Below, piece by piece: positions 1-41,742 of a stretch of 41,742 nt of DNA. This DNA comes from Labilithrix sp. (lineage in GTDB: Bacteria; Myxococcota_A; Polyangia; Polyangiales; Polyangiaceae), in assembly GCA_019637105.1 (NCBI GenBank), contig JAHBWF010000063.1, positions 1 to 41,742 on the forward strand, in the 5' to 3' direction. The notes under the pieces were generated by a model that had not been told where the DNA came from, ran no database searches, and saw only the letters and a list, made by a program, of their open reading frames with translations. The position numbers and the translations under genes were made by a program. The stretch's first letter is position 1, and each line of letters starts with the position of its first letter.

Positions 1-640
<640 letters not shown>

Positions 641-706
641 GACGCTCCTTCTGGTCCCCGGTTCATGAGGACCGCACGAGGCCGGTACCGAGCCTCGATG
701 AGAGCG

Positions 707-735
707 ACTATACTGCTTCTATGTTCAGTGTCAAG
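707..735 (-). promoter_or_regulatory. sigma70-like promoter of recA
   Basis: Read on the minus strand, CTTGAC (-35, 735 to 730) and TATAGT (-10, 712 to 707) are separated by exactly 17 bases. The predicted transcription start would be near 700, giving a leader of about 60 bases with AAGGAG before the recA ATG. This is the best consensus promoter in the window. Confidence 0.75.
713..729 (-). promoter_or_regulatory. candidate LexA-type operator in the recA promoter spacer
   Basis: The 17-base spacer reads ACTGAACATAGAAGCAG on the minus strand. It holds CTGAAC at one end and CAG at the other. This resembles the Myxococcus LexA consensus as I recall it (CTRHAMRYBYGTTCAGS, read in reverse), matching about 12 of 17 positions, with mismatches in the middle. 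A repressor bound here would sit between -35 and -10, the classic place for SOS control. The assignment is inference. Confidence 0.45.
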
Positions 736-789
736 TCCCGCTCATCTCGGGCACTTGGCTTTTTCGGGCGCCGTCGATCGCGAAAATGT

Positions 790-1542
790 TCAGTACGAAG
801 GCGGGTTCTCCTCGACGAAGCGCAGCGCCTCGAGGACGTACTTCGCGACGTCGACCGGGGCGCCGACGGACGAGTCGAGGATCTCCATCGTCCGCGTGTC
901 GAGGAGGATGTCGTGCGGCATCGCCGCGCCGTTCACGCCGAGCGCGCCGAGGCGCCGCGCGGCGACGTCGATCCCCGTCGGGAAGGTCGTCCCGTGCCGG
1001 TCGATCCACGCGTCGACCTCGGCGAGCGAGGGGCCTTTGCCGGCCGTCGCGCCGCTGACGATGACCTCGAGGAAGCGGATGCCGCGCGCCTCGAGCTCGT
1101 CCACGACGCTCATCGTCGCCTCGAGCTCGCTCGAGCAGATCGCGCACCACGTCGCGGCGATCTGGAGGTGGAGGACCTTGTGGCGCGCCTGCGTCGGGTC
1201 GAAATACTCCGCGAGCGAGACGGTCTCGAGGCCGCCGGCGCGCCCGCTGCGGTACGCGCGGAAGGTCAGGTTCGGCATCCGGTCGCCGGGACGCGTCCCG
1301 CTGCGCTTCGTCCCGCCGATGCGGTCCGTCGGGTACGGCTCGCCGTCCGGGTTCGCCTCGACGAGCGGGAGATCGGGGTCGGGGAACGGCGCCTGCGCGC
1401 CGTCGGAGGAGCTGCACGCCGCCGCGACGACGAGCGCGAGCATCGTGCCGAGGCGCGCGGCGCCGGCCGACGCGGCGGTGAGAGGCGAGGAGGGGAGCGT
1501 CAAAATCGTTCGACAGTTTGCCACGTCCCGGGCACGCGGCAC
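790..1542 (-). CDS. TlpA-like thioredoxin-fold lipoprotein
   Basis: Predicted envelope-anchored thiol-disulfide protein. A hydrophobic stretch ending LVVAAAC (Cys43 of the longest frame) is a lipoprotein signal. It is followed by a Pro/Asp-rich linker and a redoxin/TlpA-like domain, with the active-site motif WCAIC (Trp132-Cys136) inside [10 protein letters not shown] and a C-terminal section typical of the fold ([16 protein letters not shown]). Family members reduce or oxidise periplasmic cysteines, for example during cytochrome maturation. No cytochrome gene is adjacent, so the partner is unknown. The 1542 start is a GTG that gives an unusually long n-region. A TTG near 1505 would give a signal of more usual length, while the internal ATG at 1443 leaves too little signal. 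It is transcribed toward recA and its stop lies 150 bases from the recA start, so the recA promoter sits just past its 3' end. Confidence 0.8.
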
Positions 1543-1694
1543 CCTCGGCGGGCGCTCGCGCCGGTCGTCTTTCCGCCGATTTCCGCGGCCTCGGAGCGCG
1601 GCTCGCCTTCGAACGGGCTCGACGCCGTCGTGTAGAGCGGCTCACGTCGCCGAAAACTCGATGGAAATACTCGGTCCGCGACGGATCGGTGCTC

Positions 1695-1700
1695 TAGGAT
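1695..1700 (+). promoter_or_regulatory. possible -10 element (TAGGAT) for the FHA gene
   Basis: TAGGAT lies 45 bases before the ATG at 1746. No convincing -35 is seen. A 16-codon frame starts at the overlapping ATG 1699 and ends in an ATGA overlap with the FHA start. Confidence 0.3.
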
Positions 1701-1745
1701 GAAGCCTCGAGGAGGTACGGAGGCGCGCCGCGGCTCCGGGCGACG

Positions 1746-2894
1746 ATGACGGACGAAGCACGGCTTCAGCGCTGGCTCGACGGGCAACGCGGCGACGCGG
1801 GTGCGGCGTATCCCTCGGCCGATCACGTCGACGTCGATACGCTCTCGCGTCACGCCGCCGGTCGGCTCTCTCCCGCGGCGGCTCGCGCGGTGAGCGAGCA
1901 CCTGCGCGTCTGCGAGGACGGTCGCTGCGCCGAGTACGTCCGCTCGCTAGGGGGCGTGGTCGACGACGCGAGCCACGCGCTCGACGCGGAGCCCGAGGCC
2001 CGGGCGGCGGGGGCGCGCCGGCGGACGTTCCAGTCGCGCGAGATCGTCTGGGCGACGTTCGAGTCGCTCGCGCGCGAGCTCGAGGTCCCGATCGACGAGC
2101 TCGTGAACGACGCGATGAGCGCCTACGCGCGCGCGCGTGGGTACGCGGTCGACCCGCCCGACCCGCCCGCCGAGGTCGCGACCGCGCGGCCGCCGGCGCT
2201 CGCGCCCCGGCGCGGCGCCGCTCCTCCGGCGGGGGCCGCGCCGCGCGCGGCCGTCGACGATCCGCTCGAGGAGACCCACGACGCGCCGTCGGCGCTCGAT
2301 CGCTCGTACGCGCCCGCGCGAGGCGGCTTCGACGACGACGATCTCGCGCGGACGGCCGCGCGCGGCGCGTTCGTCCGACCGGCCGCGGGGCGCCCGTACG
2401 GCTCGGACGGCCCCGAGTCGCGCACCACGCCCCGGATGAAGGCGCCGCTCCCGGCGCCGTCGCGCCCCGGGGGCGTCGGACGTCCGCTCCCGTCCGTGGG
2501 CGCGCCTCCGCCGCCGCCTCCACCCGTGCGCTCGTCGGGCGGGTCGCTCGCGCCGCCGCCGCGAACGATGCGCATGCCCGACGCGCGCGAGAGCTCGCCG
2601 CGGGCCGCTCCCGGTCGGCAGCTCGTGCTCGAGTACCGCGGGCGGACGTGCTCCGTCGACAAGGAGCGCTTCCTCATCGGTCGCTCGAAGACCCAGGCCG
2701 ACCTCCGGCTCGACGATCCCAACGTCTCGCGGCAACACGCGGTGATCGAGCGCGTGGGCGCCGCCTTCTACATCGTCGACCTCGGCTCGACCAACGGCGT
2801 CGAGGTCGCCGGCGAGCGCGTCGCGCGTCGCGCGCTCGCCGACGGCGACTGCATCGTCATCACGACGCACGAGATCCGCTGCGCGCTGCGGTAG
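1746..2894 (+). CDS. FHA-domain protein with N-terminal His/Cys motif
   Basis: FHA domains bind phosphothreonine peptides and usually work with Ser/Thr kinases. The FHA domain is at the C-terminus (about residues 293-382), with the expected GRS at the start of the binding loops, SRQH (near residue 328) and DLGSTNG (about 343-349). Residues 30-65 contain a short Hx3Cx4C pattern (HLRVCEDGRC) in a helical context, resembling but not matching the Hx3Cx2C zinc-binding anti-sigma motif. Residues 98-133 (REIVWATFESLARELEVPID and onward) look like the helical segment that I recall preceding FHA domains in other myxobacterial proteins. Residues about 135-290 are a low-complexity Pro/Ala/Arg linker with a run of prolines. 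It is cytoplasmic by lack of a signal. No good Shine-Dalgarno lies just before the ATG. The kinase partner is not in the window. Confidence 0.85.
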   Translation: MTDEARLQRWLDGQRGDAGAAYPSADHVDVDTLSRHAAGRLSPAAARAVSEHLRVCEDGRCAEYVRSLGGVVDDASHALDAEPEARAAGARRRTFQSREIVWATFESLARELEVPIDELVNDAMSAYARARGYAVDPPDPPAEVATARPPALAPRRGAAPPAGAAPRAAVDDPLEETHDAPSALDRSYAPARGGFDDDDLARTAARGAFVRPAAGRPYGSDGPESRTTPRMKAPLPAPSRPGGVGRPLPSVGAPPPPPPPVRSSGGSLAPPPRTMRMPDARESSPRAAPGRQLVLEYRGRTCSVDKERFLIGRSKTQADLRLDDPNVSRQHAVIERVGAAFYIVDLGSTNGVEVAGERVARRALADGDCIVITTHEIRCALR

Positions 2895-2913
2895 GCGCGA
2901 TCGACGTCGCGCC
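2894..2913 (+). terminator. GC hairpin overlapping the stop of the FHA gene
   Basis: GGCGCGA and TCGCGCC form a perfect 7-bp stem around a 6-base loop (TCGACG), starting on the last base of the TAG stop. There is no T-run after it, so intrinsic termination is uncertain. More GC hairpin-forming sequence follows to about 2980. Confidence 0.35.
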
Positions 2914-3038
2914 GCGCGCGTCGATCCGCGAGGGAGCGCCGCGTGCGGCGCGACGATCGCGCGCGCGTGCGGTGCGCCGCCACGCTGCGCGCGTGGCCCG
3001 CGGCGCTTCTCCGGACGGCGTCGCGCGACGCGCTGTGG

Positions 3039-3044
3039 TCTAAT
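3039..3044 (+). promoter_or_regulatory. -10 element TCTAAT just before the 3053 start
   Basis: TCTAAT ends eight bases before the ATG at 3053. A transcript from it would be leaderless or carry only a few bases. No clear -35 is seen. Confidence 0.45.
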
Positions 3045-3052
3045 GCCGGCCG

Positions 3053-4285
3053 ATGACGCGCTCACGGTCGGCGCTGCTCCTCCCCCTCGCGCTCGGCGTC
3101 GCCGGGGGCTGCGAGGAGAAGAAGGTCTTGCCGCCGGTCGAGTCCGTCCCCGAGGTCGCGTCGGTCGCGTCCGAGCTCGCCGTGGACGCCGGCGCGGTGA
3201 GCGAACCGCCCGATCCGCCGCCGCCCGCGGGCGATCTGCGCGAGGAGATCGCTCGCTTCGTCAACGTCGAGCAGTGCATCGCCGAGCGGGCGAACGTCGA
3301 TCCGCTCGTCGGCGACGCCCTCGGCGCGATCGGCTACGAGACGTTCCTCCGCGACGCGTGCCGCCTCCTCGAGGCCGCGAAGGATCGGAACCGCGAGACG
3401 TGCGACAAGATCGATTCGAGCGCGCTCCGCGGGCGGTGCCAGAGCTGGGTCGCCATGATCGCGCAGACGCCCGACGCCTGCCCGATGCAGTTCGAGGGCG
3501 TCGTCACGCGCGGCCGCAACGCGAGCTGCGTCGCGGTCGCCGCCAAGGACCCGCGGCTCTGCAACGGCGAATCACGGACGGTCCATCGGGCGACCTGCGA
3601 GGCGATGGTGGCGCGCGACCCTGCGAAATGCGACGCGCTCGCGGCGAGCCAGCGGCCGCTCTGCCGCCGCGAGATCGCGCGGTGGCGCGCGGTCCTGGCG
3701 CCGCCGCTCGAGGGGCTCGAGAAGCTGCCCGCGGCGCGCGGCAAGCTCACCGTCCGCGGCGTGGCCGGTACGCCCGATCCGCCGATCCCCGACGCCGACC
3801 TCTCGGCCGACTTCAAGCGCGGCGTCGTCGTGGTCACGGCGCGCGACCGGATGCGCGTCGAGCTCGGCACCGTCGTCGAGAGCGAAGCGGCGCGGATCGC
3901 GGCCTCCCCGCAGAGGAAGTCGCGCGTGGGGCTCGCCGTGCTGTTCGAGCCCACCAAGGCCGAGGCGCCGCGTCCGGTGCTGCAGAAGCTCGAGCTCGAG
4001 CTGCCCGGAGAGGCGCCGATCGTCTCGCCCCCGGCCGTGTGCGAGTGCAAGATCACGTCGGCGCGCGTCGCGCCGACGCGCGGCGCGGAGGTCGCGATCG
4101 CGATCGACGGGACCGTGAGCACCGGCTCCCGGACCTTCAAGGTGTCGATGGAGATCTCGACCTTCGTGCGCGACGTCGTCGCCGAGCTCGCGGGCACGCG
4201 CGTGCTCCCGCCGATTCATCCGCCCGTCGTGCCGGGCGCCGGCCTCCAGGCGCGCCCGAGCCGCTTGGTGCGCGACGGCGGCTGA
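3053..4285 (+). CDS. Cys-containing lipoprotein of unknown function
   Basis: 410 residues. MTRSRSALLLPLALGVAGGC is a lipoprotein signal with the lipid-accepting Cys at 20. A Val/Ala/Pro-rich linker (to about residue 60) precedes a region (about 70-215) with spaced cysteines in a loosely repeated pattern, e.g. CVAVAAKDPRLC and CEAMVARDPAKC, where pairs of Cys lie 12-16 residues apart and presumably form disulfides. The C-terminal half (about 225-400) looks like a beta-rich domain with one short CEC motif. I do not recognise a family and give no function. It stands alone on its strand, 95 bases before the next lipoprotein gene. The ATG is chosen because the signal peptide begins there and a -10 element sits just upstream. 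Confidence 0.8.
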   Translation: MTRSRSALLLPLALGVAGGCEEKKVLPPVESVPEVASVASELAVDAGAVSEPPDPPPPAGDLREEIARFVNVEQCIAERANVDPLVGDALGAIGYETFLRDACRLLEAAKDRNRETCDKIDSSALRGRCQSWVAMIAQTPDACPMQFEGVVTRGRNASCVAVAAKDPRLCNGESRTVHRATCEAMVARDPAKCDALAASQRPLCRREIARWRAVLAPPLEGLEKLPAARGKLTVRGVAGTPDPPIPDADLSADFKRGVVVVTARDRMRVELGTVVESEAARIAASPQRKSRVGLAVLFEPTKAEAPRPVLQKLELELPGEAPIVSPPAVCECKITSARVAPTRGAEVAIAIDGTVSTGSRTFKVSMEISTFVRDVVAELAGTRVLPPIHPPVVPGAGLQARPSRLVRDGG

Positions 4286-4352
4286 CGGAGAGCGCGGCGA
4301 TCGATCCCGAGACGAGCGACGGTGCCGAGAAGGCGGCTCTACCGCGCGGCTC

Positions 4353-4361
4353 TGGTATCCT
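4353..4361 (+). promoter_or_regulatory. extended -10 (TGGTATCCT) before the 4381 gene
   Basis: TG-G-TATCCT has the form of an extended -10 element and lies 19 bases before the ATG at 4381. The leader it would produce includes the GGAGGT Shine-Dalgarno at 4368-4373. Confidence 0.45.
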
Positions 4362-4380
4362 GCCGTCGGAGGTAGCTTTC

Positions 4381-4830
4381 ATGCGTCGAGCTCGCGTCGT
4401 TTTCGGGTGTTGCGTCGCGTTTTTGGCCGCGTGCGTGGGCGGTCCGGGCGAGTTGCCGGATCAAGAGGGCGATCCGGCGGGCCAGGGCCGCGACGTCTCC
4501 GGCGATCCGAGCTCGGGCTCGGACGACGACCCGGCGCAGAGCACGACGCCGCAGTCGCCCGCGACGATCAGCGTCTCGTCGTTCGACGTGAGCTGCGAGA
4601 AGGACGACGACTGCGTCGCCGTCTTCCAAGGCGCCGCGTGCACGGCCTGCAAGTGCCCGAACGCGGCGATCAACAAGGAGGACCGCGGCGCGTACGCGAG
4701 CGAGCTGGCGAAGGCGTCGGGGTCCTGCGCCATCGAGGACGTCGAGTGCGGCGAGTGCGACGCGCCGCGGGCCGGCTGCGACACGAAGACGAACACCTGC
4801 GCCCTGGGCGCGAGCGCCGGCGGGGGCTGA
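4381..4830 (+). CDS. small Cys-rich lipoprotein, unknown function
   Basis: 149 residues beginning MRRARVVFGCCVAFLAAC, a lipoprotein signal with lipid Cys near 18. An acidic/Ser/Gly linker (about 20-60) leads to a compact domain of about 80 residues with paired cysteines (SCEKDDDC, ACTACKC, CGECDAPRAGCD, TNTC), probably disulfide-bonded outside the inner membrane. Small lipoproteins with a 'CxxDxDC' opening and closing 'C...C' pairs are common in myxobacteria and have no known function. The ATG is preceded by a clear GGAGGT Shine-Dalgarno seven bases upstream, which fixes the start. It follows the 3053 lipoprotein by 95 bases and may be separately transcribed. Confidence 0.8.
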   Translation: MRRARVVFGCCVAFLAACVGGPGELPDQEGDPAGQGRDVSGDPSSGSDDDPAQSTTPQSPATISVSSFDVSCEKDDDCVAVFQGAACTACKCPNAAINKEDRGAYASELAKASGSCAIEDVECGECDAPRAGCDTKTNTCALGASAGGG

Positions 4831-4932
4831 CGCCCGACTCGCCGGTCCGGCGACGGCGGTCACGCCCCCGCCGTCGCGCCGGTCCTCCCCCGCCGCCGCG
4901 GATCGCGGACGTCGCTCAGACGCGGGTGTCGC

Positions 4933-5670
4933 TCAGACGCCGATGAAGAGGCGGTGCGCGAAGTTGCGCTCGAGGCGCGCGCGGAGGACCTTGTCCGCGG
5001 CGAGCTCGATGTCGTACTCGATCCGCTTGAACTCGAAGCGCTTCTTCTCCGAGTCGAAGACGGTGAAGCTGGCGCGGTTGTCGAAATCGCGCGGCTGACC
5101 GACCGACCCGACCGACACGATGTACTTGCGGTCCGGCGCGAGCTCGAAGTCGACCGCGGGCATCTCGTCGACGCTCGTCTTCGTCAGCGCGAACACCTTG
5201 CAGAGGTGCGAGTGGCCGATGAGCGTGATGTGGCCGAGCTTGTCCCAGAGCGGGAGGCACTCGCGCGCCTGCTCGGGCGCGAAGATGTACTCGAACTCCT
5301 CGAGCCGAACGGGAGAGCCGTGGCAGAGCAGGACGTCGGCGTCCTCGAGCTTGTGCTGGTAGGGCAGGCTCTTCAGCCACGCCATGTTCTCCGGCGAGAT
5401 CATCGCGGCGTGGACGTCGAGCGCGTGGCGCGCGGCCTCGTAGTAGTACGAGTAGTCCATCCGGCCGGACACGGCGGCGTCGTGGTTGCCGAGGATCGTG
5501 ATCTTCGCGAGCTCACGGACGAGGTCGGCGCACTCGTTCGGCGATCCGCCGTAGCCGACCGTGTCGCCGAGGCAGTAGTAGACGTCGATATTTTCTTTCC
5601 GATACGCCTCGAGGACCGCCGACAAGGCCTCCAGGTTCGCATGGATGTCGCTGAAAATACCGATCCGCAT
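4933..5670 (-). CDS. metallophosphoesterase (YfcE/MPE-like)
   Basis: 245-residue calcineurin-like phosphoesterase without a signal, so cytoplasmic. The dimetal-site motifs come in order: FSDIHAN (Asp8, His10), CLGDTVGYGG, LGNHDAAVSG, LCHGSP and IGHSHLC. After the last motif the protein has the short beta-strand tail (VSVGSVGQPRDFDNRASF) typical of single-domain phosphodiesterases of the YfcE/MJ0936 type. The substrate is unknown; phosphodiesters are likely. The frame is open upstream to 5901, but MRIGIFSDIHAN is the natural start of the fold and ATG 5670 has a TACCTT element nine bases upstream. No neighbouring gene suggests its pathway. Confidence 0.9.
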   Translation of the reverse strand: MRIGIFSDIHANLEALSAVLEAYRKENIDVYYCLGDTVGYGGSPNECADLVRELAKITILGNHDAAVSGRMDYSYYYEAARHALDVHAAMISPENMAWLKSLPYQHKLEDADVLLCHGSPVRLEEFEYIFAPEQARECLPLWDKLGHITLIGHSHLCKVFALTKTSVDEMPAVDFELAPDRKYIVSVGSVGQPRDFDNRASFTVFDSEKKRFEFKRIEYDIELAADKVLRARLERNFAHRLFIGV

Positions 5671-5679
5671 GGACCTGAC

Positions 5680-5685
5680 AAGGTA
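5680..5685 (-). promoter_or_regulatory. -10 element TACCTT before the metallophosphoesterase
   Basis: On the minus strand TACCTT ends nine bases before the ATG at 5670, with no strong Shine-Dalgarno between. It fits the short-leader pattern seen at other genes here. Confidence 0.4.
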
Positions 5686-5900
5686 GGCCGGCTTTGCCCT
5701 TCCGGGAAGCGGATTTGTGGTTATGTGCTCGAGTAAGGTCTCGGGCTTCGGCAGGCTCCCCGTCTCCGCGCCGATCCGGCGTCCCGGATCCGCTCGGATC
5801 GGGCCCGCGTCCAGCTCGGCCTGCGGCGCGCGCCGCGCGGCCCGCCCGGCTCCTCTGCTCTCCTCGTCTCCGCTCTCCCCGAGTCTCCCCGAGTCTGCCA

Positions 5901-6557
5901 ATGTCCGACCGACCCAAGAACGGCAAGTCCAACGGATCCAACGGCGCCGGCAGCTACGACGCCCACGACGAGGCCGAGGCCGAGGCCGCGGCGGTCCCCC
6001 CGGCCCCGCTGCCGCCGCCCCCCGATCGCGTGGCGGAGCTCTGCGCGGCGTGCATGCGCTTCGTCGCGAGCAAGTACAAGGTCTCGCTCGACGGGACGCC
6101 CGACACGCTCAGCCTGCTCGACCAGTACGTCCGCGACGCTCGAGAGGCCGCGCGCGAGCGGCCCGAGAGCCTCGAGCTCGTCGCGCCGGCGATCGGCGCG
6201 TACCTCGGCGAGGTCATGCGCCAGGCCTTCCGCGGCGAGTGGTGGGCCGAGGGCGACTACGACGGCTGGCGGCTCTATTTCACGAACGTGTATCTTGCAT
6301 TCAACCCGATCGGCGTCGCCCGGGAGGCGATCACGATGACGGAGGCCGAGGGCTGGGGCGCTCACCTCGCGCTCGATCCGGGCGAGCGCGAGGAGATCGA
6401 GGCGCGCCTCGCGGCCATGCCGGACGTCGACGAGGAGGAGTACTACCTCCCCACGACGCGCCTCGACGTCGTCACCGCGGTCGTCGAGACGCTCCGCGCG
6501 CGCGCCGAAGCCGCGGGCACGGGCGACGTCACGTTCACGAAGGACGACTATCAATAG
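5901..6557 (+). CDS. conserved-looking hypothetical protein (acidic, cytoplasmic)
   Basis: 218 residues starting MSDRPKNGKSNGSNGAGS. The first ~45 residues are low complexity (Asn/Gly/Ser, then Glu/Ala, then Pro). The rest is a folded-looking domain with Trp/Tyr-rich segments (GEWWAEGDYDGWRLYFTN and AFNPIGVAREAITMTEAEGW). A third segment is DEEEYYLPTTRLDVV. No signal or membrane segment is present. I do not recognise the family. There is no Shine-Dalgarno: the start follows a pyrimidine-rich tract (about 5851-5896) containing a doubled CCCCGAGTCT. It is divergent from the metallophosphoesterase and followed at once by a short tandem repeat. Confidence 0.7.
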   Translation: MSDRPKNGKSNGSNGAGSYDAHDEAEAEAAAVPPAPLPPPPDRVAELCAACMRFVASKYKVSLDGTPDTLSLLDQYVRDAREAARERPESLELVAPAIGAYLGEVMRQAFRGEWWAEGDYDGWRLYFTNVYLAFNPIGVAREAITMTEAEGWGAHLALDPGEREEIEARLAAMPDVDEEEYYLPTTRLDVVTAVVETLRARAEAAGTGDVTFTKDDYQ

Positions 6558-6628
6558 CGGCCGTCGCGCGAGGGAGCGGCCGTCGCGCGAGAGCAACGGC
6601 CGTCGCGCGAGGGAGCGGCCGTCGCGCC
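6558..6628 (+). repeat. tandem repeat, four copies of a 19-20 base unit
   Basis: CGGCCGTCGCGCGAG recurs at 6558, 6577 and 6597, with a shortened copy at 6616 (CGGCCGTCGCGCC). The periods are 19, 20 and 19 bases. The array begins one base after the stop of the 5901 gene. Each unit is GC-rich and partly self-complementary, so it may act on mRNA 3' ends, but no function can be shown. Confidence 0.8.
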
Positions 6629-6732
6629 GGCCTCCACGAGCGCGTTTCGTCGTCGAAATGCGCTCGTTGGGCAGCCGAGACCATGAGCAGACGCCCGGAG
6701 TCGCGCCGAAATCCGGCTCGTTCGCTCACCGG

Positions 6733-6746
6733 GGCCGGTTCCGGCC
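6733..6746 (-). terminator. GC hairpin downstream of the 6765-8039 gene
   Basis: GGCCG-GTTC-CGGCC forms a perfect stem with a 4-base loop, within a GGCCGG/CCGGCC palindrome. It lies 18 bases past the minus-strand stop at 6765. No T-run follows. Confidence 0.35.
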
Positions 6747-6764
6747 TGCCACGGGGGAAACGCG

Positions 6765-8039
6765 CTATCGCCCCGCGTCCGGCGCGGCGCCCACCTGGAC
6801 GACGCCGGGCACCGTCTGGGTGAGCGCCGTCTCGACCGAGTCGCCGAGGAACGTCCGCCACTGCGCGACGTACCGGCCTCGACGGAGCCCGTGGAGCTCG
6901 CCGCGCGCCTGGGGCGCGGCCCACGCGATCGGCACGCCGTCGAGGAAGAGCACGCGGAGCTCGACCGAAGGGTTGATGACGGTGAGCGCGTCGCCCGGGA
7001 CGTTGGCGTTCGTCGGGACGTCGACGTCGCTGGTGCGCAGCGCGGCGAGCTCCTGCGCCGACAGCAGCGCGGACACGCCCGTCACCGGCAGCGGCGTGGG
7101 CGCGAAGGACGCCGTCTGCGGCGGGGTGAGCAGCGTCGCGGCGGGGATGTCCGTGCGGCGGAGCGCGCCGGTGAGCTCGAAGACGAGCGAGCCGTGGCTC
7201 GTCCAGCGGAGCTCCGCGCGCACGGGGAGCTCGTCGAGCCCGCACACGTTGCTCCCCGGCGGCGCGTTCATCAGGTCGAGCAGCAGCCGGCAGAGCAGGA
7301 TCCCGCCGTCGCCCGCGCCTTCGAGCTTGCCGATCTCGAACGAGCCTTGCGCCGCGCGCGTGGTGACGTCCACCCTGTGCGTTCGGATGCCGATCCTCCG
7401 CCCGCCCTCGACGCGCGGCGCGATCTCCGCCGGCGTGATCGGCGCGACGTCGAAGCGGCGCTCGCCGAGGAGCGCGCGCATCGAGCCCGGCGCGAGGGGC
7501 CGGTACGACGCGGCGCCCGGCCAGACCACGACGTGACCGAAGCGGTCGGCCCGCGCCCGGAGCTCGGTGTCCGGCGGGAGGACGAAGCCGCGGCCCTGGA
7601 GGGCGACGCGCATCCGCGTCGGCGACAGGTCGATCCCGAGGCGCAGCTCGGTCGCCTTCCGCGCCGCGTCGAGCCCGGCGTTGTTCACCTCCGGCGCGCG
7701 CGTCGGGCCGGTGACGTCGGCGAGCCGAAACGCCGCCGAGAGCGTGTAGCCCGCGCTCTCGCGAGGCAGCGTGTCCGGGGCCAGGACGTCGTCGCCGCGG
7801 AGCGGCGTCGGCGGAGGACCGCCCTCGAGCGTCGCGGCGATCGGCGCCGCGCTCGCCGGCGTCGTCGGGGCGACCGCGAGGAGCGCCGGCTGCGCGCTGG
7901 CCTGCGGGCTCTCGCGCTCCTCGGGCGTGTCCGTGGCCGTCGCGCCGTTCGGCCTGCAGCCCGCGAGCGTCGCGAGCAGGATGAAGAGGAGCCCCACCGG
8001 AGAGGACGCGCGGCGTCCGCCGACATGGCGCCGCGCCAT
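6765..8039 (-). CDS. lipoprotein of unknown function
   Basis: 424 residues. The signal VGLLFILLATLAGC puts the lipid Cys at 28. A Thr/Pro/Ala-rich linker runs to about residue 90, then comes a largely beta-type domain without a family motif that I recognise. Two cysteines (LLCRLLLDLMNAPPGSNVCG) may pair. Its stop lies just before a GC hairpin. It starts three bases after the stop of the HAD hydrolase gene on the same strand, so the two are almost certainly co-transcribed from the promoter ahead of the HAD gene. That coupling is the only hint of function. Confidence 0.75.
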   Translation of the reverse strand: MARRHVGGRRASSPVGLLFILLATLAGCRPNGATATDTPEERESPQASAQPALLAVAPTTPASAAPIAATLEGGPPPTPLRGDDVLAPDTLPRESAGYTLSAAFRLADVTGPTRAPEVNNAGLDAARKATELRLGIDLSPTRMRVALQGRGFVLPPDTELRARADRFGHVVVWPGAASYRPLAPGSMRALLGERRFDVAPITPAEIAPRVEGGRRIGIRTHRVDVTTRAAQGSFEIGKLEGAGDGGILLCRLLLDLMNAPPGSNVCGLDELPVRAELRWTSHGSLVFELTGALRRTDIPAATLLTPPQTASFAPTPLPVTGVSALLSAQELAALRTSDVDVPTNANVPGDALTVINPSVELRVLFLDGVPIAWAAPQARGELHGLRRGRYVAQWRTFLGDSVETALTQTVPGVVQVGAAPDAGR

Positions 8040-8042
8040 GGG

Positions 8043-8792
8043 TCACCGCATCGCGAGATCGGGGACGATCCGCACTTTTTCGGCGAGCGGCGGCGCGCCC
8101 GGCAGGTGCTGCGTGTCGACGAAGACCACGTCCGCGCTCGGGCACATCTCGAGGAAGGCGTTGCAGTTGCCCGGCTCGTTGTCGAACGCCGCGACGACCT
8201 CGCCGATGCGGGCGATCTTCGGTCCCTCCTCGCGCTTGAAGGCCTCGTCCGGGATCTTCGCGTCCGGCTTGCACACGAGCTCGGTGCCGACGACGCCGAT
8301 GGGGAAGCCGAGATCGCGCAGGCTCTGGAACGAGCCGAGGCTCATGAGCGGGAGATCGCGCCCGGTGAAGTAGACGATCGTGGCGCCGGCGTCGTAGCAG
8401 GCGCGCGCGAGCTCCACGCTGCCCGGGACGGCGACGTCGTGTTTGAGGTAGTGGTCGGAGAAGAAGCGCGACTTCCAGTAGGTCTCGGCGCGCGCGACGA
8501 GCTCCGGGTGCTCGACGCCGAGGCGCTGGAGCGAGTCCGTGAGCAGGTACGCGAGCTCCTCGGCGCGGGCGGCGGCGAGGATCTCTGCGGCGGAGTGCGC
8601 TTCGCGGTGGAGCTCGGCGGCGAGCTCCTGCAGGATGACGGCGGTGCGCGGACGGTTGTCCATGATCGTGCCGTCGAGGTCGAAGACGACGACGGGGACA
8701 GGCCGGCCGGCGACGGGCTTGGACCGCTGCACCACCCGCGCGAAGAGGGCGTGCTGCTCGGCGGACGTGATTCGTCGATACGCGGAGCTCAT
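8043..8792 (-). CDS. HAD-superfamily hydrolase
   Basis: 249 residues, cytoplasmic. The haloacid-dehalogenase motifs are present: motif I VFDLDGTIMDN (nucleophile Asp38, general acid Asp40), motif II VYFTGRD, a Lys-rich stretch (CKPDAKIPDEAFKREEGPK) that supplies motif III, and motif IV VAAFDNEPGNC. About 65 residues between motif I and II form a helical cap. These enzymes are mostly phosphatases; the substrate cannot be read from sequence. It is the first gene of a two-gene unit with the 424-residue lipoprotein. It is divergent from dnaJ across 177 bases and shares with it an identical TGCTAAGAG promoter-like element. Confidence 0.88.
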   Translation of the reverse strand: MSSAYRRITSAEQHALFARVVQRSKPVAGRPVPVVVFDLDGTIMDNRPRTAVILQELAAELHREAHSAAEILAAARAEELAYLLTDSLQRLGVEHPELVARAETYWKSRFFSDHYLKHDVAVPGSVELARACYDAGATIVYFTGRDLPLMSLGSFQSLRDLGFPIGVVGTELVCKPDAKIPDEAFKREEGPKIARIGEVVAAFDNEPGNCNAFLEMCPSADVVFVDTQHLPGAPPLAEKVRIVPDLAMR

Positions 8793-8805
8793 GGGGAAGC
8801 GGCGT

Positions 8806-8814
8806 CTCTTAGCA
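8806..8814 (-). promoter_or_regulatory. promoter-like element TGCTAAGAG before the HAD gene
   Basis: On the minus strand TGCTAAGAG (extended -10 form TG-N-TA) ends 13 bases before the ATG at 8792. The identical 9-mer precedes the divergent dnaJ. Confidence 0.45.
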
Positions 8815-8949
8815 TGCCGCCGGAGAACGAGGAAGCCGGCACCCGGCCCGCGCGCCGCGCGCCGCGCCGTCCCGGGCTCTCCCGTCGATCCCCGCGCGCG
8901 CGGCGGTCGGCTTCCCGCGCCCGCTGCCCTCCCGCAGGCGCCCGGAGCC

Positions 8950-8958
8950 TGCTAAGAG
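8950..8958 (+). promoter_or_regulatory. promoter-like element TGCTAAGAG before dnaJ
   Basis: The same 9-mer as at 8806-8814, in the opposite orientation, ends 11 bases before the dnaJ ATG at 8970. No heat-shock -35 (CTTGAA-like) or CIRCE inverted repeat was seen. Confidence 0.45.
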
Positions 8959-8969
8959 CAGATCCGGGC

Positions 8970-10091
8970 ATGACGGAGCACCGCGATCACTACGAGACCC
9001 TCGGCGTGTCGAGGTCCGCTGGACCGGACGACATCAAGGCCGCGTTCCGCAGGCTCGCGTCGCAGCACCACCCGGACAGGAACCCGGACGATCCGCGCGC
9101 CGCGATCCGCTTCAAGGAGATCAACGCGGCCTATCAGGTGCTGAGCGATCCGCAGCGGCGCGCGATGTACGACCGCTTCGGTCATCGCGCCGAGGAGCCG
9201 GGCTCGCCGTTCGCGTCGAGCGGGCCGTTCGCCGGCGGCGTCGTCGACTTCAGCGAGATCGCGATCGACGGCATCCTCGGCGACCTGCTCGGCGTCTTCG
9301 GCGTCGGCAAGGGCGACCGCGGCGACGTCAAGCGCGAGCTCGAGGTCACGTTCGAGGAGGCCGCCTTCGGCGCGACCAAGACGATGCGCTACGATCGCAT
9401 CGTCGCGTGCGGCGACTGCCGCGGCTCGGGCTCGGCCAAGGGCTCGCAGCCCGAGACGTGCAGCGCCTGCAACGGCCGCGGCCGCGTGCGCTTCCAGCAG
9501 GGGCTGCTCCCGATCGCCGTCGAGCGCGTCTGCCAGCGCTGCAAGGGGCGCGGCAGCGTCGTCACGAACGCGTGCGGCGGATGCAAGGGTAGCGGCCTCG
9601 TCACGAACGAGAACACGATCGAGGTGACGTTGCCCCCCGGCGTCGAGCACGGCGCCACGCGCGTGGTCAGCGGAGCCGGCAACCGCCCGCGCCCCGACCG
9701 CCCCGCGGGCGATCTCGAGCTCGAGATCAAGGTCCAGCCCCACCCGTTCTTCCGGCGCGCGGGCGACGACGTCGTGTGCAGCGTCCCGTTGACCTTCACG
9801 CAGGTCGCGCTCGGCGCCGAGGTCGAGGTCCCGACGCTCGACGGCAAGGGCAAGCTCCGCGTCCCCGCGGGCACGCAGCCCGGGACCACGCTCCGCATCA
9901 AGGGCAAGGGCATGCCGAAGCGCGCCGGCATCGGCCGCGGCGATCAGCGCATCGAGGTCGCCGTGGAGGTCCCGACCGCGCTGACCGAGCGCCAGCGCGA
10001 GCTGATCGAGGAGCTCGCGAAGGAGCTCGGCGAAGAGGTCACGCCGATCCGCAAGGGCTTCATGGAGAAGCTCCGCGATCTCTTCGGCTGA
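8970..10091 (+). CDS. dnaJ: DnaJ (Hsp40) co-chaperone
   Basis: 373 residues, cytoplasmic. It stimulates the DnaK ATPase and delivers unfolded clients. The J domain (about 5-72) has the HPD motif at 34-36. The zinc region (about 147-209) has four repeats in order: CGDCRGSG, CSACNGRG, CQRCKGRG and CGGCKGSG, enough for two zinc ions. The C-terminal client-binding and dimerisation domains follow, with the family segments GDLELEIKVQPHPFFRR and VPTLDGKGKLRVPAGTQPGT. The linker after the J domain is short in glycine and phenylalanine runs and instead reads DFSEIAIDGILGDLLGVFG, which is unusual for the classical G/F region. It is a single gene: no dnaK or grpE is adjacent, so it may be an extra DnaJ paralogue. 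The ATG is chosen where the J domain begins. Confidence 0.95.
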   Translation: MTEHRDHYETLGVSRSAGPDDIKAAFRRLASQHHPDRNPDDPRAAIRFKEINAAYQVLSDPQRRAMYDRFGHRAEEPGSPFASSGPFAGGVVDFSEIAIDGILGDLLGVFGVGKGDRGDVKRELEVTFEEAAFGATKTMRYDRIVACGDCRGSGSAKGSQPETCSACNGRGRVRFQQGLLPIAVERVCQRCKGRGSVVTNACGGCKGSGLVTNENTIEVTLPPGVEHGATRVVSGAGNRPRPDRPAGDLELEIKVQPHPFFRRAGDDVVCSVPLTFTQVALGAEVEVPTLDGKGKLRVPAGTQPGTTLRIKGKGMPKRAGIGRGDQRIEVAVEVPTALTERQRELIEELAKELGEEVTPIRKGFMEKLRDLFG

Positions 10092-10122
10092 TCGCGCGAC
10101 GACGGTTCTCCGCCGGCGCTCG

Positions 10123-10138
10123 GGCGCGAGGCCGCGCC
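10123..10138. terminator. hairpin between convergent dnaJ and esterase genes
   Basis: GGCGCG-AGGC-CGCGCC is a perfect 6-bp stem with a 4-base loop in the 59 bases between the two stops. There is no T-run on either side. It could serve both genes. Confidence 0.35.
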
Positions 10139-10150
10139 AAAGCTCGAGGA

Positions 10151-11521
10151 TCAGTCGCAGGCCGTCTGCCCGTCGCGGAAGTGCGAGAGCATCCCGGCGA
10201 GTCGATCGCGCCAGAAGGACCACTCGTGCGCCGCGCCGTCTTGCTTGACGCGGACGTGGTCATAGCCCTTGGCCGCGAGCACGCTCGCCATCTCGTCGGT
10301 CACGGCGCAGTTGTCGTCCGGGCAGCCCGAGTCGAGGTAGACGCGGAGCGGCTTGTTCGGATCGCTCGCCGCGCGGGCGATCATCGCCTTGTCGGCCCAG
10401 AAGAACGAGGCGCTCTGGGCGCCGATCCAGCCGAAGCGATCGGGGCGCTCGAAGGCGGCGAACGTGGAGATAAGCCCGCCGAGCGACGCGCCGGCGACGC
10501 CCCGCGCGGCGGGCTTCGCGCAGACGCGCGCCCGCTTCGTGACGAGCGGCCAGAGGTCGTCGACGAGGAAGTCGACGTAGTCGGCGCCCCGCGCCCCCTC
10601 CGACACGACGGTGTACTGCGCCATCCGCACCTCCTGGCTCGGGAGGCCGACGAAGACGAGCACCGACGCGAGGTCCGGTCGCGCCGCGTAGAGCGCGTCG
10701 GCCGCCTCGGCGAAGCCGCCGCGCGTGAGCGACTCGAGGCCGTCGTGCAGGACGACCGACGGCAGCCGCGCGCACGCCTCGGCGTCGTACGCCGCCGGGT
10801 AGTGGATCCAGACGTCGCGATCGTCGCCGAGCTTCTGCGCGTGCACCTTCCCGAGCGCGACCGTGCGACCGCGGCTCGCCGGCGTGTCGCCGGGATGGCC
10901 GACCGCGTTCAGCTCGCCGCGCGCGCCGAAGCCGCGATCGACGCCGTCCCAGACGACGTGCCCGGCGAGCGGATCCTCGACGAACGCGCCCCCGCGGACG
11001 AGCTTGTACGCGAAGCTCGCGCCGCGCTCGATCGTCGTCTCGCCCGCCCAGAGGTCGGTGCCGGCGACGGGGGCGAGGGCGACGCCCCCGGCGGCCGACC
11101 AGCCGGAGAACGATCCGGAGGCTCGCCACGTGGTCCCGGCGGGCGGCGCGCCGCGGGCGAGGAATACGACGCGCCCGCTCGCGGCATCCTCGAGCGGCGT
11201 CCCGCCGTTCGCGGCGACGTCGGCGAGCAGCGCGTCGACGCGCGCGGCCCGCGCCGGCCCGGTCAGCGCGGCGATCTCGCTCGTGAACGCGTCGAACAGG
11301 CCGACCGGGGCGCCCTTCGCCACGATGCCTCGCGCGCACGAGCTCGGCCCATGGGGCGCTGCGTCATTCGGCGAGCCTGCGTCATACGCTTCGCTCGGAG
11401 CGCGGGCGGCGGGCGGCGCCGGCGCGTCCGACGGCGCCGGGCCCGGAGCGGCCTCCTCGCCGCAGGCGGAGAGCGCGAGGCAACCGAGCGCCGAGAGTCC
11501 GGTCAGGACGGCGATCCGCAC
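10151..11521 (-). CDS. lipoprotein esterase, enterochelin-esterase/Fes-like, with CBM48-like domain
   Basis: From the GTG at 11521 the protein has 456 residues and begins MRIAVLTGLSALGCLALSAC, a well-proportioned lipoprotein signal (Cys20). A GTG at 11578 is also in frame but gives a charged 39-residue lead. The upstream GGAGG is 12 bases away. Residues about 100-190 resemble the early-set/CBM48-like domain of ferric enterobactin and carbohydrate esterases (FSGWSAAGGVALAPVAGTDLW). The alpha/beta-hydrolase domain has the nucleophile in GASLGG (Ser346), a likely acid in LDSGCPDDN (Asp397) and His432 in AAHEWSFW. Known relatives hydrolyse siderophore or feruloyl esters. The gene is divergent from an ABC sugar-type importer, so a carbohydrate ester substrate is a fair guess. 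Confidence 0.85.
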   Translation of the reverse strand: MRIAVLTGLSALGCLALSACGEEAAPGPAPSDAPAPPAARAPSEAYDAGSPNDAAPHGPSSCARGIVAKGAPVGLFDAFTSEIAALTGPARAARVDALLADVAANGGTPLEDAASGRVVFLARGAPPAGTTWRASGSFSGWSAAGGVALAPVAGTDLWAGETTIERGASFAYKLVRGGAFVEDPLAGHVVWDGVDRGFGARGELNAVGHPGDTPASRGRTVALGKVHAQKLGDDRDVWIHYPAAYDAEACARLPSVVLHDGLESLTRGGFAEAADALYAARPDLASVLVFVGLPSQEVRMAQYTVVSEGARGADYVDFLVDDLWPLVTKRARVCAKPAARGVAGASLGGLISTFAAFERPDRFGWIGAQSASFFWADKAMIARAASDPNKPLRVYLDSGCPDDNCAVTDEMASVLAAKGYDHVRVKQDGAAHEWSFWRDRLAGMLSHFRDGQTACD

Positions 11522-11684
11522 GCGGGGTCCGTGCCTCCATCGCCCGAGGTCGTCCAGGAAAAACCGCTCGAACGACACTCAAAACTGAGTTACGTAGTGC
11601 GACGGGTCTGGGGGTCACGTCCGAGGTGTGCTCGCGGTAACGTGGGACGACGCACCTCCGGTCTCCAGCAGCTCCGAGCGAACG

Positions 11685-12881
<1,197 letters not shown>

Positions 12882-12890
12882 CTCGTCGCG

Positions 12891-15152
12891 ATGAAGCACC
12901 TCCGCGCGCTCGTGACGCTGATCGCGGTCGTCGCGATGACGGTCCTCCTGCCCGGGTGCGGGGAGCCGCCCCGCGGGATCGTGCTCTGGCACCCGTACCG
13001 CGGCGGCGAGGAGGCCGCGCTGAAGAAGGGCGTCCTTCGCTTCGAGGCCGAGCGCGGGCTGAAGGTCACGGTCCTCGCCGTCCCGTACGAGGCGTACCTC
13101 GCGAAGCTCGAGGCCGCGATCCCGCGCGGCAACGGCCCGGACGTCTTCATCGGTCCGCACAACCGCCTCGGCGAGTACCTGCTCCACAGGCTGGTCGCGC
13201 CGGTGGGCGACGCCTTCCCCGACGCCGACGCCCCGCGCTACGAGCCGGTGACCGTCGCGGCGATCACCTACGAGGGCGAGCGCTGGGCGGTGCCGCTCGC
13301 GAGCAAGTGCGGCGCGCTCTACTACAACCCGCGCCTCTTGCCCGAGGCGCCGCGCACGCTCGACGACCTCGCGGCGAAGCGGGACTTCGCGCTCGGGCCC
13401 GGGATCTGGCCGCTCGCCTACGAGTCGCACACCGCGTACTGGCACTCGGCGCTCCTCCACGCGTACGGCGGAGAGCTCTTCGGCGCGCCGGCGTCGACCG
13501 AGGGCGGGGCCGGCGCGCCGCCGGGCTTCGCGATGACGGGCGAGGCCGCGGAGCGCTCGCTCGACAAGGCCCGTGAGCTCGTCGCGACGCGCGTCGTGCC
13601 CGACGAGGCGAGCGGCGATCTCGTCAAGACGCTCTTCACGACCGGCAAGGCCGCGTCGGTCATCTCCGGTCCGTGGCTCGCGGGCGACCTCGAGGACAAG
13701 GTCCCGTACGAGGTCGTGCCCCTCCCGTCGATCCCCGGCGTGGGCGCGATGCGGCCGTTCTTGACGGTCGACGGCGTCTTCATGACGCCGGAGGGCGCGA
13801 AGAGCGAGGGCGCGCGCGCGCTCGCCCGCTCGCTCGGCGACGCCGCCTCGGCGGCGGAGCGCGCCGAGATCGGCAAGCAGGTCGTCGCGACGCGATCGTA
13901 CTGGTCCGCCCAGGACGGCGGAGGGGACGCCGCCGCGCTCTCTCCGGAGGCGAAGCGGCAGCGGGCGCTGCTCGTCGCGTTCCACGAGGCGAGCGCCGAC
14001 GCCATCCCGATGCCGGTCTCGCCCGCGATGAACCCGGTGTGGGTGCCCGCCGAGCAGGCGATCCGCAAGGTGCTCCGCGGCGACGCCTCCCCGCGCGACG
14101 CGCTCGCCGAGGCCAAGGCGCGCTACGACGACGTGATGCGGACGCCCCCGCGCGAGGCGGTGTCGCCCGCGCCGCTCGTCGTCGTGGTCGGCCTCGCGCT
14201 GCTCGCGGCGGCGTTCGCCGTGGTCCGTCGCGTGCGCGCCCCCGGCTTCCGCCGCGAGCTCGCCGCGTCGAAGCCGGCGTACAAGTACGTCCTCCACGCG
14301 GCGATCACGATCCTGGTGCTCGTCGTCCTGCCGCTCGTCGCGGGGGCGGCGATGTCCTTCTTCGCCGGCACGCGCGAAGAGGCGCGCTTCGTCGGCCTCG
14401 GCAACTACGTCGAGATCCTCACGGCGCGCGGCAAGCCGCTCCTGTCGCACGGGTCGTTCTACCTGACGCTGCTCGTCACGGTCGCCTGGACGGTCGTGAA
14501 CGTGGCGCTCCACGTGAGCATCGGCCTCGTCCTCGGGATCGCGCTCGCGCGTCCCGTCCTGCGGCTCCGCGCGATCTACCGCGTGCTGCTCATCATCCCG
14601 TGGGCCGTGCCGTCGTACGTGACCGCGCTCGCGTGGAAGGGCATGTTCCACCGGCAGTTCGGCGCGATCAACGCGATCCTCGTCGCCCTCGGCGCCGAGC
14701 CGATCTCGTGGTTCGCCAAGTTCTCGACCGCGTTCGCGGCGAACGTCTCCACCAACGTGTGGCTCGGCTTCCCCTTCATGATGGTCGTGGTGATGGGCGC
14801 GCTCACGTCGATCTCGAAGGACGTCCTCGAGGCGGCGGAGGTCGACGGCGCGACGCGCTGGCAGGCGTTCCGCCTCGTGACGTTGCCGCTCCTCCGTCCG
14901 ACGCTCTTGCCGGCGGTCGTGCTCGGCTCGGTCTGGACGTTCAACATGTTCAACGTCGTCTTCCTCGTCTCCGGCGGCGAGCCGGACGGGACGACGGACA
15001 TCCTCGTCAGCGAGGCGTACCGCTGGGCCTTCGCGCGGAACGCCCAGCTCGGCTACGCGGCCGCGTACGCCGTGATCATCTTCGGCCTCCTCGCGCTCAT
15101 GTCGAAGGTCCTCGGTCGCATCGGCGGCGGCGACGCCAAGGAGGCGATTTGA
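12891..15152 (+). CDS. ABC importer: solute-binding protein fused to permease (MalE-MalF type)
   Basis: 753 residues in one uninterrupted frame. The N-terminus is a signal with a lipobox-like LLPGC (Cys23). Residues about 25-415 are a family-1 type solute-binding protein (IVLWHPYRGGEE, GPDVFIGPHNRLGEYL, WAVPLASKCGALYYNP, GKAASVISGPWLAGD). A transmembrane segment (about 428-446) follows, then a MalF-type permease with several more membrane segments and the coupling EAA loop EAAEVDGATRWQAFRLVTLP (about 646-665). Normally these are two proteins. The fusion tethers the binding protein to its own channel, predicted to keep it at the periplasmic mouth. No start codon with a Shine-Dalgarno or break is seen at the junction, so a sequencing fusion is unlikely but cannot be excluded. 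The substrate is unknown; the ATPase and permeases suggest a carbohydrate. Confidence 0.9.
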   Translation: MKHLRALVTLIAVVAMTVLLPGCGEPPRGIVLWHPYRGGEEAALKKGVLRFEAERGLKVTVLAVPYEAYLAKLEAAIPRGNGPDVFIGPHNRLGEYLLHRLVAPVGDAFPDADAPRYEPVTVAAITYEGERWAVPLASKCGALYYNPRLLPEAPRTLDDLAAKRDFALGPGIWPLAYESHTAYWHSALLHAYGGELFGAPASTEGGAGAPPGFAMTGEAAERSLDKARELVATRVVPDEASGDLVKTLFTTGKAASVISGPWLAGDLEDKVPYEVVPLPSIPGVGAMRPFLTVDGVFMTPEGAKSEGARALARSLGDAASAAERAEIGKQVVATRSYWSAQDGGGDAAALSPEAKRQRALLVAFHEASADAIPMPVSPAMNPVWVPAEQAIRKVLRGDASPRDALAEAKARYDDVMRTPPREAVSPAPLVVVVGLALLAAAFAVVRRVRAPGFRRELAASKPAYKYVLHAAITILVLVVLPLVAGAAMSFFAGTREEARFVGLGNYVEILTARGKPLLSHGSFYLTLLVTVAWTVVNVALHVSIGLVLGIALARPVLRLRAIYRVLLIIPWAVPSYVTALAWKGMFHRQFGAINAILVALGAEPISWFAKFSTAFAANVSTNVWLGFPFMMVVVMGALTSISKDVLEAAEVDGATRWQAFRLVTLPLLRPTLLPAVVLGSVWTFNMFNVVFLVSGGEPDGTTDILVSEAYRWAFARNAQLGYAAAYAVIIFGLLALMSKVLGRIGGGDAKEAI

Positions 15153-15240
15153 GCGTCGTCGCCTCGTCGGGCCTGCGCGGCCGGGCCTCGCCGCGCGCGC
15201 GCGTCGCCGGCGGCGCCCAGCGCGCCGCGGAGGCCGATCG

Positions 15241-16110
15241 ATGAGCGCGCGCTCGAAGAGGGGGAGCGCGCTCGAGGCCGTGCTCGTCCACGCGCTGCTC
15301 CTCGTGGCGGTCGTCTACGCGCTCTACCCCGTGCTCTGGGTCGTGACGCTGGCCCTCTCGAAGGCCGGCGGGATCGAGCCGCGCGTGATCCCGGTCCCGC
15401 ACGGCGCGGACGAGATCACGCTCGACAACTTCCGCCTCGTCACGGGCGCGGGCGATCCGGAGCGGAGCTGGCTCTTCGCGCGCCAGCTCGTCAACTCGCT
15501 CGTCGTCTCGTTCGCCACCGCGGCCACGGCCGTGGCCATCGCGACGCCGGCGGCCTACGCGCTCGCGCGCTTCGAGTTCGTCGGCAAGCGCTCCGGCCTC
15601 CGCGGGATGCTCCTCACGCAGATGTTCCCCGGCGTCGCCAGCGCGGTGCCGCTCTACTTGATCCTCGACGCGCTCCACCTGCTCGACACGCGGAGCGGCC
15701 TCGTCCTCGTCTACGCCGCGACCGCGGTGCCGTTCGCGGTCTTCCAGCTCCGCGGGGCGTTCCTCGCGATCCCCGTCGATCTCGAGGAGGCCGCGATGGT
15801 CGACGGCGCGACGCGCACGCAGGCGTTCTTGAAGGTCGCGCTGCCCGCGGCTCGCCCGGCGATCGCGGTGACCGCGCTCTTCGCGTTCATGAGCGCCTGG
15901 AACGAGTTCATCCTGGCCGCGACGCTCCTCGGCCGCGAGAGCGCCTTCACGCTGCCCGTCGTGCTCCAGTCGTACGTCGGCGAGTACAGCACCCAGTGGG
16001 GCGCGTTCGCCGCGGGCGCGATCCTCGTGAGCGTGCCGGTCATGGTGCTCTTCTACGTCGCGCAGCGCCAGCTCCTCAGCGGGCTGACGGCGGGCGGCGT
16101 GAAGGGATGA
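15241..16110 (+). CDS. ABC sugar-type permease, MalG family
   Basis: 289 residues with about six membrane segments. It pairs with the fused permease to form the channel of the importer. The EAA loop EEAAMVDGATRTQAFLKVALP (about 181-201) is the ATPase contact. MalG-type features include YALYPVLWVVTLALS in the first segment and MSAWNEFILAATLL after the EAA loop. The start is fixed by GGAGG seven bases upstream of the ATG. An 88-base GC-rich gap, without a promoter that I can recognise, separates it from the fusion gene. It is likely co-transcribed with the two genes upstream. Confidence 0.93.
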   Translation: MSARSKRGSALEAVLVHALLLVAVVYALYPVLWVVTLALSKAGGIEPRVIPVPHGADEITLDNFRLVTGAGDPERSWLFARQLVNSLVVSFATAATAVAIATPAAYALARFEFVGKRSGLRGMLLTQMFPGVASAVPLYLILDALHLLDTRSGLVLVYAATAVPFAVFQLRGAFLAIPVDLEEAAMVDGATRTQAFLKVALPAARPAIAVTALFAFMSAWNEFILAATLLGRESAFTLPVVLQSYVGEYSTQWGAFAAGAILVSVPVMVLFYVAQRQLLSGLTAGGVKG

Positions 16111-16196
16111 GCGGCGCTCTCGCGCCTCTTCGAGCGCTCGTGGTCGGCGCTCCGACCGCGCGGCCCGCGCGGGCGGCCCCGCGGGCCGAAGTCCGC

Positions 16197-16202
16197 TACC
16201 AT
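16197..16202 (+). promoter_or_regulatory. possible -10 element TACCAT
   Basis: TACCAT lies six bases before an in-frame GTG (16209) and 39 bases before the ATG chosen for the SH3/M15-like lipoprotein (16242). If it drives a leaderless message, GTG 16209 would be the start. Confidence 0.3.
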
Positions 16203-16241
16203 GGCGTCGTGCTCGCCGATGCGCTCGCGCGATGGACTCCG

Positions 16242-16994
16242 ATGACGCGCCTCGCGCGCGCGGCGCTCGCCGCCGGGGCGCTGTCGACGGCGCTCGGATG
16301 CGGCGACGTCCCGATGGAGAACGCTCGGCTCCGGCCGGGCGCGACCGCGGGGACGGTGAGCGTCGAGGGGCGCGTCGCCGGCACCGGCGCGAGCGGGCTC
16401 CGCGTGCGCGAGAGCCCGACGACGTCGTCGGCGCAGATCGGGACGCTCGCCGAGGGAGCCGTCGTCGCGATCTCGTGTCAGATCGAGGGCGAGGCGATCG
16501 AGGGCAACGCCCTCTGGGACTACGTCCCCGACGAGGGCGGCTACGTCGCCGACGCCTACATCGTGATCGCCGCGGGCGAGCCCTCGCTCCCGCGGTGCGA
16601 CGACGATCCCGGGGCGCCCGGCCCGGCGCCGGACGGGGGCGGCACCGTCGACATCGAGGGGCCGCCCGTGCAGCCGCACGTCCAGGCCTTCGCCGACGAG
16701 GCGTGCCGCGAGGTCGGCGCCTGCCGCGCGACGACGCGCGAGGGCCACCAGCCGAGCGCCGACCTCGCCCTCGATTTCCCGACCGGGGAGGACTACGGCA
16801 AGCTCCCGACCGACGATCACCGGTTCGGCGACCGGCTCGCCGACTTCGCGCTCGCGAACCAGGCCGCCTTCCGCATCGACTACGTCATCTACCGCCAGCG
16901 GATCAACTTCGGCGAGGGATGGGAGCCGATGGAGGATCGCGGCGGGATCACGCAGAACCACTACGATCACGTCCACGTCAGCTTCGACCCGTGA
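16242..16994 (+). CDS. lipoprotein with SH3b domain and M15-like C-terminal domain
   Basis: 250 residues from the ATG; GTG 16209 is an alternative start. MTRLARAALAAGALSTALGC is a lipoprotein signal (Cys20). Residues about 40-110 form a bacterial SH3 domain (GLRVRESPTTSSAQIGTLAE, then WDYVPDEGGYVADAYIVI), usually a cell-wall binder. After a Pro/Gly linker, residues about 140-250 resemble the C-terminal M15-like domain of actinobacterial cell-wall hydrolases (the ARB_07466 type): ADLALDFP, RIDYVIYRQRIN and a closing NHYDHVHVSF with an HxH zinc-binding pair. A peptidoglycan-binding or -cleaving role in the periplasm is inferred. It lies downstream of the ABC operon but has its own promoter-like element. 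Confidence 0.78.
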   Translation: MTRLARAALAAGALSTALGCGDVPMENARLRPGATAGTVSVEGRVAGTGASGLRVRESPTTSSAQIGTLAEGAVVAISCQIEGEAIEGNALWDYVPDEGGYVADAYIVIAAGEPSLPRCDDDPGAPGPAPDGGGTVDIEGPPVQPHVQAFADEACREVGACRATTREGHQPSADLALDFPTGEDYGKLPTDDHRFGDRLADFALANQAAFRIDYVIYRQRINFGEGWEPMEDRGGITQNHYDHVHVSFDP

Positions 16995-17008
16995 GGATCG
17001 CGCGACTC

Positions 17009-17027
17009 AAGAGCGGGCCAGCTCTTT
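17009..17027. terminator. hairpin with short T-run between convergent genes
   Basis: AAGAGC-GGGCCA-GCTCTT makes a 6-bp stem with a 6-base loop and ends in TTT. It follows the 16994 stop by about 15 bases and would end transcripts of the SH3/M15-like gene. It is the most terminator-like hairpin in the window. Confidence 0.5.
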
Positions 17028-17148
17028 CGCATCTCGTCATGATGTTCGAGGGAGCGTGGAACCGCGGCGCGGCACCGCCGCATCAGCAGCGAGAGCGGCG
17101 CGAGGTCCTATGGCGTCCTCGAGCACGCCGGCAGCTCTCGTCGTGACG

Positions 17149-17940
17149 TCAGCGCGTGACTTCCAGCGCCGGCAGCTCGACGACAAACGAGTTCCCTTCG
17201 ATGCCCTTGCGCTTCGCTTCGGCAGCGATGAGCTCGGCGAGATTCACCGATCCAATCACGCCGATGAACGCTTCGCAGAAGTCGGGAGCCGGCGTCACGT
17301 CGAGGACCGTGACCTTGGCGCGGGTCCCGAAGTCGTCCGGGGTCAGCTCGACGGAGACTTGGCCCGTATGCTCCTGGCATCCTCCGCCCGTGCGGTAGGA
17401 GAAGTCGAACTGACCGCCGGGCGAGAGCGACGCGCTCGAGAGGCTCCACATCTCATTGTCTGCGGGAGCCGGGTTCTCGACGTCACCGCTGAACCGAACG
17501 TCGCCAAGCCTGACGTCGGGGAGACTCACGGTGGCCGCGTTCACGTTGGGCAGCGCGCCGACCATGGCGCGAAGATCGGCGCTCCCGTTCACGGGAATCA
17601 TCGCTTCGCACGGATCCGGCGCCGAGGCCCGATCGAGCACCTCCAGGCGCGCGCGACGGCGGTAACCCTCGCCGAGGATGTCGACGAGCTTCGTCTCGGC
17701 CGTGTGCGTGGCGCAGCCACCGCCGACGGAGTAACCGAATCGAAGCGTCCCGGTGTGGTACTCGAAGCTCGAGAGCTCGACCGGTTGCCCGAATCCTTCC
17801 TCTTCTTCAGAGCCCCCCTGCGAGGGCTCCGAGGAGCGGAGCTCGGGGTCATCCTGCTGGATGCTCGGCTCCGTCGCGCAGCCCGTGGCGAACGAAGCGA
17901 GGAGCGTCAACCCTACGAGCCCACCGACGTATGCCTTCAT
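17149..17940 (-). CDS. lipoprotein with two copies of one Cys/His domain, unknown function
   Basis: 263 residues. MKAYVGGLVGLTLLASFATGC is a lipoprotein signal (Cys21), followed by an acidic Ser/Glu linker. Two homologous units follow. Unit 1 (about 56-125) has FGYSVGGGCATHT (Cys76, His79) and DPCEAMIPVNGSADL (Cys111). Unit 2 (about 168-230) has FSYRTGGGCQEHT (Cys188, His191) and DFCEAFIGVIGSVNL (Cys212). The shared pattern is GGGCxxHT, a strand, then CEAxI. The two Cys of each unit could form a disulfide or, with His, a metal site. I do not recognise the family. AAAGGAC before the ATG is the likely Shine-Dalgarno. It is convergent with the SH3/M15-like gene, and codon use is slightly less GC-biased than in its neighbours. 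Confidence 0.82.
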   Translation of the reverse strand: MKAYVGGLVGLTLLASFATGCATEPSIQQDDPELRSSEPSQGGSEEEEGFGQPVELSSFEYHTGTLRFGYSVGGGCATHTAETKLVDILGEGYRRRARLEVLDRASAPDPCEAMIPVNGSADLRAMVGALPNVNAATVSLPDVRLGDVRFSGDVENPAPADNEMWSLSSASLSPGGQFDFSYRTGGGCQEHTGQVSVELTPDDFGTRAKVTVLDVTPAPDFCEAFIGVIGSVNLAELIAAEAKRKGIEGNSFVVELPALEVTR

Positions 17941-18000
17941 GTCCGTCCTTTCAGCACGTCGTGGGCCACCACCTCGAAGCACGTCGCCTCGTTGAAGGTT

Positions 18001-18020
18001 GTATGTCAGGGTATGTGAGG
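18001..18020. repeat. near-perfect 10-base direct repeat upstream of the 17940 start
   Basis: GTATGTCAGG and GTATGTGAGG stand in tandem, followed by the related GTGGTATATG (18021-18030). They lie about 60-90 bases ahead of the minus-strand start at 17940 and could be an operator for that lipoprotein gene. The rest of the 17941-18110 stretch shows no gene that I can support. Confidence 0.4.
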
Positions 18021-18128
18021 GTGGTATATGACGGAGCCATCGATGAGCGCTCGAGGGTCCATGATCTGGCCCCGGACGACCCCGCGTAGGCGATTCAAGC
18101 GCGTGGAACCGCAGGGGGAGCACGTCGG

Positions 18129-18418
18129 ACGCGCCGGCGGAGAGCGCGGACCTCGACGGCGGGCGCAGAGGCGGCCTCCGACGGCGGCCTCGACGGTTCG
18201 CTCGACGACGCGACGACCGTGATCGCACAAGGCCTCACGGGCCTCGTCGGCGTAGCGGTGACCGACATGGGTGAGGTCGTCGTCGCGCAGACAAACGGTG
18301 AGAGCCGCAGGATGCCGATCACCGGCGGCGACGGCGGCACGACAGCCGTGACGGACAACCAGACCGAGCTCACGGCGCTCGCGTACGTCGGACCGGCGTT
18401 GATGTTCGTGACCAGCTC
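18129..18418 (+). pseudogene. remnant of a secreted beta-propeller-type protein
   Basis: The plus frame through 18171-18418 reads ASDGGLDGSLDD, then GLVGVAVTDMGEVVVAQTNG, MPITGGDGG and LTALAYVGPALMFVTSSS. This is the style of the Asp/Gly linker plus propeller blades (MPxxGG...ALAxxxxxxxxVTSS) found in myxobacterial lipoproteins. There is no signal peptide or plausible start in front. After about 18418 the frame turns into the antisense of an unrelated coding remnant and stops at 18536. I take it as a broken internal fragment of about one and a half blades. The upstream limit is approximate. Confidence 0.5.
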
Positions 18419-18700
18419 GTCGCGGGTGAGCGGCCTGCTTCGGAAGGTCTCCGTCTGCATCTCGAAGACCAGCGTGCTTTCCTTCGGCTCAGGCCTGCGG
18501 CCGAGGGCGTTCCAGAGCGTCGTGATCCGCCGTTGACCATCGACGACGAGGAGCAGCTCGCCGTGCGGTGTCGGCGCTGCTCCGCGCAGCCCACGGCTGG
18601 CTTCGGAGCCGCTGGGCGGTTCTTCCACGCAGAAGAGGAGCACACGTCTCAGCTCCCGAGGAACGTCTTCTTCCGGCAGCCCCGGCGATCGCGGCGGGCG
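18406..18700 (-). pseudogene. remnant of a DUF262/GmrS-type (ParB-like nuclease family) gene
   Basis: The minus frame contains GELLLVVDGQRRITTLWNAL, close to the hallmark VDGQQRLTTL motif of DUF262 proteins. Members include the nucleotide-binding half of GmrSD type IV restriction enzymes. FEMQTETFRSRPLTRDELVTN follows in the same frame. Upstream the frame has only unconvincing Arg/Pro-rich sequence, and downstream (below about 18405) it becomes the antisense of the propeller remnant. The usual N-terminal 'PxYQRxYxW' segment and the large C-terminal part are absent, so this is a fragment of about 90 codons, not a working gene. Confidence 0.5.
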
Positions 18701-18777
18701 CCGGCGCGATGTCGCAACGCCGCGCGCGGCGCCGCGAGGGTCGTGCAACCGAGCGCGATCCGCGTCACCATGGCGCC

Positions 18778-19329
18778 ATGACGAAGATCCTGGGCGTCGC
18801 CGGCAGCCTCCGTCGCGCTTCGTACAACGCGGCCCTCCTTCGCGCAGCGCGCGAGCTCGCGCCCGAAGGCGTCGAGATCGAGATCGGATCGATCGCCGGG
18901 ATCCCGCTGTACGACGGCGACGTCGAGAGCGAGCAGGGCCTGCCGGCCGCGGTGACGGCGCTGAAGGAGGAGATCGCCGGCGCCGACGCGCTCCTCCTCG
19001 TGACGCCCGAGTACAACGGCTCGATCCCCGGCGTGCTCAAGAACGCGATCGACTGGCTGTCGCGCCCCGCGAAGGACATCCCGCGCGTCTTCGGCGGCAA
19101 GCCCGTCGCGCTCGTCGGCGCGACGCCGGGGGCCGGCGGGACGCGGCTCTCGCAGGCGGCGTGGCTCCCCGTGCTCCGCACCCTCGGCACGCACGCGTGG
19201 TTCGGCAAGCAGCTGTACGTGGGGAGCGCCGGGCAGGCGTTCGACGCCGAGGGCAAGCTCGTCGACGAGAAGGTCCGAAAGCAGCTCGGCGACCTCGTCG
19301 CCGCCTTCGCGGCGTCCGTCCGCGCCTGA
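18778..19329 (+). CDS. NAD(P)H-dependent FMN reductase (ChrR/YieF-like)
   Basis: 183-residue flavodoxin-fold oxidoreductase, cytoplasmic. GVAGSLRRASYNAALL at the N-terminus is the FMN-phosphate loop. TPEYNGSIPGVLKNAIDWLS is the conserved flavin-binding segment. GGKPVALVGATPGAGG precedes the last flavin contact. The length matches the family. Relatives reduce quinones, chromate or azo dyes by NAD(P)H and protect against redox cycling. The ATG is chosen at the start of the first beta strand. It follows the debris region and is separated from the efflux operon by 236 bases. Confidence 0.92.
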   Translation: MTKILGVAGSLRRASYNAALLRAARELAPEGVEIEIGSIAGIPLYDGDVESEQGLPAAVTALKEEIAGADALLLVTPEYNGSIPGVLKNAIDWLSRPAKDIPRVFGGKPVALVGATPGAGGTRLSQAAWLPVLRTLGTHAWFGKQLYVGSAGQAFDAEGKLVDEKVRKQLGDLVAAFAASVRA

Positions 19330-19340
19330 CGCCGCGCGCC

Positions 19341-19371
19341 GCGCGCGCGATCGCTCGTCGAGCGCGCGCGC
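19341..19371 (+). terminator. long GC hairpin after the FMN reductase
   Basis: GCGCGCGCG (19341-19349) pairs with CGCGCGCGC (19363-19371) over a 13-base loop, 12 bases after the stop at 19329. No T-run follows. Confidence 0.4.
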
Positions 19372-19529
19372 CGTCGCGGCGACGCCGGATCGTGCGCGCC
19401 GCCGGTCGGTCGAGACCTCGCGCCTGCGGTCGCGCTTCGCCTCGTCGTGAGCGGCCGCGGGCTCGGCGTACCTCGGTGACGGCTCGTAGCTTCTCGGCGC
19501 CGCGCCCTTCGGTTGCGCGTCGGCTCCGC

Positions 19530-19535
19530 TATGAT
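19530..19535 (+). promoter_or_regulatory. -10 element TATGAT before the efflux operon
   Basis: TATGAT is one mismatch from the sigma70 -10 consensus and lies 30 bases before the GTG at 19566. A matching -35 is not clear. No operator repeat was recognised and no regulator gene is adjacent. Confidence 0.45.
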
Positions 19536-19565
19536 GCCCCGCCGTCGTGGGGGGACAGGTGAGTC

Positions 19566-20744
19566 GTGAAGTCGTTCCTCGTCGCATCGCTCTTGGTCGC
19601 TGCGCCGGTCCTCGGACTGGGCGCGTCGGCGTGCTCGAACAAGAGCGAGGCGGCGTCGAAGCAGCGTCCGCCGCCGCTCGTCGTCGTCGCGAAGGTCGCC
19701 TCGAAGGACGTCGCCGTGGAGGTGCGCGCCCCGGTCGAGCTCCGGCCGCTCGCGCAGGCCGAGGTCGGCTCGAAGACGCTCGGCTACCTCGACGCGGTGC
19801 TCGTCGAGCGCGGCGACAAGGTGAAGCGAGGCCAGCTCGTCGCGCTCGTCCGGCCGAGCGATCTGCCCGACCAGCTCGTCGCGGCGCGCGGGAGCCTCTC
19901 GCAGGCGCAGGCGAGCGCCACGCTCGCGAAGAGCAACCTCGAGCGCATCACCGGCCTCGCGCCGCGCGGCGTGGTCTCGCAGCAGGAGCTCCAGCAGGCG
20001 CAGGCGGCGCTGGCGACCGCCGAGGCGCAGGAGGCCGCCGCGAAGGCGCAGGTCGCCGTCTACGCGACGCGCCTCGGGGAGACGCAGATCACCTCGCCGC
20101 TCGACGGCGTCGTCGCGGTCCGCCGCCTCGATCCCGGCGCGCTCGTCGGCCCCTCGAGCGCCCAGACGATCCTCACGGTCGCGCAGACGCACGTGCTCCG
20201 CGTGTTCGTCACGGTGACCGAGCGCGACGCGCACCGCGTGAAGCTCGGGCAGAAGGCCCACGTCGAGATCGACGCGCTCGCCGGCCGTCGCGTCGAGGGC
20301 GCGGTCGTCCGGCTGGCGCCGATGCTCGATCCGGCCACCCGCACGCTCGACGCCGAGGTGCAGATCGACAACGCCTCCGGAGACCTCCGGCCCGGGATGT
20401 TCGGCCGCGGCTCGATCGTCGTCGACGTCCACCCGAACGCCGCCGTCGTCCCGGCGACCGCGCTCCAGATCACGAACGGCAAGCGCTTCGTGTTCGTGCT
20501 CGCGGGCGACAAGGTCCAGCGGCGCGAGATCGAGACGGGCGTCGACGAGGGCACCTGGCTCGAGGTCACGAAGGGCGTCTCCGCGGGGGAGGAGGTCGTC
20601 ACGATCGGCATGGACGCGATCTCCGACGGCGCCGTCGTGCGGGTCAGCCGCGACGTCGATCCGTTCAAGGGACGCGTGGACGCGAGCGCGGGCGACGCCG
20701 GGGACCACGGAGCGTCGCGCGTCGATGGTGACGGGACGAGATAG
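19566..20744 (+). CDS. RND efflux periplasmic adaptor (membrane fusion protein), lipoprotein
   Basis: 392 residues from a GTG with AGGTGA upstream. The signal ends LGASAC (Cys23), so it is lipid-anchored. It has the adaptor layout of AcrA/MexA: a first lipoyl half (about 65-100, VLVERGDKVKRGQLVALV), a long alpha-helical hairpin rich in Ala/Gln (about 105-165), a second lipoyl half (ETQITSPLDGVVAVRRLDPGALV) and beta-barrel (LRVFVTVTERDAHRVKLGQK). The membrane-proximal domain is VVPATALQITNGKRFVFV. It bridges the inner-membrane pump and the outer-membrane channel. It is the first gene of a three-gene operon and is followed after eight bases by the pump. Confidence 0.93.
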   Translation: MKSFLVASLLVAAPVLGLGASACSNKSEAASKQRPPPLVVVAKVASKDVAVEVRAPVELRPLAQAEVGSKTLGYLDAVLVERGDKVKRGQLVALVRPSDLPDQLVAARGSLSQAQASATLAKSNLERITGLAPRGVVSQQELQQAQAALATAEAQEAAAKAQVAVYATRLGETQITSPLDGVVAVRRLDPGALVGPSSAQTILTVAQTHVLRVFVTVTERDAHRVKLGQKAHVEIDALAGRRVEGAVVRLAPMLDPATRTLDAEVQIDNASGDLRPGMFGRGSIVVDVHPNAAVVPATALQITNGKRFVFVLAGDKVQRREIETGVDEGTWLEVTKGVSAGEEVVTIGMDAISDGAVVRVSRDVDPFKGRVDASAGDAGDHGASRVDGDGTR

Positions 20745-20752
20745 GGCGGACC

Positions 20753-23700
20753 ATGTGGCTCACGCGCCTCGCGCTCAAGAACCCGATCCTCATCTTGATG
20801 ATGTCGCTGATGGTGATCGCCCTCGGCGTCCTCGCCGTGGGGCGGCTCAGCGTCGATCTCTTCCCCAACATCGACATCCCGGTCATCCGCGTCGTCACGT
20901 TCTATACGGGGGCCGGACCCGAGGACATCGAGAAGAGCATCACGCAGCCGATCGAGCGCGCCGTCGCCTCGTCGCCCGGGGTCGACCGCGTCGAGAGCAC
21001 GTCGAAGCAGGGCGCCTCGATCGTCAGCGTCTGGTTCAACTACGGCACCGACCTCGACACCGCGCAGTTCGACGTCCAGCAGCGCGTCTCGCAGGTGCAG
21101 AGCGCGCTCCCGCCGGGGATCCAGCAGCCGTTCATCCTCAAGTTCGACGTCACCAACATCCCGATCGTCCAGGTCGTCGCGCGCGGCGAGGGGCTCGACG
21201 AGAAGCAGCTCTACGACCTCGCGTACAACGTCGTCGAGCCGCAGCTCGAGCGGCTCCCCGGCATCGCCAGCGCCACGGTGAGCGGCGGCAAGACCCGGCA
21301 GGTGCAGGTCGAGGTCGATCGCGATCTCCTGCGCGCGCGGAGCCTCGCCGTGCTCGACGTGGTCAGCGCCGTGCGCGGCGCGAACCTCCTGCTCCCGAGC
21401 GGGACGCTCAAGACCGGCGATCAAGAGTACAACGTCTTCACCAACACGCAGGTCGACACCGTCCGCGTGCTCGAGGACGTCGTCGTCCGGCAGGGCGCGC
21501 CGGGCGCGGACGGCCAGAGCGCGCCGAGCGTCCGCGTCGCCGACGTCGCGACGGTCGAGGACGGCACGGCGGACCAGGCGAACATCGTCCGCGTCAACGG
21601 GCAGCGCGGCGTCTACCTGCGCGTCTTCAAGCAGCCGGGCGCGAACACGATCGACGCCGTCGACGCCGTGCGCGCGGCGCTGCCGAACCTCCGCGGCGTG
21701 CCGCCGAACGTCGAGCTCACGATCTCGTTCGATCAGTCGAAGTACATCCGCGCGGCCGTCTCCGCGCTCGAGCACGAGGCGGTGCAGGGAGGCCTGCTCG
21801 CGATCGCGGTGATCCTCGTCTTCCTCGTGAGCGTCCGCGCGACGGGGATCGTCGCGGTCGCGATCCCGCTGTCGATCGTCGCGACGTTCATCCTCCTCTA
21901 CTTCTCCGGGCAGACGCTCAACGTCTTCACGCTCGGAGGGCTCGCGCTCGGCGTCGGCCGCCTGGTCGACGACTCGATCGTCGAGCTGGAGAACATCCAC
22001 CGCCACCTCGCGACCACCCGGGACCGCCGGCGGGCCGTCCTCGACGCCGCGGAGGAGGTGGCCATGCCGATCCTCGTGTCGACGATCACGACCGTGATCG
22101 TGTTCTTCCCCGTCGTCTTCCTCACGGGCGTCGCGCGGAACCTCTTCGTGCCCCTGGCGTTGACGATCACGTTCGCGCTCGTGATGAGCTTCTTCGTCTC
22201 GCGCACGGCGACGCCGCTGTTGTGCCTCTACTGGCTCAAGGGCGGGCACGCGACGCGCGGGGTCGGCGGCGCGCTCACCCGCGCGCTCGATCGGATGGAC
22301 GCGGCCTACGCGCGGGCGCTGGAGGCGGTCCTCCGCCGGCGGATCGCGGTGGTCGTCGGCATCCTGGCGCTCTTCGCCTCGTCGTTCTTCCTCCTTCGCT
22401 TCATCGGCTCGGAGTTCTTCCCCGAGTCCGACGAGGGGCAGTTCAGCGTCAGCTACAAGGCGCCGATCGGGACGCGCGTGGAGCGAACCGAAGAGCTGGC
22501 GAAGCGCATCGAAGACATCACGACGGCGACCCTCCGGTCGCCGGGCGGCGATCCCGTGTTCAACACGATGCTCTCCGACACCGGTCTCCCCGCGGGTCGC
22601 ACCGCGATCTTCACCGCGAACACGGGGCCCCACGCGGGCAACACGCAGATCAACCTCGTGCCGCGGGGGGCCCGCGGCATGAGCGACGTCGAGGCCACCG
22701 AGAAGGTGCGCGCGGCGCTCCGGAGCGAGCTCCCGGGCATCAACGTCTTCTACTTCACCGGCGGAATCGTCAAGCGTATCCTCAACTTCGGCGCGCCCGC
22801 GCCGATCGACGTCGAGATCCTCGGCTACGACCTCGAGAAGGCGGCGGACTACGCGCGCGAGGTGGCGGGCAAGCTCAAGGACCTCCGCGACGCGTCCGGG
22901 GCGCCCCTGCTCACCGACGTGCAGATCACGCGCGAGGAGAACTACCCGGAGCTCGACGTCGTCGTCGATCGCCAGAAGGCCGGAGTGCTCGGCGTGAGCG
23001 AGCAGCAGATCGCGCAGACCGTGCTCACGAGCCTCGTCGGGAACACCCAGTTCTCGCCGATCCCGTTCTCCGATCCGGAGACGGGCAACGAGTACTACAT
23101 CAACGTGCGCCTGAAGGACGAGTTTCGGACCAACGTGTCCGACCTCGGCGACGTCTTCTTGAAGACGCCGTCCGGCGCGACGCTGCCGCTCTCCAACGTC
23201 GCGCACGTCGAGCGCGGCAGCGGGCCGGTCCTCATCGCGCGCAAGTACCTCCAGCGCATCGTCGACGTCACGGCGAACGTGGCGCCCGGCAAGGACCTCG
23301 GCGCCGCCAGCGCGGGCGTCCAGGAGGTGATCGACGACACGCCCGCGCCCGACGGCTTCTCCGTGCAGCTCGGCGGGCAGACGCTGGCGCAGCAGCAGGC
23401 GTTCCAGGGCGTCGGCCTCGCCGGGTTGATGGCGCTCGCGCTCGTCTACATGGTGCTGGCTTCGCAGTTCAAGTCGCTCATCGATCCGCTCGTCATCATG
23501 TTCAGCGTCCCGCTCGGCGTGAGCGGCGTCTTCGCGATGCTCGCGGCGACGAAGACGACGCTCAGCGTGAACAGCGCGATGGGGATCATCATGATGGTCG
23601 GCATCGTCGTGTCGAACGGCGTCCTCCTCGTCGATTTCGCGAACGTCCTCCGGCGCCGCGGGACGCCGCTGACGGAGGCGACCGTGCTCGCCGCCAAGAC

Positions 23701-23944
23701 GCGCCTGCGGCCCATCCTCATGACGACCATCGCGACGGTCGCGGGCCTCGTCCCGATGGCGCTCGGGATCGGCGAGGGGAGCGAGACGAACCTCCCGCTC
23801 GCGCGCGCCGTCATCGGAGGGCTGACGGTGTCGACCGTCTTCACGCTCTTTCTCATCCCGAGCCTGTACACGCTCGTCGATCGATTCAAGAAGGCGCCGG
23901 CCTCGGACGATGACGCGCCCGGAGGCGCGCCGGCACATGTCTAG
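20753..23944 (+). CDS. RND efflux pump, HAE1/AcrB-like inner membrane transporter
   Basis: 1063 residues, the normal size. Proton-driven pump exporting hydrophobic compounds from the periplasm or inner-membrane outer leaflet. It has 12 membrane segments in two halves, with two large periplasmic loops. The first segment is LKNPILILMMSLMVIALGVL. Segment 4 carries the proton-relay pair in LGVGRLVDDSIVELENI. Segment 10 reads MMVGIVVSNGVLLVDFAN, where AcrB has KN. The relay Lys is therefore replaced by Ser, as seen in other RND branches of the 'VxN' type. FFPESDEGQF opens the second loop. The TAG stop sits just before the TolC-like gene's Shine-Dalgarno. Substrates cannot be read from sequence. 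Confidence 0.95.
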   Translation: MWLTRLALKNPILILMMSLMVIALGVLAVGRLSVDLFPNIDIPVIRVVTFYTGAGPEDIEKSITQPIERAVASSPGVDRVESTSKQGASIVSVWFNYGTDLDTAQFDVQQRVSQVQSALPPGIQQPFILKFDVTNIPIVQVVARGEGLDEKQLYDLAYNVVEPQLERLPGIASATVSGGKTRQVQVEVDRDLLRARSLAVLDVVSAVRGANLLLPSGTLKTGDQEYNVFTNTQVDTVRVLEDVVVRQGAPGADGQSAPSVRVADVATVEDGTADQANIVRVNGQRGVYLRVFKQPGANTIDAVDAVRAALPNLRGVPPNVELTISFDQSKYIRAAVSALEHEAVQGGLLAIAVILVFLVSVRATGIVAVAIPLSIVATFILLYFSGQTLNVFTLGGLALGVGRLVDDSIVELENIHRHLATTRDRRRAVLDAAEEVAMPILVSTITTVIVFFPVVFLTGVARNLFVPLALTITFALVMSFFVSRTATPLLCLYWLKGGHATRGVGGALTRALDRMDAAYARALEAVLRRRIAVVVGILALFASSFFLLRFIGSEFFPESDEGQFSVSYKAPIGTRVERTEELAKRIEDITTATLRSPGGDPVFNTMLSDTGLPAGRTAIFTANTGPHAGNTQINLVPRGARGMSDVEATEKVRAALRSELPGINVFYFTGGIVKRILNFGAPAPIDVEILGYDLEKAADYAREVAGKLKDLRDASGAPLLTDVQITREENYPELDVVVDRQKAGVLGVSEQQIAQTVLTSLVGNTQFSPIPFSDPETGNEYYINVRLKDEFRTNVSDLGDVFLKTPSGATLPLSNVAHVERGSGPVLIARKYLQRIVDVTANVAPGKDLGAASAGVQEVIDDTPAPDGFSVQLGGQTLAQQQAFQGVGLAGLMALALVYMVLASQFKSLIDPLVIMFSVPLGVSGVFAMLAATKTTLSVNSAMGIIMMVGIVVSNGVLLVDFANVLRRRGTPLTEATVLAAKTRLRPILMTTIATVAGLVPMALGIGEGSETNLPLARAVIGGLTVSTVFTLFLIPSLYTLVDRFKKAPASDDDAPGGAPAHV

Positions 23945-23954
23945 GGAGTTCGTG

Positions 23955-25277
23955 ATGCAGAGGATGATGTTGCTGGGGGGGCTCGCGCTCGGCTTCGTGG
24001 TGGTGGCCGGCCCCGCCGCGGCCGAGGAGCCCCCGCGGCCCGGCCCTTCGCGACCGGTGGAGGAGCCGACGAAGGCGACCGCCGGGGCGATCACGCTCGA
24101 CGAGGCGGTGAAGCGCGCGACGGCGAGGAACCCGTCGACGGAGATCGCGACGCAGGAGATCCTCCGCGCCGAGGCGCTCGCGAAGCAGGTGCGCGCGGCC
24201 TGGCTCCCGACGCTGAACGCCAACGGCGTCTACACGAGGCTCGACAACGACCGAGAGCTCAACGGACGGATCATCCTCGCGGAGAACCAGCTCGCCGCGA
24301 ACCTGCAGCTCAACGTGCCGCTCTTGGCTCCCCGGCAGTGGGTCGCGCACGCGCGGAGCAAGGAGAACATCGAGGTCGCCCGGGCCGCGAGCGCCGACAC
24401 GCGCCGCGCGATCGCGATCGCGGCCGCGCGCGCGTACCTCACGGTGATCGCTCAGCGGCGCGTCCTGAACAGCGCCCAGCGCGCGCTCAACACCGCGCGG
24501 GCGCACGAGGAGTTCGCGACCACGCGCTTCGAGGGCGGCGTCGGAAACCGCCTCGACGCCGTGCGCGCCTCGCAGGAGCGGGCGACCGCGGAGATGCGCG
24601 TGAAGACGCAGCTCGCGGCGCTCACGCGGGCGCAGGAGGCGCTCGGCGTCGTCGTCGGCGAGGAGGGCTCGCTCGACGCCGCGGAGGATCCCTCGCTCGG
24701 CGCCCCGCCGTCGATGGACGCGGCGCTCGGCGAGGCCGCCACGCGCCGCGCCGACATCGCCGTCGAGCGCGATCGCGTCGAGGTCGCGCGCAAGGCGGTC
24801 CGCGACTCGTGGGTCGACTACCTGCCCGTCCTCTCGGCCGTCGCGCAGCCGTTCTACCAGGACCCGCCCACGTTCTCGCAGCCGCGCACCGGCTGGCAGG
24901 CGCAGCTCGTCCTGCAGATCCCGCTCTTCGACGGCGGCGTGCGCTACGGCCTCGCCGCCGAGCGCGAGGCGCTCGAGGCGCAGGCGCGCGCCCGCCTCGA
25001 GGGCGCGCTCCGGCAGGCGCGCTCCGACGTGCGCGTCGCGTTCGAGGCGATGCGCCGGGCGGACGAGGCGCTGGTCGGCGCCCGCGACGCGGCGACCCTC
25101 GCGCGCGAGTCGCTCGAGCTCGCGGAGCTCGCCTACAGGGCCGGCGCGACCTCGAACATCGAGGTCGTCGACGCCGAGCGCCGCTCGCACGAAGCCGACA
25201 CCGCCGCGGCCGTCGCCGAGGACGCGTCGCGCCAGGCGCGCGTCGACCTCCTCGCCGCCTGCGGGCGCTTCCCGTAG
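23955..25277 (+). CDS. TolC-family outer membrane efflux channel
   Basis: 440 residues. MQRMMLLGGLALGFVVVAGPAAAEE is a cleaved signal peptide (Ala-x-Ala end). The mature part has two homologous halves, each with long alpha-helices and beta-barrel strands, as in TolC/OprM: ITLDEAVKRATARNPSTEIA opens the first repeat, and the second ends with ESLELAELAYRAGATSNIEV. Segments such as TRFEGGVGNRLDAVRASQE match the OEP family. The start is fixed by AGGGAG six bases upstream of the ATG at 23955. That Shine-Dalgarno overlaps the stop of the pump gene. It completes the tripartite efflux operon. No T-run terminator follows; the 289 bases to the P450 gene hold only a short hairpin (CTCCCG-CATAT-CGGGAG at 25417-25433). 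Confidence 0.93.
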   Translation: MQRMMLLGGLALGFVVVAGPAAAEEPPRPGPSRPVEEPTKATAGAITLDEAVKRATARNPSTEIATQEILRAEALAKQVRAAWLPTLNANGVYTRLDNDRELNGRIILAENQLAANLQLNVPLLAPRQWVAHARSKENIEVARAASADTRRAIAIAAARAYLTVIAQRRVLNSAQRALNTARAHEEFATTRFEGGVGNRLDAVRASQERATAEMRVKTQLAALTRAQEALGVVVGEEGSLDAAEDPSLGAPPSMDAALGEAATRRADIAVERDRVEVARKAVRDSWVDYLPVLSAVAQPFYQDPPTFSQPRTGWQAQLVLQIPLFDGGVRYGLAAEREALEAQARARLEGALRQARSDVRVAFEAMRRADEALVGARDAATLARESLELAELAYRAGATSNIEVVDAERRSHEADTAAAVAEDASRQARVDLLAACGRFP

Positions 25278-25566
25278 GACCGCCGGAGGGGCGCGCCCTT
25301 TCGCGTGCTACCGACCGGGGCGCCTTTCGCATTGCGGATCTGGCGGCTCGATCCTTCGTCCTTGCACGACCGTCGGGCGCGGAGCCCTGTTTTCTCGGTC
25401 CATCGCGCTGGCACGGCTCCCGCATATCGGGAGGGCAGCGCTGCGGCGAGGCTTCGTCCCCCCCCGAGCCCGCTGCGGCGCTGTTTCATTTTGTCCGGGG
25501 GACGAGGGACGGGAAGGCCCGCGCCGTCGCGCGAGCGCCGGCTCCGACGGCCGCCGGCGCGGGCGC

Positions 25567-26916
25567 TCAAGAGGCGCGGCGCTCGGGCTCCCGGCGCCGG
25601 CGCCCTCGGACCCGAACGCGGACTCCGCCCTTCGGGCCCATGGTCAGGTTCCGGCGGACGGATCGCTCGGGCGCCTCGCTGGCCAGCTCGAGCTCCCACC
25701 GCGAGACGATCTCCGCGACCGCGATCGCGAGCTCGGCTTCCGCGAACGCGACGCCGAGGCAACGACGCGCGCCGCCGCCGAACGGGAGAAACTCCGACGC
25801 GCTGAACTTCTTCTCGAGGAAGCGCTCGGGCTTGAACTCGCCGGGCTCGTCGAAGACGCGCGGGTCGCGCAAGATGGCGACGAGGAGCACGGCGACGAGG
25901 CCGCCCTTCGGCACCGTCCAGCGTCCGCCGAGCGTGAACGGCTCGCGGCAGAGCCGGAGCACGTCGGTCACGATCGGCTCGATCCGAAGCGTCTCGGACA
26001 CGACGGCGTCGAGGTAGCGAAGCTTGGTGAGGGCGTCGGGAGCGGGGGCGTCTCCGAGCGCGTCGATCTCGGAGCGGAGCCGCTCGAGCGCGACGGGGTG
26101 ACGCAAGAGGTGGTAGATGCACCAAGCCATCGCGGTCGCGCTCGTCTCGTGTCCGGCCAGGAGCAGCGTGAGGAGCTGGTCGCGTATCTCGACGTCGCTC
26201 ATCGGCGCTCCATCGTCGTAGCGCGCCGAGAGGAGCACGCCGAGGACGTCCTCTCCTTCGACCGCGCGCGGACCGCGCGCTCTGCGCGCGCTCACGACGT
26301 CGCCGATGAGGCGGTCGAACGCGTCCTGAGCGCGGACGAAGCGCCGCCACGGCGGAAACCACGCCTTGTGGAGGGTGCCCCCTCCCGCGAGGACCGGCGA
26401 GAACGCGTGGATGATCTCGCGGAGCGCGGCGCGGGCGGCGTCGCGGTCCACCTCGCCCGCGCCGAAGACCGTCTCGATGATGACGTCGAGCGCCATCGCT
26501 TGCGTGACGTCGGTGAGCGCGAGGCTGTCGCCGCGCCCCGCGACGCGCCCGAGCCCCTCCAGGTGCGTCCGGACGGCGCGCTGCATCGCGGAGAGGAACC
26601 CCTTCACCTGCGCGCCGTGAAAGCGGGGATTGAGGAGCTTGCGCAGCTTCCGGTGCGGCTCGCCGGAGACCGAGATGACCGCGTTCGGCCCGAAGATCGA
26701 CTCGAGCACCGGCACCGTCGCGAACGTCTCGGGCGGCGCGGCGAAGACCTCGCGCGCGAGCCCCGCTTCGAGGACCGCGACGCCCTTGCCGACGAGCGTG
26801 TTCAGGCCGACGACGTCCCCGTAGCGCCGGTGGATCGCCCGGGTGAACGACGCCGGGGACGTGACGAAGCGGTACGTCTGCCACAGGGCCGGCGCGCGCG
26901 GGCCGGGAGGGAGCAT
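25567..26916 (-). CDS. cytochrome P450
   Basis: 449 residues, soluble (no membrane anchor), heme-thiolate monooxygenase. I-helix oxygen-binding motif AGHET (about 253-257), the K-helix ExxR in VSETLRIEP, the PERF segment (FKPERFLEKK) and the heme loop FGGGARRCLG, with Cys near 386 as the iron ligand. The sequence resembles the bacterial CYP110-like group used in fatty acid or terpene/polyketide oxidation. No redox partner (ferredoxin) or biosynthetic gene is adjacent, so the substrate is open. The C-terminus is unusually Arg-rich. It is divergent from the glutathione peroxidase. Confidence 0.95.
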   Translation of the reverse strand: MLPPGPRAPALWQTYRFVTSPASFTRAIHRRYGDVVGLNTLVGKGVAVLEAGLAREVFAAPPETFATVPVLESIFGPNAVISVSGEPHRKLRKLLNPRFHGAQVKGFLSAMQRAVRTHLEGLGRVAGRGDSLALTDVTQAMALDVIIETVFGAGEVDRDAARAALREIIHAFSPVLAGGGTLHKAWFPPWRRFVRAQDAFDRLIGDVVSARRARGPRAVEGEDVLGVLLSARYDDGAPMSDVEIRDQLLTLLLAGHETSATAMAWCIYHLLRHPVALERLRSEIDALGDAPAPDALTKLRYLDAVVSETLRIEPIVTDVLRLCREPFTLGGRWTVPKGGLVAVLLVAILRDPRVFDEPGEFKPERFLEKKFSASEFLPFGGGARRCLGVAFAEAELAIAVAEIVSRWELELASEAPERSVRRNLTMGPKGGVRVRVRGRRRREPERRAS

Positions 26917-26922
26917 CGTCCG

Positions 26923-26928
26923 AGGCTA
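26923..26928 (-). promoter_or_regulatory. -10 element TAGCCT before the P450 gene
   Basis: On the minus strand TAGCCT ends six bases before the ATG at 26916. This predicts a leaderless or nearly leaderless mRNA. Confidence 0.45.
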
Positions 26929-27039
26929 CGGGGCCGAGCCGCCGTTCGACAAGGGGGCGACTCGGCCCTCGTGGGGGGGCCGAGCGCGCGCCGATCGGTC
27001 CCGAGCGCGGGCGTGGTCGCGGAACGGGCGAGACCCGCG

Positions 27040-27045
27040 TAGCAT
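27040..27045 (+). promoter_or_regulatory. -10 element TAGCAT before the glutathione peroxidase gene
   Basis: TAGCAT ends ten bases before the ATG at 27056. No Shine-Dalgarno is present between them. Confidence 0.45.
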
Positions 27046-27055
27046 CTCAGCCGTC

Positions 27056-27604
27056 ATGCCCTCCGACCTCGAACGGATCCCGGTCCCCTCGATCGACGGC
27101 GCGCCGTCGAGCCTCGGCCATCACGCGGGCAAGGTCCGCCTGATCGTGAACGTCGCCTCGAAGTGCGGGCTGACCCCGCAGTACGAGGCGCTCGAGGCGC
27201 TCTACAGGCGCTTCAAGGACCGGGGCTTCGAGGTGCTCGCCTTCCCGGCCAACGAGTTCGGCGGGCAGGAGCCGGGCACGGAGGCCGAGATCAAGGACTT
27301 CTGCGCGACGACCTACGACGTCACCTTCCCGATGTTCTCGAAGATCGTCGTCAAGGGAGAGGGCATTCACCCGCTCTACGCGTCGCTCACGTCGACCCGA
27401 CCGTCGGCGCGCGCGCTCCCCGGCTCGGACTTCCGGCAGAAGCTCATCGGCTACGGCGTCCAGCCGGGCGAGCCGCACGAGGTGCTCTGGAACTTCGAGA
27501 AGTTCCTCGTCGACCGCCAGGGCGCGGTCGTCGACCGCTTCGCGCCCGACGTGCCGCCCGACGCCGACGTCGTCGTCTCGGCGATCGAGCGCCTGCTCGG
27601 CTAG
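27056..27604 (+). CDS. glutathione/thiol peroxidase (Cys type)
   Basis: 182 residues, cytoplasmic. Reduces hydroperoxides. The peroxidatic Cys37 lies in VNVASKCGLTPQY, coded TGC and so not selenocysteine. The conserved Gln is in PANEFGGQEPG and the catalytic Trp/Asn in LWNFEKFLVD. Cys in FCATTYDV (about residue 83) may be a resolving residue, which would make it a thioredoxin-dependent enzyme as in most bacterial members; this is inference. The frame is open upstream, but MPSDLERIPV is the expected start and follows a -10 element. It is convergent with the bestrophin-like gene, 13 bases apart. Confidence 0.93.
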   Translation: MPSDLERIPVPSIDGAPSSLGHHAGKVRLIVNVASKCGLTPQYEALEALYRRFKDRGFEVLAFPANEFGGQEPGTEAEIKDFCATTYDVTFPMFSKIVVKGEGIHPLYASLTSTRPSARALPGSDFRQKLIGYGVQPGEPHEVLWNFEKFLVDRQGAVVDRFAPDVPPDADVVVSAIERLLG

Positions 27605-27617
27605 CGTCCGAGCGGGG

Positions 27618-28553
27618 TCATCGGAGCGTGTAGTGCTCGTCCGGGGCCAGCGGCGGAGGTAGCGACGCTCCTGCCAGCTCGAGGGTCGATCGCTCCACGG
27701 TGCGGGCGAGCGCGTCGAGGGGCAGATCGTTCGGCTCGACGCCGAACGGCTCCTCGAGCTCGGCGGTGACCTCGTCGAGCGCGATGAGGGTGTACGCGAC
27801 GAACAAGGTCATCCAGGGGGTCCACCACCCGATGTGCTCGACGAGCGCGACCGGAAGCAGCGAGGCGTACGCATAGACCGTGCGGTGGAGGAGCACGCTG
27901 TACACGAACGGGATCGGCGTGCTCCCGATGCGCTCGCAAGCGCCGACGACCCGAGACAGGTGATCGAGGTTCCGATCCATCGCCGCGCATAGGATCGCGT
28001 CGACGCGCCCTTGCCGGCGGAGCTCACCCAACCACGCGCCCAGCTCCAAGAGGACGAGCGCCGGGCGATAGCTCGCCTCCTCGAGGCGCGCGCCGAAGTC
28101 CGGGAGCGCGGACGGAGCGTCGCGGACCGCTCCGTACCCGTCGCGCGGCTTGCCCTCGCGGAGCTGCGAGCTCAACGTCAGGGCGAACGCGCCGAGGAGC
28201 AGGGCGACCCGCTTGCGCTCCTCGAGCGACAGCGCCGGATCGGGGAGCGAGAACGCTTGCCGCGAAAACGAGCGCGCGCTGATGATGAGCTCTCCCCATT
28301 GTTTTCGTGCCTCCCAGAACCGGTCGTAGCTCGTGCTGTTGCGGAAGCCGAGGAAGATGGCCAGCGTGACGCCGAGGAGCGCGAGCGAGGTCGCCTCGAG
28401 GCGCACCGGGATGGGCCACACCTGCTCGTGCAGCCACGTGACGAGGCAAGCGAACGCGAAGAGCGCGCCGAGACGCGGGAGGATCTTCGGGACGACGGAG
28501 CCGTGCCATACGAAGAGCATCCGGAGCCACGAGAGGCGCGGGCGGACGATCAT
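27618..28553 (-). CDS. bestrophin-like membrane protein (YneE/UPF0187 family)
   Basis: 311 residues. Bacterial bestrophins are homopentameric ion channels in the inner membrane (the Klebsiella one conducts cations). N-terminal signature segments: SWLRMLFVWHGSVVPKILP, the membrane stretch LGALFAFACLVTWLHEQVW and GVTLAIFLGFRNSTSYDRFWEARKQWG. The last is the most conserved family motif. Later come LLHRTVYAYASLLPVALVE, WWTPWMTLFVAYTLIALDE and EEPFGVEPNDLPLDAL, the family's conserved C-terminal section. Single gene; no regulatory clue. Confidence 0.92.
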   Translation of the reverse strand: MIVRPRLSWLRMLFVWHGSVVPKILPRLGALFAFACLVTWLHEQVWPIPVRLEATSLALLGVTLAIFLGFRNSTSYDRFWEARKQWGELIISARSFSRQAFSLPDPALSLEERKRVALLLGAFALTLSSQLREGKPRDGYGAVRDAPSALPDFGARLEEASYRPALVLLELGAWLGELRRQGRVDAILCAAMDRNLDHLSRVVGACERIGSTPIPFVYSVLLHRTVYAYASLLPVALVEHIGWWTPWMTLFVAYTLIALDEVTAELEEPFGVEPNDLPLDALARTVERSTLELAGASLPPPLAPDEHYTLR

Positions 28554-28711
28554 GCGCCACCTGTCGCGCGTGGTGAACTTGGAGCCGTGGGGTTCACGCG
28601 GTCTCCCTACGCCTCATTTCGCAGAGAGAGAAGCCGCAAGTGCGCGCGAAGCGACGGCCGCCGTCTCGCGAAGAACTTGGCCCGGCGGCGCGCGTCGGGC
28701 CAGATGAGAGG

Positions 28712-28936
28712 ATGAGCCGCGAGATCGCGAAGAAGAAGCCTCGCCCGGCGTCGCCGCGCGGCGCGGAGCGGAGGGCGGCGTCGTCGCGCCGGCGCGCGCA
28801 GGACGCGTCGGCGAAGCCGGCGGATCGCCGATCGGGACGCGATCGGCGATCGACCGAGGACCGACGCGAGACCCCGCGCCCCGAGGGGCGGCGGAAGAGC
28901 GGCGGACGTCGCTCGACCGATCCGACCGACATCTGA
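28712..28936 (+). CDS. small Arg-rich protein, unknown function
   Basis: 74 residues, extremely basic (MSREIAKKKPRPASPRGAER at the start; RRSGRDRRSTEDRRE and GRRKSGGRRSTDPTDI later), no predicted fold. An in-frame start further upstream is possible. Such low-complexity basic proteins can bind nucleic acid, but equally this may be a chance frame in GC-rich DNA. Only weak support exists: a GAGAGG directly before the ATG, and a repeated RRS/T-x-DRR pattern that looks selected rather than random. Confidence 0.4.
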   Translation: MSREIAKKKPRPASPRGAERRAASSRRRAQDASAKPADRRSGRDRRSTEDRRETPRPEGRRKSGGRRSTDPTDI

Positions 28937-29005
28937 ATCAGCCCGCTCGCTCGAGCGGTCGCCCTCCTGGACTTCGAGCGATCGGCGCGGCAAAAGGGAG
29001 TCACC

Positions 29006-30598
29006 GTGCGAGCGCGCGTCTTCATGGTCGGCATCACCGCGGCGGCGCTCGTCGTCGCGTGCAAGCGGAGCGCGGCGGACGAGGCCTCCGACGCCGCGCT
29101 CGCGCTGACCACGGCGCGGCTCGACGCGAGCGCCGTCCTGGCCGACGCGGGCGCGCCCGCGGCGAAGGCGGCCGCGTCCTCGGCGAAGGCCGCGACGGCG
29201 GCCCCGGCGCCGACGAGCCCCGACCCGTACGGCGTCGCGAAGACCGCGAGCCGCGCGTCGTGCGCCGTGCTCGGCGGCAAGCACGTGGCCGAGCGCGACC
29301 TCAAGACGTCGTTCGTCGACGGCGACGACCTCTTGGCGATCGTCAACCGCGCGCCGACCGGCCAGCTCGCGCCCGACTACGCGCCGTCGGATCTCGTCGA
29401 CATCCGGAATGGCAAGCCGCTCAGCGCGAGCGAGTGCGAGCGGTTCCAGTGCCTCCGGCGGGAGGCGGCGAGCGCGCTCGACGAGCTCCTCGCGCAGATG
29501 AAGAAAGAGGGCTTCCCCGGCAAGGTCGAGTCGGCCTTCCGCAGCTACGGCAACCAGTGCGGGACGTTCGGCAACTGGTCGCGCAAGAGCAACTTCTGCG
29601 AGGCGACCGAGCAGTCCGCGCTCCCCGGCCACAGCCAGCACCAGCTCGGCACCACCGTCGATCTGTTCACCGAGGAGTGGGCGAAGGACCCGCGCGGCGT
29701 CTTCCGCGAGGGCTTCGGGTGCACCGACGCCGGCCGCTGGCTCCGCGAGCACGCGACCGACTACGGCTTCGTGATGCCGTACCCGATCCACCCGGACGAC
29801 CGGCACCCACGGCAGAAGTGCGTCGCGCGCTGGGACATCCCGATCAACATCAACCCGCGCACCGGCTACCGCTTCGAGCACTGGCACATCCGCTTCGTCG
29901 GCAAGGACGCCGCCGCGCGCTTCACCAAGGCGCTCGCCGCGAGCGGGGTGGGGACGCCGCACGAGATCTCCGTCGAGCAGTGGCTCCGCAGCGAGAAGGG
30001 CCTCGTCGGGCCCGACGCGGAGCTCCCGGTCTGCGACGGTTGCAACTGCGGCGCGTGCAGCACGCTCGCGGCCCCCGGCGAGAACGCGTGCGACAAGAAG
30101 GGCGGCGCGCTCCACCTCGACGCGCACGGCAAGCCGCTGGTCCCCTCGGAGGCGCCGTCGATCGAGGGCGTCGCGAAGGGCAAGGGCCGAAAGTGGCGCG
30201 GCAAGGTCGTCGAGGTGAAGCTCGACGTCCCCGCCGGCACGATCACGCAGACGCCGATCGTCGGCCTCGACGGCGCCGGCTACACGACGGGCGCGACGTT
30301 CGACGCGCTCGCGCCGTACCCCGAGACCGAGCCGCGCGCCTACGCCCCGCTCGCGGACGCCTGGGTCGTCGCGGTGGAGCCGGCGCCGAACGACACCGGC
30401 GTGGCGTGGCCGTACCGCGCGGGGATCGCGCCCGCGATCACGGGCCAGATCTACAACCGCGCGAACGTCTTGCTCCCGGCGCGCGGCGGCGCCACGACGC
30501 TCCGCGTCCCGATCCCGAGCGGCGTCCGCAAGGCGAAGGTCGTCCTGCTCCGCGGCGGCGTCGCGCACGGCCAGGAGCGCGCGGTCGAGCTCGACTGA
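29006..30598 (+). CDS. D-alanyl-D-alanine carboxypeptidase-like lipoprotein (M15B/VanY)
   Basis: 530 residues from a GTG with AAGGGAG five bases upstream. The signal ends LVVAC (Cys19), so it is lipid-anchored in the envelope. An Ala-rich linker follows to about residue 70. The M15B zinc peptidase domain (about 90-310) has ESAFRSYGNQ, the zinc motif SQHQLGTTVD (His212, Asp219) and EHWH (catalytic Glu291, ligand His294). It trims the terminal D-Ala of peptidoglycan peptides. About 220 further residues follow: a Cys cluster (CDGCNCGACS) and then a beta-rich domain of unknown type. This extension is unusual for VanY enzymes, which are about 250 residues. Confidence 0.9.
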   Translation: MRARVFMVGITAAALVVACKRSAADEASDAALALTTARLDASAVLADAGAPAAKAAASSAKAATAAPAPTSPDPYGVAKTASRASCAVLGGKHVAERDLKTSFVDGDDLLAIVNRAPTGQLAPDYAPSDLVDIRNGKPLSASECERFQCLRREAASALDELLAQMKKEGFPGKVESAFRSYGNQCGTFGNWSRKSNFCEATEQSALPGHSQHQLGTTVDLFTEEWAKDPRGVFREGFGCTDAGRWLREHATDYGFVMPYPIHPDDRHPRQKCVARWDIPININPRTGYRFEHWHIRFVGKDAAARFTKALAASGVGTPHEISVEQWLRSEKGLVGPDAELPVCDGCNCGACSTLAAPGENACDKKGGALHLDAHGKPLVPSEAPSIEGVAKGKGRKWRGKVVEVKLDVPAGTITQTPIVGLDGAGYTTGATFDALAPYPETEPRAYAPLADAWVVAVEPAPNDTGVAWPYRAGIAPAITGQIYNRANVLLPARGGATTLRVPIPSGVRKAKVVLLRGGVAHGQERAVELD

Positions 30599-30603
30599 CC
30601 GGA

Positions 30604-30623
30604 GCCGCGCGCGCGCGTGCGCG
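30604..30623 (+). terminator. GC hairpin after the M15B gene
   Basis: GCCGCGC-GCGCGT-GCGCGGC is a perfect 7-bp stem with a 6-base loop, starting six bases after the stop at 30598. No T-run follows. Confidence 0.4.
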
Positions 30624-30686
30624 GCGCCGCCGGCAGAGGTTGGCCTCGTGGAGGACGAACCTGCTGCGTCGAAGAGAGGAGCGGGG

Positions 30687-30692
30687 TACCTT
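30687..30692 (+). promoter_or_regulatory. -10 element TACCTT at the head of the sigma-factor gene block
   Basis: TACCTT ends eight bases before the GTG at 30701. The same hexamer sits nine bases before the metallophosphoesterase start. If used, it would drive the outer-membrane protein and perhaps the sigma operon behind it. Confidence 0.35.
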
Positions 30693-30700
30693 CCTCGGTC

Positions 30701-31771
30701 GTGAGATCGTCGGCGCATCCGCGGGCGGGACGACGCTCCGTGGGGACCGCGGTCCTGGTCCTCGGCCTGTCCCTCTCGGCATCGGAGGCAGGAGCGCGCG
30801 AGGACGCCGCCGACCGCATCGTCCTCGAGTACTCGGCGGCGAGCGAGTGCCCCTCCACGGACGAGCTCCTCCGGCGGATCGCCTCGTACACGACGAGGTG
30901 GACGCTCGCGCAGCCGGACGAAGCGGCGCGTCGATTCGTCGTCCGGATCGCTCGGCGCGGGGACCGCTACGTGGGACGGCTCGATCTTCGCGAGGCGCGG
31001 GGCGACGCCGCCGCCCGCGAGATCGCCGCGGACGACTGCGACGACGTCGTGCTCGGCCTCGCGATCGCCGTCGCGATCGCGATCGATCCGCACGCTGCGC
31101 TCGGCCCCGACGTGCCGGGCAGGGAAGCCCCCGACGCGCCGTCTCCGGTGGCGCCGCCGGAGACGGGCGTCCCCGCGCCGGCGCCGGCGAGACCGCGGCG
31201 CGAGGCGCAGACGGCGCCAGCTCCCCAAGCCGCGCGCGTCGATCGGCTCGCGGCGTCGGTCGGTGCGCGAGCCGAAGCCAACAGCGCGGTCTCCGGAGTC
31301 CTCGCGGTGGTGGACGTCTACGTGGAGGTGGAGTGGAGCGCGCCGATCGCCCGCCTCCCGCTCAGGCCCGTCCTCCGCGCCGGCCTCCGCAAGAGCTTCG
31401 CGCGGACGAGCCGGGTCGGCGAGACCGAGACGAGCATCGAGTGGAGCGCCGGCCAGATCGAAGCCTGCCCGCCGCGTCTCCTGGTGACGTCGCGGCTCGC
31501 GATCGAGGCCTGCCTCGGCTCGAACGTCGGTGTGCTGTCGGCCGCGGTTCGCGACATCCCCGGGGCCGGGGTCACGCATCGCTTCTGGCTCGACTACGGA
31601 GCGGTCGTCGCCGCGCGCTGGCGATTCCACCCCGACCTCTTCGTCGAGGCGGCCGGCGCCGCCTGGCTCCCGGTCACCCGCGACCGGCTGCGCGTCGAGC
31701 CCGACGGGCTGGTCACGGAAGCTCCTCCCGTCGGGTTTTCTGCCGGGATCGGCGCGGGTTGGCGCTTCTGA
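30701..31771 (+). CDS. probable outer-membrane protein with N-terminal periplasmic domain
   Basis: 356 residues. VGTAVLVLGLSLSASEAGA is a cleaved signal. Residues about 38-130 form a small domain opening CPSTDELLRRI and closing with a Cys in ADDCDDVVLGLAIAVAIAID. I recall this kind of domain in several myxobacterial outer-membrane proteins. A Pro/Ala linker (about 140-180) leads to a beta-strand-rich C-terminal domain that ends GFSAGIGAGWRF. A terminal aromatic residue (Phe) after an alternating strand is the usual barrel-insertion signal. The function is unknown. It lies 44 bases before the sigma factor on the same strand and probably belongs with it. The GTG is chosen for signal-peptide length; frames starting earlier are possible. 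Confidence 0.75.
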   Translation: MRSSAHPRAGRRSVGTAVLVLGLSLSASEAGAREDAADRIVLEYSAASECPSTDELLRRIASYTTRWTLAQPDEAARRFVVRIARRGDRYVGRLDLREARGDAAAREIAADDCDDVVLGLAIAVAIAIDPHAALGPDVPGREAPDAPSPVAPPETGVPAPAPARPRREAQTAPAPQAARVDRLAASVGARAEANSAVSGVLAVVDVYVEVEWSAPIARLPLRPVLRAGLRKSFARTSRVGETETSIEWSAGQIEACPPRLLVTSRLAIEACLGSNVGVLSAAVRDIPGAGVTHRFWLDYGAVVAARWRFHPDLFVEAAGAAWLPVTRDRLRVEPDGLVTEAPPVGFSAGIGAGWRF

Positions 31772-31815
31772 GTCGATTTTGTGATCGTCCCCCCGCGCGA
31801 GCTGCGTTTACGTCC

Positions 31816-32400
31816 ATGACGGCCGCCTCCCACTCGCTCGCCGGGGGTGATGACGCCCTGCCGAGCATGTCGAGGAGCCGCGCCGACGAGAGACAGCAGC
31901 GCGTCGCGGAGGCCCACTTCGCCAGCGTCTGGCGGTTCCTCCGCGCGCTCGGAGTCCCCGCCGGCGCGCTCGACGACGCGGCGCAGGAGGTGTTCCTCGT
32001 CGTGGCCCGCAAGCTCGAGAGGATCCGACCCGAAGCCGAGAGGTCGTTCCTCTTCAGCACCGCCGTCCACGTCTCGCGCGAGCTTCGCAGGAAGCACGCG
32101 CGCGAGGAGCTCGCGCAGGATCCGGACGACGAGGCCCTCGAGCCGTCCGACGGCTGGACGCCCGAGGCGTCGCTCGATCGGAAGGAGGAGCGCGATCTCT
32201 TGATGCACCTCCTCCACGGCCTGACCGAAGAGCTCCGCACGGCGTTCGTGCTCTACGAGATCGAGGGCCACTCCGTGACCGAGATCGCGGCCATGCTCGA
32301 CGTCCCCTCCGGCACGGTCGCTTCGCGCCTCCGGCGCGCGAGGGAGAAGGTCGAGCTTCGATTGCAGAAGCTGCAGATGACGATGCGAGGCGAGCGATGA
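31816..32400 (+). CDS. ECF-type RNA polymerase sigma factor
   Basis: 194 residues. Region 2 (about 35-100: VWRFLRALGVPAGALDDAAQ, EVFLVVARKLERI) opens the -10 element, and region 4 (about 130-185: GLTEELRTAFVLYEIEGHSV, TEIAAMLDVPSGTVASRLRR) reads the -35. Regions 1.1 and 3 are absent, as in group 4 sigma factors. Another in-frame ATG is at 31867. Its stop overlaps the next start (ATGA at 32397), so it is translationally coupled to the candidate anti-sigma factor. The position at the head of six coupled envelope-protein genes suggests it controls their expression. Confidence 0.9.
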   Translation: MTAASHSLAGGDDALPSMSRSRADERQQRVAEAHFASVWRFLRALGVPAGALDDAAQEVFLVVARKLERIRPEAERSFLFSTAVHVSRELRRKHAREELAQDPDDEALEPSDGWTPEASLDRKEERDLLMHLLHGLTEELRTAFVLYEIEGHSVTEIAAMLDVPSGTVASRLRRAREKVELRLQKLQMTMRGER

Positions 32401-33101
32401 AGGATCCCCGCCGTCTGGTGGATGAGAGCGAGCTCTTCGCGAGCCTCGTCGCCGACGCGAAGCGGCGGGAGCCGCCGCCCGAGGCGCTTCGAGGTCTCCT
32501 CGAGACGCTCGGCGCGCGCTCGGCGGTCGCGGCGCCCGCGACGGCGATCCGGCAGAAGTGGATGCGCGTCGCGATCGCCGGCGCCGGAGGCGTGGCGCTG
32601 CTCGGCGCGGTCACCGCCGAGCTCTCGTCCAGGCGCGCGCCGGCGCCGGGAGCGCCGCCCGCGATCGCGGCGCCCGCGGTGGAGGACGTGTCACCGTCTC
32701 CGGCGATCCCGGTCACGGCTCCGGAGCCCGTGAGCGCGGCGCCGGCGATCCCGATCGCCGATCTCCCCGACGCGAAGGTGACGGCGCCGCGCGGGCGGCT
32801 CCGCGCGCCGGCGCCGGCGCCGTCGGCGCGGCGTGAGATCGAGCTCGTCGCGCAGGCGCGCGAGGCGCTCACGCGGGGTGACGCGCGCGCCTGCCTCGCG
32901 GCCGTCGATCTCCACGACCGCGAGTTCCCCGCCGGACAGTTCGCGCTCGAGGCGAGCGTGATGCGCATCGAGGCGACGCTCGCGAGCGGCGATCGGGCGG
33001 CCGCGCGCGCACTCGCGCTGGAGTACCTCGCGAAGCACCCGGGCAGCCCCTACGAGGGACGCGTCCGCTCGCTCGTCGCCGCTTCGACGGAGGAGCGATG
33101 A
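32397..33101 (+). CDS. one-pass membrane protein, candidate anti-sigma factor
   Basis: 234 residues. A short cytoplasmic N-terminus (about 1-54, with SLVADAKRREPPPEALRGLL) precedes one transmembrane segment (about 55-75, VAIAGAGGVALLGAVTA). A Pro/Ala-rich periplasmic linker (about 80-140) and a C-terminal helical region follow. The latter looks like tetratricopeptide/YbgF-type repeats (LVAQAREALTRGDARACLAA and FALEASVMRIEATLASGDRA). The topology and the ATGA overlap with the ECF sigma gene are those of an anti-sigma factor. No zinc-binding anti-sigma motif is present, so the role is inferred from position. The stop overlaps the next start by ATGA (33098), preceded by GGAGGAG. Confidence 0.75.
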   Translation: MKDPRRLVDESELFASLVADAKRREPPPEALRGLLETLGARSAVAAPATAIRQKWMRVAIAGAGGVALLGAVTAELSSRRAPAPGAPPAIAAPAVEDVSPSPAIPVTAPEPVSAAPAIPIADLPDAKVTAPRGRLRAPAPAPSARREIELVAQAREALTRGDARACLAAVDLHDREFPAGQFALEASVMRIEATLASGDRAAARALALEYLAKHPGSPYEGRVRSLVAASTEER

Positions 33102-34204
33102 CGGCGCGACGATTCGCGAGCGCGCTCTTCGTCGCGACGGGCAGCGTGCTCGCCTTCTCGTGCGGGGTCTCGACGTCCTACGACGTCGTCATCGCGAAGC
33201 GCCCCGACGCGTCGACGCCGAGCTTCGTCTCGCCCGACGCCGCGGAGGCGTCCACGCAGGACGGGAGCGGCGTCGCGCTCTGCGCGACGAACGAATGTCC
33301 GGCGGGTCGGACCACGTGCCCGAACAACCCGTTCCCGTGCGCGGTCGATCCGAGCACGGACGACGACAACTGCGGGTCGTGCGGGCACCACTGCCCGGAG
33401 CTCGAGGTCACGGCTCACGGCGACATGCTGCACGCCGAGGCGCACTGCGTGAAGGGCGGGTGTCAGCTCGTGTGCAAGAGCGGATTCGCCGACTGCAACG
33501 GCTTCGTCGAGGACGGCTGCGAGGGCGACCTCGCCCAGGACAAAGAGAACTGCGGCGCGTGCGGGGTGGTCTGTCCGGGCTCGGACGTCTGCTTCATGGG
33601 GGAGTGCGCGTGTCCGGTCGCCGGGAGCTGCGGGGCTTGCGGGAACCTGTGCCCGCGGAGCACCCAGCCTCCTTTCCCGCGCGAGTGGCACGCGGACTAC
33701 GGGTGCGTCGGCGGTCAGTGCAACGAGCCCACGTGCTTGCCCGTCTGGGACGACTGCAACAACGACTTCCCGACGGACCCGGGCGGCGACGGCTGCGAGA
33801 CGAACCTCGACGGCGATCGGAACAACTGCGGCCAATGTGGACGTGTGTGTGCCGCGGGCGAGATCTGTCGGCGCGGGGTCTGCGAGTGTCCTTGCGGCGC
33901 TCCGTGCTTTCAGGATCGGATCAACACGGACGTCGAGAACTGCGGCGGGTGCGGCTTCCGTTGCCCGGGCGTCGGCGACCCGCGGATGGCGAACGGCGTG
34001 CCGGTCTGTGACGAGGGCGTCTGCGACTTCCGGTGCGACGCCCACTGGGCGGACTGCGACGGCGACGATCAGAACGGCTGCGAGACGAACGTGGCCAGGG
34101 ATCCGCTCCACTGCGGGGGGTGCAACGTCCGCTGCGACGGCGTCGACGGGCAGGCGTGCGTCGACGGCAAGTGCACGATGAAAGAGTGCGGGGCGGTCCA
34201 GTGA
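33098..34204 (+). CDS. Cys-rich surface lipoprotein with CGxCGxxC repeats
   Basis: 368 residues with about 49 cysteines. The N-terminus ends FSC near residue 22, a non-canonical lipobox. After a Ser/Asp linker come repeated units of the form 'D/E-NC-G-x-C-G-x-x-C-P', e.g. DDNCGSCGHHC, KENCGACGVVC, NNCGQCGRVC and ENCGGCGFRC. Between them lie 'DCxxxxxDGCE' segments such as FADCNGFVEDGCEGDL and ADCDGDDQNGCETN. Such proteins are abundant in myxobacteria and, as I recall, are often mislabelled tryptophan synthase alpha chain in databases; there is no such fold here. It is probably an extracellular, disulfide-stabilised rod. The stop overlaps the next start (GTGA at 34201). Confidence 0.88.
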   Translation: MTARRFASALFVATGSVLAFSCGVSTSYDVVIAKRPDASTPSFVSPDAAEASTQDGSGVALCATNECPAGRTTCPNNPFPCAVDPSTDDDNCGSCGHHCPELEVTAHGDMLHAEAHCVKGGCQLVCKSGFADCNGFVEDGCEGDLAQDKENCGACGVVCPGSDVCFMGECACPVAGSCGACGNLCPRSTQPPFPREWHADYGCVGGQCNEPTCLPVWDDCNNDFPTDPGGDGCETNLDGDRNNCGQCGRVCAAGEICRRGVCECPCGAPCFQDRINTDVENCGGCGFRCPGVGDPRMANGVPVCDEGVCDFRCDAHWADCDGDDQNGCETNVARDPLHCGGCNVRCDGVDGQACVDGKCTMKECGAVQ

Positions 34205-35397
34205 CGTCGCCGGCGCGATGGGGCCGTGCGGCGAGGCTCGCCGCGGCGGCCGTCGTCTTCCCGCTCGCCTGCGTCGCCAGGGGCGAGCCCGAGGCGGGGT
34301 CCTCCGATCCGGCGCCGTCGGCGATCGTGCCCGACGCGTCGAGCGCGGGCGCCGACGCCGCCGCGGTCCCGGACGCCGCCGCGGGGCGGTGCAGCGCGTC
34401 CAGGCTCTGCGTCGAGGAGGTGCCCATCGACGAGTTCGTCCATCTCACGTCCGTCTGGGGATCGGGCGCGACGGACGTGTGGGCCGTCGGCGCGCACGGC
34501 ACGATCCTCCACTACGACGGCGTCGCCTGGCGGAAGGCCGAGGTGGTGGCCCCGGACGGCGGCCTCCTCTACACGCTTCGGAGTGTCTGGCTCGAACGCC
34601 CGGACGACGTCTGGATCGTCGACGGTACGACCCAGGTCGGGGGCGGCGGACTGCTCCGGCACGGAGTCGGCTGGAAGGGGCCGAGCGCGACGACGTGGAC
34701 CTTCTTCACGCCGAGCGATCCGTCCGGGTTCGAGCCGCTCATCGTACGCGGCAAATCCGATACCGTCTGGATCGCGCACGCAGGCCACCGGCTCCTCGAG
34801 GCGTTCGACGGATGGTCCGGCGGCGCCCCGGGGCCGTCTCGGACCCTCGCCCCGGCGCGCATGAGCGCGGTCACGGCGCTCGCGGTGTCGCGCGCCGACG
34901 AGGTGTGGGCCGCGGGCAGCTGCTTCGACGAGGCGTTCGTGAGCCGCTTCGGGTGTGTCTTCCGCGGGAGCCTCTCGACGGCTGGTCCGGTGCCGGAGCC
35001 GCCGGCGTGGCGGTTCGAGGAGCACGACAGCCGCACGAACAAGGCGCTGCGCGGCGCGTGGGGCGACGAGAGCGGCGCGTGGCTCGTCGGCGACGCGGGC
35101 ACGCTTCGACGCATGACCCGGAGCGCCGTGCCGGGCAAGAAGCTCGAGATCGTGAAGAGCCCGGTCGTCGCCGATCTCCGCGGCGTCTTCGGCTTCGGCC
35201 CGGACGACGTGTGGGCCGTGGGGGAGGCCAGCACCGTCCTGCACTGGGACGGAGCGGTGTGGACGAAGCTCGCGACGCCGTTCGACGACGCGAGCGACAG
35301 GCCGATGCTCCACGCGGTCTGGGGGAGCTCGCCGAGCGACGTCTGGATCGTCGGCGACGGAACGGTGCTGCACTTCGACGAGGTGAACGGGCGATGA
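34201..35397 (+). CDS. beta-propeller lipoprotein (DVWAVG repeats), paralogue 1
   Basis: 398 residues from a GTG. The signal is LAAAAVVFPLAC (Cys near 22), followed by a Pro/Ala/Asp linker. About six repeats of the form 'VWG-x-(3-5)-DVW-x-VG-x-(3-5)-LHYDG' follow: VWGSGATDVWAVGAHGTILH near the start, then SVWLERPDDVWIVDG, VSRADEVWAAGS, AWGDESGAWLVGDAG, VFGFGPDDVWAVGEASTVLH and VWGSSPSDVWIVGDGTVLHF. These suggest a six-bladed propeller. A surface-exposed binding protein is likely; the ligand is unknown. The ATGA overlap at 35394 couples it to a paralogue. Confidence 0.88.
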   Translation: MTSPARWGRAARLAAAAVVFPLACVARGEPEAGSSDPAPSAIVPDASSAGADAAAVPDAAAGRCSASRLCVEEVPIDEFVHLTSVWGSGATDVWAVGAHGTILHYDGVAWRKAEVVAPDGGLLYTLRSVWLERPDDVWIVDGTTQVGGGGLLRHGVGWKGPSATTWTFFTPSDPSGFEPLIVRGKSDTVWIAHAGHRLLEAFDGWSGGAPGPSRTLAPARMSAVTALAVSRADEVWAAGSCFDEAFVSRFGCVFRGSLSTAGPVPEPPAWRFEEHDSRTNKALRGAWGDESGAWLVGDAGTLRRMTRSAVPGKKLEIVKSPVVADLRGVFGFGPDDVWAVGEASTVLHWDGAVWTKLATPFDDASDRPMLHAVWGSSPSDVWIVGDGTVLHFDEVNGR

Positions 35398-36668
35398 GTC
35401 GGGGTTCTTGCCGCGCGCGCTCCTGTCTCCGTGGCCTCGCCTTCCTGGCGCCGATCGCGATCGCGGCGCCGGCGTCGTGCGCCGACAGCGGCGTCGAGCG
35501 CGAGCCCGAAGCGGATCGAGCGCCCGACGCCACGGTCCTGCCGGACGCGCCGCCCTCCGACGGCGGGCCGCCGGTCGCCGACGCGTCGAGCGACGTCGTC
35601 GTCGACGCGCGGTGCAGCCCGGGCGGCTTTTGCTACGAGGCGCTGCCCGTTCCCGTGCCGCTCGTGGGCGTGTCGGCGACGAGCATGGATCACGCGTGGG
35701 CCGTCGGCGGTGACGTGATCGTGCGATGGGACGGCGCGTCGTGGAAGCCCGCGTACCGGTACGACGGAGCGACGAGCGGGACGGCCGTGACCCTCCGTGC
35801 CGTCTTCGTCGCGAAGGCCGACGACGTGTGGGCGGTGGGAGCGACGCCCTTCCCCGATCGTCGGTTCTTCGTCGTCCGTCGCTCGCAAGGGGACGGCGGC
35901 GCCCCGGCCTTCCGGGAGACGCTCACCGAAGAGCCCGTCGTCGGGGACTTCTGGGCCGGCTGGCTCGCCCCCGGCTCGGACGCGCTCTGGCTCGTCGAGG
36001 CCGGCACGGGCTCCGTCCTTCGCTTCCGCGAGGCCGCGGACGGCGGCGTCGCGACCGATCGCTGGCGACCGCAGGGAGAGCCGGAGGACGGGGCCTTCTA
36101 CGCCTGGTACGGCTTGTGGGGCTTCGGCGCCGACGTGTACGTCAGCGGGACGGCGTGCTCGTTCGGCTCGTGCACGAACCTCGTCGCGCGCTACGACGGC
36201 GAGAGCTGGTCGACCTCCACGTTCGAAGATCCCAAGATCGTGACGGGGATGTTCGGGACGAGGGATCTCGGGCAGCCGAAGCACCTCTGGCTCGAGCTCC
36301 TGGACAGCGCGACCGGGGCTCGATCGGTCCGCCTCGTGCCGCTCTCGAGCGACGGCGGTCTCGGAGCGCCCGTGGTCGAGCGCGCCTTGTCCGGGTGCGG
36401 CTCCTTCGTGGGCTCCGCGGCCGATCCGGGGGCGGCGTGGCTCTCCGACGGCTGCCTCGTCCATCGCTGGAACGGAGCCACGCTCGAGGTGACGCCGATC
36501 GCGGTCGGCGGGGAGCCGCCGGGGCGCGTGAACGCGGTGTGGGCCGGGAGCGCCGACGACGCCTGGGTCGTCGGCGCGTCGCTGCCGTACCAGGGACCGA
36601 ACGTGCCGGAGCTCGGCTTCGCCGCGAGGCGCGAAGGGAAATGGGCGGCGGACGGGGGTGAGCCGTGA
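35394..36668 (+). CDS. beta-propeller lipoprotein, paralogue 2
   Basis: 424 residues. The N-terminal signal ends APASC (Cys near 29). After a Pro/Asp/Ala linker come blades of the same type as the gene before it: VSATSMDHAWAVGGDVIVRW, VFVAKADDVWAVGATP, WLAPGSDALWLVEAG, LWGFGADVYVSG, MFGTRDLGQPKHLWLEL, AADPGAAWLSDGCLVHRW and VWAGSADDAWVVGAS, about seven repeats. Blades 4 and 5 are more degenerate than in paralogue 1. A tandem duplication that diverged is the simplest origin. The stop overlaps the next gene by GTGA (36665). Confidence 0.87.
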   Translation: MSRGSCRARSCLRGLAFLAPIAIAAPASCADSGVEREPEADRAPDATVLPDAPPSDGGPPVADASSDVVVDARCSPGGFCYEALPVPVPLVGVSATSMDHAWAVGGDVIVRWDGASWKPAYRYDGATSGTAVTLRAVFVAKADDVWAVGATPFPDRRFFVVRRSQGDGGAPAFRETLTEEPVVGDFWAGWLAPGSDALWLVEAGTGSVLRFREAADGGVATDRWRPQGEPEDGAFYAWYGLWGFGADVYVSGTACSFGSCTNLVARYDGESWSTSTFEDPKIVTGMFGTRDLGQPKHLWLELLDSATGARSVRLVPLSSDGGLGAPVVERALSGCGSFVGSAADPGAAWLSDGCLVHRWNGATLEVTPIAVGGEPPGRVNAVWAGSADDAWVVGASLPYQGPNVPELGFAARREGKWAADGGEP

Positions 36669-37960
36669 AGCTCCCGAGGACGCTGTCTGCCGGTGGGCTG
36701 ATTGGCGCGCTCGTCGCCGCGTGCTCCTCGGCTGGGGAGCGCGCCGCGCCGGCCGACGACGCGGGGGCGGCCCCCTCGCCTCCGCAAGACGCGGGCTCCT
36801 CGGACGCCGACGCGCAGGTCGGCGCGGACGCGGGGGCGCCGAAGCCGCTCGACGTCACGTGCGCGGTGGAGCCTTGCTACGTGGCGGTGAGCGGCAACGG
36901 CGGCCGTCACGTGTGCGGGCTCCTCCGCGACGGGACGGTCCGCTGCTGGGGCCGCGACACGATGCTCCCGGCGGCCGCGCTCGACGACGGAGGCAGCGTC
37001 ACGGCCGACGGCGCGCTCGGCCGGGGCAGGTCGGTGTCCAGGCTCGAGGCCGCCACGCCGGCGCCGGTCGTGGGCCTCTCCGGCGTGACCCGGCTCAGCG
37101 TCGGTCCGAACCTCGGCACCTGCGCGCGCACCTCGGACGGGAGCGTTCATTGCTGGGGAAGAAACGAGCACGGTCAGCTCGGCAGGGCGACCGGCGAGCC
37201 GAGCCTCGCCGTCCCCGCGCGCGTCGAGGGCATCCCGCCCGTCGACGACGTCGCGCTCGGCGCGACGGTGGGCTGCGCCGTCGCGTCGTCGGATCGTGCG
37301 CTCTACTGCTGGGGAAGGACGACGGAGGGACTCGGCGTCGACGCGGGGGGGAGCGACACGTTCCCTCCGCGACGGGTCGCCACGTTCCCCGCGCCGGTGC
37401 AGTCGCTCGCGCTGGGGACCTGGTCCGACGAGGACACCGTGATCGCCCTGCTCGCCGGCGGCAAGCTCGCGAGCGCGGGCCCGTCCGCGACGGGGGAGAC
37501 GTCGTCGCCGCCGCCCTGGACGTCGCCGCTGGAGACCTTCGACGTCGTTCGGAGCTGGACGTTCGCCTACGTCGCGAGCGACGGCCTGCTCCGGCGGTGG
37601 CGCCCCGCGGAGGGCACGGTCTACGTCCCCGCGCGAGCGCCGATCGTCGACGCGAAGATCTCCGGAGGCGCCGAGGATCATCAGGGCGGCGTGCTCCTGT
37701 CGACGGGTCGCCTGTTCCGTTGGGGCGGGAACACGTCGGGCGCGCTCGGCGTCGCTCCCTCGGCCTTGCTCTTCGGGCCACATCCGCTCGAGGTGACCCA
37801 GGTCGGCGCGCGGGTCGTCTCGTTCGCGACGACGGTGGGATCGACGTGCGCTTCCCTCGTCGACGGGGAGGTCGTCTGCTGGGGCGCCAACGCCTTCGGC
37901 GAGCTCGGTCGCGGCACCGTCGACGACTTCCCGCATCCGGAGGCCGAGCCGATCCGATGA
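36665..37960 (+). CDS. RCC1-repeat lipoprotein
   Basis: 431 residues from a GTG. The signal LIGALVAAC gives the lipid Cys near 20. An acidic linker of repeated Asp/Ala (to about residue 65) precedes RCC1-type repeats, each closing in 'CWGRN-x-x-G-x-LG': DGTVRCWGRD, DGSVHCWGRNEHGQLGRA, RALYCWGRTTEGLGV, GRLFRWGGNTSGALGV and DGEVVCWGANAFGELGRG. This makes a seven-bladed fold likely. Bacterial RCC1 proteins are usually extracellular adhesins or scaffolds, and none is known to be a GTPase exchange factor. The ATGA overlap at 37957 leads to the last gene of the unit. Confidence 0.9.
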   Translation: MKLPRTLSAGGLIGALVAACSSAGERAAPADDAGAAPSPPQDAGSSDADAQVGADAGAPKPLDVTCAVEPCYVAVSGNGGRHVCGLLRDGTVRCWGRDTMLPAAALDDGGSVTADGALGRGRSVSRLEAATPAPVVGLSGVTRLSVGPNLGTCARTSDGSVHCWGRNEHGQLGRATGEPSLAVPARVEGIPPVDDVALGATVGCAVASSDRALYCWGRTTEGLGVDAGGSDTFPPRRVATFPAPVQSLALGTWSDEDTVIALLAGGKLASAGPSATGETSSPPPWTSPLETFDVVRSWTFAYVASDGLLRRWRPAEGTVYVPARAPIVDAKISGGAEDHQGGVLLSTGRLFRWGGNTSGALGVAPSALLFGPHPLEVTQVGARVVSFATTVGSTCASLVDGEVVCWGANAFGELGRGTVDDFPHPEAEPIR

Positions 37961-39708
37961 GACTCTGGGCTACGAGCCTCGCCGTCGTTCTCGGCGCCGT
38001 CGCGGTGGCGCACTTCGGCTGCGGCGCCGATCGGGATCCCTACCGTCGCGGGATCGAGGAGACGAGCTTCGCCGACGCGGCGGCCGCGGACGGATGCGTA
38101 GGGCTCGAGCGGCGATGCTCGCGCGATCTCCGCGCGGTGGTCGACGGGTGCGACGAGTCGCTCGTCGTCGCGGTGTGCCCGCCGGATCGAGGCTGCGCGG
38201 CCGGGGCGTGCGTGCCGGCGTGCTCCGCGGCGGTCAGCAGCGCCGCGACCGTGGGCTGCGAGTTCGCCGCGCTCGCCCCGAGCCGCTACGACGAGAGCCG
38301 CGGATCGTGCTTCGGCGCGCTGCTCACGAACACGTGGGGAGCCCCTGCGCGCATCGAGGCGGACTACGCGGGATCGACGATCGACCTCGCGGTCTCGGCG
38401 CGCGTCGTCCGTACGTCCGGCGACGGAGTGACGTACGAGCCGTTCACCGGCGAAATCCAGCCCGGCGAGGTGGCCGTGCTCTTCTTGAACCACCTGCCCG
38501 AGAGGCCCGTGGGGCGGCCGCCGACGGGCGTGGGCTGGGTACCTTGCCCGGCCGACGTCACGCCCGCGGTGCTCGTCGACACGAGCATCAAGGGAACGGC
38601 GCGGGGCAAGTCGTTCCGGATCAAGACGTCGGCGCCCGTGAGCGCCTACAGCGTCTACCAGCTCGGTAGACCCGGCGGTCACGCCGCGTCGGCCACGCTG
38701 CTCCTCCCGGTGCCGGCCTGGAAGACCGGCTACGTCGTGACGGACGCGTGGGAAGCCGACGTCGGCTTTCCGGCCACCCAGATCGTGGCGGCCGAGGACG
38801 AGACCGACGTGACCGTCGCGGGCAGCGCGACGATCCTCCCAGGACCGGAAGTCGAAGGGGCGCCGATGGGGACCCCGCAGACGTACCGGCTGAATCGCGG
38901 CGACGTCCTCCAGTTCGCGCAGAGCGAGCAGCTCGCCGGCAGCCGCGTCGAGGCGAGCAAGAGCGTGGCCGTGCTGGGAGGCCACGAGTGCATGAACATC
39001 CCCACCGGGAAGCGCTGGTGCGATCAGGCGCAGCTTCAGCTCTTTCCGGTGCGGTCGTGGGGACGCGAATACGTCGCCGCTCCGCACCTCTCGCGCCGAG
39101 TCGACGGCGCGCCCGAGTCGTACTTCTACCGGATCGTCGCGGCGGTCGACGGCACCGCGCTCACGTACGATCCGCGCCGGCCGGCGGACGCACCGACCGT
39201 CCTCGACGCTGCCGGCTCGAGGATCTTCATGACGCACGAGCCCTTCGTCGTGAGCAGCCAGGACACGGATCACCCGATCACGGTCTACGCGTACATGACG
39301 GGGCTCGAGTTCGCGAAGGCGAAGATGGACGACGGCGATCCGGAGTTCACCTACGTCATCCCGACCGATCAGTACCTCGATCGCTACGTCTTCTACGTGG
39401 CGCCGAGCTACCGCAGCTCGCACCTCGTGATCGTCCGCGCGCGGCCCGACGGGAGGGACTTCCAGCCCGTGAACCTCGACTGCGCCGGGCCCCTCGACGG
39501 CTGGTCGCCCGTGGGCAGCGCGGGCAAGTACGAGCTCGTCCGCGTCTCGCTCGGCGCGGGCGGAGGGTGCGGTCCCGGGCGCCATGAAATGAGCAGCACG
39601 GGCCCGTTCAGCGTGACGGTCTGGGGTACGGACGTCGCGACGAGCTACGCCTACCCGGGCGGGGCGGCCATCCGCGAGCTCAACGCCGTCGGGGGCCTCG
39701 TTCGCTGA
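37957..39708 (+). CDS. IgGFc-binding-like secreted protein
   Basis: 583 residues. The N-terminus reads VVLGAVAVAHFGC (Cys near 22), a secretion or lipoprotein signal, followed by a short Cys-rich stretch (about 45-105: CVGLERRCSRDLRAVVDGCD and CPPDRGCAAGACVPAC). The rest resembles the IgGFc-binding N-terminal domain (pfam17517) found in FCGBP and many bacterial surface proteins. Typical family segments are SVYQLG, ATLLLPVPAWKTGYVV, ETDVTV, GDVLQFA, GSRVEASKSVAVLGGHECMN, CDQAQLQLFPVRSWGREYVA and SFSVTVWG-like SGPFSVTVWGTD. It is the last gene of the coupled block and is convergent with the phosphatase gene. Extracellular binding is inferred. Confidence 0.85.
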   Translation: MRLWATSLAVVLGAVAVAHFGCGADRDPYRRGIEETSFADAAAADGCVGLERRCSRDLRAVVDGCDESLVVAVCPPDRGCAAGACVPACSAAVSSAATVGCEFAALAPSRYDESRGSCFGALLTNTWGAPARIEADYAGSTIDLAVSARVVRTSGDGVTYEPFTGEIQPGEVAVLFLNHLPERPVGRPPTGVGWVPCPADVTPAVLVDTSIKGTARGKSFRIKTSAPVSAYSVYQLGRPGGHAASATLLLPVPAWKTGYVVTDAWEADVGFPATQIVAAEDETDVTVAGSATILPGPEVEGAPMGTPQTYRLNRGDVLQFAQSEQLAGSRVEASKSVAVLGGHECMNIPTGKRWCDQAQLQLFPVRSWGREYVAAPHLSRRVDGAPESYFYRIVAAVDGTALTYDPRRPADAPTVLDAAGSRIFMTHEPFVVSSQDTDHPITVYAYMTGLEFAKAKMDDGDPEFTYVIPTDQYLDRYVFYVAPSYRSSHLVIVRARPDGRDFQPVNLDCAGPLDGWSPVGSAGKYELVRVSLGAGGGCGPGRHEMSSTGPFSVTVWGTDVATSYAYPGGAAIRELNAVGGLVR

Positions 39709-39721
39709 GCTCGGCGCCGTC

Positions 39722-39751
39722 GTCGTCGAGGCGTGCCTCTCCGTCGACGAC
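39722..39751. terminator. weak hairpin between convergent genes
   Basis: GTCGTCG (39722-39728) pairs with CGACGAC (39745-39751) over a loop that itself contains AGGC/GCCT. It lies in the 84 bases between the two stops. No T-run. Confidence 0.3.
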
Positions 39752-39792
39752 CGCCGCGCGCGGACGGCGCGGGGGCGTCGTGCCGCCGGAGC

Positions 39793-41487
39793 TCAGGCCC
39801 GGTGCTCGATCTCCGGCGCGACCTTGAAGAAGGCGTTGCGCTCGGGATCGTTGTAGCTCCGCCAGTCCGGGACCCACGGGACGACGCGCGCCTCCGCGCC
39901 GTCGTGCGTGATCGTCAGCGCCATCGGCGTCACGTCGCGGTACGTGCTCTCCGCCGGGAGGTCGTTGTTGTCCTTCCCTCCCGCCGAGAACACCGTGACC
40001 AGGCGACCGGCGTCGTCGTCGTAGACCGCCGAGAAGCCCTCGAGCACCTTCTCGTGGCCGCGCACCATCGTGTTCGTCCCGAGCCGCTGCATGAAGGCGC
40101 GGAACTGCATCCGGCCGAAGGCGAAGCGAGCCGCCTGGTCCTGCAGGTCGGCCGGGATGACGTCGGCCGTGCTCGGATCGCTCCACATCATCTGGAAGCG
40201 GATGTCCGGGTCGTTGAGCGACGAGAGGTCCTTCCAGCGCTCCTTGATGAGTCGGTCCTTGGGGATGCCGCCGTGGACGAACATGAAGCGATCGAACAAA
40301 AAGACGTTCGGCATCTGCTCGAAGAGCGTGCGGTAGTGGCGGAACACGTCGACCGGGAGGAGCGGCTTGAGCGTGTTGATCGCCTCGGCCGGCTTCACGC
40401 CGCCGTACATCGTGCCGTTCACCTCGACGTAGTACTCGTGGTTGCCCCGGAGCATCACGACGTGTTCGGGCGCCGTGACGAAGAGCTGGAGCACCGTGCG
40501 GAGGACGCCGTTCAGGCTGAACCGGCCGCGATCGATGTAGTCGCCCAGCAGGACGAGGAGCGGGTACGGGACGTTCTTCGGATCCTTGCGGTACGCGTCG
40601 ACGCGCTCGAAGAAGCGACTCTGGAGGACCGTCGCCTTCAGGATGCTGTAGCAGCCGTGGAGATCGCCGAGCACCGTGAGCTCCGTGCGCGCCCCGGGCT
40701 TCGGCATCCGCACGTACGTGTGGCCGTCGAGGAACGGCGGCGCGCCGGCCAGCTCGGCGACGTTCTTCTTGCCCGTGAGGCGGCCGTCGCCGGCCCGGCG
40801 CTGCGTCTCGATCACGGCGAGCGCTCGATCGATGAGCGCGCGGTCGGCGGTGACCTGGCGCGTGAGCGCGTCGGGATCGCGCGAGAAGTGGAATTCGAAC
40901 GGCTTGAAGAACGGGTGGTCGATCGTCGACGCCCCCGCGTCGATCGGCGCCGCGACGGCGACGCGCGCGCTGTCGTTCGGGCCGCCGTCGTCGACGATCT
41001 CGACCTCGACGTGGGAGTCGAGCAGGCGCCCGAGCTCGCTCCGGAACTGCACCTCCGCCGGGTGCGCGACGCCGTCGGCCATGAGCAGGCTGTCGATGAG
41101 CCGCATGAGCTCGGCGCGCCCGCGCGGATCGAAGCTCTGGAAGATCTCGAAGCACCGCACCTTGAGCTTCGAGTGGACGAACGCCTTCGGGTCCTCGTTC
41201 TCGGAGACGCTCTCCGTGAAGAGCTCCTTCACGTTCTGATCGATCCCCTCGAAGACCTCGTGGAAATGCTTGGTGAACTTGTCGACCACCTCGGCGCGGA
41301 CGGACGCGGCGGCGCCGGGCATCGCGGTGTTCGCGCGGTGCTCGATGAGCTTCTTGATGACGTCGCGGACGAAGCTCTTCTCCGCGGCGTCGAAGTCGCC
41401 GTCGATGTACCCGAAGGTGACGAGGTAGAAGATGACCGCGTGCATCTCGTGCTCGGCACGCTTCGGGTCGTCGCTGAAGGTGATCAT
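39793..41487 (-). CDS. TerB-like domain fused to PPP-family Ser/Thr phosphatase
   Basis: 564 residues, cytoplasmic. Residues about 1-180 are helical and resemble the tellurite-resistance TerB fold, with two acidic helix-loop-helix segments (TFGYIDGDFDAAEKSFVRDV and DSLLMADGVAHPAEVQFR) of the kind that bind metal. Residues about 265-530 are a phosphoprotein phosphatase with the full motif set: GDLHG (274-278), GDYIDRG (about 316), RGNHE (about 347), VHGG (about 404) and MVRGHE (about 466). These supply the dimetal site and catalytic His. The inference is dephosphorylation of proteins, with TerB as a regulatory or targeting module. An extended -10 lies just upstream. Which kinase it opposes is unknown. 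Confidence 0.88.
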   Translation of the reverse strand: MITFSDDPKRAEHEMHAVIFYLVTFGYIDGDFDAAEKSFVRDVIKKLIEHRANTAMPGAAASVRAEVVDKFTKHFHEVFEGIDQNVKELFTESVSENEDPKAFVHSKLKVRCFEIFQSFDPRGRAELMRLIDSLLMADGVAHPAEVQFRSELGRLLDSHVEVEIVDDGGPNDSARVAVAAPIDAGASTIDHPFFKPFEFHFSRDPDALTRQVTADRALIDRALAVIETQRRAGDGRLTGKKNVAELAGAPPFLDGHTYVRMPKPGARTELTVLGDLHGCYSILKATVLQSRFFERVDAYRKDPKNVPYPLLVLLGDYIDRGRFSLNGVLRTVLQLFVTAPEHVVMLRGNHEYYVEVNGTMYGGVKPAEAINTLKPLLPVDVFRHYRTLFEQMPNVFLFDRFMFVHGGIPKDRLIKERWKDLSSLNDPDIRFQMMWSDPSTADVIPADLQDQAARFAFGRMQFRAFMQRLGTNTMVRGHEKVLEGFSAVYDDDAGRLVTVFSAGGKDNNDLPAESTYRDVTPMALTITHDGAEARVVPWVPDWRSYNDPERNAFFKVAPEIEHRA

Positions 41488-41496
41488 CGCGCCGAC

Positions 41497-41505
41497 AGGC
41501 TACCA
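41497..41505 (-). promoter_or_regulatory. extended -10 (TGGTAGCCT) before the phosphatase gene
   Basis: On the minus strand TG-G-TAGCCT ends nine bases before the ATG at 41487. The TAGCCT hexamer is the same as before the P450 gene. Confidence 0.5.
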
Positions 41506-41592
41506 GCGGGCCGCGCGTCCGCGGAAGCGCGCAGATGCCGCGACGGGCCGCGGAGGCTCGAGCTCCGCGCCGCGTCCCGCCGAACGCGAAGC

Positions 41593-41620
41593 GCGCGCGA
41601 CTCGGTGACGAGCCGCGCGC
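41593..41620 (-). terminator. 12-bp hairpin after the gene at the right edge
   Basis: GCGCGCG, one mismatch, CTCG, a 4-base loop and the complementary arm form a long stem 25 bases past the minus-strand stop at 41646. In minus-strand RNA the odd pair is a G-U wobble; in plus-strand RNA it is A-C. The stem is therefore continuous only in the transcript that ends here. No U-run follows. Confidence 0.5.
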
Positions 41621-41645
41621 CCGGCGAGCCTCCGGCGCGCCGCGA

Positions 41646-41742
41646 TCAGAGCGGGTGCGATCCTTCGCACGGGCCGAACGGGCCCGAGGTCGCGTCGCCG
41701 CCGCGGTACCAGGCGCCGTCCATGCACTGGAACCAGACGCGG
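41646..41742 (-). CDS. C-terminal end of an unidentified protein (partial)
   Basis: The minus frame from the right edge reads RVWFQCMDGAWYRGGDATSG, then GPFGPCEGSHPL and a TGA stop (41648-41646). These 31 residues have Trp/Tyr and two cysteines in the style of the Cys-containing secreted proteins of this genome. Too little is present to name a family. Support comes from the hairpin just downstream and from sensible codon use. Confidence 0.55.
   Translation of the reverse strand, partial: RVWFQCMDGAWYRGGDATSGPFGPCEGSHPL

Follow-up and report, generated by a model that had tools for sequence, protein, structure and literature searches.

An eight-gene ECF sigma factor and surface-protein cassette in Labilithrix: a large paralogous family whose two halves have partly separate histories

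Introduction

How is an ECF sigma factor tied to a run of surface-type proteins, and has that tie held in the many copies of the genes that encode them? The question is raised by a locus in Labilithrix sp. (contig JAHBWF010000063.1, positions 1 to 41,742; this whole stretch of 41,742 nucleotides is referred to as the window), where eight genes follow one another in the order OM-SIG-TM-CYS-PRO-PRO-RCC-IGG, a cassette with a median length of 9.4 kb across its family. We refer to OM-SIG-TM as the triad and to CYS-PRO1-PRO2-RCC-IGG as the pentad; the products of the seven genes from SIG to IGG are numbered P0001 to P0007. We consider it somewhat probable that this locus belongs to a large family of paralogous operons built of two exchangeable modules, a switch and a surface complex. 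To our knowledge, it is exceptional for one bacterial genome to hold at least 135 diverged copies of the last gene of an eight-gene cassette family. The cassettes mark a large share of the coding capacity in some of these bacteria, and no description of them was found in the open-licence literature, to which the coverage was limited, so that this absence is weak; the available part of a paper on Labilithrix (PMC6403173) holds nothing on the cassette.

The cassette in the window and its predicted proteins

The seven open reading frames of the preliminary description, which started at SIG, were all recovered together with their six 4-base overlaps (ATGA at 32397, 33098, 35394 and 37957, GTGA at 34201 and 36665). 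It had also suggested the gene at 30701 as a possible eighth member, which is borne out, as this gene, OM (30701..31771, plus strand like the rest of the cassette; 356 amino acids from 30701, script start 30740; family A3, 48 sequences), precedes SIG in all 45 complete cassettes. OM consists of an N-terminal part with two conserved cysteines, a proline-rich linker and a C-terminal part; the protein is presumed to be exported and its C-terminal part to form a barrel. None of the 48 family members matched any Pfam family (E 0.01), so no TonB receptor was recognised among them.

SIG (31816..32400) matches PF04542, PF08281 and TIGR02937 above cut-off, that is, sigma70 regions 2 and 4 with no region 3 match listed in Pfam, the combination that marks an ECF sigma factor, and among PDB entries it matches sigma-E (E 1e-14). 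Its partner TM (32397..33101) has a single hydrophobic segment (residues 56-74) between a short cytoplasmic N-terminus and a proline-rich linker leading to a C-terminal TPR-like part, and the combination first described, a one-pass membrane protein encoded beside an ECF sigma factor, is supported. TM is presumed to be the anti-sigma factor of SIG. A YfiO match in P0002 lies below its Pfam cut-off; among 23 family members, YfiO was matched in six and individual TPR models in at most five, and the 13 families matched, mostly TPR models and YfiO, included neither FecR nor any other known anti-sigma domain. Covariation with SIG is lower for the TM N-terminus (0.15) than for its C-terminus (0.54), which, like the lack of such a domain, counts against the presumed role.

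The pentad begins with CYS (33098..34204), a cysteine-rich protein (49 cysteines) that is lipoprotein-like and resembles MXAN_6577 (NCBIfam NF041328, E 4e-15, below its cut-off); it also matches Stig1 just over the cut-off (27.4 versus 24.1 bits), and its cysteine pattern is kept across 12 aligned copies. From its composition, a cysteine at the end of its signal segment is partly to be expected. The lipoprotein-like PRO1 (34201..35397) is probably a beta-propeller of the tectonin/Ycf48 kind, judging from the profile of its family (A4, 34 proteins), which matches tectonin 2 (E 1.5e-5) and Ycf48-like proteins (E 4e-5) in the PDB, 5fsb among them; PSII_BNR was found in nine and Tectonin in four of the 34 members, and P0004 itself has no Pfam or NCBIfam match. 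PRO2 (35394..36668) has a sole match to DUF6087 (E 0.014, below its cut-off) and retrieves PRO1 at 3e-13, while a PRO1 query does not retrieve PRO2 at 1e-4. The two propellers announced earlier are therefore supported at profile level for PRO1 only, with PRO2 a propeller-like protein linked to PRO1 by sequence. RCC (36665..37960) carries RCC1 repeats (PF00415 and PF13540 above cut-off) and IGG (37957..39708) an IgGFc_binding domain (PF17517, E 7e-93, 311.6 bits against a curated cut-off of 25.6).

The five proteins had further been called lipoproteins. Their signal segment ends in a cysteine in all five window proteins and a cysteine lies at residue 13-48 in 71 to 88 of 90 copies, depending on the protein, with aspartate at +2 in at most two; Cys22 of the lipoprotein-like IGG is invariant in 13 aligned copies. 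A canonical lipobox pattern is present in RCC only, among the five of the window; the pentad proteins may be lipidated and located at the surface.

Family size and distribution

Conservation of the gene set and order in relatives, the check named in the preliminary description, is supported: of the 96 cassettes that could be judged, 90 keep the pentad genes in exactly this order. The complete eight-gene order is present in 45 of 100 cassettes, 16 of the 100 being cut by a contig end, and TM was called beside SIG in 57 of 67 same-strand cassettes that have SIG, a low count in that the gene caller often picks an antisense reading frame instead of TM. The window genome holds 12 cassette loci and 14 CYS genes; genome G007 has 12 CYS genes and G004 about 40 cassettes (40 CYS, 39 IGG), all copy numbers being lower bounds. 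Numbers are highest in Myxococcales bacterium 68-20 (G003), with at least 137 CYS genes (from 150 scored among 252 candidates) and no fewer than 135 IGG genes (from 150 scored among 277), and there 92 of the 93 CYS genes among the matches listed (93 of 137) have an IGG gene 3.7-5.5 kb downstream. We estimate that cassettes make up about a tenth of the 68-20 genome.

The pentad was seen in the genus of the window and in one fragment of a metagenome-assembled genome (L195, ACE_MYX12; genus unplaced). OM-SIG-TM triads are also found in further genera of the family or order. Among 20 related-triad loci fetched, four lacked a called OM; in 12 of the other 16, two of which come from a cassette-free genome of the window's genus, OM is followed by SIG, and in six of these 12 the next gene encodes at least 13 cysteines. 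The first three genes and their order are thus the same as in the cassette, and PRO-PRO-RCC-IGG was not seen beside the triad in the 20 loci. Pentads without a recognised triad also occur (L058 in the window genome; L074, L075, L076, L089, L161 and L194 in 68-20), although the caller may miss genes.

Coupling within and between the two halves

A usable in-frame 4-base overlap is expected by chance at a frequency of about 0.25. Across the family, such overlaps join CYS/PRO1 in 91 of 96, PRO1/PRO2 in 90 of 93, RCC/IGG in 63 of 97 and PRO2/RCC in 41 of 92 cases, and SIG/TM in 47 of 57, but TM/CYS in 14 of 60, which is chance level, and OM/SIG in only 4 of 56. Of the 51 cassettes that are complete and on one strand, four have all six overlaps at once (the window copy, its orthologues L071 and L072, and L077). 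Because the complete set is so rare and TM/CYS coupling lies at chance, full coupling is unusual and the family is better seen as two coupled blocks. In four cassettes, the whole triad is divergent from the pentad.

A candidate promoter of SIG lies in the OM-SIG gap (31781..31815, plus strand; read from the sequence), with GTGATC at 31781-31786 and ACGTCC at 31810-31815, the latter a guess at the -10 element. Counting strictly intergenic DNA, GTGATC occurs in 11 of 52 OM-SIG gaps where 1.8 +/- 1.2 would be expected; upstream of OM, a search for a shared motif gave weak k-mer excesses only. The single, fully coupled operon proposed at first is not supported in that form, given the chance-level TM/CYS coupling, the divergent triads, the GTGATC motif in the OM-SIG gap and the largely differing histories of the two halves.

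Separate histories of triad and pentad

The histories of triad and pentad are partly separate. Among 45 cassettes, the Spearman correlation of pairwise identities is 0.64-0.82 for members of the pentad and 0.43-0.45 for members of the triad, and 0.07-0.19 when a member of one is compared with a member of the other; three of the 15 between-module comparisons lie slightly above the largest of 200 permutations. In trees of 71 cassettes, built from 171 columns of SIG and 1725 columns of CYS, PRO1, RCC and IGG (PRO2 left out), ten splits with support of at least 0.9 are common to both, including that of the window copy with those of G004 and G007, and 39 of 53 pentad splits are contradicted by SIG; as a control, trees of two pentad halves have 39 splits in common and 2 of 50 contradicted. 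In 25 of the 71, the cassette closest by SIG is the closest by pentad as well, compared with 45 for CYS and IGG. Among 29 pairs with a pentad identity (again without PRO2) above 0.65, which share members and are not independent, SIG identity exceeds 0.6 in 14 and is below 0.45 in 15; in the pair L189/L210, pentads that are 84-90% identical are joined to unrelated triads. Swapping is not universal, as very close sigma factors mostly keep their pentad: where SIG identity exceeds 0.75, similar pentads are found in 11 of the 12 pairs, and where it exceeds 0.65 the pentads are similar in 15 of 28 pairs and clearly dissimilar in six.

At the DNA level, homology starts 96-195 bp into CYS in all 12 mapped pairs of the 15 with swapped sigma factors, which in the window would correspond, by analogy with these other copies, to 33193..33292. 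Two of the 12 share another block of homology 2.6-4.1 kb upstream, and among three reverse cases two extend 238-286 bp into CYS and one stops 27 bp before it, so the junctions are not always the same. These largely separate control and effector histories form a natural experiment on the rewiring of ECF switches to new outputs.

The empty site beside the window copy

The cassette lies between a left flanking gene (29006..30598, plus strand, 530 amino acids) and a right flanking gene (39793..41487, minus strand, 564 amino acids). In five relatives (G010, G005, G012, G002 and G008), matches to these genes are 15-38 bp apart and the cassette is absent; the two genes lie side by side there and the cassette therefore most simply arrived as a unit, although its absence could in part reflect loss rather than lack of insertion. 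Left-flank homology ends at 30596-30630 for the five longest matches, the others stopping before that, and right-flank homology begins at 39752-39809, which places the presumed insertion at 30603..39790 with edges uncertain by about 30-40 bp. Orthologues at other genomic places (L071 in G007 and L072 in G004) delimit a homologous unit of 30687..39710 (plus strand), from -53 of the script OM start to +2 of the IGG stop by blastn, with no further match above 150 bp beyond the cassette. For the G004 cassette, a search for a second empty site covered eight short loci with a homologue of the right neighbour, and the left neighbour did not turn up next to it. Homology extends into the flanks in 3 of 11 compared cassette pairs. 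A 10-bp GC-rich direct repeat at 30604 and 39753 was rejected as a target-site duplication: it is the longest edge repeat, its length was equalled in 107 of 300 shuffles (26 of 300 for 60-bp edges), and it is at chance level.

A possible mechanism and its alternatives

Under the two-module reading, OM would respond to something outside the cell or to the condition of the surface complex and relay the signal to TM, whose periplasmic TPR part would receive it. TM would then release SIG, its dedicated ECF sigma factor, and the freed SIG would switch on its own operon. The pentad would yield five outer-membrane-anchored, partly disulphide-rich lipoproteins, including propellers and an IgGFc-type protein, which may work jointly as a recognition or adhesion complex; we infer sensing by OM, autoregulation, complex formation and binding. 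Cassette copies would multiply, relocate as units, diverge and sometimes swap modules. More tentatively, and with the balance somewhat against it, 68-20 may hold a reshuffled repertoire of more than 100 diverged surface modules, of which the greater part among those examined come with a sensor-sigma module of their own. The two would be joined at a recurring site within CYS, so that the signal peptide would stay with the sensor side, and recombination would take place both between copies and between genomes. If so, the cell would keep altering which outside cue turns on which surface complex, and about a tenth of the 68-20 genome would be devoted to this reshuffling of cues and outputs. The family in any case supplies many natural sets of sigma factor, membrane protein and promoter for specificity testing.

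The more conventional account, one ECF sigma/anti-sigma pair over envelope proteins, inherited vertically and duplicated as a whole cassette, agrees with the ten common splits, the pentads kept by the closest sigma factors and the pairs whose homology runs into the flanks, but is improbable in view of the contradicted pentad splits, L189/L210 and the empty site; the correlation within the triad and the junctions in the DNA speak against a noisy SIG tree as the source of the conflict. As a full account of the family, vertical inheritance of a single operon is rejected on correlations, pair identities and tree conflicts. Still less probable is a selfish mobile unit with incidental cargo: the sharp ends of homology and the empty site would suit it, yet no recombinase or transposase was recognised among the eight genes, the edge repeat is of a length that shuffles often reach, and the genes are under gene-wide purifying selection in eight pairs (dN/dS 0.13-0.52 in 61 comparisons).

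The same gene-wide purifying selection, together with the lack of a recognised toxin or immunity gene in the cassette, makes a role in cell-cell recognition or kin discrimination rather unlikely, even though a different surface repertoire per strain would fit the exchange of modules between cassettes and the strong divergence between copies (median IGG identity 0.41 among 52 cassettes of 68-20). We give similarly little credence to nutrient capture, in which, by analogy with the utilisation loci of Bacteroides, a substrate-responsive sigma factor would be served by substrate-collecting lipoproteins; proteins of the tectonin 2 kind, matched by the PRO1 profile, bind glycans, and the same logic is seen in many copies that each combine surface proteins with an ECF sigma factor of their own, but no enzyme, TonB receptor, SusC or SusD-like protein was recognised among the eight.

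Comparison with known systems

In FecA-FecI-FecR-type cell-surface signalling, an outer-membrane protein, an ECF sigma factor and a one-pass membrane protein are encoded together. The cassette likewise groups an outer-membrane-type protein with the other two, but differs in that its TM ends in TPR-like repeats and its triad is linked to a five-gene surface set; membership of the Fec type was rejected on content, given the lack of a Pfam match in the OM family and of FecR in the TM family. Polysaccharide utilisation loci of Bacteroides with an ECF sigma/anti-sigma pair also occur in many copies per genome, each with a sigma factor and surface proteins, as do the cassettes, whose proteins are instead of propeller-like, RCC1, IgGFc and cysteine-rich types, and membership was again rejected on the content of the eight proteins. 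RCC1-repeat proteins are described from other myxobacteria, and the available parts of two papers on them draw no link to a cassette or a sigma factor (PMC4158809, PMC3035250); MXAN_0889 is listed there among vesicle-specific proteins, placing one RCC1 protein in outer membrane vesicles (PMC4158809), and Haliangium has 15 RCC1-domain genes (PMC3035250).

Composition and order of the cassette

The preliminary description had presented a seven-gene block encoding an ECF sigma factor (SIG), a one-pass membrane protein (TM), a Cys-rich protein (CYS), two propellers (PRO1 and PRO2), an RCC1-repeat protein (RCC) and an IgGFc-binding protein (IGG), and its seven open reading frames and six 4-base overlaps were all recovered exactly where it had placed them. 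Pfam and NCBIfam identified SIG, RCC and IGG firmly, and CYS and a TPR-like end of TM weakly. Neither propeller was found by single-sequence searches of these databases, but a profile of 34 PRO1 proteins matches solved propellers (tectonin 2, Ycf48-like).

The IgGFc protein was searched in 39 genomes (own and 38 relatives) and matched in 32, some of them with many paralogues. Loci around the matches were annotated using profiles for eight proteins and a simple gene caller based on codon usage, the eight including the upstream outer-membrane-type protein (OM), and the 116 unique IGG loci sampled came from the own genome (G000), Myxococcales bacterium 68-20 (G003), Labilithrix sp. ACE_MYX5 (G004), ACE_MYX7 (G007), two further relatives (G010 and G012) and MAG ACE_MYX12. 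One hundred of them are cassettes, and the predicted conservation of order in relatives was borne out: the exact CYS-PRO-PRO-RCC-IGG core is present in 90 of 96 judgeable cassettes. The complete OM-SIG-TM-CYS-PRO-PRO-RCC-IGG order occurs in 45/100 (16/100 are cut by a contig end) and OM, tentatively proposed as an eighth member, is therefore a regular one. The own genome has 17 IGG loci, of which 12 are cassettes (two with no called RCC), and a further locus (L254) reads OM-SIG-TM-CYS-PRO-PRO and then a different gene.

Variants include L065 and L099, a pair from G000 and G007 with an additional RCC gene between TM and CYS, and L195 (MAG ACE_MYX12), with cassette fragments in tandem (PRO-RCC-IGG, then SIG-TM-CYS). 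At L070 (G000:C50, 6297-10816), an OM-SIG-TM triad diverges from an OM-like gene and a short IgGFc fragment with one TGA within its match; this is perhaps a decayed cassette.

Relationship of triad and pentad

The block had been read as one fully coupled operon, which does not hold as a rule for the family, as all six overlaps occur in just 4 of 51 complete cassettes. Overlaps are frequent at SIG/TM and within the pentad (CYS to IGG), and those at TM/CYS (14/60) are at chance level (~0.25). The triad (OM-SIG-TM) is divergent from the pentad in four cassettes (L056, L085, L109 and L190), and pairwise identities are correlated inside each of the two modules and weakly between them. Of 53 well-supported pentad splits among 71 cassettes, 39 conflict with the SIG tree, compared with 2 of 50 in a control setting one pentad half against the other. 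Pentad identity exceeds 0.65 in 29 pairs, of which 14 have a related SIG and 15 an unrelated one, and the four members of one pentad clade (L060, L124 and two neighbours in L207; support 1.0) have four SIG at pairwise identities of 0.30-0.37. DNA was aligned for 12 of the 15 SIG-swapped pairs, and every alignment begins 96-195 bp inside CYS; in three pairs of the reverse kind, homology stops within CYS in two (at 238 and 286 bp) and 27 bp short of CYS in the third. Two of the 12 aligned pairs have an additional separate homologous block far upstream, so the mosaics are not always simple. Counting against separate histories, however, the closest orthologues retain both triad and pentad; of 12 pairs with SIG identity above 0.75, 11 have similar pentads.

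Taxonomic range and presumed insertion site

Six CYS candidates per genome were scored in 318 genomes of the class: matches stronger than 1e-80 were confined to the window's genus, where 9 of 13 genomes have them, and the best of the other matches was 1e-54. PRO1 was found at 1e-30 in 6 of the 13 and in one of five other genomes searched, and none of the IGG loci fetched from other genera lies in a cassette. Members of the OM family occur in 51 of 59 genomes, a set that contains the own genome and the genus; of 20 further loci fetched, 16 had a called OM, which SIG follows in 12. At L209 (Nannocystis sp. RBIL2), a TM-SIG-OM triad is divergent from a solitary IgGFc gene, an arrangement suggesting that triad and IGG have an older association. 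Genomes of the window's genus that are poor in cassettes have CYS next to a lipoprotein-like gene (L246, L248, L249 and L251-L253), whose product is ~290 aa where complete and has a TDK-LYRF stretch; this pair is possibly a founder arrangement.

The window cassette has orthologues in G004 and G007, and the main pieces are 80-92% identical in DNA among the three. Homology of the window cassette to these orthologues extends from 53-112 bp upstream of the called OM start to 2-3 bp past the IGG stop codon. Among 11 pairs examined with flanks of limited length, homology continues into the flanking DNA in three, an isolated upstream match of 67% is present in one, and the other seven show neither. 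The convergent genes flanking the window copy adjoin in G010, G005, G012, G002 and G008 (matched ranges 15-38 bp apart), and in G004, G007, G003, G006 and G009 their homologues enclose different genes, none a cassette. The simplest reading is that the cassette was inserted in the window's lineage, and the absence in relatives may instead reflect loss there. In G003, the segment between these homologues is bordered by duplicated terminal stretches of the two flanking genes (64 and 124 bp) and might have entered by integration via a shared junction; it holds two other lipoprotein-like genes (L261, G003:C16:24000-40000, at 5996-9943). The convergent pair, with its varying contents (window 30599-39792 and L259-L268), has the look of a hot spot for insertion.

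Predicted localisation and proposed working

For each pentad protein, 71-88 of 90 copies have a Cys between residues 13 and 48, with Asp at +2 in at most two. Under the Escherichia coli Lol rule, this would point to the outer membrane for the pentad, but in the window's pentad only RCC has a canonical lipobox. OM has two conserved Cys in its N-terminal part and a C-terminal half preceded by a Pro-rich linker, and TM has one membrane segment. On the basis of these features and the TPR-like end of TM, we propose that a sensor to anti-sigma to sigma relay could control an anchored recognition complex. The putative anti-sigma role of TM is the weakest link of this scheme, as the TM N-terminus and SIG covary little. 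Rough dN/dS estimates (NG86) indicate purifying selection in all eight pairs tested, and IGG, SIG and CYS tend to have the lowest dN/dS values.

Novelty, copy number and genome share

Operons of surface proteins under ECF control are of a known kind, as are large paralogous families; no precedent is known to us for the composition, scale and module exchange of this cassette. A full-text search of open-licence papers found no description of it, and the portions consulted of PMC6403173, PMC4158809 and PMC3035250 contain none.

At 1e-25, the CYS profile counts 14 copies in the own genome, at least 137 in G003, 40 in G004, 12 in G007, four in G010, two in G012, three each in G005 and G008 and one in G001; some in the last five genomes are paired with the ~290-aa lipoprotein-like protein and are not cassettes. 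IGG counts at 1e-40 are at least 135 in G003 and 39 in G004, the G003 values being lower bounds from 150 candidates scored of 252 (CYS) and of 277 (IGG). Among the G003 matches listed, 92 of 93 CYS are followed by an IGG in the same orientation, 3.7-5.5 kb downstream. With a median complete cassette of 9,415 bp, 135 cassettes would occupy ~1.27 Mb, or 10.7% of the 11.9 Mb G003 genome, an estimate that counts every IGG as a cassette (52 of 59 IGG loci in the G003 sample are). Strain duplication does not account for the copies examined, since IGG identity within G003 (52 cassettes) has a median of 0.41 and a maximum of 0.83. The same genome has at least 150 sigma region 4 matches, all 150 scored of 443 candidates matching.
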